A stretch of DNA of 64,000 nt. Origin: Heterobilharzia americana. Its lineage: Eukaryota > Platyhelminthes > Trematoda > Strigeidida > Schistosomatidae. The notes beneath the pieces were generated by a model. It was not told the origin of the DNA. It searched no databases and was given only the letters and a program-made list of their open reading frames with translations. Positions 1 through 64,000 of the stretch are shown in pieces (positions within the stretch are counted from its first letter, which is position 1; the number at the start of each line of letters is the position of its first letter). The stretch covers positions 1 through 64,000 of the forward strand of contig CALYCZ020000355.1 of assembly GCA_944470555.2 (NCBI GenBank), in the 5' to 3' direction. The translations under genes and the position numbers were made by a program.

Positions 1-1175
1 AGGGCCCACTCTCTCCATTCCTATTCAATTTTATCACACATATTCTTATGGAGGTCTCACTCTCGTCGCCTGATTATACACAGGTTCACCTAATCATGGG
101 AGAATTTTTGTGACACCTACAATATGCAGATGACATAGTCCTGTTAGGTGAAGACACTGACAAGATCGAGAGTCTTCTGGACACTTTGACCAGTGATTTG
201 AGAATGTTTGAGATGCGTATATCACCACTCAAATGCAAATTGTTACTCCAGGATTCATCTTCACCGGTTCCACGGCTAACAATAGAGAGTGTAATGGTTG
301 AGTGTGTTGACCACTTCACTTACCTGGTAAGTAGGATCAGTCGTGGTGGCTCACTGGCCCATGGAATCTCTACACCAATATAAAAGCATGACTGGCTTTT
401 GTCAACTAACACCACATATGGCGCTGCCGTGATATCTGACTGCCTGTTATGGGTTGCGTGCACTGCACCTGCACCTGCACAGCAGTCCGCTCTGTTCCAC
501 TGTATGGCTGTGAAACATGGCCATTGAAGGTGGAAGACATGAGAAGGCTTCAAGTGTTTGACCACCGTTGCCTTCATAGTATATGCCGTATTCCGTGGTG
601 TCACCACATGAGTAATGCAGACATCAGATGTAGAGTTTTAGGGAGTAGAGGTAAATCAGTTGACGAAGTTGTGAACCTCCATCGACTGAGGTGGTTGGAA
701 CATGTGTTACGTATGCCTAGTAGCCGGTTGCCTCGTCACACAATGTTGGCTGAGGTGGGTGCAGGCTGGAAAAAGGGCCGAGATGGCTAGACTAAAACAT
801 GACATCATTGTGTGAAGTGTTTGACAGTTGGTTTGAAACATGTGGGGCGACGGAGACTGGGTGGTTGGGATTGGCGGACAAGAGGAACCAGTGGTTGGAA
901 ACCCTAGGTGATCACATGGTTCAGAACCGATGTCAGTGGTGCATATGCATACCGACACATATTATCCTCACATTAACGACGCTATGCCGAACCTCACCAC
1001 TTTCTCATTCTTCCTTTCTCTCTTTTCCTACTTCATATTTCTTTTGACTAAGTTTCTTTATCTTCACCTTTCACTACACTAACTTTCTACTTGATGTACT
1101 GATATGAGGTGTGGCAACTCAGATCGTTAGGCAGTAACAGCTGGTCGTATGTTGATATTGATGATGATGATGATT
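1..1175 (+). pseudogene. Family-Y non-LTR retrotransposon, RT 3' half (arm L, cut by window edge)
   Basis: Conceptual translation, with frame changes, gives GPLSPFLFNF near the start, then QYADDIVLLGED (about 123-155) for the RT catalytic motif, then a palm/thumb region ending in VDHFTYL. From about 449 the downstream tail reads LYGCETWPLKVEDMRRLQVFDHRCL and RLRWLEHVL, typical of schistosome RTE/SR2-like elements. The 3' end has a (GAT)n tail (about 1152-1175). Stops and frameshifts break the frame throughout, for example a stop at about 788. The element continues 5' beyond the window, since the matching copy in B carries more RT. The subfamily name cannot be fixed from memory. Confidence 0.85.
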
Positions 1176-2119
1176 CTTCATGAACTGTGTGCTCTTGGTG
1201 AACCGACAAAAACCAGAAAGCAAAGTGTTTCGTCCCAGTATGAAACTCTTCAACTCCAAAGCAAAGATTCCCAATAAAGTGGTATAACTATAGTGTATGA
1301 ATAACAATTTACTTCAACTTACCTGGATAACGGAGATTATGTCAACTAACTGACTAAGCAGGTTTACCTACCTCATATATAAAACATATCCTAATACTTG
1401 CTGGCTACTTTACAAAGTTAGGATAGACTTTAGTATGAACTCAGGCGGAAACAACATTGAATTGATAATCCAGTCCTACGGGAAGTTGATCGTAGCCTGA
1501 ATGGCAGTGTGGAAACATTGCTGACTGCTACACAGAGTAAAGTCATTTCAAAATTCATAGGGGACATGAGTTCCATTGATGTAGTAGATATGCCTTGCTG
1601 AAAAACTCCAAAAGCAAGAATACTCGACCACATAGGTCTTCTTACTGATTACCTGTATCTAACTAATATCTATTACAGTCCATTACTATAATGAATCTCT
1701 TGCCTCGATGGCCAGATAACAAAGGAGTCGATGGGATTGAAAAATTGCAGCATTTTTCGACAGTTACTTACAAGATAATAAAGTAGTCTATCTAATATTG
1801 ACACACAAAATTATCAGTGAAAGGATCACAAGATATTAACAAAATAAGACATTCCATTGTTGACTGATGCTTCATCAAATCATTTTCAATGTCATCATGA
1901 AGGCATATACCCCACTTAGGAGAAGTTACAGACAAACATCTAAGTAAGTGAAATGCTCAACAAATCATGCCTGCAGAATCTTATAAATGCTACTTTTGTA
2001 AGTCTTCGATTAGCCTTAAGATTTCTTCAATGTCAAGCTTGATAACATGCTTAGTGAAGAGATTTTACATAAGCCCACTAAATTCGAGTCACATAACTCT
2101 CCTTATTATTTGTTATTTT
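1176..2119. other. No gene recognised; module-specific spacer
   Basis: About 940 bp of moderately AT-rich DNA without a supportable coding frame. The part up to about 1440 is repeated inverted in arm A (33970-34235) and in B (about 59890-60147). The 1440-1490 stretch matches B near 59830-59880. Nothing else was identified. Confidence 0.6.
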
Positions 2120-3060
2120 TATTTTACCCTTGGGTTCCTAGTCGAACATAGGGATTCAGTAGCACGCCTCCATTCCACTCTCTTCTCTCCAGTCTTTTGA
2201 ACCTGACGCCACGACTCCACATAAGCTCTCATTTCTTCCTCACATGATCTCCTCCATTTCACCCTCACCTAGGACACCCAACTCGTCGTTTCCCATTCGG
2301 ATTCAACTCGAGAGCCTGGCCTAGCCTGGGGTGTGATGTCCCCAATCGGCCTTCTCAGTGCATGCCCAATCAACTTCTTCTGCATATTTATTGGGTGATT
2401 GGTTCTTGGTTGGTCCGTTCCCAGAGTTCTTTGTTGCTTATTCTTATTATTCTGGTCATCTGATATACAGTATCGAGCGCAGGCAGCTGTTGATGAGTGT
2501 CTACAGTTTGTTGGAAGTGCTTTCCTTGACACGCCAATTTCAGGAACCATATAGCAACACTGACTTGACTGAATTGGTGTTGAAAATCGGAATCTTGTTC
2601 TTCATGTTGAGTGCAGTAGATCTCCACAGTGATCTCCACAGATTATTGAAGGAAGGCCAATCTTGCGTTTTCGGTCCTCACCTTGACTTCCTCATCTGTG
2701 CTTGTGCAGCTTCCTGTAGTTGAAACGATGCTGCCTAGGTAAGTGAATGAGACTACTTCCTCCAGGTTTCTCCCGTTAATGCTGATTCGTACTTTTCGCT
2801 GGTCGGGGAAGCTTCTTTACCTTCGTCTTCTCTTCATTCACTTGAACTCGCGTTCTCGCTGCCCTGCCTCTTTTATCAACTTGTTAGTCTTTGCCTGGAG
2901 ATCTTCGAGTTTGTGCTACAAGACATTAGACATAAATCATCATCAGTGGCGAAATCCAAATCTTCTAGGTTCTTCTCATCGGTCAAACAGAGTATGCCCC
3001 TCTTCTCAATCCTCACGGTCGGCTGCATGATCCAGTCCAGTCGAGTCCACCACAATCAGA
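2120..3060 (-). pseudogene. Family-F non-LTR retrotransposon 3' half, reverse strand
   Basis: Read on the reverse strand, broken frames give FTYLGSIVSTTG (RT thumb), then SNKELWERTNQEPITQ, then HALRRPIGDITPQA, the usual C-terminal order of family F. The element's 3' end lies at the left, with the phrase GGGTTCCTAG shared by other family-F 3' ends here. The upstream edge at about 3058 (FADD-region remnants) abuts a forward-strand copy of the same family, giving a head-to-head pair. Multiple stops and frameshifts make it non-functional. Confidence 0.8.
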
Positions 3061-3099
3061 AAGAATTTGATAAACTGGATTATTCTACCATTGCAGATT

Positions 3100-4550
3100 C
3101 TTTAAATTGACTACGAGGTTAAATACATAGAAATCATGCTCCTCTTCACCCAAAGCAAGCAAAATATCAAGCCGTATCATCCTGGAGAGACTGGAATGAA
3201 AATTCTCTGGATTCAACTGGAGTACGACCGGAACGATGTGACTGACTGACTGTCTTGAGGAGGAACAAATCATGTGTGGATCAAATTGCAACGCCACGCT
3301 ACACATCATCATAGAACAGAGCATTGAATGGCAGTCAACTCAACTCAACCTCAACTTCATCGACATTGAAGAGGTCTTCAGTAGTGTGGACCGAGAAGTA
3401 ATTTGTCAGGTAGCTGCTTCAACACTGCAGTTTCAGTGCCACAAACCTATATCAACCTCATTCAACAGGTATGTACTATATGATGGTGCTACATGCCGAG
3501 TGATTGACAATGGAGAGCTCAGTGATTGCTTTGAAGTGAAGACAGGAAGGAGTAAGACGAAGTTACCGCCTACTATCGCCGATGATCTTCCTGATTGTGG
3601 TCGACTTGACTGGACTGGATCATGCAGCCAACGGTGAGGATTGAGAAGAGGGGCATACGCTGTTTGACCGATGAGAAGAACCTAGAAGATTTGGATTTCG
3701 CCACTGATGATGATTTATGTCTAATGTCTTGTAGCACAAACTCGAAGATCTCCAGGCAAAGACTAACAAGTTGACAGAAAAGGCGAGGTAGGTCAGCAAA
3801 AAGAGACAGAACTTCCTTCAGGTGGACGTACAGATGACAGACGTGATAAAGATACCCAACCAACAACTACAGCACCAATTACCCTCAGCCCGAGAAATGC
3901 AAAACAAGTTGTCTTCTTCACCTAACTACCTACGTACCCACCCAGGCAGCATCGTTTCAAATATAGATAGCAGAGGCACGGGCAAAGATGAGGAAATCAA
4001 AGCCGGGATCGAAAATACAGCAAGACAAGCCTTCCTGCATCTATTTGAAATAATCAGTTTAAGGATCTACTTCACTGCAGCCAGCATAAAGCATGAACAT
4101 CATCCGAATTCTCAACACTAATGTCAGTCAAGTCAGTGCTTCTATGGGATGTTTCACAGACTTGGCACGTCACGGAAAGCACTTCCAACAAACTACAGAC
4201 ATTCATCAACAGCCGCCACCCATGCTCACTCGATACTGAAGATGAGATCAGATGGCCGGAAAGAATAATAAGAATAAGTAAGAAGGAACTCTGGCTGGCT
4301 GGCTGGCAACGAACAACCGAGGCAACAACCTTTCACCCAACAAATATGCAGAATAAAAGAGTGGAGATGAACTGGATAGAGCATACACTGAGAAGGCCAA
4401 CTGGGGACATCACGCGCCAGGCCAGGTCGTCGAGTGGAATTCAAATGGGAAACGATGAGTTGGGCGTTCAAGGTGAGGGTGACATGTAGGAGATGGCGTG
4501 AGGAAGAAATGAAAGCTTGTAGGTAATGGTGGGGCGAGTCTTCCAGTAAA
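3100..4550 (+). pseudogene. Family-F non-LTR retrotransposon RT and C-terminus, forward strand
   Basis: Fragments in order: the fingers/palm segment with IIEQSIEWQS and NFIDIEEVFSSVDRE (RT motif with Asp, about 3310-3400); VIDNGELSDCFEVKTG; a degenerate FADDLCLMS-like site (about 3700-3735); RIYFTAAS (4060s); SETWCVTK-like WHVTESTSNKLQTFIN; and HTLRRPTGDITRQA (about 4380-4425). Frames change repeatedly. A short CTGG repeat (about 4289-4305) sits where other copies encode ELWERTN. The last part (about 4330-4550) is matched inverted in B at 58190-58450. Confidence 0.8.
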
Positions 4551-5085
4551 TAAAACTGCCACTTTTAGTTAAGTGTATATTTAAATGTCCTTATCTAAAT
4601 ATCTTTCAATATCCTCGAAAATCAGTATCTTCTACAAATACTCTGTGTTTATCAGCATCTAGAATATAACTTGATTAATTCACATTAGGATTTCGTGAAT
4701 GTCGGCGACCAAGAGATTTGTCAGTAACAAACAGTTTTAAGTAGAATAGGATAGTGAAGGACAACAAGTGAAAGAGAAAAAGTGAGCTATCACGAAATAG
4801 CTATCCACTGATGTGTTTCGCCTCACTTTATGCTGGAGGAGAAACTAGATTCAAGCAGTTTAATCGTTGTTCGAGACATGGATACTACAAATCAAATCAA
4901 CTTGAACCTAAGACTATATCACTACTGTGTCGAATGCATCCTGTTATGCTTTCACTTATTTTCAGAAAAAATTACAGTTATAAAAGTACCCTATCTCCAC
5001 TGATATACATAACTTTGATACAAATCTTTAAGCGATGATATCGCCTGTCTTTTCAACTATGTATAGTAGTGGTGTATATTGGCTA
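4551..5085. other. AT-rich spacer, no gene recognised
   Basis: An open frame at 4811-5038 is kept in the inverted copy at 57694-57921. It has no recognisable domain, and recent duplication alone explains its conservation. Confidence 0.5.
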
Positions 5086-5146
5086 GAAGTGGAATCCAGG
5101 ATGCGCATTTCGTCCTATTTGGGACTCACCAGTCAGCTGGATGCAC
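5086..5146 (-). ncRNA. Hammerhead ribozyme, degenerate (Sm-alpha type)
   Basis: The reverse strand shows stem II TCC-CAAATA-GGA, the GAAA core and a self-complementary stem III (ATGCGCAT), followed by C and CTGG for stem I. The CUGAUGAG core is interrupted by four extra bases (CTGA-CTGG-TGAG), so cleavage is doubtful. The forward partner at 5470-5532 has the same insertion. Confidence 0.75.
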
Positions 5147-5469
5147 CTCCCTGTGGGTTATGTTGTACGCACTGGGACTCGGACTTGAAAGCGATCGCCT
5201 CAAATGTGAGAGCTTTATGCACTCACTACATAGTTAAAAAGACAGGCAATATCAAGGCATCTGCACAGGAGCTCATATGCCAACAGATACTGATCAATTC
5301 GGTCCAATCAACAACAGTGTAATACAAGCAGTAACACTAAACCTATACCCGTTGCACAAGAGATGGCTATCGTGGGTCGGTGGTGTAGTGGATAACGCTC
5401 TCGCGTTTGCAGCGATCGCTCCCGAGTCCAAGTTGCGGTGGGAACAACATCACTCACTGGGAGCCAGCA

Positions 5470-5532
5470 GGTACATCCAGCTGACTGGTGAGTCCCAAAT
5501 AGGACGAAATGCGCATCCTGGATTCCACTGCT
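5470..5532 (+). ncRNA. Hammerhead ribozyme, degenerate (Sm-alpha type)
   Basis: Stem I strands are ATCCAG and CTGGAT. Stem II is TCC (5493-5495) with GGA (5502-5504) around a CAAATA loop. The GAAA core is at 5506-5509, the palindromic stem III ATGCGCAT at 5509-5516 and the expected cleavage base C at 5517. The core CUGAUGAG is split by CTGG. Relative to the well-known schistosome form (ACGCGCGT), stem III has a compensated pair change that keeps it self-complementary. Confidence 0.78.
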
Positions 5533-5540
5533 AGACACTG

Positions 5541-5939
5541 CTCACCAATACTATTAGCAAAAGCAACTAAACGATTTCTAGTTGGATGAAAAGTTGTATA
5601 ATTCTTTGAGAATGATGTGTAGACAAAATCAAGGTAGAACCTTGCACACTAATGGATCGGCTGAGGTTGTCAAACTTCACAGCAGCATACTAACAAAAGG
5701 TGGACAAATAGGTATCAGAGTAGACAACGTTACGTGAGAGAATAAACAACTTGAAGATGAAAGTTAATGCGAGTATTCAAGCTTAAGAATATGTTGAGGA
5801 GTGAATACGTCTGCTCCATAGTGACCGATTTTCAGTTATGGTACCATGAGTCCTCAGTCACTGGTCCCTAAAATTTCAAAAACCCCAACCAGGCAATCTA
5901 CACCTTCATATATATATAGCTAAGACTAACAGTCAGAGG
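5541..5939. other. Spacer, no gene recognised
   Basis: Unique-looking sequence containing a short TA run (about 5910-5922). It is repeated inverted in A and B. No supportable coding frame. Confidence 0.5.
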
Positions 5940-7480
5940 CTTCATCAACTAGTGTCACGTCTTTGTTCGGGCACCGTGAACCGTCTTCCAAGCTAGGGGA
6001 TGTCTGCGCATGCACAGTGCATGTCCATGCTATCTCAGTCGACTAAGGTTGACAACCTCGTCAGTCGAATTTTGCCTGTTTTGCCTAGTAACCTTCACTT
6101 GACCTCAATATTCTTTACACGGTGATTTTATCAAACGCGAACAATTTCACGGAGATACTTATGATCAACACACCCTGCAACCACTTCCTGTCATCTTCTA
6201 ACAGCCTTAAGTCGACAGTTGGATATCGTGCCAGTGGGGTCACAGTTGATGCAATTTGAAGAATGCCGAACGGGTATTCTCTATCTGACCTGAGATTTTG
6301 GTCAGCAACCAAACCTTTTGGACTGATGCAACTCCTCAAGTTTATCAGGTAAATTTCTTGATGCATTTCACCACTTCACATCGTATCATTAAAGTAAGAC
6401 TAGTTGTACACCTGTTCTGGAACATAATATTACGATTAACATGTGTGAGATGCATTTGAAACACAATCAGATTTCCGCTTAACGTGTTCAGGACATCCTG
6501 CATTGCATCAGTGTCTTCACCTAGCAAAACAATATCGTCTTTATACTACAAGAAAACCAGATGATCTCCAGGGAATAGATCAGTCCATGTGAAGTCCGAA
6601 GTACCTAGGGTTATATCCATCAGTAGATCTATAACGAAGTTAAATAGGAACAATGACAGTGAATATCCCTGATTGACACTACTAGCTGTCGTCAAGTCAC
6701 ATGACAACTCTCTGTAAGACCATACATGGATGAATGAGTTAAATTATGGGATTTTGATGAGCATTATATAGTGTCTTGATAATCCCTTCACAGTCAGACA
6801 CTGCCACAAATTCTCAAGGTCGGCAGAGTTGAATGACGCCACAAGGTCAGTAAATGTGCCAAATGTTGGTCACCGGCAGATATGCCTTTGTTCCAGAAGC
6901 TGTTGAAGAGTGGAAATATGATCAATGCAGCCTAGCCCAGGTTTGAATGAAACCTACCTGGTTTTCGCAAGTTTGCTGTTCCAGAGCTTCAGTTAGGCGT
7001 CGAATAACTACGGACTACAGGATACTGGACACAATAATAGCCAAACTGAATTCCCTTATGGTTCTAGCAAGGAGACCTCTTTCCCTCCTTGCAGACTGGA
7101 TTGATAATGTAAGTAGTCCAGTGAGGTAGCACTACCTCGGATTCCCATACACTACCTAGTAGCTCCGTCGTTGTAACTAGAGATTACTTACCACCATTCC
7201 AAAATACTTCGGACGTTAAATTATTAGGTCCTGCTGTATTGCATCGTTTTGGGTTTGATTCAGGTTTCTTACTTTCAGGAGAGTTGGAGAACTAAAATCT
7301 ACGTACCATTCAGGTCCAGGTTGGATGTTAAGTAACAGAAGAGTTACTAAGGTTCAGTTGAACTGTCTTCAGAGTTTTCTGGACAACGTTTCAGCAGCCT
7401 GTCGCAGGAGGTTATTGGCGTCTTGTTCTTTTCGATGACGGTTTCACCAACCATCGTTTTCTTTATTCAATACAGTTCCA
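5940..7480 (-). pseudogene. Family-Y non-LTR retrotransposon RT domain, reverse strand (arm L)
   Basis: On the reverse strand the fragments run from about 7480 downward. They are an upstream GPNNL-like stretch; VVIRRLTEALEQQTCENQVGF (motif equivalent to NQAGF); GCIDHISTLQQLLEQRH; LSLFLFNFVIDLLMD (RT motif B); and YKDDIVLLGEDTDAMQDVLN, in which the usual YADD is YKDD. These are followed by a thumb segment and a remnant equivalent to DEVVNLHRLRWLGH at about 6000-6070. It is clearly diverged from the Y copy at 1-1175, so it is an older insertion. Stops and frameshifts are present throughout. Confidence 0.82.
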
Positions 7481-7614
7481 GTCAAAAGATTGATTACATG
7501 TAAGCAAAACTATTCATACGCTTTGAAGTATTATAAATTTTTAAAGTTCCACAAGAAAAGATTGGCATAACATTTATTAAGGACTACAGATTATGATAAA
7601 AGTTGAGCAGTACG
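7481..7614. other. AT-rich spacer
   Basis: No gene recognised. It separates the family-Y remnant from a hammerhead-bearing SINE. Confidence 0.4.
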
Positions 7615-7720
7615 CAGTACGTGCGTACTTCTGAGGAGTCCTATCATGCGACGAAACATCTATCTAGTGCTCTAGCGTCTTTCATGGTTCTCCAGCTATA
7701 GTTAGTCCGTGACGTATATT
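7615..7720 (+). mobile_element. Hammerhead SINE remnant (same family as the central fold-back element)
   Basis: CTGAGGAG at 7631-7638 is followed by a stem-loop and CGAAAC, then TAGTGC for stem I and a tail resembling that of the 20356-20630 element. In this copy stem II reads GTC...GAC; the B copy (about 55063-55115, reverse) has a cleaner TCC/GGA stem. Stem III (ACATCTAT) is imperfectly self-complementary, so activity is uncertain. CUGANGA tolerates any base at the variable position, so the core itself is acceptable. Confidence 0.6.
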
Positions 7721-8699
7721 ACCTTAAGGGTAAAATGCTCATTAACCTCAAAATACAACAATAACTGAATATCAAGTAAACTTGTTACTTTCAAGAATTT
7801 CGAATCGAAATACTCACAGCATAGAAAAGTGACTAATAATTTTTGAAGCTTTTTCTTCCTTATGAAACAATAGAAGTACAATTATTATATTTTCTTGTTT
7901 CTCAACTATATTAATCCAGATTTTTGACAAGCTAATGAACAAATCATGTTAGGATCATAACTATATCAATCGATACACCATTATATTAAAAATAAAGACA
8001 ATGACCTTAATTGTGAAACAACTGACCAATCACAACGGTTTCTCAAGTTAGTCAAACAAAAGTCAGTTTTGACTTTGAATACATGAATGCTAGGAGATTG
8101 TATTGTCATATTAGCATAAGACAGATTTGATTGATTAAAGAGTATAATGTAAAATGTATTGCTTGTTAACAGTAGTGATAAGGATAATGATAATAAGGTC
8201 ACCTATAAGTAATCAGGCATTTCACTATGCAAAACTCTTTACGCTACATCAAATGTTAACAATTACAATCCTTTTATAAACTTTACTGTAAAATGTCGAA
8301 CTATTCACGTGAGATATGATCAGTGTATGGCAAACCAATTAAAATTTATTCATTTTTCGAATAGATTTATTTGATTCAAGCGTTTGGTGACCAGTACGTA
8401 CAATCTAAAAGAGGAGTAAGTACTTAGAATATCTTTGATGTATATATATAGTACTTTGAAGTTTATGAGGATTTTATTTATTTCCAGACAGTATTTTTTT
8501 CACTTACTGACATCCGACAAAGAAGCAGTGAACAGTTGTTTCCTCATAATATGAGAACTCAAACTACCTTACTCTATACTCGTTTCAAGATGGATATCTC
8601 GAAGTTCTAAATTAGAAGCCATGACCTGTATAGTCAACTAATCGGAAGTGGAATGAATGTCAACCTTAGAGCTTGGTGGATGATCGTGCTACGTAGTAG
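7721..8699. other. AT-rich spacer, no gene recognised
   Basis: About 1 kb of AT-rich DNA nearly identical in all three module copies. The open frame at 7981-8202 (reverse) is kept in each copy but is low-complexity (Leu/Ser runs) and shows no domain. Confidence 0.5.
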
Positions 8700-8870
8700 A
8701 CTGACAGTAGTATAAAACTGTGGCTGAAAGGTAAATGCCTTCACCCCTAGGTCTGAATTTCATGGGTGCCTACCACTAAGGAGTCTTACGGTGGAGCTCT
8801 TCGGTGTCCTCGGGTTTTCAATGATTCTCCAACTGGTGTCAGTCTGTACTAACCGGTGTTATGACTGAAT
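8700..8870 (+). mobile_element. tRNA-headed SINE remnant with very degenerate hammerhead
   Basis: A tRNA-like stretch (GGCTGAAAGG about 8721-8730; box-B-like GGTCTGAATTTC about 8751-8762) is followed by CTAAGGAGTC. A tail containing CAACTGGTGTCAGTCTGTA matches the tail of the central element (CAACTGATGTCAGTCTACA). The hammerhead core is mostly lost. Confidence 0.5.
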
Positions 8871-9949
8871 TACTGTAAATGGCCTTGTGTTAGCACAGGA
8901 TGAACATGGTGCCCATTTAAACCAACTTCAGGAATAGGTGAATGAATATATAAATGCCTGAATAAACACTTGGAATGTAAGTTTCTCAGTCTTCCGAAAT
9001 ATTCATAAGACTGACTGAGACTAATTACAGATCCTGGTGAACTGTTCCCAACCATGGGAATGAAAGTTTATCTAAAATACCCTACAAGGATACTTAGATC
9101 AACTGTGTTATACTTTATTTGCAAAACGTTCGTAGGGAATATTTTATTCAAGGAAGTAACGATGGGATTATACAAGCCTGATTGACAGAACAGAGACAGA
9201 GAGAGTAAAATACCTCAGATATGGAGCATTGCTTTACTGTTTGTTATATCGCAGACCTCTATTACAAACACTGACTACAAAAGAATGAATGATTCTGGCT
9301 GGAGAGACAGGTTTTTGAAAAATCAGTAAGGGAAGGAAGCTTTATACTTCAGAATAACTTGAGTAGTTGTTAACCACTCAGATTGACCTATAGATTTCAC
9401 TGGTTAGATCAGAGTGATCAGAAAATCAGACCAAACAAGCTATTGAAGCAGATTTACATGATCTGAACTAATTTGGCTGTGTTAACTGAATTTATCTGCG
9501 TACCTTGCTTATGAGTTGGATCCCAAACGAACAAAATGGCAGTTAGGTACCCCGACCATTCTGATCTGTTAGATGAAGTCTATAGATTAGTGTCAATATC
9601 AGGCTTTTTAGTAGTATTATATTCCGCTATTTAACTACAGTTTAGTTTTAGTATTAACATCTGGTGATTTTTACTGGTTGGTTTCGAACAGAAATCCTTT
9701 TAACACCACAGTAGGGTGGTTGAAAAACCCTATCAGCTTGTAGAATAACAGTGTGGACCGTACAGTCAGTTAATCATTCGTAAAATGATGAAGAGTTTGT
9801 TTAATTACCAATAAAATGACTCATTTAAAAAAATTACTATGCATGAATGAACCTTGAGATACACAGTTGATCAACATTATTTCATATAGTACAACATCAA
9901 AGATCTCAAATGTTGAAAAATCCCAACTTCTAGTAAACTAAAGTGGCAT
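8871..9949. other. AT-rich spacer, no gene recognised
   Basis: No supportable gene. The stretch from about 9499 to about 11945 is the block missing from arm A, with a TTCA microhomology at the deletion ends. Confidence 0.5.
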
Positions 9950-10400
9950 TCTGACTATCAATCATAACTGCGTGTAATATTCCAGTATATACGTACTAAA
10001 TGTAGAGACGAGACCTGATATTAAATAACTCAGCTCAACATCTATTCTCCAACATCCTCAAACGAATTCAGCTAAAAATAGTCGCGTCTGATCACTTTCA
10101 CTTATGCACGCTTAATCATCTCCTTATTGTCCAATCATTTATATAGCCTGCTCCACGACACTTCACTCCAAAAGCCTTCCACAGGACTGTGTTGAACAGT
10201 TTAAGTCATTGATAGAAAATGCTGAAATTTGTCATGTCACCAATACGCATCACTCTATCTCTAGACAGGCTGGATTCTGAGCTGTACACCTCTTTATTTT
10301 CCACATTGCAAATCTCTTTCCGTACGTGTGTAGAATTCTGAGCTTTGTATGTAAAAGAGAACTACTCACATTCTCCACTGTCATGGAATTATTCAGTAAT
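9950..10400 (+). repeat. Unidentified dispersed repeat, copy 1 (direct repeat of 13970-14556)
   Basis: Shares spaced blocks with 13970-14556: AGAGACGAGA followed by TGAT, CTTCACTC, TGTCACCAA followed by ACGC, and GAGCTTTGTATGTAA at the end. Divergence is high, so this is an old duplication compared with the module itself. The two copies flank the family-F element. Identity is unknown; a solo LTR or other schistosome repeat is possible. Confidence 0.6.
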
Positions 10401-10459
10401 CTTTAAATTCTGACGTTTCATTCAGTCTCGCCTGGTTAACTAGTTCACTAACTACTAGC

Positions 10460-12320
10460 CAGTCCTAAGACAAGATAAAGAGGGGAGGTTGGGCATAGGG
10501 ATACCAACCCTACCACGGAAAAACAATCAAATCGCTAAACAAACTTCAAAGCACAAAAATAAAAACAAAATTATTCCTCACTGGAATCGTGGAGACGAAA
10601 TCACGCCGATTGGTGAAAACCTTCTGAAAGTCAATCAGCAGATGTATCTTCTCTCGATGAAAGTGAAAGTAAACGTGGGGACATGGAATATCAGCACAAT
10701 GTTTGAACCCACCAAGGCTTCACACATTGCAAAAGAGATGAGAAGGTATGACAAAGAAGTGCTAGGAATCTGTGAGGAATCTACAGATGGAATGGAAGTG
10801 GACTCTCAAAACTCTTAACTTGAGAGTCAATAATCTAACCCGATATTGTCACACACACGACAACCACGAGCACACTGAGTTTTCGAGTCACTATCATGAT
10901 GTTCTGAAGACCATCGAAGGCTCGCATGAAGTGGAAGCCAATCTCCTCCATTATAAGGATCGTGACAGTCAGATTCGAATCGAAGGAGAGGAAGGTCACA
11001 ATCATACAATGCTACACTACACACCTACAAATAATGCAGATGAAGAGGAGAAGTAGGAATTCGATGGACAGTTGCAATCAGTACTGGACAAGACGCCACC
11101 CCAGATGGAGACATCAAAATTCCAATGAGTGGGGTGACATGAATGCGAAACTGGAAGCGAACAACACAGGAAGGGAACTTGTAATGGGTAGAGAAGCACT
11201 CGGTGAAATGATGAATGAGAATGGAGAACTGTTTGTAGACTTCTGGACATTCAACGATTTGGTGATTGGAGGCAGTGTGTACAAACACAAGCATATTCAC
11301 AAAGCGAGCGACATGGATTTGATTTCACCAGATGAACACACTACACTCAAAATCAGATCGACTTCATCTCAATGTGAAGAGAGTGAGACGCAGGTAATTG
11401 GACTCAAGATGAAGATGAGGAGGAGATGTAGGTTCACACCACTCACTATCTAGTGCAAGGAACCTGTCTTCAGAATCTAGTTGAAAGCCTTCTGAGAAGC
11501 TGGTGACAGATGACAATTCAAGTTCAATACCCAGAACAGAAAGTGAAGTGAAGGACGAAACTACAATGGACATCTTCACTTCAGCCAACAGATCAAAATG
11601 GAAGACACTGAGCAACATCCCTGAAGGAAACTGAGTGGAATAACACTGGTCTCTTCGAAAGCTATGTGGAAAGAAACCTGCATAACCGTGTTAGGAAGGA
11701 AGAAGAAAGAAGACAACGAATGAATAACCTCGGACACTCAACTCGTCCTTTCCCATGCGGGTTCCACTCGGAGAGCAGTGGAACCTTTTGAAATGGATTA
11801 AGAAAGCAACATGCATAACCTTATTAAGAAGGATGAAAAAAGGGACAGGAATAAGGTCTTGACGGAGATATTGAAACTGACAGAGGAGGGAGTGGAAGGT
11901 GATTAAGCAGAAGATGAACCAGTGCAGTGCTGTAAAGTGATGAATAATGAAAAGAGGAAATGAACACAACCTATCAAACACAACACTGGACAAAGAAGTG
12001 GAGAAGAGTGAGCACAAAGACAAAAGACACTTCCACTACACACTTCCAAGTGAAGCAGAACAGGCTGCAGGTAGGAGAGATAGAGACCTGACAACATTAT
12101 ATCAAATAATCAGGTTACTATCTGGTAGAGAAGAGATCAACATAGATGAAACCAATAAAGGTAGTGATAGTGAAGGAAACCTAGTTATCAAAGAGGAGGA
12201 ACAAAGGAAACAATGAGCCGACTACTTCGAAAAACTCTTGAATTGACCACCACCAGCTGCAACTCGTCCTAAAATGCCACCAGCAGCCCAGTCACAGAAT
12301 TGAATTTCCAGTGAACTCGA
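10460..12320 (+). pseudogene. Family-F retrotransposon 5' half with APE-type endonuclease remnants (arm L)
   Basis: The translated start VGTWNISTMFEPTKASHIAK (about 10672-10731) is the beginning of an APE-like endonuclease domain. Further pieces are KVTIIQCYTTH, GDMNAKLEANNTGRELVMG (GDxN motif, about 11134-11190) and FNDLVIGGSVYKHKHIHKA. A linker-like region (about 11947-12216) contains LTTLYQIIRLLSGREEI. It is read in several frames with stops. Between about 11700 and 11800 a short piece of the element's own C-terminus (reverse orientation, WNPHGKG-like) is embedded. Arm A lacks everything left of about 11945. Confidence 0.8.
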
Positions 12321-12496
12321 GCCCAGATTGTGGTCGACTTGACTGGACTGGATTATGCAGCCAACCGTGAGGATTGAGAAGAGGGGCATACGCTGTTTGA
12401 CCGATGAGAGAGCCAAGAAGATTTATATTTCGCCACTGATGATGATTTATGTCTAATGTCTTGTAGCATAAACTCGAAGATCTACATGCATAAACT

Positions 12497-12857
12497 TACA
12501 ATACAAGTGTGAAACTTGAGCACTGTGGTCGAGTGTAAGTCCATCTTAGTCTGTGTATAAGAAATATCACACAGTGAAACAGTAGCATTTACTGGATAAC
12601 GTTTCGGATACAATTAAGTGTCTATATTCATATCAGGTAACTCCACAACTTCGAGACAGGCTTTATATATTCCTAGTTTTCTCTCCTTCTCTGTGATGAC
12701 AAGGGTAGTAGAATTTTCCATATATCTGGGACAGATGCAACATCATTTCGATTGCATGTGTTTGGTGTTGAATATGGACAACAAATTGTGTCCGAAACGT
12801 TATCCAGTAAATGCTACTGTTTCACTGTGTGATATTTCTAATAAACAGACTAAAATG
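12497..12857. mobile_element. Short PLE-derived element with long terminal inverted repeats (arm L)
   Basis: Inverted arms of about 70 bp (12546-12617 and 12782-12853) share GTAGCATTTACTGGATAACG and its complement. The insertion is bounded by the 9-bp duplication GCATAAACT (12488-12496 and 12858-12866), which shows the target was the family-F RT. The interior (reverse strand) resembles the C-terminal coding part of the nearby PLE: both have a stretch equivalent to ATATGGAAA then TTCTACTACC. It is best explained as a non-autonomous Penelope-type insertion. Copies are at 28118-28478 (A) and about 49888-50248 (B). Confidence 0.65.
12766..12812 (+). ncRNA. Possible degenerate Penelope-type hammerhead
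   Basis: A hairpin GGACA...TGTCC is followed by GAAACGTTATCC and preceded by TTGAATA in the place of CUGANGA. The order is that of minimal hammerheads known in PLE terminal repeats. Key core bases differ (the G before the last A is T), so this is a tentative, probably inactive motif. Confidence 0.35.
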
Positions 12858-13027
12858 GCATAAACTAACAAGTTGGCAGAAGAGGCGATTCAGGTCAGTG
12901 AAAGGAGATGGGACTTCGTCCAGGTGAACGTAGAGAAGACAGAGGTGATGAAGATAACCAACCAACAACAACAACAAGCACCAATCACCATTGACGGAAT
13001 AAATCTAAAGGAAGCAGTCTCTTTCAG

Positions 13028-13100
13028 CTACCTACCTACCTACCTACCTACCACCCCACACCTACCTACCTACCAACCCACCCACCTACCTACCTAGTCA
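13028..13100 (+). repeat. Imperfect (CTAC)n microsatellite inside family-F RT
   Basis: CTAC units with a few variant bases replace the codons for the conserved FTYLGS motif. The A (about 27890-27950) and B (about 49665-49715) copies differ in unit number and interruptions. Confidence 0.9.
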
Positions 13101-13370
13101 GCGTCGTTTCAATTACAGGCGGCGACACATGCATAGATGAGGATGTCAAATCTGGGATCGGAAAGAAAGTAAGACAGGCCTTCCTGCATCAGTCTGAAAT
13201 AATGACTGCAGAGATCTTTTGCACTCAGCATAGAGCGTGAACAACATCTGGATTCTCGACACTAACATCAAGTCAGTGCTCCTATGAGAGGGTTCAGAAA
13301 CTTGGAGCGTCACGAAAAGCATTTCCAACAAACTACAGACATTCATCAGCAGCTGTCGCTAACAATCACT

Positions 13371-13969
13371 TAACGCTCACTTCCATCAGCCATGCAGGAT
13401 AGTGTTCAGAGATGCAGTGAGAGGATACAAGGTTTGTGCGGCTTATTTAAACCACCTCTACAATAGCAGATGAATTAGTAAATACACATGGGGTTGCCGA
13501 AGGTGGTAGTTTATCTCCTACACACCCATGAATTAATTGTCGACTAAAGAAAACAATCCGAAGTTAGGCGGAAAAGAAGAAGGTCTTCTTCAGTTCCTTG
13601 GACAATCGATCATTCAGCATCTCTGACAATGTTCCTCCCATGAATCCAACATTTATGAATAGTATGTTCTTTGGGACTGAAGGGGTTTTGAATAGCATCT
13701 CGAATCGTTCTGTTCTTCATTGTCAACTTCAGCTGATCATCAGGATACCAAAACGTATGTAATCAATAGTTTTCATTATATGCAGTTACAAAAATTTACA
13801 TTTAAATACGACTAAATACTTCACAAAATGAGGTAAACCAAATAACACTTCTCAAGTTTATACAAGAACTATCATTCACTTCAGACGATTATAGGAAAAA
13901 CAGCCTGTTTAATTTGTACCACACCACAATGATACTTTGACGACTGTGAAACAACGTAAATGACAACAC
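13371..13969. other. Spacer, no gene recognised
   Basis: Moderately AT-rich DNA between the family-F remnant and the diverged repeat. No supportable gene. Confidence 0.45.
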
Positions 13970-14556
13970 AATTTCAGTAGGTAAGAACACTACATTCAGA
14001 GACGAGAACTGATGAAAAGAGACTCCACCCAACCCCCAGGATACTTCCTTGCCATCAAACAACTATGTCAAATGTCAAATAGCTAACTTTGATGGGTAAG
14101 TTATTGGATAAATTATCCAATGATATTTCAACTAACCACACATGAGACAAGAATTGAAATGCAAGACATCTACGTTAGCAGCTGATGACTTCGAATATTG
14201 ATTTCCTATCAGAAATCTCTTGCAACAATACTGATATCAGTATTCTCCTGTATACCAGTTCTATCAAATGAATCAAATGACCAACTATCTATCTCATCTG
14301 ACTACTTCCACTGACGCCCGCCCGTCCATCTCCTCCTATTGAACCAGATATACAACCTGTGCCATGTTACTTCACTCTGAACGGGTTCCACACGTCTCTC
14401 CTGAACAACTGAAATCATCGGTAAGTAGTGCTTAAATTGATCATGTCACCAACACGCGTCATTGTATCTCGAAACGGGCTACATTCTGAGGTGTAAATCT
14501 TTATATTATCTGCGTTGAAAATCTAATGCCGTTCGTGTGTAAAACTGAGCTTTGTA
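13970..14556 (+). repeat. Unidentified dispersed repeat, copy 2
   Basis: Diverged copy of 9950-10400 in the same orientation. Blocks shared in order include AGAGACGAGA, ACTTCACTC, TGTCACCAA and GAGCTTTGTATGTAA. It contains a GCCCGCCCG patch near 14316. The right end is cut at about 14557 by a SINE on the other strand. Confidence 0.6.
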
Positions 14557-14900
14557 TGTAATACAGCACGGTTCATTGTTGTTTGATACTAGTAATTTCA
14601 CATTGCTATACAGGGCCGAACTGCTAAATCACTGTTGGTAGACGGGCTCCTATGAGGACGCCTCGATACTCCCGGATATTCATGATGCTGTGTCCATCTT
14701 GGTGACTCGTAGTGGAATCCGGGACATTCATTTTGTACTATCACGGACTAATCAGCTAAATGTGTTTTTTTTCACCTCAGTGAGCGGTGTTTTTCCAATT
14801 GGAGAATCGAACCTTGTACCCATCGTTTCAAACGCCATTGAATTATCCACCAGACCACGGGAGTAAAAGGGCCATCAAGTATAATTCGCTGTTGTTTGAT
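14557..14900 (-). mobile_element. Sm-alpha-type SINE with degenerate hammerhead (arm L)
   Basis: On the reverse strand the head has box A TGGTCTGGTGG (about 14851-14861) and box B GGTTCGATTCTCC (about 14802-14814), a near-consensus pol III internal promoter. Next comes a degenerate hammerhead (CTGATTAGTCC ... AAAATGAATGTC, about 14707-14757), then a tail containing GGAGCCCGTCTACCAACAG that is shared in diverged form with the SINE at 18560-18905. The ribozyme core has lost G8 and the GAAA context. Confidence 0.75.
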
Positions 14901-15229
14901 AGTTAGAAATGGTTCATCTTGTTTACTTTCATGGTCTTATTGAGCAGTCTTAAAAATAAGACCTTTCTACCACTACTACTACTCTCCACATCATTCCTTC
15001 ACCGTATGTAGAAATTTTGACCAAACATTGATTGATCACTGGAGAAATACCGAATTCATGCTGTATAGTCCTGAGTACTGACTGATTTCTTTTAATCATT
15101 TCAAAATGTGATCACCAAGCTAGGAGACACTCCATCACGGTGAATTTTGATGAGACAGATAGCCTCGCTTTACCAAGGTTTCCTGCTTTTGTCACTTGTC
15201 ACCCCAAGGAACTGATATCCTCTCTGACA
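14901..15229. other. Spacer with short (ACT)n run
   Basis: Contains a CTACTACTACT run near 14970. No gene recognised. The unit count differs between copies. Confidence 0.45.
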
Positions 15230-16320
15230 TGTGATCATCATCATCAATATCAACATAGGAACAGGCATTACTGCGTAACGATCCGAGTTGCCACACCTCA
15301 TATCAGTACATCAAGTAGAAAGGCAGTGAGTGAAAGGTGAAGATAAGGAAACTTAGTCAAAAGAAATATGAAGTAGGAAAAGAGAGAAAGGAAGAATGAG
15401 AAAATGGTGAGGTTCGGCATAGCGTCGTTAAGATGAGGATAATGTGTGTCGGTATGCATATGCGCCACTGACATCGGTTCTGAACCATGTGATCACCTAG
15501 GGTTTCCAACCACTGGTTCCTCTTGTCCGCCAATCCCAACCACCCAGTCTCTGTCGCCCCACATGTTTCAAACCAACTGTCAAACACTTCACACATTGAT
15601 GTCATGTTTTAGTCTGGCCATCTCGGCCCCTTTTTCCAGCCTGCACCCACCTCAGCCAACATTGTGTGACGAGGCAATCAGCTACTAGGCATAAGTAACA
15701 CATGTCCCAACCACCTCAGTCGATGGAGGTTCACAACTTCGTCAACTGATTCACCTCTACTCCCTAAAACTCTACACCTCACTTCTGCATTACTCATGTG
15801 GTGACACCATGGAATACGGCATATACTACGAAGGCAACGGTGGTCAAACACTTGAAGCCTTCTCATGTCTTCCACCTTCAATGGCCATGTTTCACAGCCA
15901 TACAGTGGAACAGAGCGGACTGCTGTGCAGGTGCAGGTGCAGTGCACGCAACCCATAACAGGCAGTCAGATATCACGGCAGCGCCATATGTGGTGTTAGT
16001 TGACAAAAGCCAGTCATGCTTTTATATTGGTGTAGAGATTCCATCGGTCAGTGAGCCACCACGGCTGATCCTACTTACCAGGTAAGTGAAGTGGTCAACA
16101 CACTCAACCATTACACTCTCTATTGTTAGCCGTGGAACCGGTGAAGATGAATCCTGGAGTAACAATTTACATTTGAGTGGTGATATACGCATCTCAAACA
16201 TTCTCAAATCACTGGTCAAAGTGTCCAGAAGACTCTCGATCTTGTCAGTGTCTTCACCTAACAGGACTATGCCATCTGCATATTGTAGGTGTCACAAAAA
16301 TTCTCCCGACATGTGAACCC
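15230..16320 (-). pseudogene. Family-Y retrotransposon RT 3' end, reverse strand (arm L)
   Basis: The reverse strand reads QYADGIVLLGEDTDKIESLL (near 16255-16300), TSDLRMFEMRISPLKCKLLLQD, VDHFTYLVSRIS, then LYGCETWPLKVEDMRRLQVF and RLRWLGHVLLMPSS followed by a stop (near 15678-15690). Arm A has the same stop and B does not. It ends in a (GAT)n tail (about 15235-15250). It is 5'-truncated at about 16320, a usual outcome of target-primed reverse transcription. It closely resembles the Y copy at 1-1175. Confidence 0.85.
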
Positions 16321-16639
16321 ACTCACGGTGATCGACCTCCGGTTTGGGATGGATTAGATGTATTGATTTATCATTTAAGAGATGCCAGTTTCATTCTGTT
16401 CAGTCCTGTGTGCTGATGAAGTACTAGAGATCATTTGGCAATAAGACCACCTTACTGTTTCAAGATGAGACTGATAGCAGTAAGAAGTGACAAATTTTCT
16501 GTTGTTAACGTTTGACAGATGAATATAAACTATTTTTTTGATAGTGATCTGCATTCTATTTTCGGAAGTGTCTTTTATGGCATTAGGGGATAATTTACGA
16601 TACATTTAAAGTAAGCGAGGATCCGCAAAGCAGGACTGG
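16321..16639. other. Spacer between two retroelement ends
   Basis: An open frame on the reverse strand (16375-16605) is preserved in all copies but has no recognisable domain. Confidence 0.4.
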
Positions 16640-17200
16640 CTTTCATTAATCTGATATTAGTGTGGAGATCTACTGCACTCCACTGCATTCAGCAGAAAGC
16701 ATGAAGAAGAAACGGATTTTCAACATCAACGTCAAGTCACTGCTTCTATGTGATGGTTCAGAAACTTGGTGTGTCACGAAAAGCACTTCCAACAAACTAC
16801 AGACATTCATCAACAGCTGCAACCCACGCTCACTCGATACTGAAGATGAGATCAGATGACCGGAAAGGATAATAAGAATAAGTAAGAAGGAACTCTGGCT
16901 GGCTGGCTGGCTGGCTGGCTGGCTAGCAACAAACCAAGGAGGCGAGAACCCATCACCCAACAAATATGCGGAAGAAGAACATGGAGATGTATTGGATTGG
17001 AAACGATGAGTTGGACGTCCGAGGTGAGGGTGACGTGGAGGCGATGATGTGAGGAAGAAATGAAAGCTTGTGTGGAGTCGTGGAGAAAGGATGAACAGAT
17101 TGCAGAGAAAAGAGTGGAATAACGGCGTGCTACTGAATTCCTATGTTCAACTAGGAACCCAAGAGGAAAATAATAATAATAATAATAATGATAATAATTT
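16640..17200 (+). pseudogene. Family-F retrotransposon 3' end (arm L), just upstream of the GT31 gene
   Basis: Frames give NINVKSLLLCDGSETWCVTK and STSNKLQTFINSCNPRSLDTEDEIR (split here), then a CTGG-repeat in place of ELWERTN. A 3' UTR follows, ending in a (TAA)n-rich tail (about 17166-17200), typical of RTE-type 3' ends. The fragment is 5'-truncated. The GT31 start codon lies about 150 bp downstream, so the element may have landed in the gene's upstream region. Confidence 0.8.
16895..16925 (+). repeat. (CTGG)n microsatellite
   Basis: About 7-8 units in L, about 4-5 in A (24066-24084) and about 7 in B (45830-45857). It lies at the codons equivalent to LWERT of family F. Confidence 0.9.
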
Positions 17201-17290
17201 CAGTAAGTGATTTATCGGGTACTATAGCTCTACTTGGTTATCAGGGTATCATATTGGTATATAAAGCTAACTTGATTAACTATGCTGTAT

Positions 17291-17303
17291 GTTTTATTTA
17301 CAG
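17291..17303 (+). promoter_or_regulatory. Possible 3' splice acceptor upstream of GT31
   Basis: The pyrimidine-rich run GTTTTATTTACAG ends 50 bases before the GT31 ATG. It fits an acceptor for a 5' UTR exon or for spliced-leader addition, which schistosomes use. No donor was identified. Confidence 0.35.
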
Positions 17304-17353
17304 ATAATGTTCAATGAACAAATCAAGGGATAATTGAATTCATAATTGTAGCA

Positions 17354-18481
17354 ATGCTCAGCATACATTTGTGTTATCCATTCAATCGAATACTATATGA
17401 AAGAAACATTGATTACACTTTATACTATACTATTTTAACACGTATTTTTCAAGGTTTTATCATTCTGTTTATTTTCTTCAATATTATATACTTTATAATA
17501 ATTTTTATCAATGGTATATATTATATGATATGTAATGATAAAGTTATTGTATATACCGAGAAGCATAACAGTGTATACCCTGTTGATAATAGTATGAATC
17601 ATACTGGATATTATGAATACTTACTTACACCGAATACAACATATATTCATACAATCCTTTCACCAAAAAACCAATGTAATTCATTATCATATAATAATGA
17701 AACAAATATTCTACTATTTATTAAATCAACAATTGATCAGTTTGAATTACGCCAATCATTACGTAATACATGGGCTAATTATAAATGTTATATAAAATAT
17801 GGTATTAGAGCATATATTTACTTTACTCTTGGTAGACAGAATATATCAGCATGGAATACATCATCATTAATACAATCTAGAATATTTTATGAACATAAAA
17901 TATATCAAGATATTCTACAATTTGATTTTATTGAAAGTTATTATAATGTAACACGAAAATTGATTGGAACCATTGAATACGCTACTTTACATTGTTTTAA
18001 TGCAAAGTTTATTTTATTAATTGATCAAGATTTTATTGTTAATCCAATGAATTTAGCAAAATATCTTTCAAATATTAATACTATTGAATATACTAGATAT
18101 GTTGGAGGTTATATAATTCAACATGCTGTACCATTTCGAAATGAAAATAGTAAATGGTTTATTTCGAATAGAAATTTCCCATTCAATTCATATCCAAGTT
18201 ATCCTATTGGTGGAACAATAATTTTTAGTCGACCAGTTGTTATTACCTTGAATAAGATATTACGTCATATGAAATTATTCCCCTTTGATGATGTATTAAT
18301 TGGTATTATTTTAGAAAAACTTCAAATTCCAATTGTTCATATAAAAATATTTTCTTTGAAAAATATATTTCAAATGTTAGACAACAGTTTATTACTTTAC
18401 ACACTTATGATAATGCGAATATTCTGTTTAATATATGGAAATCTTTACGATTCTATGATATGTGTATATAATATAAGATGA
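17354..18481 (+). CDS. GT31 family beta-1,3-galactosyltransferase-like protein (arm L copy)
   Basis: The gene is predicted to make a 375-residue type II Golgi membrane enzyme transferring a sugar from UDP-sugar in beta-1,3 linkage. There is a short cytoplasmic start, then one membrane anchor (about residues 34-59). The lumenal domain carries GT31 motifs in order: R133-x3-R137-N-T-W140; E180 to K202 (DILQFDFIESYYNVT, the family DF-DSY-NLT block); the DxD metal site D224-Q-D226 followed by FIVNP; YPSYPIGGTIIFS (280-292); and D312-D-V-L-I-G317. N-glycosylation sequons occur at N94, N163, N168 and N198. No intron interrupts the frame. It is AT-rich compared with the flanking retroelements. The last 35-40 residues look unlike the family; the -1 frame (stop at 18469-18471) offers a better tail. 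Acceptor specificity cannot be told. Confidence 0.85.
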   Translation: MLSIHLCYPFNRILYERNIDYTLYYTILTRIFQGFIILFIFFNIIYFIIIFINGIYYMICNDKVIVYTEKHNSVYPVDNSMNHTGYYEYLLTPNTTYIHTILSPKNQCNSLSYNNETNILLFIKSTIDQFELRQSLRNTWANYKCYIKYGIRAYIYFTLGRQNISAWNTSSLIQSRIFYEHKIYQDILQFDFIESYYNVTRKLIGTIEYATLHCFNAKFILLIDQDFIVNPMNLAKYLSNINTIEYTRYVGGYIIQHAVPFRNENSKWFISNRNFPFNSYPSYPIGGTIIFSRPVVITLNKILRHMKLFPFDDVLIGIILEKLQIPIVHIKIFSLKNIFQMLDNSLLLYTLMIMRIFCLIYGNLYDSMICVYNIR

Positions 18482-18559
18482 AAAATGCTTCAACTAACAC
18501 TAATCAATCCGTTTCGTTTGTTTTCTTTTTCTAAAATAATATTCATGTTACTGTAATTA

Positions 18560-18905
18560 TCAATGATAAGTCGGTGATTGGCGAAAGTAATACGGGACTC
18601 ATGTTTTATTCTATTTGAGATTTGTTTATCACCTGGATGTACCTGCATCTCAGTGAATGATGTTATTCCCATTCTTCCTTTCAAACTCCAAAGGGATATA
18701 TATTCATTAAGCCACTGGAGTATGATAGCCACATCTTGTACAATAGGTGTCAATTGTTGTAATGATACTTGTAATTTTCAGTTACTCTACACGGCCGAAT
18801 TTCTCGACTTCAGTTGGCAGGTGGGCTCCTATGTGTATGCCACGATATTGCCAGTTATTCCTGTTATCCTTTCAGTCGTGGATTGGGCATTAGCTGACTA
18901 TTGAG
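18560..18905 (-). mobile_element. Degenerate Sm-alpha-type SINE downstream of GT31 (arm L)
   Basis: The reverse strand shows GTACATCCAGGTGATAAAC, CTCAAATAGAATAAAACATGAGTCCCG. These align with the hammerhead order (stem I, core, CAAATA loop, GAAA, stem III) but nearly all core bases are changed. The tail CACCTGCCAACTGAAGTCGAG ... GGCCGTGTAGAG resembles the tail of the 14557-14900 SINE. Open frames on both strands here (18490-18753 and 18578-18904) are preserved in the copies but are explained by the SINE. Confidence 0.6.
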
Positions 18906-18952
18906 TGATAAATAAAGCCGAACCTAAATATACTTTATACTAAATATATATA

Positions 18953-20355
18953 CCTAAATATATCGGACTTAAGTAGAGTGGCTTTATTCCACCCTCTTGT
19001 GTTTGATGAGATCATACTAGGCGTACAGTTGTGCCTCACCTCCACAGCCTTCAAGTTTCAGGACAAAATATACAGACAAACAGAAACAGTAGCAATGGGA
19101 TCACCAATATCCCTAATCGTAGCAGATATATTTATGGATAGTTAGGAAAGCATGGCTTTACAAAAGTTTAGTCCTCCACCTAAGATATGCTGGCGATATA
19201 TGGATGACACGTTTACTGTGTTGAAATAGGAACATATCGACAATTTCCTAATACATATAAACTCAGTAGTGGACGCAATCCAATTCACTCACGAGAAGGT
19301 AGAAAGTGAACCAGAAGAATTACAGGATAAAAAGGAAGGACAGACGGTAGCTTGGATACTACTGTCTACAGAAGACCAACACATTCCAACAGGTATCTAG
19401 ACTTCAAATCATCCCATCAGATGTCAGCTAAGGCAGGTTTAGTCAAATGTTCAAGTGATAGAGCTAGAAAACTGACTAGTCACAGAAACAACCTAAACAA
19501 TGAATTGAAGCACATAAAAGAAGCACTAATAGTTAATAATTATCTTCCACAGTTTATCACGAAATTCCTACATATTCACAAGAAACGAAAAAATAACAGT
19601 CACACGGGTTCGACTAATAAGGACAACACGAGTGGAAATGAGTTCACAGCCTCCATTGTGTTACCGTAGAAGGTGTGTACATCAGAAACTTTACATAAGA
19701 TCCTCAACAGAGCTGGAATTAGAGGGGCATTTAAACCTACAAACTCACTCCGAGATAAACTCTGTCAGCTGGTTTAAAGATCAGATAGAACCAATTAAGC
19801 AAAATAATATAATCTATCAAATGCGATGTAATGACTATGAGGTCAAGTGCATAGGTCAAACTAGCCCGGTTGGTCGGGGTCAGTTAGAATAGCCGAACAT
19901 AGGAATTTATCTAAATATAGAATAACAGACCCAAATAAGATCAATAATGTAGAAAAACAGTCGGCTGTCGCTATGCATGCATTAACACACAACCACACAA
20001 TAGGGTTAAATAAAGCCACTCTACTTAAGTCCAATACATTTAGGTAAAGAGAGAGAGAGATTGATTACTGAATTTTTGTTCATCGAATCAACACGCAACA
20101 CATGTGATAGAAATGACACAACACTTACATCAGAGATATGGAAAGTTCTACTACCGATAAAGACAACTCATATGAGGTGATGTAACTATAAAAATCGAAT
20201 GTCGAAAGTGGTGTGATTACAATCATATGATGATGAGTAATGATAATTTCTGTTCTAAACATCATCAAGTAAATAATACTGTATCACGTGGTGTGTTATA
20301 AATCAAATAAATCAGTGTAATATTTTGAGGGAGTTGTGGAGATTTGAAAATATTT
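18953..20355 (+). pseudogene. Penelope-like element: RT fragment plus GIY-YIG tail (arm L)
   Basis: Translation with frame changes gives FQDKIYRQTETVAMGSPISLIVADIFMDS (PLE motif with AMGSPIS, about 19055-19143), then CWRYMDDTFTVLK (RT catalytic YMDD, about 19189-19227). VYRRPTHSNRYLDF (about 19364-19405) and a linker follow, then IIYQMRCNDYEVKCIGQTS (GIY-YIG-type start, about 19810-19866) and a C-terminal ESTRNTCDRNDTTLTSEIW. It is broken by stops after FMDS and TVLK. The 36-bp inverted sequences at 18953-18988 and 20009-20044 bound most of the RT/GIY-YIG part. The 5' RT half is absent. The family is known to encode RT plus GIY-YIG endonuclease. Confidence 0.8.
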
Positions 20356-20412
20356 CAAGTTGTTATTCATCGTAGACTGACATCATTTGGAGGAACAAAG
20401 GAAACTTGGGAT

Positions 20413-20464
20413 CACTGGACAGCTGTTTCGTCCTAGTATGGAACTCCTTAGCAGTGCGCACTAA
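20413..20464 (-). ncRNA. Hammerhead ribozyme, damaged core (left arm of fold-back element)
   Basis: The reverse strand reads GCACTG-CTAAGGAG, a TTCC/GGAC stem II region, GAAA, stem III ACAGCTGT, C, then CAGTG for stem I. The essential G of CUGANGA is A, and stem II has a mismatch, so activity is unlikely. Confidence 0.75.
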
Positions 20465-20471
20465 CGACGTA

Positions 20472-20507
20472 TTGGCCACGGAACCTGAAGTTCACGGGTT
20501 CGATCCC
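20472..20507 (+). promoter_or_regulatory. tRNA-like internal pol III promoter (box A/box B)
   Basis: Box-A-like TTGGCCACGG (20472-20481) and consensus box B GGTTCGATCCC (20497-20507) lie in the unpaired loop. Their strand matches the intact hammerhead downstream, the usual order in Sm-alpha elements. The close box spacing suggests a shortened tRNA head. Confidence 0.65.
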
Positions 20508-20521
20508 TGGCTGAGTCGTTG

Positions 20522-20578
20522 GTGTGCACTGCTGAGGAGTCCCATACTAGTCGGACGAAACAGCTGTCCAGTGCTCTC
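20522..20578 (+). ncRNA. Hammerhead ribozyme with intact core
   Basis: Stem I is GCACTG (20526-20531) with CAGTGC (20569-20574). The core CTGAGGAG (20532-20539) fits CUGANGAG. Stem II pairs TCC (20540-20542) with GGA (20553-20555) plus G20539-C20556, with a 10-base loop. GAAA is at 20557-20560. Stem III is the self-complementary ACAGCTGT (20560-20567). The cleavage base C is 20568. All essential core bases known for the family are present. The loopless 4-bp stem III is a feature of SINE hammerheads, which may cleave better as dimers. Confidence 0.88.
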
Positions 20579-20943
20579 AGGTTTCCTTTGTTCCTTCAAC
20601 TGATGTCAGTCTACAATGAAAAACAACTTGAAATATTTTCAAATCTCCACAACTCCCTCAAAATATTACACTGATTTATTTGATTTATAACACACCACGT
20701 GATACAGTATTATTTACTTGATGATGTTTAGAACAGAAATTATCATTACTCATCATCATATGATTGTAATCACACCACTTTCGACATTCGATTTTTATAG
20801 TTACATCACCTCATATGAGTTGTCTTTATCGGTAGTAGAACTTTCCATATCTCTGATGTAAGTGTTGTGTCATTTCTATCACATGTGTTGCGTGTTGATT
20901 CGATGAACAAAAATTCAGTAATCAATCTCTCTCTCTCTTTACC

Positions 20944-22036
20944 TAAATGTATTGGACTTAAGTAGAGTGGCTTTATTTAACCCTATTGTGTGGTGTGTGT
21001 GTTAATGCATGCATAGCGACAGCCGACTGTTTTTCTACATTATTGATCTTATTTGGGTCTGTTATTCAATATATTTAGATAAATTCCTATGTTCGGCTAT
21101 TCTAACTGACCCCGACCAACCGGGCTAGTTTGACCTATGCACTTGACCTCATAGTTATTACATCGCATTTGATAGATTATATTATTTTGCTTAATTGGTT
21201 CTATCTGATCTTTAAACCAGCTGACAGAGTTTATCTCGGAGTGAGTTTGTAGGTTTAAATGCTCCTCCAATTCCAGCTCTGTTGAGGATCTTATGTACAG
21301 TTTCTGATGTACACACCTTCTACGGTAACACAATGGAGGCTGTGAACTCATTTCCACTCGTGTTGTCCTTATTAGTCGAACCCGTGTGACTGTTATTTTC
21401 TCGTTTCTTGTGAATATGTAGGAATTTCGTGATAAACTGTGGAAGATAATTATTAACTATTAGTGCTTCTTTTATGTGCTTCAATTCATTGTTTAGGTTG
21501 TTTCTGTGACTAGTCAGTTTTCTAGCTCTATCACTTGAACATTTGACTAAACCTGCCATAGCTGACATCTGATGGGATGATATGAAGTCTAGATACCTGT
21601 TGGAATGTGTTGGTCTTCTGTAGACAGTAGTATCCAAGCTACCGTCTATCCTTCCTTTTTATCCTGTAATTCTTCTGGTTCACTTTCTACCTTCTCGTAA
21701 GTGAATTGGATTGCGTCCACTACTGAGTTTATATGTATTAGGAAATTGTCGATATGTTCCTATTTCAACACAGTAAACGTGTCATCCATATATCGCCAGC
21801 ATATCTTAGGTGGAGGACTAAACTTTTGTAAAGCCATGCTTTCCTAACTATCCATAAATATATCTGCTACGATTAGGGATATTGGTGATCCCATTGCTAC
21901 TGTTTCTGTTTGTCTGTATATTTTGTCCTGAAACTTGAAGGCTGTGGAGGTGAGGCACAACTGTACGCCTAGTATAATCTCATCAAATACAAGAGGGTGG
22001 AATAAAGCCACTCTACTTAAGTCCGATATATTTAGG
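20944..22036 (-). pseudogene. Penelope-like element fragment (arm A copy)
   Basis: Inverted copy of the arm L PLE with the same breaks. Differences in the conserved frames include DFISSH for DFKSSH, SAMAGLV for SAKAGLV, KKRENN for KKRKNN, ELEEHL for ELEGHL and CNNYEV for CNDYEV. The terminal 36-bp inverted sequences are retained. The repeat-rich stretch near 22030-22060 (TATATATTTAG) differs in length from B. Confidence 0.8.
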
Positions 22037-22083
22037 TATATATATTTAGTATAAAGTATATTTAGGTTCGGCTTTATTTATCA

Positions 22084-22430
22084 CTCAATAGTCAGCCAAT
22101 GCTCAATCCACGACTGAAAGGATAACAGGAATAACTGGCAATATCGTGGCATACACATAGAAGCCCACCTGCCAACTGAAGTCGAGAAATTCGGCCGTGT
22201 AGAGTAACTGAAAATTACAAGTATCATTACAACAATTGACACCTATTGTACAAGATGTGGCTATCATACTCCAGTGGCTTAATGAATATATATCCCTTTG
22301 GAGTTTGAAAGGAAGAATGGGAATAACATCATTCACTGAGATGCAGGTACATCCAGGTGATAAACAAATCTCAGATAGAATAAAACATGAGTCCCGTATT
22401 ACTTTCGCCAATCACCGACTTATCATTGAT
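22084..22430 (+). mobile_element. Degenerate Sm-alpha-type SINE (arm A copy)
   Basis: Inverted copy of 18560-18905 with a few substitutions (for example CTCAGATAGAAT where L has CTCAAATAGAAT). No intact ribozyme core. Confidence 0.6.
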
Positions 22431-22507
22431 AATTACAGTAACATGAATATTATTTTAGAAAAAGAAAACAAACGAAACGGATTGATTAGTGTTAGTTGAA
22501 GCATTTT

Positions 22508-23635
22508 TCATCTTATATTATATACACATATCATAGAATCGTAAAGATTTCCATATATTAAACAGAATATTCGCATTATCATAAGTGTGTAAAGTAATAA
22601 ACTGTTGTCTAACATTTGAAATATATTTTTCAAAGAAAATATTTTTATATGAACAATTGGAATTTGAAGTTTTTCTAAAATAATACCAATTAATACATCA
22701 TCAAAGGGGAATAATTTCATATGACGTAATATCTTATTCAAGGTAATAACAACTGGTCGACTAAAAATTATTGTTCCACCAATAGGATAACTTGGATATG
22801 AATTGAATGGGAAATTTCTATTCGAAATAAACCATTTACTATTTTCATTTCGAAATGGTACAGCATGTTGAATTATATAACCTCCAACATATCTAGTATA
22901 TTCAATAGTATTAATATTTGAAAGATATTTTGCTAAATTCATTGGATTAACAATAAAATCTTGATCAATTAATAAAATAAACTTTGCATTAAAACAATGT
23001 AAAGTAGCGTATTCAATGGTTCCAATCAATTTTCGTGTTACATTATAATAACTTTCAATAAAATCAAATTGTAGAATATCTTGATATATTTTATGTTCAT
23101 AAAATATTCTAGATTGTATTAATGATGATGTATTCCATGCTGATATATTCTGTCTACCAAGAGTAAAGTAAATATATGCTCTAATACCATATTTTATATA
23201 ACATTTATAATTAGCCCATGTATTACGTAATGATTGGCGTAATTCAAACTGATCAATTGTTGATTTAATAAATAGTAGAATATTTGTTTCATTATTATAT
23301 GATAATGAATTACATTGGTTTTTTGGTGAAAGGATTGTATGAATATATGTTGTATTCGGTGTAAGTAAGTATTCATAATATCCAGTATGATTCATACTAT
23401 TATCAACAGGGTATACACTGTTATGCTTCTCGGTATATACAATAACTTTATCATTACATATCATATAATATATACCATTTATAAAAATTATTATAAAGTA
23501 TATAATATTGAAGAAAATAAACAGAATGATAAAACCTTGAAAAATACGTGTTAAAATAGTATAGTATAAAGTGTAATCAATGTTTCTTTCATATAGTATT
23601 CGATTGAATGGATAACACAAATGTATGCTGAGCAT
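22508..23635 (-). CDS. GT31 family beta-1,3-galactosyltransferase-like protein (arm A copy)
   Basis: The protein is identical to the arm L copy: membrane anchor at residues 34-59, DxD as D224-Q-D226, and D312-D313 near the C-terminus. Comparison by eye through the whole gene found one base difference, an Ile codon (ATC in L, ATA here) at about residue 52. The same suspected C-terminal frame change is present. The flanks are shared: a family-F 3' end upstream and a degenerate SINE downstream. If transcribed, it runs away from the palindrome centre. Confidence 0.85.
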   Translation of the reverse strand: MLSIHLCYPFNRILYERNIDYTLYYTILTRIFQGFIILFIFFNIIYFIIIFINGIYYMICNDKVIVYTEKHNSVYPVDNSMNHTGYYEYLLTPNTTYIHTILSPKNQCNSLSYNNETNILLFIKSTIDQFELRQSLRNTWANYKCYIKYGIRAYIYFTLGRQNISAWNTSSLIQSRIFYEHKIYQDILQFDFIESYYNVTRKLIGTIEYATLHCFNAKFILLIDQDFIVNPMNLAKYLSNINTIEYTRYVGGYIIQHAVPFRNENSKWFISNRNFPFNSYPSYPIGGTIIFSRPVVITLNKILRHMKLFPFDDVLIGIILEKLQIPIVHIKIFSLKNIFQMLDNSLLLYTLMIMRIFCLIYGNLYDSMICVYNIR

Positions 23636-23789
23636 TGCTACAATTATGAATTCAATTATCCCTTGATTTGTTCATTGAACATTATCTGTAAATAAAACAT
23701 ACAGCATAGTTAATCAAGTTAGCTTTGTATACCAATATGATACCCTGATAACCAAGTAGAGCTATAGTACCCGATAAATCACTTACTGT

Positions 23790-24340
23790 AATTATTATCA
23801 TTATTATTATTATTATTATTTTCCTCTTGGGTTCCTAGTTGAACATAGGAATTCAGTAGCACGCCGTTATTCCTCTCTTTTCTCTGCAATCTGTTCATCC
23901 TTTCTCCACGACTCCACACAAGCTTTCATTTCTTCCTCACATCATCGCCTCCACGTCACCCTCACCTCGGACGTCCAACTCATCGTTTCCAATCCAATAC
24001 ATCTCCATGTTCTTCTTCCGCATATTTGTTGGGTGATGGGTTCTCGCCTCCTTGGTTTGTTGCTAAGCCAGCCAGCCAGCCAGAGTTCCTTCTTACTTAT
24101 TCTTATTATCCTTTCCGGTCATCTGATCTCATCTTCAGTATCGAGTGAGCGTGGGTTGCAGCTGTTGATGAATGTCTGTAGTTTGTTGGAAGTGCTTTTC
24201 GTGACACACCAAGTTTCTGAACCATCACATAGAAGCAGTGACTTGACGTTGATGTTGAAAATCCGTTTCTTCTTCATGCTTTCTGCTGAATGCAGTGGAG
24301 TGCAGTAGATCTCCACACTAATATCAGATTAATGAAAGCC
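23790..24340 (-). pseudogene. Family-F retrotransposon 3' end (arm A copy)
   Basis: Counterpart of 16640-17200, with the (TTA)n tail at about 23790-23820 and a shorter (CTGG)n run (24066-24084). Frames again show SETWCVTK and STSNKLQTFIN on the reverse strand. Confidence 0.8.
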
Positions 24341-24656
24341 AGTCCTGCTTTGCGGATCCTCGCTTACTTTAAATGTATCGTAAATTATCCCCTAATGCCA
24401 TAAAAGACACTTCCGAAAATAGAATGCAGATCACTATCAAAAAAATAGTTTATATTCATCTGTCAAACGTTAACAACAGAAAATTTGTCACTTCTTACTG
24501 CTATCAGTCTCATCTTGAAACAGTAAGGTGGTCTTATTGCCAAATGATCTCTAGTACTTCATCAGCACACAGGACTGAACAGAATGAAACTGGCATCTCT
24601 TAAATGATAAATCAATACATCTAATCCATCCCAAACCGGAGGTCGATCACCGTGAG
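24341..24656. other. Spacer between retroelement ends
   Basis: Counterpart of 16321-16639. No gene recognised. Confidence 0.4.
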
Positions 24657-25747
24657 TGGGTTCACATGTCGGGAGAATTTTTGTGACACCTACAATATGC
24701 AGATGGCATAGTCCTGTTAGGTGAAGACACTGACAAGATCGAGAGTCTTCTGGACACTTTGACCACTGATTTGAGAATGTTTGAGATGCGTATATCACCA
24801 CTCAAATGTAAATTGTTACTCCAGGATTCATCTTCACCGGTTCCACGGCTAACAATAGAGAGTGTAATGGTTGAGTGTGTTGACCACTTCACTTACCTGG
24901 TAAGTAGGATCAGCCGTGGTGGCTCACTGACCGATGGAATCTCTACACCAATATAAAAGCATGACTGGCTTTTGTCAACTAACACCACATATGGCGCTGC
25001 CGTGATATCTGACTGCCTGTTATGGGTTGCGTGCACTGCACCTGCACCTGCACAGCAGTCCGCTCTGTTCCACTGTATGGCTGTGAAACATGGCCATTGA
25101 AGGTGGAAGACATGAGAAGGCTTCAAGTGTTTGACCACCGTTGCCTTCGTAGTATACGCCGTATTCCATGGTGTCACCACATGAGTAATGCAGAAGTGAG
25201 GTGTAGAGTTTTAGGGAGTAGAGGTGAATCAGTTGACGAAGTTGTGAACCTCCATCGACTGAGGTGGTTGGGACATGTGTTACTTATGCCTAGTAGCTGA
25301 TTGCCTCGTCACACAATGTTGGCTGAGGTGGGTGCAGGCTGGAAAAAGGGCCGAGATGGCCAGACTAAAACATGGCATCAATGTGTGAAGTGTTTGACAG
25401 TTGGTTTGAAACATGTGGGGCGACGGAGACTGGGTGGTTGGGATTGGCGGACAAGAGGAACCAGTGGTTGGAAACCCTAGGTGATCACATGGTTCAGAAC
25501 CGATGTCAGTGGCGCATATGCATACCGACACACATCATCCTCATCTTAACGACGCTATGCCGAACCTCACCATTTTCTCATTCTTCCTTTCTCTCTTTTC
25601 CTACTTCATATTTCTTTTGACTAAGTTTCCTTATCTTCATCTTTCACTCACTGCCTTTCTACTTGATGTACTGATATGAGGTGTGGCAACTCGGATCGTT
25701 ACGCAGTAATGCCTGTTCCTATGTTGATATTGATGATGATGATCACA
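24657..25747 (+). pseudogene. Family-Y retrotransposon RT 3' end (arm A copy)
   Basis: Reads QYADGIVLLGEDTDKIESLL near 24695, LYGCETWPLKVEDMRRL near 25075 and RLRWLGHVLLMPSS, then a TGA stop at about 25300. The stop is shared with arm L but absent from B. TWHQCVKCLTVGLKHVG follows. Ends with a (GAT)n tail near 25730-25742. Confidence 0.85.
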
Positions 25748-26076
25748 TGTCAGAGAGGATATCAGTTCCTTGGGGTGACAAGTGACAAAAGCAAGAAACC
25801 TTGGTAAAGCAAGGCTATCTGTCTCATCAAAATTCACCGTGATGGAGTGTCTCCTAGCTTGGTGATCACATTTTGAAATGATTAAAAGAAATCAGTCAGT
25901 ACTCAGGACTATACAGCATGAATTCGGTATTTCTCCAGTGATCAATCAATGTTTGGTCAAAATTTCTACATACGGTGAAGGAATGATGTGGAGAGTAGTA
26001 GAGTAGTGGTAGAAAGGTCTTATTTTTAAGACTGCTCAATAAGACCATGAAAGTAAACAAGATGAACCATTTCTAA
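25748..26076. other. Spacer
   Basis: Counterpart of 14901-15229. It has a GTAGTAGAGTAGTGG variant of the trinucleotide run. No gene recognised. Confidence 0.4.
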
Positions 26077-26420
26077 CTATCAAACAACAGCGAATTATAC
26101 TTGATGGCCCTTTTACTCCCGTGGTCTGGTGGATAATTCAATGGCGTTTGAAACGATGGGTACAAGGTTCGATTCTCCAATTGGAAAAACACCGCTCACT
26201 GAGGTGAAAAAAACACATTTAGCTGATTAGTCCGTGATAGTACAAAATGAATGTCCCGGATTCCACTACGAGTCACCAAGATGGACACAACATCATGAAT
26301 ATCCGGGAGTATCGAGGCGTCCTCATAGGAGCCCGTCTACCAACAGTGATTTAGCAGTTCGGCCCTGTATAGCAATGTGAAATTACTAGTATCAAACAAC
26401 AATGAACCGTTCTGTATTAC
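26077..26420 (+). mobile_element. Sm-alpha-type SINE with degenerate hammerhead (arm A copy)
   Basis: Box A TGGTCTGGTGG (about 26116-26126) and box B GGTTCGATTCTCC (about 26165-26177) precede CTGATTAGTCC and a decayed core. Same element as 14557-14900. Confidence 0.75.
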
Positions 26421-27610
26421 ATACAAAGCTCAGTTCTACACATGAACGGCATTAGATTTTCAACGCAGATAATATAAAGATTTACACCTCAGAATGTAGC
26501 CCGTTTCGAGATACAATGACGCGTGTTGGTGACATGATCAATTTAAGCACTACTTACCGATGATTTCAGTTGTTCAGGAGAGACGTGTGGAACCCGTTCA
26601 GAGTGAAGTAACATGGCACAGGTTGTATATCTGGTTCAATAGGAGGAGATGGACGGGCGGGCGGGCGTCAGTGGAAGTAGTCAGATGAGATAGATAGTTG
26701 GTCATTTGATTCATTTGATAGAACTGGTATACAGGAGAATACTGATATCAGTATTGTTGCAAGAGATTTCTGATAGGAAATCAATATTCGAAGTCATCAG
26801 CTGCTAACGTAGATGTCTTGCATTTCAATTCTTGTCTCATGTGTGGTTAGTTGAAATATCATTGGATAATTTATCCAATAACTTACCCATCAAAGTTAGC
26901 TATTTGACATTTGACATAGTTGTTTGATGGCAAGGAAGTATCCTGGGGGTTGGGTGGAGTCTCTTTTCATCAGTTCTCGTCTCTGAATGTAGTGTTCTTA
27001 CCTACTGAAATTGTGTTGTCATTTACGTTGTTTCACAGTCGTCAAAGTATCATTGTGGTGTGGTACAAATTAAACAGGCTGTTTTTCCTATAATCGTCTG
27101 AAGTGAATGATAGTTCTTGTATAAACTTGAGAAGTGTTATTTGGTTTACCTCATTTTGTGAAGTATTTAGTCGTATTTAAATGTAAATTTTTGTAACTGC
27201 ATATAATGAAAACTATTGATTACATACGTTTTGGTATCCTGATGATCAGCTGAAGTTGACAATGAAGAACAGAACGATTCGAGATGCTATTCAAAACCCC
27301 TTCAGTCCCAAAGAACATACTATTCATAAATGTTGGATTCATGGGAGGAACATTGTCAGAGATGCTGAATGATCGATTGTCCAAGGAACTGAAGAAGACC
27401 TTCTTCTTTTCCGCCTAACTTCGGATTGTTTTCTTTAGTCGACAATTAATTCATGGGTGTGTAGGAGATAAACTACCACCTTCGGCAACCCCATGTGTAT
27501 TTACTAATTCATCTGCTATTGTAGAGGTGGTTTAAATAAGCCGCACAAACCTTGTATCCTCTCACTGCATCTCTGAACACTATCCTGCATGGCTGATGGA
27601 AAGTGAGCGT
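26421..27610. other. Diverged repeat copy 2 (to about 27007) and spacer (arm A)
   Basis: Inverted counterpart of 13371-14556. The part to about 27007 is the unidentified dispersed repeat (GGCGGGCGGGCG patch near 26655). The rest holds no recognised gene. Confidence 0.5.
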
Positions 27611-29690
27611 TAAGTGATTGTTAGCGACAGCTGCTGATGAATGTCTGTAGTTTGTTGGAAATGCTTTTCGTGACGCTCCAAGTTTCTGAACCCTCTCATA
27701 GGAGCACTGACTTGATGTTAGTGTCGAGAATCCAGATGTTGTTCACGCTCTATGCTGAGTGCAAAAGATCTCTGCAGTCATTATTTCAGACTGATGCAGG
27801 AAGGCCTGTCTTACTTTCTTTCCGATCCCAGATTTGACATCCTCATCTATGCATGTGTCGCCGCCTGTAATTGAAACGACGCTGACTAGGTGGGAAGGTA
27901 GGTAGGTAGGTGTGGGGTGGTAGGTAGGTAGGTAGGTAAGTAGGTAGCTGAAAGAGACTGCTTCCTTTAGATTTATTCCGTCAATGGTGATTGGTGCTTG
28001 TTGTTGTTGTTGGTTGGTTATCTTCATCACCTCTGTCTTCTCTACGTTCACCTGGACGAAGTCCCATCTTCTTTCACTGACCTGAATCGCCTCTTCTGCC
28101 AACTTGTTAGTTTATGCCATTTTAGTCTGTTTATTAGAAATATCACACAGTGAAACAGTAGCATTTACTGGATAACGTTTCGGACACAATTTGTTGTCCA
28201 TATTCAACAACAAACACATGCAATCGAAATGATGTTGCATCTGTCCCAGATATATGGAAAATTCTACTACCCTTGTCATCACAGAGAAGGAGAGAAAACT
28301 AGGAATATATAAAGCCTGTCTCGAAGTTGTGGAGTTACCTGATATGAATATAGACACTTAATTGTATCCGAAACGTTATCCAGTAAATGCTACTGTTTCA
28401 CTGTGTGATATTTCTTATACACAGACTAAGATGGACTTACACTCGACCACAGTGCTCAAGTTTCACACTTGTATTGTAAGTTTATGCATGTAGATCTTCG
28501 AGTTTATGCTACAAGACATTAGACATAAATCATCATCAGTGGCGAAATATAAATCTTCTTGGCTCTTCTCATCGGTCAAACAGCGTATGCCCCTCTTCTC
28601 AATCCTCACGGTTGGCTGCATAATCCAGTCCAGTCAAGTCGACCACAATCAGGAAGATCATCGGCGATAGTAGGCGGTAACTTTGTCTTACTCCTTCCTG
28701 TCTTCACTTCAAAGCAATCACTGAGCTCTCCATTGTCAATCACTCGGCATGTAGCACCATCATATAGTACATACCTGTTGAATGAGGTTGATATAGGTTT
28801 GTGGCACTGAAACTGTAGTGTTGAAGCAGCTACCTGACAAATTACTTCTCGGTCCACACTACTGAAGACCTCTTCAAGGTCGATGAAGTTGAGGTTGAGT
28901 TGAGTTGAATATCATTCAATGCTCTGTTCTATGATGATGTGTAGCGTGGCGCTGCAATTTGATCCACACATGATTTGTTCTTCCTGAAGCCAGCCAGCCA
29001 GCCAGCCAGCGTGTTGCAGTCGTACTCCAGTTGAATCAAGAGAATTTTCATTCCAATCTCTCCAGGATGATACGGCCTGATAGTTTGTTTGCTTCGGGTA
29101 GATAGGAGCATGATTCCCTGCAAGTTCTTGCAGAGACTTTGGTCTCCCTTCTTTGGGAGTTTGACAAGGTGCATTTTCTTCCGATCTACTGGCAGGTACC
29201 TTCCTTTCCTTGCTTCCTTCCTTCCTTGAAAACCTTCTGCAATAGTGGTCGTGCTGCTTGCCCAGATTTTAGCAACTTCATGGCATGGCGTTCACAACTA
29301 CACTTCTGCTGTTGTCGGAGAGCTCGAGTTCACTGGTAATTCAATTCTGTGACTGGGCTGCTGGTGGTATTTTAGGACGAGTTGCAGCTGGTGGTGGTGG
29401 TGGTCAATTCAAGAGTTTTTCGAAGTAGTTGGCTCATTGTTTCCTTTGTTCCTCCTCTTTGATAACTAGGTTTCCTTCACTATCACTACCTTTATTGGTT
29501 TCATCTATGTTGATCTCTTCTCTACCAGATAGTAACCTGATTATTTGATATAATGTTGTCAGATCTCTATCTCTCCTACCTGCAGCCTGTTCTGCTTCAC
29601 TTGGAAGTGTGTAGTGGAAGTGTCTTTTGTCTTTGTGCTCACTCTTCTCCACTTCTTTGTCCAGTGTTGTGTTTTATAGGTTGTGTTCAT
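27611..29690 (-). pseudogene. Family-F retrotransposon (arm A copy), RT palm retained
   Basis: Same insertion as 10460-13370 in L, reverse strand. This copy keeps about 680 bp (28640-29325) missing from L and B. The retained part encodes LVKLPKKGDQSLCKNLQGIMLL, RKNKSCVDQIA (NQAGF-region equivalent, with CTGG repeats just before it) and an RT palm with VICQVAASTLQFQ and VIDNGELSDCFEVKTG. It is therefore closer to the ancestral element here. It loses everything beyond 29690: the TTTTC of the linker joins AGTTAACAC at a TTCA microhomology, removing the endonuclease half. Confidence 0.82.
28118..28478. mobile_element. PLE-derived inverted-repeat insert (arm A copy)
   Basis: Counterpart of 12497-12857. 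The terminal inverted repeats and the flanking GTTTATGC duplication are retained. The interior differs by a few bases (GTTGTCCATATTCAACAAC). Confidence 0.6.
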
Positions 29691-31460
29691 TTCCTCTTTT
29701 CAGTTAACACAGCCAAATTAGTTCAGATCATGTAAATCTGCTTCAATAGCTTGTTTGGTCTGATTTTCTGATCACTCTGATCTAACCAGTGAAATCTATA
29801 GGTCAATCTGAGTGGTTAACAACTACTCAAGTTATTCTGAAGTATAAAGCTTCCTTCCCTTACTGATTTTTCAAAAACCTGTCTCTCCAGCCAGAATCAT
29901 TCATTCTTTTGTAATCAGTGTTTGTAATAGGGAATATAACAAACAGTAAAGCAATGCTCCATATCTGAGGTATTTTACTCTCTCTGTCTCTGTTCTGTCA
30001 ATCAGACTTGTATAATCCCATCGTTACTTCCTTGAATAAAATATTCCCTACAAACGTTTTGCAAATAAAGTATAACACAGTTGATCTAAGTATCCTTGTA
30101 GGGTATTTTAGATAAACTTTCATTCCCATGGTTGGGAACAGTTCACCAGGATCTGTAATTAGTCTCAGTCAGTCTTATGAATATTTCGGAAGACTGAGAA
30201 ACTTACATTCCAAGTGTTTATTCAGGCATTTATATATTCATTCACCTATTCCTGAAGTTGGTTTAAATGGGCACCATGTTCATCCTGTGCTAACACAAGG
30301 CCATTTACAGTAATTCAGTCATAACACCGGTTAGTACAGACTGACACCAGTTGGAGAATCATTGAAAAGCCGAGGACACCGAAGAGCTCCACCGTAAGAC
30401 TCCTTAGTGGTAGGCACCCATGAAATTCAGACCTAGGGGTGAAGGCATTTACCTTTCAGCCACAGTTTTATACTACTGTCAGTCTACTACGTAGCACGAT
30501 CATCCACCAAGCTCTAAGGTTGACATTCATTCCACTTCCGATTAGTTGACTATACAGGTCATGGCTTCTAATTTAGAACTTCGAGATATCCATCTTGAAA
30601 CGAGTATAGAGTAAGGTAGTTTGAGTTCTCATATTATGAGGAAACAACTGTTCACTGCTTCTTTGTCGGATGTCAGTAAGTGAAAAATACTGTCTGGAAA
30701 TAAATAAAATCCTCATAAACTTCAAAGTACTATATATATACATCAAAGATATTCTAAGTACTTACTCCTCTTTTAGATTGTACGTACTGGTCACCAAACG
30801 CTTGAATCAAATAAATCTATTCGAAAAATGAATAAATTTTAATTGGTTTGCCATACACTGATCATATCTCACGTGAATAGTTCGACATTTTACAGTAAAG
30901 TTTATAAAAGGATTGTAATTGTTAACATTTGATGTAGCGTAAAGAGTTTTGCATAGTGAAATGCCTGATTACTTATAGGTGACCTTATTATCATTATCCT
31001 TATCACTACTGTTAACAAGCAATACATTTTACATTATACTCTTTAATCAATCAAATCTGTCTTATGCTAATATGACAATACAATCTCCTAGCATTCATGT
31101 ATTCAAAGTCAAAACTGACTTTTGTTTGACTAACTTGAGAAACCGTTGTGATTGGTCAGTTGTTTCACAATTAAGGTCATTGTCTTTATTTTTAATATAA
31201 TGGTGTATCGATTGATATAGTTATGATCCTAACATGATTTGTTCATTAGCTTGTCAAAAATCTGGATTAATATAGTTGAGAAACAAGAAAATATAATAAT
31301 TGTACTTCTATTGTTTCATAAGGAAGAAAAAGCTTCAAAAATTATTAGTCACTTTTCTATGCTGTGAGTATTTCGATTCGAAATTCTTGAAAGTAACAAG
31401 TTTACTTGATATTCAGTTATTGTTGTATTTTGAGGTTAATGAGCATTTTACCCTTAAGGT
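29691..31460. other. AT-rich spacer with a SINE remnant (arm A)
   Basis: Counterpart of 7721-9499 in L. It contains the degenerate SINE (30311-30481, reverse). Compared with L and B a GTCTGCAATA-like segment near 29930 is missing. No gene recognised. Confidence 0.5.
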
Positions 31461-31566
31461 AATATACGTCACGGACTAACTATAGCTGGAGAACCATGAA
31501 AGACGCTAGAGCACTAGATAGATGTTTCGTCGCATGATAGGACTCCTCAGAAGTACGTACGCCTGC
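31461..31566 (-). mobile_element. Hammerhead SINE remnant (arm A copy)
   Basis: The reverse strand shows CTGAGGAGTCC...GCGACGAAAC, with GC inserted in the stem II strand relative to B. The adjacent GTACG repeat differs in sequence from L and B. Confidence 0.55.
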
Positions 31567-31700
31567 GTACTGCTCAACTTTTATCATAATCTGTAGTCCT
31601 TAATAAATGTTATGCCAATCTTTTCTTGTGGAACTTTAAAAATTTATAATACTTCAAAGCGTATGAATAGTTTTGCTTACATGTAATCAATCTTTTGACT

Positions 31701-33241
31701 GGAACTGTATTGAATAAAGGAAACGATGGTTGGTGAAACCGTCATCGAAAAGAACAAGACGCCAATAACCTCCTGCGACAGGCTGCTAAAACGTTGTCCA
31801 GAAAACTCTGAAGACAGTTCAACTGAACCTTAGTAACTCTTCTGTTACTTAACATCCAACCTGGACCTGAATGGTACGTAGATTTTAGTTCTCCAACTCT
31901 CCTGAAAGTAAGAAACCTGAATCAAACCCAAAACGATGCAATACAGCAGGACCTAATAATTTAACGTCCGAAGTATTTTGGAATGGTGGTAAGTAATCTC
32001 TAGTTAAACGACGGAGCTACTAGGTAGTGTATGGGAATCCGAGGTAGTGCTACCTCACTGGACTACTTATCTTATCAATCCAGTCTGCAAGGAGGGAAAG
32101 AGGTCTCCTTGCTAGAACCATAAGGGAATTCAGTTTGGCTATTATTGTGTCCAGTATCCTGTAGTCCGTAGTTATTCGACGCCTAACTGAAGCTCTGGAA
32201 CAGCAAACTTGCGAAAACCAGGTAGGTTTCATTCAAACCTGGGCTAGGCTGCATTGATCATATTTCCACTCTTCAACAGCTTCTGGAACAAAGGCATACC
32301 TGCCGGTGACCAACATTTGGCACATTTACTGACCTTGTGGCGTCATTCAACTCTGCCGACCTTGAGAATTTGTGGCAGTGTCTGACTGTGAAGGGATTAT
32401 CAAGAGACTATATAATGCTCATCAAAATCCATAATTTAACTCATTCATCCATGTATGGTCTTACAGAGAGTTGTCATGTGAGTTGACGACAGCTAGTAGT
32501 GTCAATCAGGGATATTCACTGTCATTGTTCCTATTTAACTTCGTTATAGATCTACTGATGGATATAACCCTAGGTACTTCGGACTTCACATGGACTGATC
32601 TATTCCCTGGAGATCATCTGGTTTTCTTGTAGTATAAAGACGATATTGTTTTGCTAGGTGAAGACACTGATGCAATGCAGGATGTCCTGAACACGTTAAG
32701 CGGAAATCTGATTGTGTTTCAAATGCATCTCACACATGTTAATCGTAATATTATGTTCCAGAACAGGTGTACAACTAGTCTTACTTTAATGATACGATGT
32801 GAAGTGGTGAAATGCATCAAGAAATTTACCTCATAAACTTGAGGAGTTGCATCAGTCCAAAAGGTTTGGTTGCTGACCAAAATCTCAGGTCAGATAGAGA
32901 ATACCCGTTCGGCATTCTTCAAATTGCATCAACTGTGACCCTCACTGGCACGATATCCAACTGTCGACTTAAGGCTGTTAGAAGATGACAGGAAGTGGTT
33001 GCAGGGTGTGTTGATCATAAGTATCTCCGTGAAATTGTTCGCGTTTGATAAAATCACCGTGTAAAGAATATTGAGGTCAAGTGAAGGTTACTAGGCAAAA
33101 CAGGCAAAATTCGACTGACGAGGTTGTCAACCTTAGTCGACTGAGATAGCATGGACATGCACTGTGCATGCGCAGACATCCCCTAGCTTGGAAGACGGTT
33201 CACGGTGCCCGAACAAAGACGTGACACTAGTTGATGAAGCC
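31701..33241 (+). pseudogene. Older family-Y RT domain (arm A copy)
   Basis: Counterpart of 5940-7480. Reads LSLFLFNFVIDLLMD near 32530-32575, YKDDIVLLGEDTDAMQDVLN near 32633-32692 and a DEVVNLSRLR remnant near 33117-33147. There is a stop just before YKDD and others elsewhere. Confidence 0.8.
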
Positions 33242-33642
33242 TCTGACTGTTAGTCTTAGCTATATATATATATGAAGGTGTAGATTGCCTGGTTGGGGTT
33301 TTTGAAATTATAGAGACCAGTGACTGAGGACTCATGGTACCATAACTGAAAATCGGTCACTATGGAGCAGACGTATTCACTCCTCAACATATTCTTAAGC
33401 TTGAATACTCGCATTAACTTTCATCTTCAAGTTGTTTATTCTCTCACGTAACGTTGTCTACTCTGATACCTATTTGTCCACCTTTTGTTAGTATGCTGCT
33501 GTGAAGTTTGACAACCTCAGCCGATCCATTAGTGTGCAAGGTTCTACCTTGATTTTGTCTACACATCATTCTCAAAGAATTATACAACTTTTCATCCAAC
33601 TAGAAATCGTTTAGTTGCTTTTGCTAATAGTATTGGTGAGCA
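33242..33642. other. Spacer with (TA)n run
   Basis: Counterpart of 5541-5939. The TA run is longer here (33262-33275) than in B. No gene recognised. Confidence 0.4.
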
Positions 33643-33850
33643 GTGTCTAGCAGTGGAATCCAGGATGCGCATTTCGTCCTATTTGGGACTCACCAGTCAG
33701 CTGGATGTACCTGCTGGCTCCCAGTGAGTGATGTTGTTCCCACCGCAACTTGGACTCGGGAGCGATCGCTGCAAACGCGAGAGCGTTATCCACTACACCA
33801 CCGACCCACGATAGCCATCTCTTGTGCAACGGGTATAGGTTTAGTGTTAC
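33643..33850 (-). mobile_element. Sm-alpha-type hammerhead SINE, single unit (arm A)
   Basis: The hammerhead (about 33650-33715, reverse) has the same CTGA-CTGG-TGAG core interruption and palindromic stem III as 5470-5532. The tRNA-like head follows to about 33810. The opposing unit present in L and B is missing because of the deletion that ends at about 33975. Confidence 0.75.
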
Positions 33851-34235
33851 TGCTTGTATTACACCGTCGTTGATTGGACCGAATTGATCAGTATCTGTTG
33901 GCATATGAGCTCCTGTTCAGATGCCTTGATATTGCCTGTCTTTTTAACTATGTAGTGAGTGCATACTAAGGTCATACTAAGGTCTATCCTAACTTTGTAA
34001 AGTGGCCAGCAAGTATTAGGATATGTTTTATATATGAGGTAGGTAAACCTGCTTAGTCAGTTAGTTGACATAATCTCCGTTATCCAGGTAAGTTGAAGTA
34101 AATTGTTATTCATACACTACAGTTATACCACTTTATTGGGAATCTTTGCTTTGGAGTTGAAGAGTTTCACACTGGGACGAAACACTTTGCTTTCTGGTTT
34201 TTGTCGGTTCACCAAGAGCACACAGTTCATGAAGA
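33851..34235. other. Deletion junction and spacer (arm A)
   Basis: At 33965-33985 the 11-bp phrase CATACTAAGGT occurs twice in tandem. B carries about 2.37 kb (57517-59886) at this position, containing the second SINE unit, AT-rich DNA and three family-F pieces. No gene recognised. Confidence 0.7.
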
Positions 34236-35507
34236 ATCATCATCATCATCAATATCAACATACGACCAGCTGTTACTGCGTAACGATCTGAGTTGCCATA
34301 CCTCATATCAGTACATCAAGTAGAAAGGTAGTGAAGTGAAAGATGAAGATAAAGAAACTTAGTCAAAAGAAATATGAAGTAGGAAAAGAGAGAAAGGAAG
34401 AATGAGAAAATGGTGAGGTTCGGCATAACGTCGTTAAGATGAGGATAATATGTGTCAGTATGCATATGCGCCACTGACATCGGTCCTGAACCATGTGATC
34501 ACCTAGGGTTTCCAACCACTCGTTCCTCTTGTCTGCCAATCCCAACCACCCAGTCTCCGTCGCCCCACATGTTTCAAACCAACTGTCAAACACTTCACAC
34601 ATTGATGCCATGTTTTAGTCTGGCCATCTCGGCCCATTTTCCAGCCTGGATCTACTTCGAACAACATTGTGTGACGAGGCAATCGGTGACTAGGCATACG
34701 TAACACATGTCACAACCACCTCAGTCGATGGAGCTTCACAACTTCGTCAACTGATTTACCTCTACTCCCTAAAACTCTACACCTCACTTCTGCATTGCTC
34801 ATGTGGTGACACCATAGAATACGGCATATACTACGAAGGCAACGGTGATCAAACACTTGAAGCCTTCTCATGTCTTCCACCTTCAATGGCCATGTTTCAC
34901 AGCCATACAGTATAACAGAGCGGACTGCTGTGCAGGTGCAGGTGCAGTGCACGCAACCCATAACAGGCAGTCAGATATCACGGCAGCGCCATATGTGGTG
35001 TTAGTTGACAAAAGCCAGTCATGCTTTTATATTGGTGTAGAGATTCCATCGGTCAGTGAGCCACCACGACTGATCCTACTTACCAGGTAAGTGAAGTGGT
35101 CAACACACTCAACCATTACACTCTCTATTGTTAGCCATGGAACCGGTGAAGATGAATCCTGGAGTAACAATATACATTTGAGTGGTGATATACGCATCTC
35201 AAACATTCTCAAATCATTGGTCAAAGTGTCCAGAAGACTCTCGATCTTGTCAGTGTCTTCACCTAACAGGACTATGCCATCTGCATATTGTAGGTGTCAC
35301 AAAAATTCTCCCATGATTAGGTGAACCTGTGTATAATCAGGCGACGAGAGTGAGACCTCCATAAGAATATGTGTGATAAAATTGAATAGGAATGGAGAGA
35401 GTGGGCCCTTTTGACGGACACCACTTTACGAGTACAGCTTCCTGGACATATCACCATAGGCTGAAATATGCCCAAAAGTGTTCAAGTAGACAGCCTTCAA
35501 TAAAGTG
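34236..35507 (-). pseudogene. Family-Y retrotransposon RT 3' half (arm A copy)
   Basis: Counterpart of 1-1175, extended 5'. The reverse strand gives GPLSPFLFNFITHILMEV near 35360-35405, QYADDGIVLLGE-type site near 35265-35290, LYGCETWPLKVEDMRRL near 34870-34920 and the GKSVDEVVKLHRLRWL block. It ends in the (GAT)n tail at 34236. The 5' part is cut at about 35507 relative to B. Confidence 0.85.
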
Positions 35508-35781
35508 ATGTTATACTTTTGTCGTGCTACTGATCAAAAGCATTTTGTAATTGCAGAAGGTTTTCAAGGAAGGAAGGAAGCAAGGAAAGGAAGGTACCTG
35601 CCAGTAGATTGGAAGAAAAGGCAACTTGTCAAACTCCCAAAGAAGGGAGACCAAAGTCTTTGCAAGAACTTGCAGGGAATCATGCTCCTATCTACCCGAA
35701 GCAAACAAACTATCAGGCCGTATCATCCTGGAGAGATTGGAATGAAAATTCTCTTGATTCAACTGGAGTACGACTGCAACA

Positions 35782-35782
<1 letters not shown>

Positions 35783-35820
<38 letters not shown>
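35783..35820 (+). repeat. (CTGG)n microsatellite in the RT AGFRK codons
   Basis: About nine units precede GCTTCAGGAAG. The equivalent B tract (62788-62820) has variant units, and the arm A family-F copy has fewer (28988-29010, reverse). Confidence 0.9.
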
Positions 35821-35824
<4 letters not shown>

Positions 35825-36183
35825 TTCAGGAAGAACAAATCATGTGTGGATCAAATTGCAAGGCTACGCTACACATCATCATAGAACAGAGCATTGAATG
35901 ATATTCAACTCAACTCAACCTCAACTTCATCGACATTGAAGAGGTCTTCAGTAGTGTTGACCGAGAAGTAATTTGTCAGGTAGCTGCTTCAACACTACAG
36001 TTTCAGTGCCACAAACCTATATCAGCCTCATTCAACAGGTATGTGCTGTATGATGGTGCTACATGCCGAGTGATTGACAATGGAGAGCTCAGTGACGCCT
36101 TTGAAGTGAAGACAGGAAGGAGTAAGACAAAGTTACCGCCTACTATCGCCGATGATCATCCTGATTGTGGTCGACTCGACTGA

Positions 36184-36234
36184 ACTGCTGTGACAACTCG
36201 GAAACGGTACGCAGTAATGCCTGGCCCTATGTTC

Positions 36235-36289
<55 letters not shown>

Positions 36290-36290
36290 G
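36184..36290 (+). mobile_element. Ultra-short family-Y 3' tail inserted in family-F RT
   Basis: GACAACTCGG...ACGCAGTAATGCCTG...CCTATGTTCATG followed by about 18 ATG units is the extreme 3' end of a family-Y element (compare GGCAACTCGGATCGTTACGCAG at 25685). In B the equivalent insertion (63177-63251) is flanked by the 9-bp duplication GACTCGACT. Here the right copy has mutated. Confidence 0.75.
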
Positions 36291-37084
36291 ACGAGACTGG
36301 ATCATGGAAACAAACTATGAGTAGCTGTGAGATGACCGATGAAAAGACCCCTGAAGAAGATTTGGATTTCGCCTTCGGTGATGATTTATGTCTAATGTCT
36401 TGTTGCACAAACTAGAAGATGTACAGGCGGAAACTAACAAGTGTGCAGAAGAGGCGAGGCAGCTCAGCGAAAGAAGACGGGACTTCGTTCAGATGAACGT
36501 AGGGAAGACAGAGGTGATGAAGATACCCAACCAACAGCAGCATCAACAACAAGCACCAATCACCATCAACGGAAGAAACCTTAAGGAAGTAATCTCTTTC
36601 ACCTACCACTTAGTCAGCATCGCTTAAACTACGAGCAGTGGAACAGACACAGATGAAGATGTCAAAGCCAGCATTGGAAAGACAGCAAGACAGGTCTTAA
36701 TTACCGGAAATCAATGAGGAGATCTACTACACTCCACTGCACTCAGCATAAAGCGTGAACAACATCCAGATATTCAACACTAATGTCAAGTCCATGCTTC
36801 TATATGGTTCACAAACTTGGTACGTTACGGAAAGCATTTCCAACAAACTGCAGATATACATCAACAGCTGCCACCTAGCCTCACTCGAAACTGAAGATCA
36901 GATAAATGACCGGAAACAAGAATGAGAATAAGCAAGGGAGAATTCGGGCTGGCCGTCAACGAACCAACGAGGCAAGAATCCATCGCCCAACAAATATGCG
37001 GAAGAAAGTGGAGATTGAGATGGATCTGGCAGACATTGAGGAGACCATTTGCGGGCATCAGGCGTCAGGCCATCGAGTGGAACC

Positions 37085-38390
37085 CTCATGGGAAAGGACG
37101 AGTTGAGTGTCCGAGGGTATCCATTCGTTGTCTTCTTTCTTCTTCCTTCCTAACACGGTTATGCAGGTTTCTTTCCACATAGCTTTCGAAGAGACCCAGT
37201 GTTATTCCACTCAGTCTCCTTCAGGGATGTTGCTCAGTGTCTTCCATTTTGATCTGTTGGCTGAAGTGAAGATGTCCTTTGTAGTTTCGTCCTTCACTTC
37301 ACTTTCTGTTCTGGGTATTGAACTTGAATTGTCATCTGTCACCAGCTTCTCAGAAGGCTTTCAACTAGATTCTGAAGGCAGGTTCCTTGCACTAGATAGT
37401 GAGTGGTGTGAACCTACATCTCCTCCTCATCTTGATCTTGAGTCCAATTAGCTGCGTCTCCACTCTCTTCACATTGATTTGAAGTCGATCTGATTTTGAG
37501 TGTAGTGTGTTCATCTGGTGAAATCAAATCCATGTCGCTCGCTTTGTGAATATGCTTTTGTTTGTAAACACTGCCTCCAATCACCGAGCTGCTGAATGTT
37601 CAGAAGTCCGCAAACATTTGTACATTCTCATTCATCATTTCACCGAGTGCTTCTCTACCCATCATAAGTTCTCCTCCTGTGCTATCCGCTCTCAGTTTCG
37701 TATTCATGTCACCCCACTCATTGAAATTTTGATGTCTGCATCTGGGGTGGCGTCTTGTCCAGTACTGATTGCAACTGTCCATCGAATTCCCCCTCTCCTC
37801 TTCATCTGCATTATTTGTAGGTGTGTAGTGTGGAGTTGCATGATTGTGACCTTCCTCTCCTTCGATTCGAATCTGGCTGTCACGATCCTTATAATGGAGG
37901 AGATTGGCTTCCACTTCATGCGAGCCTTCGATGGTCTTCCGAACATCATGATAGTGACTCGAGAACTCAGTGTGCTCGTGGTTGTCGTGTGGTTGACAAT
38001 ATCGGGGTAGATTATTGACTCTCAAGTTAAGAGTTTTGAGAGTCCACTTGCATTCCATCTGTAGATTCCTCACAGATTCCTAGCACTTCTTTGTCATACC
38101 TTCTCATCTCTTTTGCAATGTGTGAAGCCTTGGTGGGTTCAAACATTGTGCTGATATTCCATGTCCCCACGTTTACTTTCACTTTCATCGAGAGAAGATA
38201 CATCTGCTGATTGACTTTCAGAAGGTTTTCACCAATCGGCGTGATTTCGTCTCCACGATTCCAGTGAGGAATAATTTTGTTTTTATTTTTGTGCTTTGAA
38301 GTTTGTTTAGCGATTTGATTGTTTTTCCGTGGTAGGGTTGGTATCCCTATGCGCAACCTTCCCTCTTTATCCTGGCTTAGGACTGGCTAG
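37085..38390 (-). pseudogene. Family-F retrotransposon 5' half with endonuclease remnants (segment C)
   Basis: The reverse strand reads VGTWNISTMFEPTKASHIAK near 38085-38145, HEVEANLLHYKDRDSQIR near 37880-37930, and WGDMNTKL near 37700 with ELMMGREALGEMMNEN. It matches B 50985-52290 closely, including the same junction to a forward C-terminal scrap (GAGTGTCCGAGG then GTATCCATTCG). It therefore derives from the same rearranged ancestor rather than an independent insertion. It ends near TCCCTCTTTATC. Confidence 0.82.
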
Positions 38391-38399
38391 TAACTAATG

Positions 38400-39430
38400 A
38401 ACTAGTAAACTATTAACCTAGTTTTCCTGATCACATGAAACATGAACTCTATGTTGTTTCTTATTGATTGATTGGTTTGGTCAACGTCAGTATATCTGTT
38501 GATTGCTGACTGACTTGAATACCAAGCTTCGAACAACTCTCTGACATTCTTTGTTTATCTTTTATCCAGGATTTGCATACTTTCCTAGTTAAATTCATGT
38601 CCACAGTTGTCTGTGTACACTGGTATGAGTGAAGGTATGTCATGACACCACACTGCTATTTGATGTTCATGTAGACAGATAAGAAAAGGGCGATCACTCC
38701 ATTGTAGTGTTTTTCTCAGTTCCTGAAGCTTATTTTATTGATGATATTTGGTTTGTCTTACTTTGATATTGTATCTTTTATCTTGGATAACAGAGAGTGA
38801 AGAGATTTCGTGGGTTTGTGAGCTACAGAGACTTCAATAATCTGATCATGATCTCGAAGACATTCTTCATGTAGGGCAGGATAATCCGTTTGTTGATTTT
38901 CCACGTTGACTGCTTGGTTGAGGAAGAATAATGTGAACATCTTTGGATGAAGTTGTGTAGATAGTCATTCAATGATAACAAACGTGTCATCTACATACGT
39001 GACCCAATGTTTTGGTTTGATCAACTGAAACTATGTTGTAAGGTATAAATTAATTAATTCGACGAAACTTGAACAACATTACAGTTGTGTGTGTTCTGAG
39101 AGGTTTGAATAATTTTCGAGGAGAAGTGTCATTGTATCCTTAGCCAGTTTCGATGTATTTGAAGTCTATAGAGCTTTGACGTCAGAAAACACCATCAGTT
39201 TGCCATTGTTAATGCAAATATGCATGATCCCTTCCAAAAATTGTTTCGAAGAGTTGATAGAGTGATCACATGATTCTACCGGATGTTTTAATTTTCTGAA
39301 GAGCTCTTTTGAGTTATTGTATGTTGGGGTTCATGGAAGTGAGACTACTTTGAATAGTGGAGTTTTTGTCTATATATTTTTGGTTTACCATTGTAACGTC
39401 CACCTTAAGCAAAATATTATGCCGCTCTAT
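38400..39430 (-). pseudogene. Diverged Penelope-like element fragment (segment C, reverse)
   Basis: Broken reverse-strand frames show KLMVFSDVKALY (PLE RT motif equivalent to SFDVVSLF, near 39170-39205), HVTYVDDTF-like remnants near 38990, then EVSVAHKPTKSLHSLL (equivalent to VYRKPTHT, near 38790-38840). A C-terminal piece with TDNCGHEFN and KNVRELFEAWYSSQSAINR (near 38500-38600) is typical of GIY-YIG-tailed elements. It is distinct in sequence from the PLE beside the GT31 genes. Confidence 0.55.
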
Positions 39431-39439
39431 CCTCAAGAG

Positions 39440-40104
39440 ACTAAAGGATGCACCGAAGTAAAACGTACGACTGCAACAGGATCAAATTACAGCACTACGC
39501 ATCATCATTGAATAGAGCATAGAATGGCAATCAACTGAATTCAACCTTAACTTGATTGACTTTCAAAAGGCCTCCGATAGCGTCTACCGAGAAGTAATTT
39601 GTCAGGTAGCTGCTTCAACATCACGGTGTCAGTGCCACAAATCTTTATCAACCTCATTCAACAACTATATGAAGACGCCATATACAAGTGATCGACAATG
39701 GAAAGCTCAGTGATTCCTTTGTAGTGACGAAAGGAGTAAGACAAGGTTGCCACCTACTATCACTGATGATCTTCCTGATTGTGGTGGACTGGATGATACA
39801 GCAAACTGTGAGGCGTTAGGAGAGGTGCATACGCTGTTTGACCGATGAATAGACCCCTGAAGAAGATTTGGATTTCGCCTTCGCTGATGATGATTTATGT
39901 CTAATGTATTGTTACACAAACTGGAAAAACTACAGGTGAAAACTAACGAGTTGGCAGAAGAGGCAGGGCAGCGAAGGAAGATGAGGCCTCCTTCATGTGA
40001 ACGTAGAGGAGACCGAGGTGATGAAGTTACCCAACGAACAACAGCATCAACAACAAGCACCAATCACCATCAATGGAAGAAATGTTAGGGAAGTTGTCTC
40101 TTTC
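39440..40104 (+). pseudogene. Family-F retrotransposon RT fragment (segment C)
   Basis: Remnants include TTHHHIEHRM (IIEQS region), REVICQVAASTSRCQCHK (about 39585-39640), VIDNGKLSD, FADDDLCLMY (about 39880-39910), [32 protein letters not shown] and [15 protein letters not shown], where the CTAC repeat begins. The RT is interrupted by stops and small indels. Downstream of the repeat the element is not resumed. Confidence 0.78.
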
Positions 40105-40293
40105 ACCTACCTACCTACCTACCTACCTACCTACCTACCTACCTACCTACCTACCTACCTACCTACCTACCTACCTACCTACCTACCTACCTACCTACCT
40201 ACCTACCTACCTACCTACCTACCTACCTACCTACCTACCTACCTACCTACCTACCTACCTACCTACCTACCTACCTACCTACCTACCTACCTA
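40105..40293 (+). repeat. Perfect (ACCT)n microsatellite, about 47 units
   Basis: An uninterrupted 189-bp tetranucleotide tract. It starts exactly at the codons for the family-F FTYL motif and ends CTAGG. It is the longest pure simple repeat in the window. The period is 4, so open frames through it (TYLP repeats) are artefacts. Confidence 0.98.
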
Positions 40294-41439
40294 GGTTGCT
40301 TTGGTATACATAGTTCTTAAAGAAACCCCCCTTTATTAGGTGGGTCTTTTTAGCCTGATCATGAGGCAGAAGACACTTAGGTCAATGTTGCTGGGGCAGA
40401 GAGCCAGCTGAATCGTATTCACAAAGGCTCCATTAAGCATTCCAAGTTCCTACAAAGTTAAGTGCCAGCTACCTGACAAAACGTCTCGCTGACACCAGAG
40501 TTCTTGTTCTCTATGGTTCGGATGAGCTGCAACAATTCCTGACTTTGGTGTAGGTGTAGCTATCAATCCCATCTCACTCATGTCTTTCAGTTCTTAAGCA
40601 AGAGCTGACTGATCTGTTGCGTAAAGGGTTTATGCATACCCTTTTATTCACTGACCACCATAGAAGAGGGATAAGTTTAGTTGCATCCGATAATCAGGTG
40701 ATTTATTCCAATATTACAGTATACAAGATTAATGTTGTTCATAGATTGTCTATAGTCTCTGGTTACTGCAGTAATCTTATTCAGTAATTGTAACTGCTTT
40801 CATAAGCAACGCTTACTCAATAATTTCTCATAAGATATGGATAGAAAGTTTATTCAACATCCAGTAAAATAATTTCTGATGGTAAAATTATTCTGGATTG
40901 ATTGCTACAGCACGTTTTGATATTTCTGGTTAAAATGTCGCTTTACTTTCCTAAACTACATCCACAATTCATACTACTTTCTCTTGTACTCAAAATTGCA
41001 TAAATATCTGATTAAAGGAATTGAAGTAGTAATTATGCAGCACAGAGTTGATTATGTACAGAAAATGGATTTTATATTGCAAGACGAAAACAATGAAAGA
41101 CTGAACTAGAAAGGGAGAAACGGATGTAATTGTTCAACTAGAGAAAATGAAAGATGATGGATACATTTCTCATCAACCTTATTTAAAAATTTGAAGCTTA
41201 TAGACAGCACGATCCCACGGATGCATGACCTACTAAATATACATAAACCTGAGATGCCTCTTCACCCTATCCTAACCCTAACTCAACTCGCCTTACCATG
41301 CTATCACCAAATGGTTAGTACGATTATATCAATATTTGTGTGACCAGTTAGCAAAATATATAGCGTAAGAGATACTTTCCGGTTTGTTGACAAAATAAAA
41401 AATAACTTGAATGTTTTTAAGCAGATGCATGGGGAATTC
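40294..41439. other. No gene recognised
   Basis: AT-rich sequence with a homopolymer-rich start (CCCCCCTTTATTAGG near 40325). No supportable coding frame or structural RNA was identified. It is present once in the window. Confidence 0.5.
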
Positions 41440-42055
41440 CTACATGTTTACTAACCTCACTATAATGGAAACCCTCGACTATATTTGTGAACCATTATTA
41501 GACAGGAGATTAAATACTGGATTTTGATTATGATTTGGAGAGAACTATTGCGAAAACGTACAATGACTGTCCAGTTCATCTTCATCAATAATCTGTACAG
41601 AAAAGTTGATGGAGTGGTCCTTAAAAGATTAAAATGTTAATTTGAAGTTTTATTATCGATAAATGGATGATACTTTCTTAGTGTTTGATAGCTCCCAATG
41701 CATTCATTCTATTCTGAACCATCTCAAAAGCGCTCATCCATCAATTCATTCTGCATACGAAAATGATACATTTTCTTGATGTACTAATGAAAAGCAACAA
41801 AGATGGCTTTATACTGAGAAGCATATACAGAAAATTAACGTCTAAGGCACAGTGTACACAATTTCTTAGCTTCGTATGGATGTATTATAAATGTAACATA
41901 ATCAGGTACCTGACTTATAGAGTAAGATTGATTTGTTACAAGGAGTGTATAGGAAAAGAACTAATATGTATGTGTGACATTTTAAGTGAAAACGGATATT
42001 CGATTAGTCCACCAAAACTAACATCAGACATATTGGTCTTAAACAAGAATTGATG
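41440..42055 (+). pseudogene. Penelope-like element RT fragment next to copy B
   Basis: Frames show FTNLTIMETLDYIC (PLE motif equivalent to LFTNVPLKETI, about 41449-41490), NNLYRKVDGVVLKR (about 41590-41630), KWMDDTFLVF (RT catalytic motif, about 41661-41690), FLDVLMKSNKDGF (about 41772-41810) and SIYRKLT (VYRKPT equivalent). RLICYKECIGKELICMCDIL and ENGYS follow. It belongs to a PLE lineage different from that at 18953-20355. The open stretch 41763-42053 is uninterrupted, but the RT upstream is broken. Confidence 0.72.
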
Positions 42056-42192
42056 ATACTGGAGAAGAAGCCTTTGTTTCTGCGCATACAAATCGAGGGA
42101 GATGTTACAAGTGACATTTTATTACAAATATTAGATTTCAAGTTGTTTTTCATTGTAGACTGACATCAGTTGAAGGAACAAAGGAAACCTGA

Positions 42193-42246
42193 GAGCACTG
42201 GACAGCTGTTTCGTCCGACTAGTATGGGACTCCTCAGCAGTGCACA
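42193..42246 (-). ncRNA. Hammerhead ribozyme with intact core (copy B)
   Basis: The reverse strand reads GTGCACTG-CTGAGGAG-TCC...GGA-CGAAACAGCTGTC-CAGTGC. Pairing and core are the same as 20522-20578. Stem I is slightly better paired here (TGCACTG with CAGTGC). Confidence 0.87.
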
Positions 42247-42309
42247 CCAACGACCCAGCCAGGGATCGAACCCGTGAACTTCAGGTTCCGTGGCCAATAC
42301 GTCGTTAGT

Positions 42310-42357
42310 GCGCACTGCTAAGGAGTACCATACTAGGACGAAACAGCTGTCCAGTGA
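42310..42357 (+). ncRNA. Hammerhead ribozyme, damaged core (copy B)
   Basis: CTAAGGAG carries A in place of the invariant G, and AGTACC...GGAC makes a poor stem II. It is the equivalent of 20413-20464. Confidence 0.75.
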
Positions 42358-42723
42358 TCCCAAGTTTCCTTTGTTCCTCCAAATGATGTCAGTCTACGAT
42401 GAATAACAACTTGAAATATTTTCAAATCTCCACAACTCCCTCAAAATATTACACTGATTTATTTGATTTATAACACACCACGTGATACAGTATTATTTAC
42501 TTGATGATGTTTAGAACAGAAATTATCATTACTCATCATCATATGATTGTAATCACACCACTTTCGACATTCGATTTTTATAGTTACATCACCTCATATG
42601 AGTTGTCTTTATCGGTAGTAGAACTTTCCATATCTCTGATGTAAGTGTTGTGTCATTTCTATCACATGTGTTGCGTGTTGATTCGATGAACAAAAATTCA
42701 GTAATCAATCTCTCTCTCTCTTT

Positions 42724-43810
42724 ACCTAAATGTATTGGACTTAAGTAGAGTGGCTTTATTTAACCCTATTGTGTGGTTGTGTGTGTGTGCATGCATAGCG
42801 ACAGCCGACTGTTTTTCTACATTATTGATCTTATTTGGGTCTGTTATTCTATATTTAGATAAATTCCTATGTTCGGCTATTCTAACTGACCCCGACCAAC
42901 CGGGCTAGTTTGACCTATGCACTTGACCTCATAGTTATTACATCGCATTTGATAGATTATATTATTTTGCTTAATTGGTTCTATCTGATCTTTAAACCAG
43001 CTGACAGAGTTTATCTCGGAGTGAGTTTGTAGGTTTAAATGCTCCTCCAATTCCAGCTCTGTTGAGGATCTTATGTACAGTTTCTGATGTACACACCTTC
43101 TACGGTAACACAATGGAGGCTGTGAACTCATTTCCACTCGTGTTGTCCTTATTAGTCGAACCCGTGTGACTGTTATTTTTTCGTTTCTTGTGAATATGTA
43201 GGAATTTCGTGATAAACTGTGGAAGATAATTATTAACTATTAGTGCTTCTTTTATGTGCTTCAATTCATTGTTTAGGTTGTTTCTGTGACTAGTCAGTTT
43301 TCTAGCTCTATCACTTGAACATTTGACTAAACCTGCCATAGCTGACATCTGATGGGATGATTTGAAGTCTAGATACCTGTTGGAATGTGTTGGTCTTCTG
43401 TAGACAGTAGTATCCAAGCTACCGTCTGTCCTTCCTTTTTATCCTGTAATTCTTCTGGTTCACTTTCTACCTTCTCGTGAGTGAATTGGATTGCGTCCAC
43501 TACTGAGTTTATATGTATTAGGAAATTGTCGATATGTTCCTATTTCAACACAGTAAACGTGTCATCCATATATCGCCAGCATATCTTAGGTGGAGGACTA
43601 AACTTTTGTAAAGCCATGCTTTCCTAACTATCCATAAATATGTCTGCTACGATTAGGGATATTGGTGATCCCATTGCTACTGTTTCTGTTTGTCTGTATA
43701 TTTTGTCCTGAAACTTGAAGGCTGTGGAGGTGAGGCACAACTGTACGCCTAGTATGATCTCATCAAACACAAGAGGGTGGAATAAAGTCACTCTACTTAA
43801 GTCCAATATA
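42724..43810 (-). pseudogene. Penelope-like element fragment (copy B)
   Basis: Same element as in L and A. It has SAMAGLV, ELEEHL and CNNYEV as in A, but DFKSSH and KKRKNN as in L. The upstream frame (43624-43806) starting DLSRVTLFHPLVFDE is open here. A GTGTGTGTG difference sits near 42780. Confidence 0.8.
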
Positions 43811-43849
43811 TTTAGTATATAGTATATTTAGGTTCGGCTTTATTTATCA

Positions 43850-44195
43850 CTCAATAGTCAGCCAATGCTCAATCCACGACTGAAAGGATAACAGGAATAA
43901 CTGGCAATATCGTGGCATACACATAGGAGCCCACCTGCCAACTGAAGTCGAGAAATTCGGCCGTGTAGAGTAACTGAAAATTACAAGTATCATTACAACA
44001 ATTGACACCTATTGTACAAGATGTGGCTATCATACTCCAGTGGCTTAATGAATATATATCCCTTTGGAGTTTGAAAGGAAGAATGGGAATAACATCATTC
44101 ACTGAGATGCAGGTACATCCAGGTGATAAACAAATCTCAAATAGAATAAAACATGAGTCCCGTATTACTTTCGCCAATCACCGACTTATCATTGA
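43850..44195 (+). mobile_element. Degenerate Sm-alpha-type SINE (copy B)
   Basis: Counterpart of 18560-18905 and 22084-22430. It carries the CTCAAATAGAAT form seen in L. No intact ribozyme. Confidence 0.6.
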
Positions 44196-44273
44196 TAATT
44201 ACAGTAACATGAATATTATTTTAGAAAAAGAAAACAAACGAAACGGATTGATTAGTGTTAGTTGAAGCATTTT

Positions 44274-45401
44274 TCATCTTATATTATATACACATATCAT
44301 AGAATCGTAAAGATTTCCATATATTAAACAGAATATTCGCATTATCATAAGTGTGTAAAGTAATAAACTGTTGTCTAACATTTGAAATATATTTTTCAAA
44401 GAAAATATTTTTATATGAACAATTGGAATTTGAAGTTTTTCTAAAATAATACCAATTAATACATCATCAAAGGGGAATAATTTCATATGACGTAATATCT
44501 TATTCAAGGTAATAACAACTGGTCGACTAAAAATTATTGTTCCACCAATAGGATAACTTGGATATGAATTGAATGGGAAATTTCTATTCGAAATAAACCA
44601 TTTACTATTTTCATTTCGAAATGGTACAGCATGTTGAATTATATAACCTCCAACATATCTAGTATATTCAATAGTATTAATATTTGAAAGATATTTTGCT
44701 AAATTCATTGGATTAACAATAAAATCTTGATCAATTAATAAAATAAACTTTGCATTAAAACAATGTAAAGTAGCGTATTCAATGGTTCCAATCAATTTTC
44801 GTGTTACATTATAATAACTTTCAATAAAATCAAATTGTAGAATATCTTGATATATTTTATGTTCATAAAATATTCTAGATTGTATTAATGATGATGTATT
44901 CCATGCTGATATATTCTGTCTACCAAGAGTAAAGTAAATATATGCTCTAATACCATATTTTATATAACATTTATAATTAGCCCATGTATTACGTAATGAT
45001 TGGCGTAATTCAAACTGATCAATTGTTGATTTAATAAATAGTAGAATATTTGTTTCATTATTATATGATAATGAATTACATTGGTTTTTTGGTGAAAGGA
45101 TTGTATGAATATATGTTGTATTCGGTGTAAGTAAGTATTCATAATATCCAGTATGATTCATACTATTATCAACAGGGTATACACTGTTATGCTTCTCGGT
45201 ATATACAATAACTTTATCATTACATATCATATAATATATACCATTTATAAAAATTATTATAAAGTATATAATATTGAAGAAAATAAACAGAATGATAAAA
45301 CCTTGAAAAATACGTGTTAAAATAGTATAGTATAAAGTGTAATCAATGTTTCTTTCATATAGTATTCGATTGAATGGATAACACAAATGTATGCTGAGCA
45401 T
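44274..45401 (-). CDS. GT31 family beta-1,3-galactosyltransferase-like protein (copy B)
   Basis: The 375-residue protein is identical to the other two. Where compared in detail (the C-terminal two thirds and the region around residue 52), its DNA matches the arm A copy, including ATA at the Ile codon that is ATC in L. Membrane anchor, DxD site and late D-D-V motif are intact. The same C-terminal frame question applies, so the change predates the duplication. Of the three, this copy lies outside the palindrome proper. Confidence 0.85.
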   Translation of the reverse strand: MLSIHLCYPFNRILYERNIDYTLYYTILTRIFQGFIILFIFFNIIYFIIIFINGIYYMICNDKVIVYTEKHNSVYPVDNSMNHTGYYEYLLTPNTTYIHTILSPKNQCNSLSYNNETNILLFIKSTIDQFELRQSLRNTWANYKCYIKYGIRAYIYFTLGRQNISAWNTSSLIQSRIFYEHKIYQDILQFDFIESYYNVTRKLIGTIEYATLHCFNAKFILLIDQDFIVNPMNLAKYLSNINTIEYTRYVGGYIIQHAVPFRNENSKWFISNRNFPFNSYPSYPIGGTIIFSRPVVITLNKILRHMKLFPFDDVLIGIILEKLQIPIVHIKIFSLKNIFQMLDNSLLLYTLMIMRIFCLIYGNLYDSMICVYNIR

Positions 45402-45559
45402 TGCTACAATTATGAATTCAATTATCCCTTGATTTGTTCATTGAACATTATCTGTAAATAAAACATACAGCATAGTTAATCAAGTTAGCTTTGTATACCA
45501 ATATGATACCCTGATAACCAAGTAGAGCTATAGTACCCGATAAATCACTTACTGAAATT

Positions 45560-46110
45560 ATTATCATTATTATTATTATTATTATTTTCCTCTTGGGTTC
45601 CTAGTTGAACATAGGAATTCAGTAGCACGCCGTTATTCCACTCTTTTCTCTGCAATCTGTTCATCCTTTCTCCACGACTCCACACAAGCTTTCATTTCTT
45701 CCTCACATCATCGCCTCCACGTCACCCTCACCTCGGACGTCCAACTCATCGTTTCCAATCCAATACATCTCCATGTTCTTCTTCCGCATATTTGTTGGGT
45801 GATGGGTTCTCGCCTCCTTGGTTTGTTGCTAGCCAGCCAGCCAGCCAGCCAGCCAGAGTTCCTTCTTACTTATTCTTATTATCCTTTCCGGTCATCTGAT
45901 CTCATCTTCAGTATTGAGTGAGCGTGGGTTGCAGCTGTTGATGAATGTCTGTAGTTTGTTGGAAGTGCTTTTCGTGACACACCAAGTTTCTGAACCATCA
46001 CATAGAAGCAGTGACTTGACGTTGATGTTGAAAATCCGTTTCTTCTTCATGCTTTCTGCTGAATGCAGTGGAGTGCAGTAGATCTCCACACTAATATCAG
46101 ATTAATGAAA
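45560..46110 (-). pseudogene. Family-F retrotransposon 3' end (copy B)
   Basis: Counterpart of 16640-17200. It has the (TTA)n tail at 45565-45588 and (CCAG)n at 45830-45857. It reads RSLNTEDEIR where L and A read RSLDTEDEIR. Confidence 0.8.
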
Positions 46111-46429
46111 GCCAGTCCTGCTTTGCGGATCCTCGCTTACTTTAAATGTATCGTAAATTATCCCCTAATGCCATAAAAGACACTTCCGAAAATAGAATGC
46201 AGATCACTATCAAAAAAATAGTTTATATTCATCTGTCAAACGTTAACAACAGAAAATTTGTCACTTCTTACTGCTATCAGTCTCATCTTGAAACAGTAAG
46301 GTGGTCTTATTGCCAAATGATCTCTAGTACTTCATCAACACACAGGACTGAACAGAATGAAACTGGCATCTCTTAAATGATAAATCAATACATCTAATCC
46401 ATCCCAAACCGGAGGTCGATCACCATGAG
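46111..46429. other. Spacer
   Basis: Counterpart of 16321-16639. No gene recognised. Confidence 0.4.
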
Positions 46430-47520
46430 TGGGTTCACATGTCGGGAGAATTTTTGTGACACCTACAATATGCAGATGGCATAGTCCTGTTAGGTGAAGA
46501 CACTGACAAGATCGAGAGTCTTCTGGACACTTTGACCAGTGATTTGAGAATGTTTGAGATGCGTATATCACCACTCAAATGTAAATTGTTACTCCAGGAT
46601 TCATCTTCACCGGTTCCACGGCTAACAATAGAGAGTGTAATGGTTGAGTGTGTTGACCACTTCACTTACCTGGTAAGTAGGATCAGCCGTGGTGGCTCAC
46701 TGACCGATGGAATCTCTACACCAATATAAAAGCATGACTGGCTTTTGTCAACTAACACCACATATGGCGCTGCCGTGATATCTGACTGCCTGTTATGGGT
46801 TGCGTGCACTGCACCTGCACCTGCACAGCAGTCCGCTCTGTTCCACTGTATGGCTGTGAAACATGGCCATTGAAGGTGGAAGACATGAGAAGGCTTCAAG
46901 TGTTTGACCACCGTTGCCTTCGTAGTATATGCCGTATTCCATGGTGTCACCACATGAGTAATGCAGAAGTGAGGTGTAGAGTTTTAGGGAGTAGAGGTGA
47001 ATCAGTTGACGAAGTTGTGAACCTCCATCGACTGAGGTGGTTGGGACATGTGTTACTTATGCCTAGTCACCGATTGCCTCGTCACACAATGTTGGCTGAG
47101 GTGGGTGCAGGCTGGAAAATGGGCCGAGATGGCCAGACTAAAACATGGCATCAATGTGTGAAGTGTTTGACAGTTGGTTTGAAACATGTGGGGCGACGGA
47201 GACTGGGTGGTTGGGATTGGCGGACAAGAGGAACCAGTGGTTGGAAACCCTAGGTGATCACATGGTTCAGAACCGATGTCAGTGGCGCATATGCATACCG
47301 ACACACATCATCCTCATCTTAACGACGCTATGCCGAACCTCACCATTTTCTCATTCTTCCTTTCTCTCTTTTCCTACTTCATATTTCTTTTGACTAAGTT
47401 TCTTTATCTTCACCTTTCACTCACTGCCTTTCTACTTGATGTACTGATATGAGGTGTGGCAACTCGGATCGTTACGCAGTAATGCCTGTTCCTATGTTGA
47501 TATTGATGATGATGATCACA
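46430..47520 (+). pseudogene. Family-Y retrotransposon RT 3' end (copy B), longest open tail
   Basis: The tail from LYGCETWPLKVEDMRRL through RLRWLGHVLLMPSHRLPRH to GGWDWRTRGTSGWKP is open for 152 codons (46795-47253). B has CAC CGA where L and A have a stop. The QYADGIVLLGE site upstream (about 46470) is in another frame, so the element is still non-functional. The (GAT)n tail is near 47504-47516. Confidence 0.85.
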
Positions 47521-47849
47521 TGTCAGAGAGGATATCAGTTCCTTGGGGTGACAAGTGACAAAAGCAAGAAACCTTGGTAAAGCAAGGCTATCTGTCTCAT
47601 CAAAATTCACCGTGATGGAGTGTCTCCTAGCTTGGTGATCACATTTTGAAATGATTAAAAGAAATCAGTCAGTACTCAGGACTATACAGCATGAATTCGG
47701 TATTTCTCCAGTGATCAATCAATGTTTGGTCAAAATTTCTACATACGGTGAAGGAATGATGTGGAGAGTAGTAGTAGTGGTAGAAAGGTCTTATTTTTAA
47801 GACTGCTCAATAAGACCATGAAAGTAAACAAGATGAACCATTTCTAACT
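47521..47849. other. Spacer
   Basis: Counterpart of 14901-15229, with the GTAGTAGTAGTGG form near 47768. No gene recognised. Confidence 0.4.
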
Positions 47850-48193
47850 ATCAAACAACAGCGAATTATACTTGATGGCCCTTTTACTCCCGTGGTCTGG
47901 TGGATAATTCAATGGCGTTTGAAACGATGGGTACAAGGTTCGATTCTCCAATTGGAAAAACACCGCTCACTGAGGTGAAAAAAAACACATTTAGCTGATT
48001 AGTCCGTGATAGTACAAAATGAATGTCCCGGATTCCACTACGAGTCACCAAGATGGACACAACATCATGAATATCCGGGAGTATCGAGGCGTCCTCATAG
48101 GAGCCCGTCTACCAACAGTGATTTAGCAGTTCGGCCCTGTATAGCAACGTGAAATTACTAGTATCAAACAACAATGAACCGTTCTGTATTACA
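47850..48193 (+). mobile_element. Sm-alpha-type SINE with degenerate hammerhead (copy B)
   Basis: Box A TGGTCTGGTGG and box B GGTTCGATTCTCC are intact (about 47893-47949). The ribozyme core is decayed as in L and A. Confidence 0.75.
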
Positions 48194-49374
48194 TACAAAG
48201 CTCAGTTCTACACATGAACGGCATTAGATTTTCAACGCAGATAATATAAAGATTTACACCTCAGAATGTAGCCCGTTTCGAGATACAATGACGCGTGTTG
48301 GTGACATGATCAATTTAAGCACTACTTACCGATGATTTCAGTTGTTCAGGAGAGACGTGTGGAACCCGTTCAGAGTGAAGTAACATGGCACAGGTTGTAT
48401 ATCTGGTTCAATAGGAGGAGATGGACGGGGGGCGGGCGTCAGTGGAAGTAGTCAGATGAGATAGATAGTTGGTCATTTGATTCATTTGATAGAACTGGTA
48501 TACAGGAGAATACTGATATCAGTATTGTTGCAAGAGATTTCTGATAGGAAATCAATATTCGAAGTCATCAGCTGCTAACGTAGATGTCTTGCATTTCAAT
48601 TCTTGTCTCATGTGTGGTTAGTTGAAATATCATTGGATAATTTATCCAATAACTTACCCATCAAAGTTAGCTATTTGACATTTGACATAGTTGTTTGATG
48701 GCAAGGAAGTATCCTGGGGGTTGGGTGGAGTCTCTTTTCATCAGTTCTCGTCTCTGAATGTAGTGTTCTTACCTACTGAAATTGTGTTGTCATTTACGTT
48801 GTTTCACAGTCGTCAAAGTATCATTGTGGTGTGGTACAAATTAAACAGGCTGTTTTTCCTATAATCGTCTGAAGTGAATGATAGTTCTTGTATAAACTTG
48901 AGAAGTGTTATTTGGTTTACCTCATTTTGTGAAGTATTTAGTCGTATTTAAATGTAAATTTTTGTAACTGCATATAATGAAAACTATTGATTACATACGT
49001 TTTGGTATCCTGATGATCAGCTGAAGTTGACAATGAAGAACAGAACGATTCGAGATGCTATTCAAAACCCCTTCAGTCCCAAAGAACATACTATTCATAA
49101 ATGTTGGATTCATGGGAGGAACATTGTCAGAGATGCTGAATGATCGATTGTCCAAGGAACTGAAGAAGACCTTCTTCTTTTCCGCCTAACTTCGGATTGT
49201 TTTCTTTAGTCGACAATTAATTCATGGGTGTGTAGGGGATAAACTACCACCTTCGGCAACCCCATGTGTATTTACTAATTCATCTGCTATTGTAGAGGTG
49301 GTTTAAATAAGCCGCACAAACCTTGTATCCTCTCACTGCATCTCTGAACACTATCCTGCATGGCTGATGGAAGT
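48194..49374. other. Diverged repeat copy 2 and spacer (copy B)
   Basis: Counterpart of 13371-14556. The first ~590 bp are the unidentified dispersed repeat. No gene recognised. Confidence 0.5.
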
Positions 49375-52290
49375 GAGCGTTAAGTGATTGTTAGCGACAG
49401 CTGCTGATGAATGTCTGTAGTTTGCTGGAAATGCTTTTCGTGACGCTCCAAGTTTCTGAACCCTCTCATAGGAGCACTGACTTGATGTTAGTGTCGAGAA
49501 TCCAGATGTTGTTCACGCTCTATGCTGAGTGCAAAAGATCTCTGCAGTCATTATTTCAGACTGATGCAGGAAGGCCTGTCTTACTTTCTTTCCGATCCCA
49601 GATTTGACATCCTCATCTATGCATGTGTCGCCGCCTGTAATTGAAACGACGCTGACCAGGTGGGAAGGTAGGTAGGTAGGTATGGGTTGGTATGTAGGTA
49701 GGTAGGTAGGTAGTTGAAAGAGACTGCTTCCTTTGGATTTATTACGTTAATGGTGATTGGTGCTTCTTGTTGTTGTTGGTTGGTTATCTTCATCACCTCT
49801 GTCTTCTCTACGTTCACCTGGACGATGTCCCATCTCCTTTCACTGACCTGAATCGCCTCTTCTGCCAACTTGTTAGTTTATGCCATTTTAGTCTGTTTAT
49901 TAGAAATATCACACAGTGAAACAGTAGCATTTACTGCATAACGTTTCGGATACAATTTCTTGTCCATATTCAACACCAAACACATGCAATCGAAATGATG
50001 TTGCATCTATCCCAGATATATGGAAAATTCTACTAGCCTTGTCATCACAGAGAAGGAGAGAAAACTAGGAATATATAAAGCCTGTCTCGAAGTTGTGGAG
50101 TTACCTGATATGAATATAGACACTTAATTGTATCCGAAACGTTATCCAGTAAATGCTACTGTTTCACTGTGTGACATTTCTTATACACAGACTAAGATGG
50201 ACTTACACTCGACCACAGTGCTCAAGTTTCACACTTGTATTGCAAGTTTATGCATGTAGATCTTCGAGTTTATGCTACAAGACATTAGACATAAATCATC
50301 ATCAGTGGCGAAATATAAATCTTCTTGGCTCTCTCATCGGTCAAACAGCGTATGCCCCTCTTCTCAATCCTCACGGTTGGCTGCATAATCCAGTCCAGTC
50401 AAGTCGACCACAATCAGGGCTCGAGTTCACTGGTAATTCAATTCTGTGACTGGGCTGCTGGTGGCATTTTTGGACGAGTTGCAGCTGGTGGTGGTCAATT
50501 CAAGTGTTTTTCGAAGTAGTTGCCTTATTAATTCCTTTGTTCCTCCTCTTTGATAACTAGGTTCCCTTCACTATCACTACCTTTATTGGTTTCATCTATG
50601 TTGATCTCTTCTCTACCAGATAGTAACCTGATTATTTGATATAATGTTGTCAGGTCTCTATCTCTTCTACCTGCAGCCTGTTCTGCTTCACTTGGAAGTG
50701 TGTAGTGGAAGTGTGTTTTGTCTTTGTGCTCACTCTTCTCCACTTCTTTTCCCAGTGTTGTGTTTTATAGGTTGTGTTCATTTCCTCTTTTCATTATTCA
50801 TCACTTTACTGCACTGCACTGGTTCATCTTCTGCTTCATCACCTTCCACTCCCTCCTCTGTCAGTTTCAATAACTCCGTCAAGACCTTATTCCTGTCCCT
50901 TTTTTCATTCTTCTTAATAAAGTTATGCAGGTTGCTTTCTTAATATCTTTCAAAAGGTTCCACTGCTCTCCGAGTGGAACCCGCATGGGAAAGGACGAGT
51001 TGAGTGTCCGAGGGTATCCATTCGTTGTCTTCTTTCTTCTTCCTTCCTAACACGGTTATGCAGGTTTCTTTCCACATAGCTTTCGAAGAGACCAGTGTTA
51101 TTCCACTCAGTCTCCTTCAGGGTTGTTGCTCAGTGTCTTCCATTTTGATCTGTTGGCTGAAGTGAAGATGTCCTTTGTAGTTTCGTCCTTCACTTCACTT
51201 TATGTTCTGGGTATTGAACTTGAATTGTCATCTGTCACCAGCTTCTCAGAAGGCTTTCAACTAGATTCTGAAGACAGGTTCCTTGCACTAGATAGTGAGT
51301 GGTGTGAACCTACATCTCCTCCTCATCTTGATCTTGAGTCCAATTATCTGCGTCTCACTCTCTTCACATTGAGATGAAGTCGATCTGATTTTGAGTGTAG
51401 TGTGTTCATGTGGTGAAATCAAATCCATGTCGCTCGCTTTGTGAATATGCTTGTGTTTGTACACACTGCCTCCAATCACCAAATCGTCGAATGTTCAGAA
51501 GTCTGCAAACAGTTCTACATTCTCATTCATCATTTCATCTAGTGCTTCTCTACCCATTACAAGTTCCCTTCCTGTGCTATCCGCCTCCATCCCGTTCATG
51601 TCACCCCACTCATTAGAATTTTGATGTCTGCATCTGGGGTGACGTCTTGTCCAGTACTGATTGCAACTGTCCATCGAATTCCTCCCTCTCCTCTTCATCT
51701 GCATTATTTGTAGGTGTGTAGTGTGGAGTTGCATGATTGTGACCTTCCTCTCCTTCGATTCGAATCTGGCTGTCACGATACTTATAATAGAGGAGATTGG
51801 CTTCCACTTCATGCGAGCCTTCGATGGTCCTCAGAACATCATGATAGTGACTCGAGAACTCAGTGTGCTCGTGGTTGTCGTGTGTGTGACAATATCGGGG
51901 TAGATTATTGACTCTCAAGTTAAGAGTTTTGAGAGTCCACTTGCATTCCATCTGTAGATTCCTCACAGATTCCTAGCACTTCTTTGTCATACCTTCTCAT
52001 CTCTTTTGCAATGTGTGAATCCTTGGTGGGTTCAAACATTGTGCTGATATTCCATGTCCCCATCCTTGCTTTGGCTTTCATCGAGAGAAGATACGTCTGC
52101 TGATTGACTTTCAGAAGGTTTTCACCAATCGGCGTGATTTCGTCTCCACGATTCCAGTGAGGAATAATTTTGTTTTTATTTTTGTGCTTTGAAGTTTGTT
52201 TAGCGATTTGATTGTTTTTCCGTGGTAGGGTTGGTATCCCTATGCCCAACCTTCCCTCTTTAGCTGGCTTAGGACTGGCTTAGTGTTTGG
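49375..52290 (-). pseudogene. Family-F retrotransposon with endonuclease half (copy B)
   Basis: Full-length counterpart of 10460-13370. It has the same missing RT palm (junction near 50417, GTCGACCACAATCAG then GGCTCGAG) and the same PLE-derived insert. The endonuclease half reads MGTWNISTMFEPTKDSHIAK near 51995-52055 and GDMNGMEADSTGRELVMG near 51555-51600. The embedded C-terminal scrap lies at 50960-51012. The CTAC tract at 49665-49715 is shorter than in L. Confidence 0.82.
49888..50248. mobile_element. PLE-derived inverted-repeat insert (copy B)
   Basis: Counterpart of 12497-12857. One arm has ACTGCATAACG where the others have ACTGGATAACG, and the hammerhead-like hairpin loop is changed (TTTCTTGTCC). 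Confidence 0.6.
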
Positions 52291-55254
52291 GAAATTGTTA
52301 ACCAGGGGAAACTGAAAGAAGCGTCGGACTTTAAAGATTACTGAATAAGTCCGTGACAGTGAAGAATGTGAATAGTTCTCTTTTACATACAAAGCTCAGA
52401 ATTCTACACACGTACGGAAAGAGATTTGCAATGTGGAAAATACAGAGGTGTACAGCTCAGAATCCAGTCTGTCTAGAGATAGAGTGATGCGTATTGGTGA
52501 CATGACAAATTTCAGCATTTTCTATCAATGACTTAAACTGTTCAACACAGTCCTGTGGAAGGCTTTTGGAGTGAAGTGTCGTGGAGCAGGCTATATAAAT
52601 GATTGGACAATAAGGAGATGATTAAGCGTGCATAAGTGAAAGTGATCAGACGCGACTATTTTTAGCTGAATTCGTTTGAGGATGTTGGAGAATAGATGTT
52701 GAGCTGAGTCATTTAATATCAGGTCTCGTCTCTACATTTAGTACGTATATACTGGAATATTACACGCAGTTATGATTGATAGTCAGAATGCCACTTTAGT
52801 TTACTAGAAGTTGGGATTTTTCAACATTTGAGATCTTTGATGTTGTACTATATGAAATAATGTTGATCAACTGTGTATCTCAAGGTTCATTCATGCATAG
52901 TAATTTTTTTAAATGAGTCATTTTATTGGTAATTAAACAAACTCTTCATCATTTTACGAATGATTAACTGACTGTACGGTCCACACTGTTATTCTACAAG
53001 CTGATAGGGTTTTTCAACCACCCTACTGTGGTGTTAAAAGGATTTCTGTTCGAAACCAACCAGTAAAAATCACCAGATGTTAATACTAAAACTAAACTGT
53101 AGTTAAATAGCGAAATATAATACTACTAAAAAGCCTGATATTGACACTAATCTATAGACTTCATCTAACAGATCAGAATGGTCGGGGTACCTAACTGCCA
53201 TTTTGTTCGTTTGGGATCCAACTCATAAGCACGGTACGCAGATAAATTCAGTTAACACAGCCAAATTAGTTCAGATCATGTAAATCTGTTTATATAGCTT
53301 GTTTGGTCTGATTTTCTGATCACTCTGATCTAACCAGTGAAATCTATAGGTCAATCTGAGTGGTTAACAACTACTCAAGTTATTCTGAAGTATAAAGCTT
53401 CCTTCCCTTACTGATTTTTCAAAAACCTGTCTCTCCAGCCAGAATCATTCATTCTTTTGTAGTCAGTGTTTGTAATAGGGGTCTGCAATATAACAAACAG
53501 TAAAGCAATGCTCCATATCTGAGGGATTTTACTCTCTCTGTCTCTGTTCTGTCAATCAGGCTTGTATAATCCCATCGTTACTTCCTTGAATAAAATATTT
53601 CCTACAAACGTTTTGCAAATAAAGTATAACACAGTTGATCTAAGTATCCTTGTAGGGTATTTTAGATAAACTTTCATTCCCATGGTTGGGAACAGTTCAC
53701 CAGGATCTGTAATTAGTCTCAGTCAGTCTTATGAATATTTCGGAAGACTGAGAAACTTACATTCCAAGTGTTTATTCAGGCATTTATATATTCATTCACC
53801 TATTCCTGAAGTTGGTTTAAATGGGCACCATGTTCATCCTGTGCTAACACAAGGCCATTTACAGTAATTCAGTCATAACACCGGTTAGTACAGACTGACA
53901 CCAGTTGGAGAATCATTGAAAAGCCGAGGACACCGAAGAGCTCCACCGTAAGACTCCTTAGTGGTAGGCACCCATGAAATTCAGATCTAGGGGTGAAGGC
54001 ATTTACCTTTCAGCCACAGTTTTATACTACTGTCAGTCTACTACGTAGCACGATCATCCACCAAGCTCTAAGGTTGACATTCATTCCACTTCCGATTAGT
54101 TGACTATACAGGTCATGGCTTCTAATTTAGAACTTCGAGATATCCATCTTGAAACGAGTATAGAGTAAGGTAGTTTGAGTTCTCATATTATGAGGAAACA
54201 ACTGTTCACTGCTTCTTTGTCGGATGTCAGTAAGTGAAAAATACTGTCTGGAAATAAATAAAATCCTCATAAACTTCAAAGTACTATATATATACATCAA
54301 AGATATTCTAAGTACTTACTCCTCTTTTAGATTGTACGTACTGGTCACCAAACGCTTGAATCAAATAAATCTATTCGAAAAATGAATAAATTTTAATTGG
54401 TTTGCCATACACTGATCATATCTCACGTGAATAGTTCGACATTTTACAGTAAAGTTTATAAAAGGATTGTAATTGTTAACATTTGATGTAGCGTAAAGAG
54501 TTTTGCATAGTGAAATGCCTGATTACTTATAGGTGACCTTATTATCATTATCCTTATCACTACTGTTAACAAGCAATACATTTTACATTATACTCTTTAA
54601 TCAATCAAATCTGTCTTATGCTAATATGACAATACAATCTCCTAGCATTCATGTATTCAAAGTCAAAACTGACTTTTGTTTGACTAACTTGAGAAACCGT
54701 TGTGATTGGTCAGTTGTTTCACAATTAAGGTCATTGTCTTTATTTTTAATATAATGGTGTATCGATTGATATAGTTATGATCCTAACATGATTTGTTCAT
54801 TAGCTTGTCAAAAATCTGGATTAATATAGTTGAGAAACAAGAAAATATAATAATTGTACTTCTATTGTTTCATAAGGAAGAAAAAGCTTCAAAAATTATT
54901 AGTCACTTTTCTATGCTGTGAGTATTTCGATTCGAAATTCTTGAAAGTAACAAGTTTACTTGATATTCAGTTATTGTTGTATTTTGAGGTTAATGAGCAT
55001 TTTACCCTTAAGGTAATATACGTCACGGACTAACTATAGCTGGAGAACCATGAAAGACGCTAGAGCACTAGATAGATGTTTCGTCCATGATAGGACTCCT
55101 CAGAAGTACGCACGTACTGCGTACTGCTCAACTTTTATCATAATCTGTAGTCCTTAATAAATGTTATGCCAATCTTTTCTTGTGGAACTTTAAAAATTTA
55201 TAATACTTCAAAGCGTATGAATAGTTTTGCTTACATGTAATCAATCTTTTGACT
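52291..55254. other. Diverged repeat copy 1, AT-rich spacer and two SINE remnants (copy B)
   Basis: Counterpart of 7481-10459. The dispersed repeat occupies about 52340-52790. A degenerate tRNA-headed SINE lies at 53865-54035 (reverse). A hammerhead SINE at about 55015-55115 (reverse) has CTGAGGAG-TCC...GGA-CGAAAC, the cleanest stem II of the three copies. No protein gene recognised. Confidence 0.5.
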
Positions 55255-56795
55255 GGAACTGTATTGAATAAAGAAACGATGGTTGGTGAAACCGTCATCG
55301 AAAAGAACAAGACGCCAATAACCTCCTGCGACAGGCTGCTAAAACGTTGTCCAGAAAACTCTGAAGACAGTTCAACTGAACCTTAGTAACTCTTCTGTTA
55401 CTTAACATCCAACCTGGACCTGAATGGTACGTAGATTTTAGTTCTCCAACTCTCCTGAAAGTAAGAAACCTGAATCAAACCCAAAACGATGCAATACAGC
55501 AGGACCTAATAATTTAACGTCCGAAGTATTTTGGAATGGTGGTAAGTAATCTCTAGTTAAAACGACGGAGCTACTAGGTAGTGTATGGGAATCCGAGGTA
55601 GTGCTACCTCACTGGACTACTTACCTTATCAATCCAGTCTGCAAGGAGGGAAAGAGGTCTCCTTGCTAGAACCATAAGGGAATTCAGTTTGGCTATTATT
55701 GTGTCCAGTATCCTGTAGTCCGTAGTTATTCGACGCCTAACTGAAGCTCTGGAACAGCAAACTTGCGAAAACCAGGTAGGTTTCATTCAAACCTGGGCTA
55801 GGCTGCATTGATCATATTTCCACTCTTCAACAGCTTCTGGAACAAAGGCATATCTGCCGGTGACCAACATTTGGCACATTTACTGACCTTGTGGCGTCAT
55901 TCAACTCTGCCGACCTTGAGAATTTGTGGCAGTGTCTGACTGTGAAGGGATTATCAAGAGACTATATAATGCTCATCAAAATCCATAATTTAACTCATTC
56001 ATCCATGTATGGTCTTACAGAGAGTTGTCATGTGAGTTGACGACAGCTAGTAGTGTCAATCAGGGATATTCACTGTCATTGTTCCTATTTAACTTCGTTA
56101 TAGATCTACTGATGGATATAACCCTAGGTACTTCGGACTTCACATGGACTGATCTATTCCCTGGAGATCATCTGGTTTTCTTGTAGTATAAAGACGATAT
56201 TGTTTTGCTAGGTGAAGACACTGATGCAATGCAGGATGTCCTGAACACGTTAAGCGGAAATCTGATTGTGTTTCAAATGCATCTCACACATGTTAATCGT
56301 AATATTATGTTCCAGAACAGGTGTACAACTAGTCTTACTTTAATGATACGATGTGAAGTGGTGAAATGCATCAAGAAATTTACCTCGTAAACTTGAGGAG
56401 TTGCATCAGTCCAAAAGGTTTGGTTGCTGACCAAAATCTCAGGTCAGATAGAGAATACCCGTTCGGCATTCTTCAAATTGCATCAACTGTGACCCCACTG
56501 GCACGATATCCAACTGTCGACTTAAGGCTGTTAGAAGATGACAGGAAGTGGTTGCAGGGTGTGTTGATCATAAGTATCTCCGTGAAATTGTTCGCGTTTG
56601 ATAAAATCACCGTGTAAAGAATATTGAGGTCAAGTGAAGGTTACTAGGCAAAACAGGCAAAATTCGACTGACGAGGTTGTCAACCTTAGTCGACTGAGAT
56701 AGCATGGACATGCACTGTGCATGCGCAGACATCCCCTAGCTTGGAAGACGGTTCACGGTGCCCAAACAAAGACGTGACACTAGTTGATGAAGCCT
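55255..56795 (+). pseudogene. Older family-Y RT domain (copy B)
   Basis: Counterpart of 5940-7480 and 31701-33241. It reads LSLFLFNFVIDLLMD and YKDDIVLLGEDTDAMQ (about 56190-56235). The ATTTACCTCGTAAACTTG variant near 56378 keeps a frame that A breaks. Confidence 0.8.
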
Positions 56796-57193
56796 CTGAC
56801 TGTTAGTCTTAGCTATATATATATGAAGGTGTAGATTGCCTAGTTGGGGTTTTTGAAATTATAGAGACCAGTGACTGAGGACTCATGGTACCATAACTGA
56901 AAATCGGTCACTATGGAGCAGACGTATTCACTCCTCAACATATTCTTAAGCTTGAATACTCGCATTAACTTTCATCTTCAAGTTGTTTATTCTCTCACGT
57001 AACGTTGTCTACTCTGATACCTATTTGTCCACCTTTTGTTAGTATGCTGCTGTGAAGTTTGACAACCTCAGCCGATCCATTAGTGTGCAAGGTTCTACCT
57101 TGATTTTGTCTACACATCATTCTCAAAGAATTATACAACTTTTCATCCAACTAGAAATCGTTTAGTTGCTTTTGCTAATAGTATTGGTGAGCA
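56796..57193. other. Spacer
   Basis: Counterpart of 5541-5939, with a short TA run near 56815. No gene recognised. Confidence 0.4.
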
Positions 57194-57650
57194 GTGTCTA
57201 GCAGTGGAATCCAGGATGCGCATTTCGTCCTATTTGGGACTCACCAGTCAGCTGGATGTACCTGCTGGCTCCCAGTGAGTGATGTTGTTCCCACCGCAAC
57301 TTGGACTCGGGAGCGATCGCTGCAAACGCGAGAGCGTTATCCACTACACCACCGACCCACGATAGCCATCTCTTGTGCAACGGGTATAGGTTTAGTGTTA
57401 CTGCTTGTATTACACCGTTGTTGATTGGACCGAATTGATCAGTATCTGTTGGCATATGAGCTCCTGTGCAGATGCCTTGATATTGCCTGTCTTTTTAACT
57501 ATGTAGTGAGTGCATAAAGCTCTCACATTTGAAGCGATCGCTTTCGAGTCCGAGTCCCAGTGGGTACAACATAACCCACAGGGAGGTGCATCCAGCTGAC
57601 TGGTGAGTCCCAAATAGGACGAAATGCGCATCCTGGATTCCACTTCTAGC
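57194..57650. mobile_element. Head-to-head hammerhead SINE pair (copy B)
   Basis: The reverse unit's hammerhead is at about 57200-57266, with its head to about 57365. The forward unit's head is near 57505-57560 and its hammerhead at about 57588-57648. Both cores show the CTGA-CTGG-TGAG interruption and the ATGCGCAT stem III. Identical in plan to 5086-5540. Confidence 0.75.
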
Positions 57651-58189
57651 CACTATACATCATTACTATACATAGTTGAAAAGACAGGCGATATCATCGC
57701 TTAAAGATTTGTATCAAAGTTATGTATATCAGTGGAGATAGGGTACCTTTATAACTATAATTTTTTCTGAAAATAAGTGAAAGCATAACAGGATGCATTC
57801 GACACAGTAGTGATATAGTCTTAGGTTCAAGTTGATTTGATTTGTAGTATCCATGTCTCGAACAACGATTTAACTGCTTGAATCTAGTTTCTACTCCAGC
57901 ATAAAGTGAGGCGAAACACATCAGTGGATAGCTATTTCGTGATAGCTCACTTTTTCTTTTTCACTTGTTGTCCCTCACTATCCTATTCTACTTAAAACTG
58001 TTTGTTACTGACAAATCTCTTGGTCGCCGACATTCAAGAAATCCTAATGTGAATTAATCAAGTTATATTCTAGATGCTGATAAACACAGAGTATTTGTAA
58101 AAGATACTGATTTTCGAGGATATTGAAAGATATTTAGATAAGGACATTTAAATATACCCTTAACTAAAAGTGGCAGTTTTATTTACTGG
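57651..58189. other. AT-rich spacer
   Basis: Inverted counterpart of 4551-5080. No gene recognised. Confidence 0.4.
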
Positions 58190-58920
58190 AAGACTCGCCC
58201 CACCACTACCTACAAGCTTTCATTTCTTCCTCACACCATCTCCTACATGTCACCCTCACCTTGAACGCCCAACTCATCGTTTCCCATTTGAATTCCACTC
58301 GACAGCCTGACCTGGTGTGTGATGTCCCCAGTTGGCCTTCTCAGTGTATGCTTTATCCAATTCATCTCCACTCTTTTATTCTGCATATTTGTTGGGTGAA
58401 AGGTTCTTGCCTCGTTGGTTTGTTACCAGAATGAGTTCCTTGTTGTCTACGACACACCACTGAGGTTTTGAATGATGTTTTAATTCACATTCACAGCATA
58501 AGGAGGGAAGTTGGATAGTTTAAACTAATCTACGATAAATTCACCCTTATTCGAATATATTCTATCTATACAAGGAGTTTGATAAAACATAATCTTTGAA
58601 GTGTACACCACTCCTCCATAGTATTTCATTAATGTACACTATTCTTGATATTTTATTTGTCCTTTGGGTTCCTAGTGGAACGTAGGGCTTCAGTTGCACG
58701 TCATCATTTCGCTATCTTCTCTGCAGTCTTTTTAACCTGGCTCCACGACTCTCCAATAGCTTTCATTTCTTTCCCACATGATCTCCTCCATGTTACTTTC
58801 ACCTCGGACGCCCAAATCGTCTTTTCCTATTTGGATTTGACTCGATGACCTCGCCTGCTGCGTGATATCCCCAGACGGTCTTCTCAGTGTATGTCCAATC
58901 CATCTCCATCATTAGACACT
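58190..58920 (-). pseudogene. Two family-F 3' end fragments (copy B)
   Basis: 58190-58450 mirrors 4330-4550 of L (GDITHQ and WIKHTLRRPTGD-like frames). A second 3' end at 58650-58920 begins with the shared GGGTTCCTAG phrase. AT-rich DNA separates them. Confidence 0.65.
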
Positions 58921-59189
58921 AGTAATACGATAACTTGAATTTCAACTCGTGTATTCCTCTCTCAAAACTTTCAGAAGTCATGGAGAATATTAAGTGACTT
59001 TATCTATATACTGATTAGGTCTTCAGTAATGAGAGCTGGGTGATTATCCATTCTAGACAAAAATACTCCATTGTTCAACACGAATTTTAACAGTAAGAAA
59101 AGCTTGTTAGCAAAACAGATTTTTATTTGTAAAAAAATATTTGATTGTATTTGCTTCGTTATAACTATAAAAACAGTTGACTAATCAAT
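58921..59189. other. Spacer, no gene recognised
   Basis: AT-rich sequence between two family-F fragments of opposite orientation. Confidence 0.4.
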
Positions 59190-59870
59190 GTAAGCTGGAT
59201 TTCGCCGATGACTTGTGTCTGATGTCTTGTGACACAAACTTGAAGATCTACAGGCGAAAACTAACAAGTTGACAGAAGAGACAGGGCAGCGAAGACGGGA
59301 CTTCAGGTGAATATAGAGAAGACAGAGGTGATGAAGATACCGTACCAACAACTCCAACAACAACAAACTCCAATCACCATCAACGGGAGAAACTTAAAGG
59401 AAGTAACCTCCTTCACCTATCTAGGAAGCACTGTTTCAACTACAGGCGCCACAGGCACAGACGAGGACGTCAAAGTCAGAATCGGGAAAGCAAGACAGGT
59501 GTTCATTAGCCTGAAACCAGTGTGGAGATCTTCTGCACTCCGCTCAGCATGTGGAACAAGATCCGGATTTTCAACACCGATGTCAAGTCAGTGCTTCTGT
59601 GGTGGCTCAGAGACTTGGTGCGTTACGAAAGTGATTTCCAATAAACTACAGACATTCATCAACAACTGCCACATACGCTGGCTCGCTACTGAAGATCAGA
59701 TGGATTGCCAGAAAGAATAAGCAGCAAGGAGCTGTGGGAACGAACCAACCAAGAAACTATCACCCAACAAATATGAACTGGAAGGAAGTTGAGATGGACT
59801 GGGCATACACTGAGAAGGCCGACTGGGGACGATCAACTTCCCGTAGGACTGGATTATCAATTCAATGTTG
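59190..59870 (+). pseudogene. Family-F RT thumb fragment, best-preserved FTYLGS region
   Basis: Starts at FADDLCLMSCDTNLKIYRR (about 59200-59255). An open stretch 59307-59720 carries KTEVMKIPYQQ, INGRNLKEVTSFTYLGSTVS, TGTDEDVKVRIGKARQVFIS, GSETWCVTK and NKLQTFINNC. Here the FTYLGS codons have no CTAC expansion, which shows the unexpanded state. It is cut at about 59829 within RRPTGD. Confidence 0.82.
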
Positions 59871-60146
59871 TTTCCGCCTGAGTTCATACTAAAGTCTATC
59901 CTAACTTTGTAAAGTAGCCAGCAAGTATTAGGATATGTTTTATATATGAGGTAGGTAAACCTGCTTAGTCAGTTAGTTGACATAATCTCCGTTATCCAGG
60001 TAAGTTGAAGTAAATTGTTATTCATACACTATAGTTATACCACTTTATTGGGAATCTTTGCTTTGGAGTTGAAGAGTTTCATACTGGGACGAAACACTTT
60101 GCTTTCTGGTTTTTGTCGGTTCACCAAGAGCCCACAGTTCATGAAG

Positions 60147-61550
60147 AATCATCATCATCATCAATATCAACATACGACCAGCTGTTACTGCCTAACGATC
60201 TGAGTTGCCACACCTCATATCAGTACATCAAGTAGAAAGTTAGTGTAGTGAAAGGTGAAGATAAAGAAACTTAGTCAAAAGAAATATGAAGTAGGAAAAG
60301 AGAGAAAGGAAGAATGAGAAAATGGTGAGGTTCGGCATAGCGTCGTTAATATGAGGATAATATGTGTCGGTATGCATATGCACCACTGACATCGGTTCTG
60401 AACCATGTGATCACCTAGGGTTTCCAACCACTGGTTCCTCTTGTCCGCCAATCCCAACCACCCAGTCTCCGTCGCCCCACATGTTTCAAACCAACTGTCA
60501 AACACTTCACACATTGATGTCATGTTTTAGTCTGGCCATCTCGGCCCTTTTTCCAGCCTGCACCCACCTCAGCCAACATTGTGTGACGAGGCAACCGGCT
60601 ACTAGGCATACGTAACACATGTTCCAACCACCTCAGTCGATGGAGGTTCACAACTTCGTCAACTGATTTACCTCTACTCCCTAAAACTCTACACCTGACT
60701 TCTGCATTACTCATGTGGTGACACCACGGAATACGGCGTATACTATGAAGGCAACGGTGGTCAAACACTTGAAGCCTTCTCATGTCTTCCACCTTCAATG
60801 GCCATGTTTCACAGCCATACAGTGGAACAGAGCGGACTGCTGTGCAGGTGCAGGTGCAGTGCACGCAACCCATAACAGGCAGTCAGATATCACGGCAGCG
60901 CCATATGTGGTGTTAGTTGACAAAAGCCAGTCATGCTTTTATATTGGTGTAGAGATTCCATGGGCCAGTGAGCCACCACGACTGATCCTACTTACCAGGT
61001 AAGTGAAGTGGTCAACACACTCAACCATTACACTCTCTATTGTTAGCCGTGGAACCGGTGAAGATGAATCCTGGAGTAACAATTTGCATTTGAGTGGTGA
61101 TATACGCATCTCAAACATTCTCAAATCACTGGTCAAAGTGTCCAGAAGACTCTCGATCTTGTCAGTGTCTTCACCTAACAGGACTATGCCATCTGCATAT
61201 TGTAGGTGTCACAAAAATTCTCCCATGATTAGGTGAACCTGTGTATAATCAGGCGACGAGAGTGAGACCTCCATAAGAATATGTGTGATAAAATTGAATA
61301 GGAATGGAGAGAGTGGGCCCCTTTGACGGACACCATTTTACGAGTACAGCTTCCTGGACATATCACCATAGGCTGAAATATGCCCAAAAGTGTTCAAGTA
61401 GACAGCCTTCAATAAAGTGATGTACTCACTCGGCACGCCTTTCAGTGAGAGACATTGTCATAAGACCTCTCGATCAGTGGAGTCGAATGCCGCCTTCAGA
61501 TAGAGAAATGCAGCTATTGTCAAGCGTCGGTAAGTGTGTCTATGTTCATG
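60147..61550 (-). pseudogene. Family-Y retrotransposon RT (copy B), longest RT
   Basis: The reverse strand shows YRRLTIAAFLYLKAAFDSTDRE (RT motif A, about 61470-61535), GVPSEYITLLKAVYLNTFG and GPLSPFLFNFITHILMEV (about 61270-61322). QYADGIVLLGEDTDKIESLL follows near 61150-61210, then LYGCETWPLKVEDMRRLQVF and RLRWLEHVLRMPSSRLPRH. The (GAT)n tail is at 60148. A stop precedes GVRQ, and frames shift. Confidence 0.86.
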
Positions 61551-62059
61551 ATGAATATCAACATGAATTTAGAGAAATTAGATGAAGTTTGTTGTATAAT
61601 CGGAAATTTCCATAATGAAAGATATTGGGAGTAGTTAATCATTTTGTTAGGTGATGAACCGTTAAAATGGATCGAATAGTAAGAAAAACAAAAATCAGTT
61701 TTGTGATGTACTCTTGGACCAAGTATGTAAGTGATCGGGATAAATAAAGAAGCTGCACTGATTTATTGTTCAGTCGAAACAACTTCATCTTATGCCGATT
61801 TAAGACAGGGAAGACATTATTTTGCCAAATATGAACTTCATCTCCGTTGGCTGGTAAACAAATGAAATAACATTTCTGAATTTACTATCCTCTATAGATC
61901 CTTTTCTATGTGTTCTGTCAGAATTTCTCTCATAACACTAACCTATTATTCAATTTTGAGAAAAAGATGGTGTTAATACTCCTTGGAACTGATTTTCATA
62001 ATTTGAAGTTATACTTTTCTCGTGCTACTGATCAAAAGTATTTTGTAATTGGATAATTC
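61551..62059. other. Spacer absent from arm A
   Basis: About 500 bp, mostly AT-rich. Arm A joins the two sides of it (near 35507). No gene recognised. Confidence 0.5.
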
Positions 62060-64000
62060 AAGGCTGATAGAAAAAAACATACAGTGACGAAAGTCCGTAA
62101 ACCATCTACAGGCAGCGCAGATGAGAATGTCAAAACGAGAATGGGAAAGACAGCAAGACAGGCGTTCATTAACTTGAAATCAGTGTGGAGATCTCGTCTA
62201 CTGCACTCAGCATAAAGTGTGAACAAGATGCAGATTTTCAACACCAATGCCAGTCAAGTCAGTGCTTCTATGTGGTGTTTCAGAGACTTGGTGCCTTACG
62301 AAAAGCCTTTCCTACAAACTACAGACATTGATCAACAACTGCCCACTCTGTCTCGTTACAAATACCGCCAGCAGGCCAGTCACAGAATTGAATTACCAAT
62401 GAACACAAACCCTCCAACAAAAGCAGAAGTGAAGACCTGAACGTCATGCCATTAGAGTTGTTGTAATCCATGAAAGCAGCACGACTAGATGGAGTTCCTC
62501 CAGAAGCACTCAACACAGACACAGAGACAACAGCGGACATGCTCACACCACACCACTATTGCAGAAGGTTTTCAAGGAAGGCAGGAAGGAAAGGAAGGTA
62601 CTTGCCAGTAGATTGGAAGAAAATGCACCTTGTCAAACTCCCAAAGAAGGGAGACCAAAGTCTCTGCAAGAACTTGCAGGGAATCATGCTCCTATCTACC
62701 CGAAGCAAACAAACTATTAAGCCGTTTCATCCTGGAGAGACTAGAATGAAAATTCTCTGGATTCAACTGGAGTACGACTGCAACACGCTGGCTGGCTGGC
62801 TGGCAGGCTAGCTGGCTGGCTTCAGGAAGAACAAATCATGTGTGGATCAAATTGCAACGCCACGCTACACATCATCATAGAACAGAGCATTGAATGGCAA
62901 TCAACTCAACTCAACCTCAACTTCATCGACATTGAAGAGGTCTTCAGTAGTGTGGAGGGAAAAGTAATTTGTCAGTTAGCTACTTCAACACTACAGTTTC
63001 AGTGCCACAAACCCATATCAACCTCATTCAACAGGTATGTACTATATGATGAGGCTACATGCCGAGTGATTGACAATGGAGAGCTCAGTGATTGCTTTGA
63101 ATTGAAGACAGGAAGGAGTAAGACAAGTTACCGCCTACTATCACCGATGATCTTCCTGATTGTGGTCGACTCGACTGAACTGCTGTGACAACTCGGAAAC
63201 GGTACGCAGTAATGCCTGGTCCTATGTTCATGATGATGATGATGATGATGAGACTCGACTGGATCATGCAAACAAACTATGAGTAGCTGTGAGAAGACCG
63301 ATGAAAAGACCCCTGAAGAAGATTTGGATTTCGCCTTCGGTGATGATTTATGTCTAATGTCTTGTTGCACAAACTAGAAGATGTACAGGCGGAAACTAAC
63401 AAGTGTGCAGAAGAGGCGAGGCAGCTCAGCGAAAGAAGACGGGATTTCGTTCAGATGAACGTAGGGAAGACAGAGGTGATGAAGATACCCAACCAACAAC
63501 AGCATCAACAACAAGCACCAATCACAATCAACGGAAGAAACCTTAAGGAAGTAATCTCTTTCACCTACCACTTAGTCAGCATCGCTTAAACTACGAGCAG
63601 TGGAACAGACACAGATGAAGATGTCAAGGCCAGCATCGGAAAGACAGAAAGACAGGTCTTAATTACCGGAAATCAATGTGGAGATCTACTACACTCCACT
63701 GCATTCAGCATAAAGCGTGAACAACATCCAGATATTCAACACTAATGTCAAGTCCATGCTTCTATATGGTTCATAAACTTGGTACGTTATGGAAAGCATT
63801 TCCAACAAACTGCAGATATACATCAACAGCTGCCACCTAGCCTCACTCGAAACTGAAGATCAGATCAAATGACCGGAAACAAGAATGAGAATAAGCAAGG
63901 GAGAATTCGGGCTGGCCGTCAACGAACCAACGAGGCAAGAATCCATCGCCCAACAAATATGCGGAAGAAAGTGGAGATTGAGATGGATCTGGCAGACATT
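62060..64000 (+). pseudogene. Family-F retrotransposon, RT to C-terminus (copy B, cut by window edge)
   Basis: Fragments: DENVKTRMGKTARQAFINLKSVWRS at about 62118-62195 (a separate thumb piece), then AARLDGVPPEALNTDTETTADML (linker before RT, about 62470-62540), VDWKKMHLVKLPKKGDQSLCK, KNKSCVDQIATPRYTSS-like and NFIDIEEVFSSVEGKVICQ. FGDDLCLMS lies near 63340-63365, followed by KTEVMKIPNQQQ. It parallels 35508-37085. The linker piece is absent from the copy after arm A. Confidence 0.82.
63177..63251 (+). mobile_element. 75-bp family-Y tail insertion with target-site duplication
   Basis: The insertion consists of the last ~45 bp of a family-Y element plus a short ATG repeat. GACTCGACT occurs at 63168-63176 and again at 63252-63260. 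This is the clearest target duplication of a LINE tail in the window. Confidence 0.8.

Follow-up and report, generated by a model that had tools for sequence, protein, structure and literature searches.

A fold-back hammerhead SINE at the centre of a palindrome in Heterobilharzia americana

Introduction

When a mobile element lies exactly at the centre of a long palindrome, did it arrive there afterwards, was it created by the mirroring, or did it take part in joining the arms? The question is raised by the window, 64,000 bp of Heterobilharzia americana DNA corresponding to bases 1-64000 of contig C307 (106,752 bp; genome G000, 664.9 Mb), in which an inverted dimer of a hammerhead SINE, here called E, separates two long inverted arms. 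An initial annotation had proposed that a mobile SINE with inverted hammerheads could have seeded the palindrome through intrastrand annealing and fold-back synthesis. Hammerhead SINEs are described from schistosomes as SM-alpha and SJ-alpha (Ferbeyre 1998, Laha 2000, cited in PMC2770079 and PMC8490949), and some of the tRNA-Gln-like predictions in S. mansoni are SM-alpha-like (PMC2770079). Active hammerheads are also reported in schistosome W-elements, and the S. mansoni W chromosome is described as rich in satellite-like repeats (PMC8490949).

The palindrome and the element at its centre

Contig C307 is an array of five copies of a repeated unit, which we label C1-C5; C2, C3, C4 and C5 share one orientation and C1 has the opposite one (Table 1). 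The largest scaffold (162.6 Mb; named G000:C1, which is distinct from array unit C1) carries a single unit at 54.18-54.20 Mb, with E at 54,186,185. Unit C2 is set apart by a deletion that joins 5216 to about 1438-1444, at 33965/33966. BLAST aligns 12326-20468 with 20515-28650 in inverted orientation over 8161 columns at 98.9% identity, leaving a spacer of 46 bp and a centre at 20488; these ranges include the stem halves of E. Among the inverted pairs listed for the contig (at least 700 bp, above 96% identity), this is the only one with a spacer below 8 kb. Besides the substitutions given in Table 1, the C1 and C2 arms differ by indels and, farther out, by structural differences. The palindrome is one case, in one unplaced contig.

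Table 1. Features of the window and of contig C307
Feature	Position	Strand	Details
Unit C1	C307 1-20634		inverted relative to C2-C5; left end of the contig falls inside C1
Unit C2	20635-about 35.5k
Units C3, C4, C5	E at 42135, 71036 and 97333 (C307)
Left palindrome arm (unit C1)	12326..20317	+	35 mismatches/7967 vs right arm
Right palindrome arm (unit C2)	20669..28650	-	35 mismatches/7967 vs left arm
E, a probably tRNA-derived hammerhead SINE in the form of an inverted dimer (fold-back)	20352..20634	.	283 bp
Stem of E	20352-20468 / 20515-20634		centre 20493
Loop of E	20469-20514		46 bp
Type I hammerhead ribozyme, right half of E	20526..20574	+	Rfam RF00163, 42.9 bits (gathering 34)
Degenerate type I hammerhead, left half of E	20412..20457	-	31.0 bits, below gathering 34; core altered
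SINE 3' tail of the full half of E, arm side (C1)	20318..20351	-	34 bp
Mirror tail, C2 side	20635..20668	+	34/34 identical; Y sequence here in the four other copies
Junction interval	20622..20634	.	last 13 bp common to both halves of E; Y replaced by inverted arm
E in unit C3, non-palindromic (Y-E-arm)	42135..42417	-
Y sequence adjoining E in C3	40297..42134	+	also in C4, C5 and largest scaffold; absent at palindrome junction
GT31 beta-1,3-galactosyltransferase frame, C1 copy	17318..18481	+	Pfam PF01762 (Galactosyl_T), 3.9e-36
GT31 frame, C2 copy	22508..23671	-	99.9%
GT31 frame, C3 copy	44274..45437	-	99.9%
GT31 frame, C4 and C5 copies	C307:73187-74351 and 99487-100650

E consists of one full and one truncated half, and its hammerheads face outward. 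When folded, the whole element forms a single long hairpin, with -202 kcal/mol and z -24.7 against shuffles for the RNA and z -22 for the DNA. The reported coincidence of the element and palindrome centres is borne out (20493 for E, 20488 for the BLAST palindrome), and the element is present as described, with its range corrected from 20356..20630 to 20352-20634. Its description as a tRNA element refers to the SINE head, which is probably tRNA-derived, and not to a tRNA gene; ARAGORN finds none in the window. The loop contains GGTTCGATCCC (20497..20507, + strand), which, by eye, we take to be a tRNA B-box-like motif.

The window also holds a second inverted hammerhead-SINE pair at 5063-5554 (arms 5063-5148 and 5469-5554), outward facing and scoring 53.4 bits each, which we take to be SM-alpha-like. 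Its counterpart in C3 lies at about 57178-57669. The breakpoint of the C2-specific deletion falls inside this pair, with TATG shared as judged by eye.

A genome-wide family of fold-back SINEs

A genome search with E as query gave 7,326 first-look candidates, of which 40 places were scored, and all 40 match nearly the whole query on both strands. In a second search, with another copy as query, 40 of 7,647 candidates were scored and comprise, by our count, 36 full-length fold-backs and four monomers; the reverse match is in pieces in three of the 36, and 15 of them had already appeared in the first search, leaving 21 new ones. The scored places of both searches thus contain about 61 distinct fold-backs. 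E therefore belongs to a genome-wide family of fold-back SINEs, and the proposal of a mobile SINE with inverted hammerheads is upheld. At 20 loci (L005-L024), Rfam recognizes a hammerhead at the gathering threshold in both halves of nine, in one half of ten and in neither half of one.

The flanks of 27 of the 61 fold-backs were inspected, five of the 27 belonging to the amplified unit. Apart from the window copy, none of them (26 of 27) shows in-register mirror symmetry past the element within about 1.4 kb; one, L015, has a weak match that is out of register. We considered whether E might be inverted merely because the palindrome mirrored a single SINE, and rejected this idea on account of these 26 loci and of the matches on both strands in 40 of 40 scored copies.

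Monomers, the likely parent of the fold-back dimers, comprise a leader, a tRNA-like head in which A- and B-box-like motifs were identified by eye, a hammerhead and, at the end, a conserved tail. Of the loci outside the amplified unit (L006-L027, 22 in all), 17 combine a full tail with a truncated one, four have two full tails and one is unclassified. Exact target-site duplications of at least 8 bp (8-13 bp) border 11 of these 22 loci, and nine of the 22 reach at least 11 bp; at the other 11, duplications are of 6-7 bp or absent. When flanks were swapped between loci as a control, duplications of at least 8 bp arose in 30 of 462 combinations and of at least 11 bp in one of 462. Taken together, the tails and the duplications point to target-primed insertion of ready-made inverted dimers. 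In most of the 17 loci with unequal tails (within L007-L027), the truncated end of the dimer lies at or near one SINE position (CTTGAAAT). The loop is oriented toward the full tail in eight and away from it in eight of 16 classifiable loci (the amplified unit counted once, L013 taken as left-full), which is a poor fit to a pure snap-back origin at each insertion.

A conserved stretch past the usual tail end (..CTCATTGGTGA, by eye) is seen in the right flanks of L015, L017 and L026 and in the left flanks of L006, L020 and L023. A monomer lies near several of the E copies that carry this extra stretch. From these flanks, the 3' end of the SINE may be longer, or composite. Beyond E itself, a 60-kb stretch from the largest scaffold holds one more full copy, and the flanks of 22 copies hold another, which gives a density of roughly one fold-back per 60 kb in a small, biased sample.

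The element preceded the palindrome

The order arm-E-Y is found in C3, C4, C5 and the largest scaffold (G000:C1, 54,186,185), where Y denotes the sequence adjoining E on the side away from the arm. Among the five E copies at 99% identity or more in the scored places, arm-E-arm occurs only at C307:20494, and there an inverted arm stands where the other copies have Y. Each palindrome arm starts with the 34-bp tail that belongs to E's full half. Since the right arm opens with the element's own tail, it was gained after E was in place, and the arrangement of the copies accordingly indicates that E was present before the palindrome. Insertion of E into an existing palindrome is rejected for the same reason, and also because the four other copies have E between arm and Y.

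The stem of E is far more diverged than the arms (11 of 117 positions, plus three gap positions, versus the arm mismatches of Table 1; Fisher p 3e-11). We asked whether this might mark E as the slow-converting centre of an old palindrome. This was rejected, because C3, C4 and C5 have the same number of stem mismatches (11, 11 and 11) with no palindrome around them; the scaffold copy has 13.

The junction

The right half of E keeps the sequence of the truncated half up to 20621, and tail and arm follow from 20635. The change from diverged to near-identical sequence falls within 13 bp of the point at which the four other copies leave the element, and the change from Y to inverted arm is in register with the other half of E. 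The junction has inverted homology, namely the 13-bp perfect end of the 117-bp stem, and a single-copy spacer, the loop, which is present once. Because Y is replaced in register within the last 13 bp of the truncated half, the stem homology of E was probably used in joining the arms. The suggestion that the element seeded the palindrome therefore stands in so far as E is the earlier of the two and its stem homology marks the junction in register; the mode of joining that had been suggested is a separate matter, considered below.

Trimming of a flap to the end of the annealed stem, followed by synthesis, would predict the observed position of the junction. A random crossover within the stem would land in the 13-bp end about one time in nine (13/117), so that the position gives a weak pointer to trimming as against random crossover.

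It is also conceivable that an inverted join made by end-joining happened to land at E by chance. E-type fold-backs are common at the density estimated above from a small, biased sample, and another inverted junction in C307 has no more than about 2 bp of homology. Chance would nevertheless need two independent breakpoints that are mirror-symmetric and in register within the stem of E, and the terminal 13-bp stretches would, at that density, make up about 0.04% of the sequence. We consider this explanation very improbable.

Which molecules were joined

With moderate confidence, we propose that two units were joined head to head through the symmetry of E, with one E remaining as the centre. As the copies themselves show, E had inserted between arm and Y in a unit that was later amplified as an array. 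Each half of E being the inverted repeat of the other, two copies that lie in one orientation, whether in different array units or on sister chromatids, could pair as if they were inverted. If C1 broke on the Y side of its E, the truncated half could anneal to the full half of the E in another unit; the Y flap would be trimmed to the end of the homology, and repair would run through the SINE tail into the arm of the partner unit, leaving C1 and C2 head to head with a single E between them. What is observed is that the junction lies in register at the end of the stem; the pairing of two units, the trimming of the flap and the enzymes involved are inferred. An identical junction would also result if two E copies underwent a reciprocal inversion; the reciprocal product, Y-E-Y, is absent among the five E copies at 99% or more in the scored places.

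The main competing explanation is intrastrand fold-back, in which a resected end would fold at E, prime on its own left half and copy the C1 arm. The truncated half is naturally extendable on the longer one, and its end coincides exactly with the junction. Substitutions between C1 and C2 start only at alignment column 522, and the first indel difference is at column 361. The loop is 46 bp long; in yeast, intra-molecular fold-back was favoured when the spacer was short (12 bp), and inter-molecular joining when it was 1 kb (PMC6103520), and by this analogy the loop length argues against the joining of two units. Fold-back inversions that proceed through a hairpin, flap removal and extension are described in yeast, where template switching has been proposed as well (PMC7467729), and 3 of 21 sequenced junctions of human inverted duplications lay in inverted pairs of homologous LINE or SINE repeats (PMC3907307).

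Fold-back synthesis, the mode put forward in the initial annotation, predicts that the two arms are each other's closest relatives, and the arms do not bear this out. With the largest scaffold as outgroup, no sites are derived in C1 and C2 alone, whereas four are derived in C2, C3, C4 and C5 and not in C1; several patterns are mixed, and the sites are few enough for conversion to mask a sister relationship. Divergence is 0.31% between C2 and C5, 0.41% between C1 and C5 and 0.56% between C1 and C2. Unpolarised two-against-two sites among C1, C2, C3 and C5 number three for C1C2, six for C1C3 and four for C1C5. The derived sites, small as the counts are, thus suggest that a join of two different units fits better than self-copying. 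Gene conversion between units is likely and could have shifted the few informative sites. To accommodate them, fold-back would require that the C2 arm was later replaced by conversion from its neighbours, or that a template switch occurred within about 0.5 kb; we regard it as possible, if on the whole unlikely.

Finally, the join might be an artefact, either a template-switch chimera formed at E during library amplification or an assembly misjoin of two units. Chimeras that arise during amplification are frequently joined in inverted orientation where homology is short, which counts in favour of such an origin, as does the fact that C307 is a 106,752-bp contig whose left end lies inside C1. 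Against it, joining on 13 bp would be unusual for assemblers, and the arms differ by 35 substitutions in 7967 positions, by indels and by the structural differences farther out, so that they do not represent one molecule read back on itself. An artefact appears improbable to us, and the joining of two units through E remains our preferred reading.

Generality and gene content

Palindromic flanks occur at one of the 27 inspected E loci, the window copy. Conversely, C307 contains a second inverted duplication (60151-64681 / 75121-79650) with no E at its junction or ends: unit C4 breaks off at 75121-75122, where an inverted segment from the unit's far end takes over, and the two sides share at most about 2 bp. 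Seen from the side of the element, the suggested enrichment test thus gives one palindrome centre among 27 E loci; with the inverted junction at 75121 that lacks E, it follows that E is neither sufficient nor necessary for inverted joining. One example underlies the general claim that SINEs of this kind seed palindromes. It is a doubtful extension that fold-back ribozyme SINEs, possibly in thousands of copies, would act as portable palindrome seeds, whose same-orientation copies recombine as if inverted and so enable head-to-head gene amplification and inversion genome-wide.

The value of the locus is that four sister units keep the arrangement that preceded the palindrome, so that the order of events is open to direct reading and the join can be placed exactly. 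Were fold-back SINEs to repeat this process, the sites at which palindromic gene amplification can start would be set by a mobile element. Near-identical copies of a glycosyltransferase gene are carried by the amplified unit. Its GT31 frame is 99.7-100% identical in the five array copies and less divergent than the arms; in the C4 copy a single base is added, and the frame ends three codons early. The C1 frame matches a protein assigned to Heterobilharzia americana at 100% identity over 86% of its length. The copy on the largest scaffold (G000:C1:54188006-54188876) is without about the last 290 bases.

Comparison with known systems

Fold-back elements and MITEs have long terminal inverted repeats around a short loop. 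E shares with them the long inverted repeats and the short loop, and inverted repeats are terminal in all 40 scored places of the first search. Unlike in MITEs, target-site duplications have no fixed length, varying from 8 to 13 bp at the 11 of 22 loci where they are clear, and together with one full and one truncated tail they point to target-primed reverse transcription.

In the open-access literature searched, no paper on inverted SINE dimers was found, and among the papers listed no title or abstract opening mentions a ribozyme SINE at a palindrome centre. E resembles SM-alpha and SJ-alpha, as these are described, in being a SINE-like, high-copy element with a type I hammerhead in a blood fluke. 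It differs from them in being an inverted dimer with outward-facing hammerheads. The halves of E also differ in sequence from the SINE at 5387-5554, whose SM-alpha-like label is our own.

As in the human inverted duplications bounded by Alu or LINE repeats, inverted repeats here mark the boundary between single-copy spacer and inverted copy (PMC3907307). The human repeats, reported as 82-95% identical, belong to two separate elements (PMC3907307), whereas E carries both halves itself and the arms look like non-sister units of an array. Our preferred reading, the joining of two units, resembles inter-molecular single-strand annealing in yeast, in which two molecules give an inverted dimer (PMC6103520, PMC10164571): inverted repeats anneal between molecules with clipping of 3' flaps (PMC6103520), and repeats up to 25% diverged remain active in single-stranded DNA (PMC10164571). 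The yeast systems use engineered breaks and repeats, whereas here the process would have taken place in a natural array. Relative to these sources, inverted repeats near breaks as seeds and inverted duplications bounded by Alu or LINE repeats are already known, and the ribozyme SINE is the new part.
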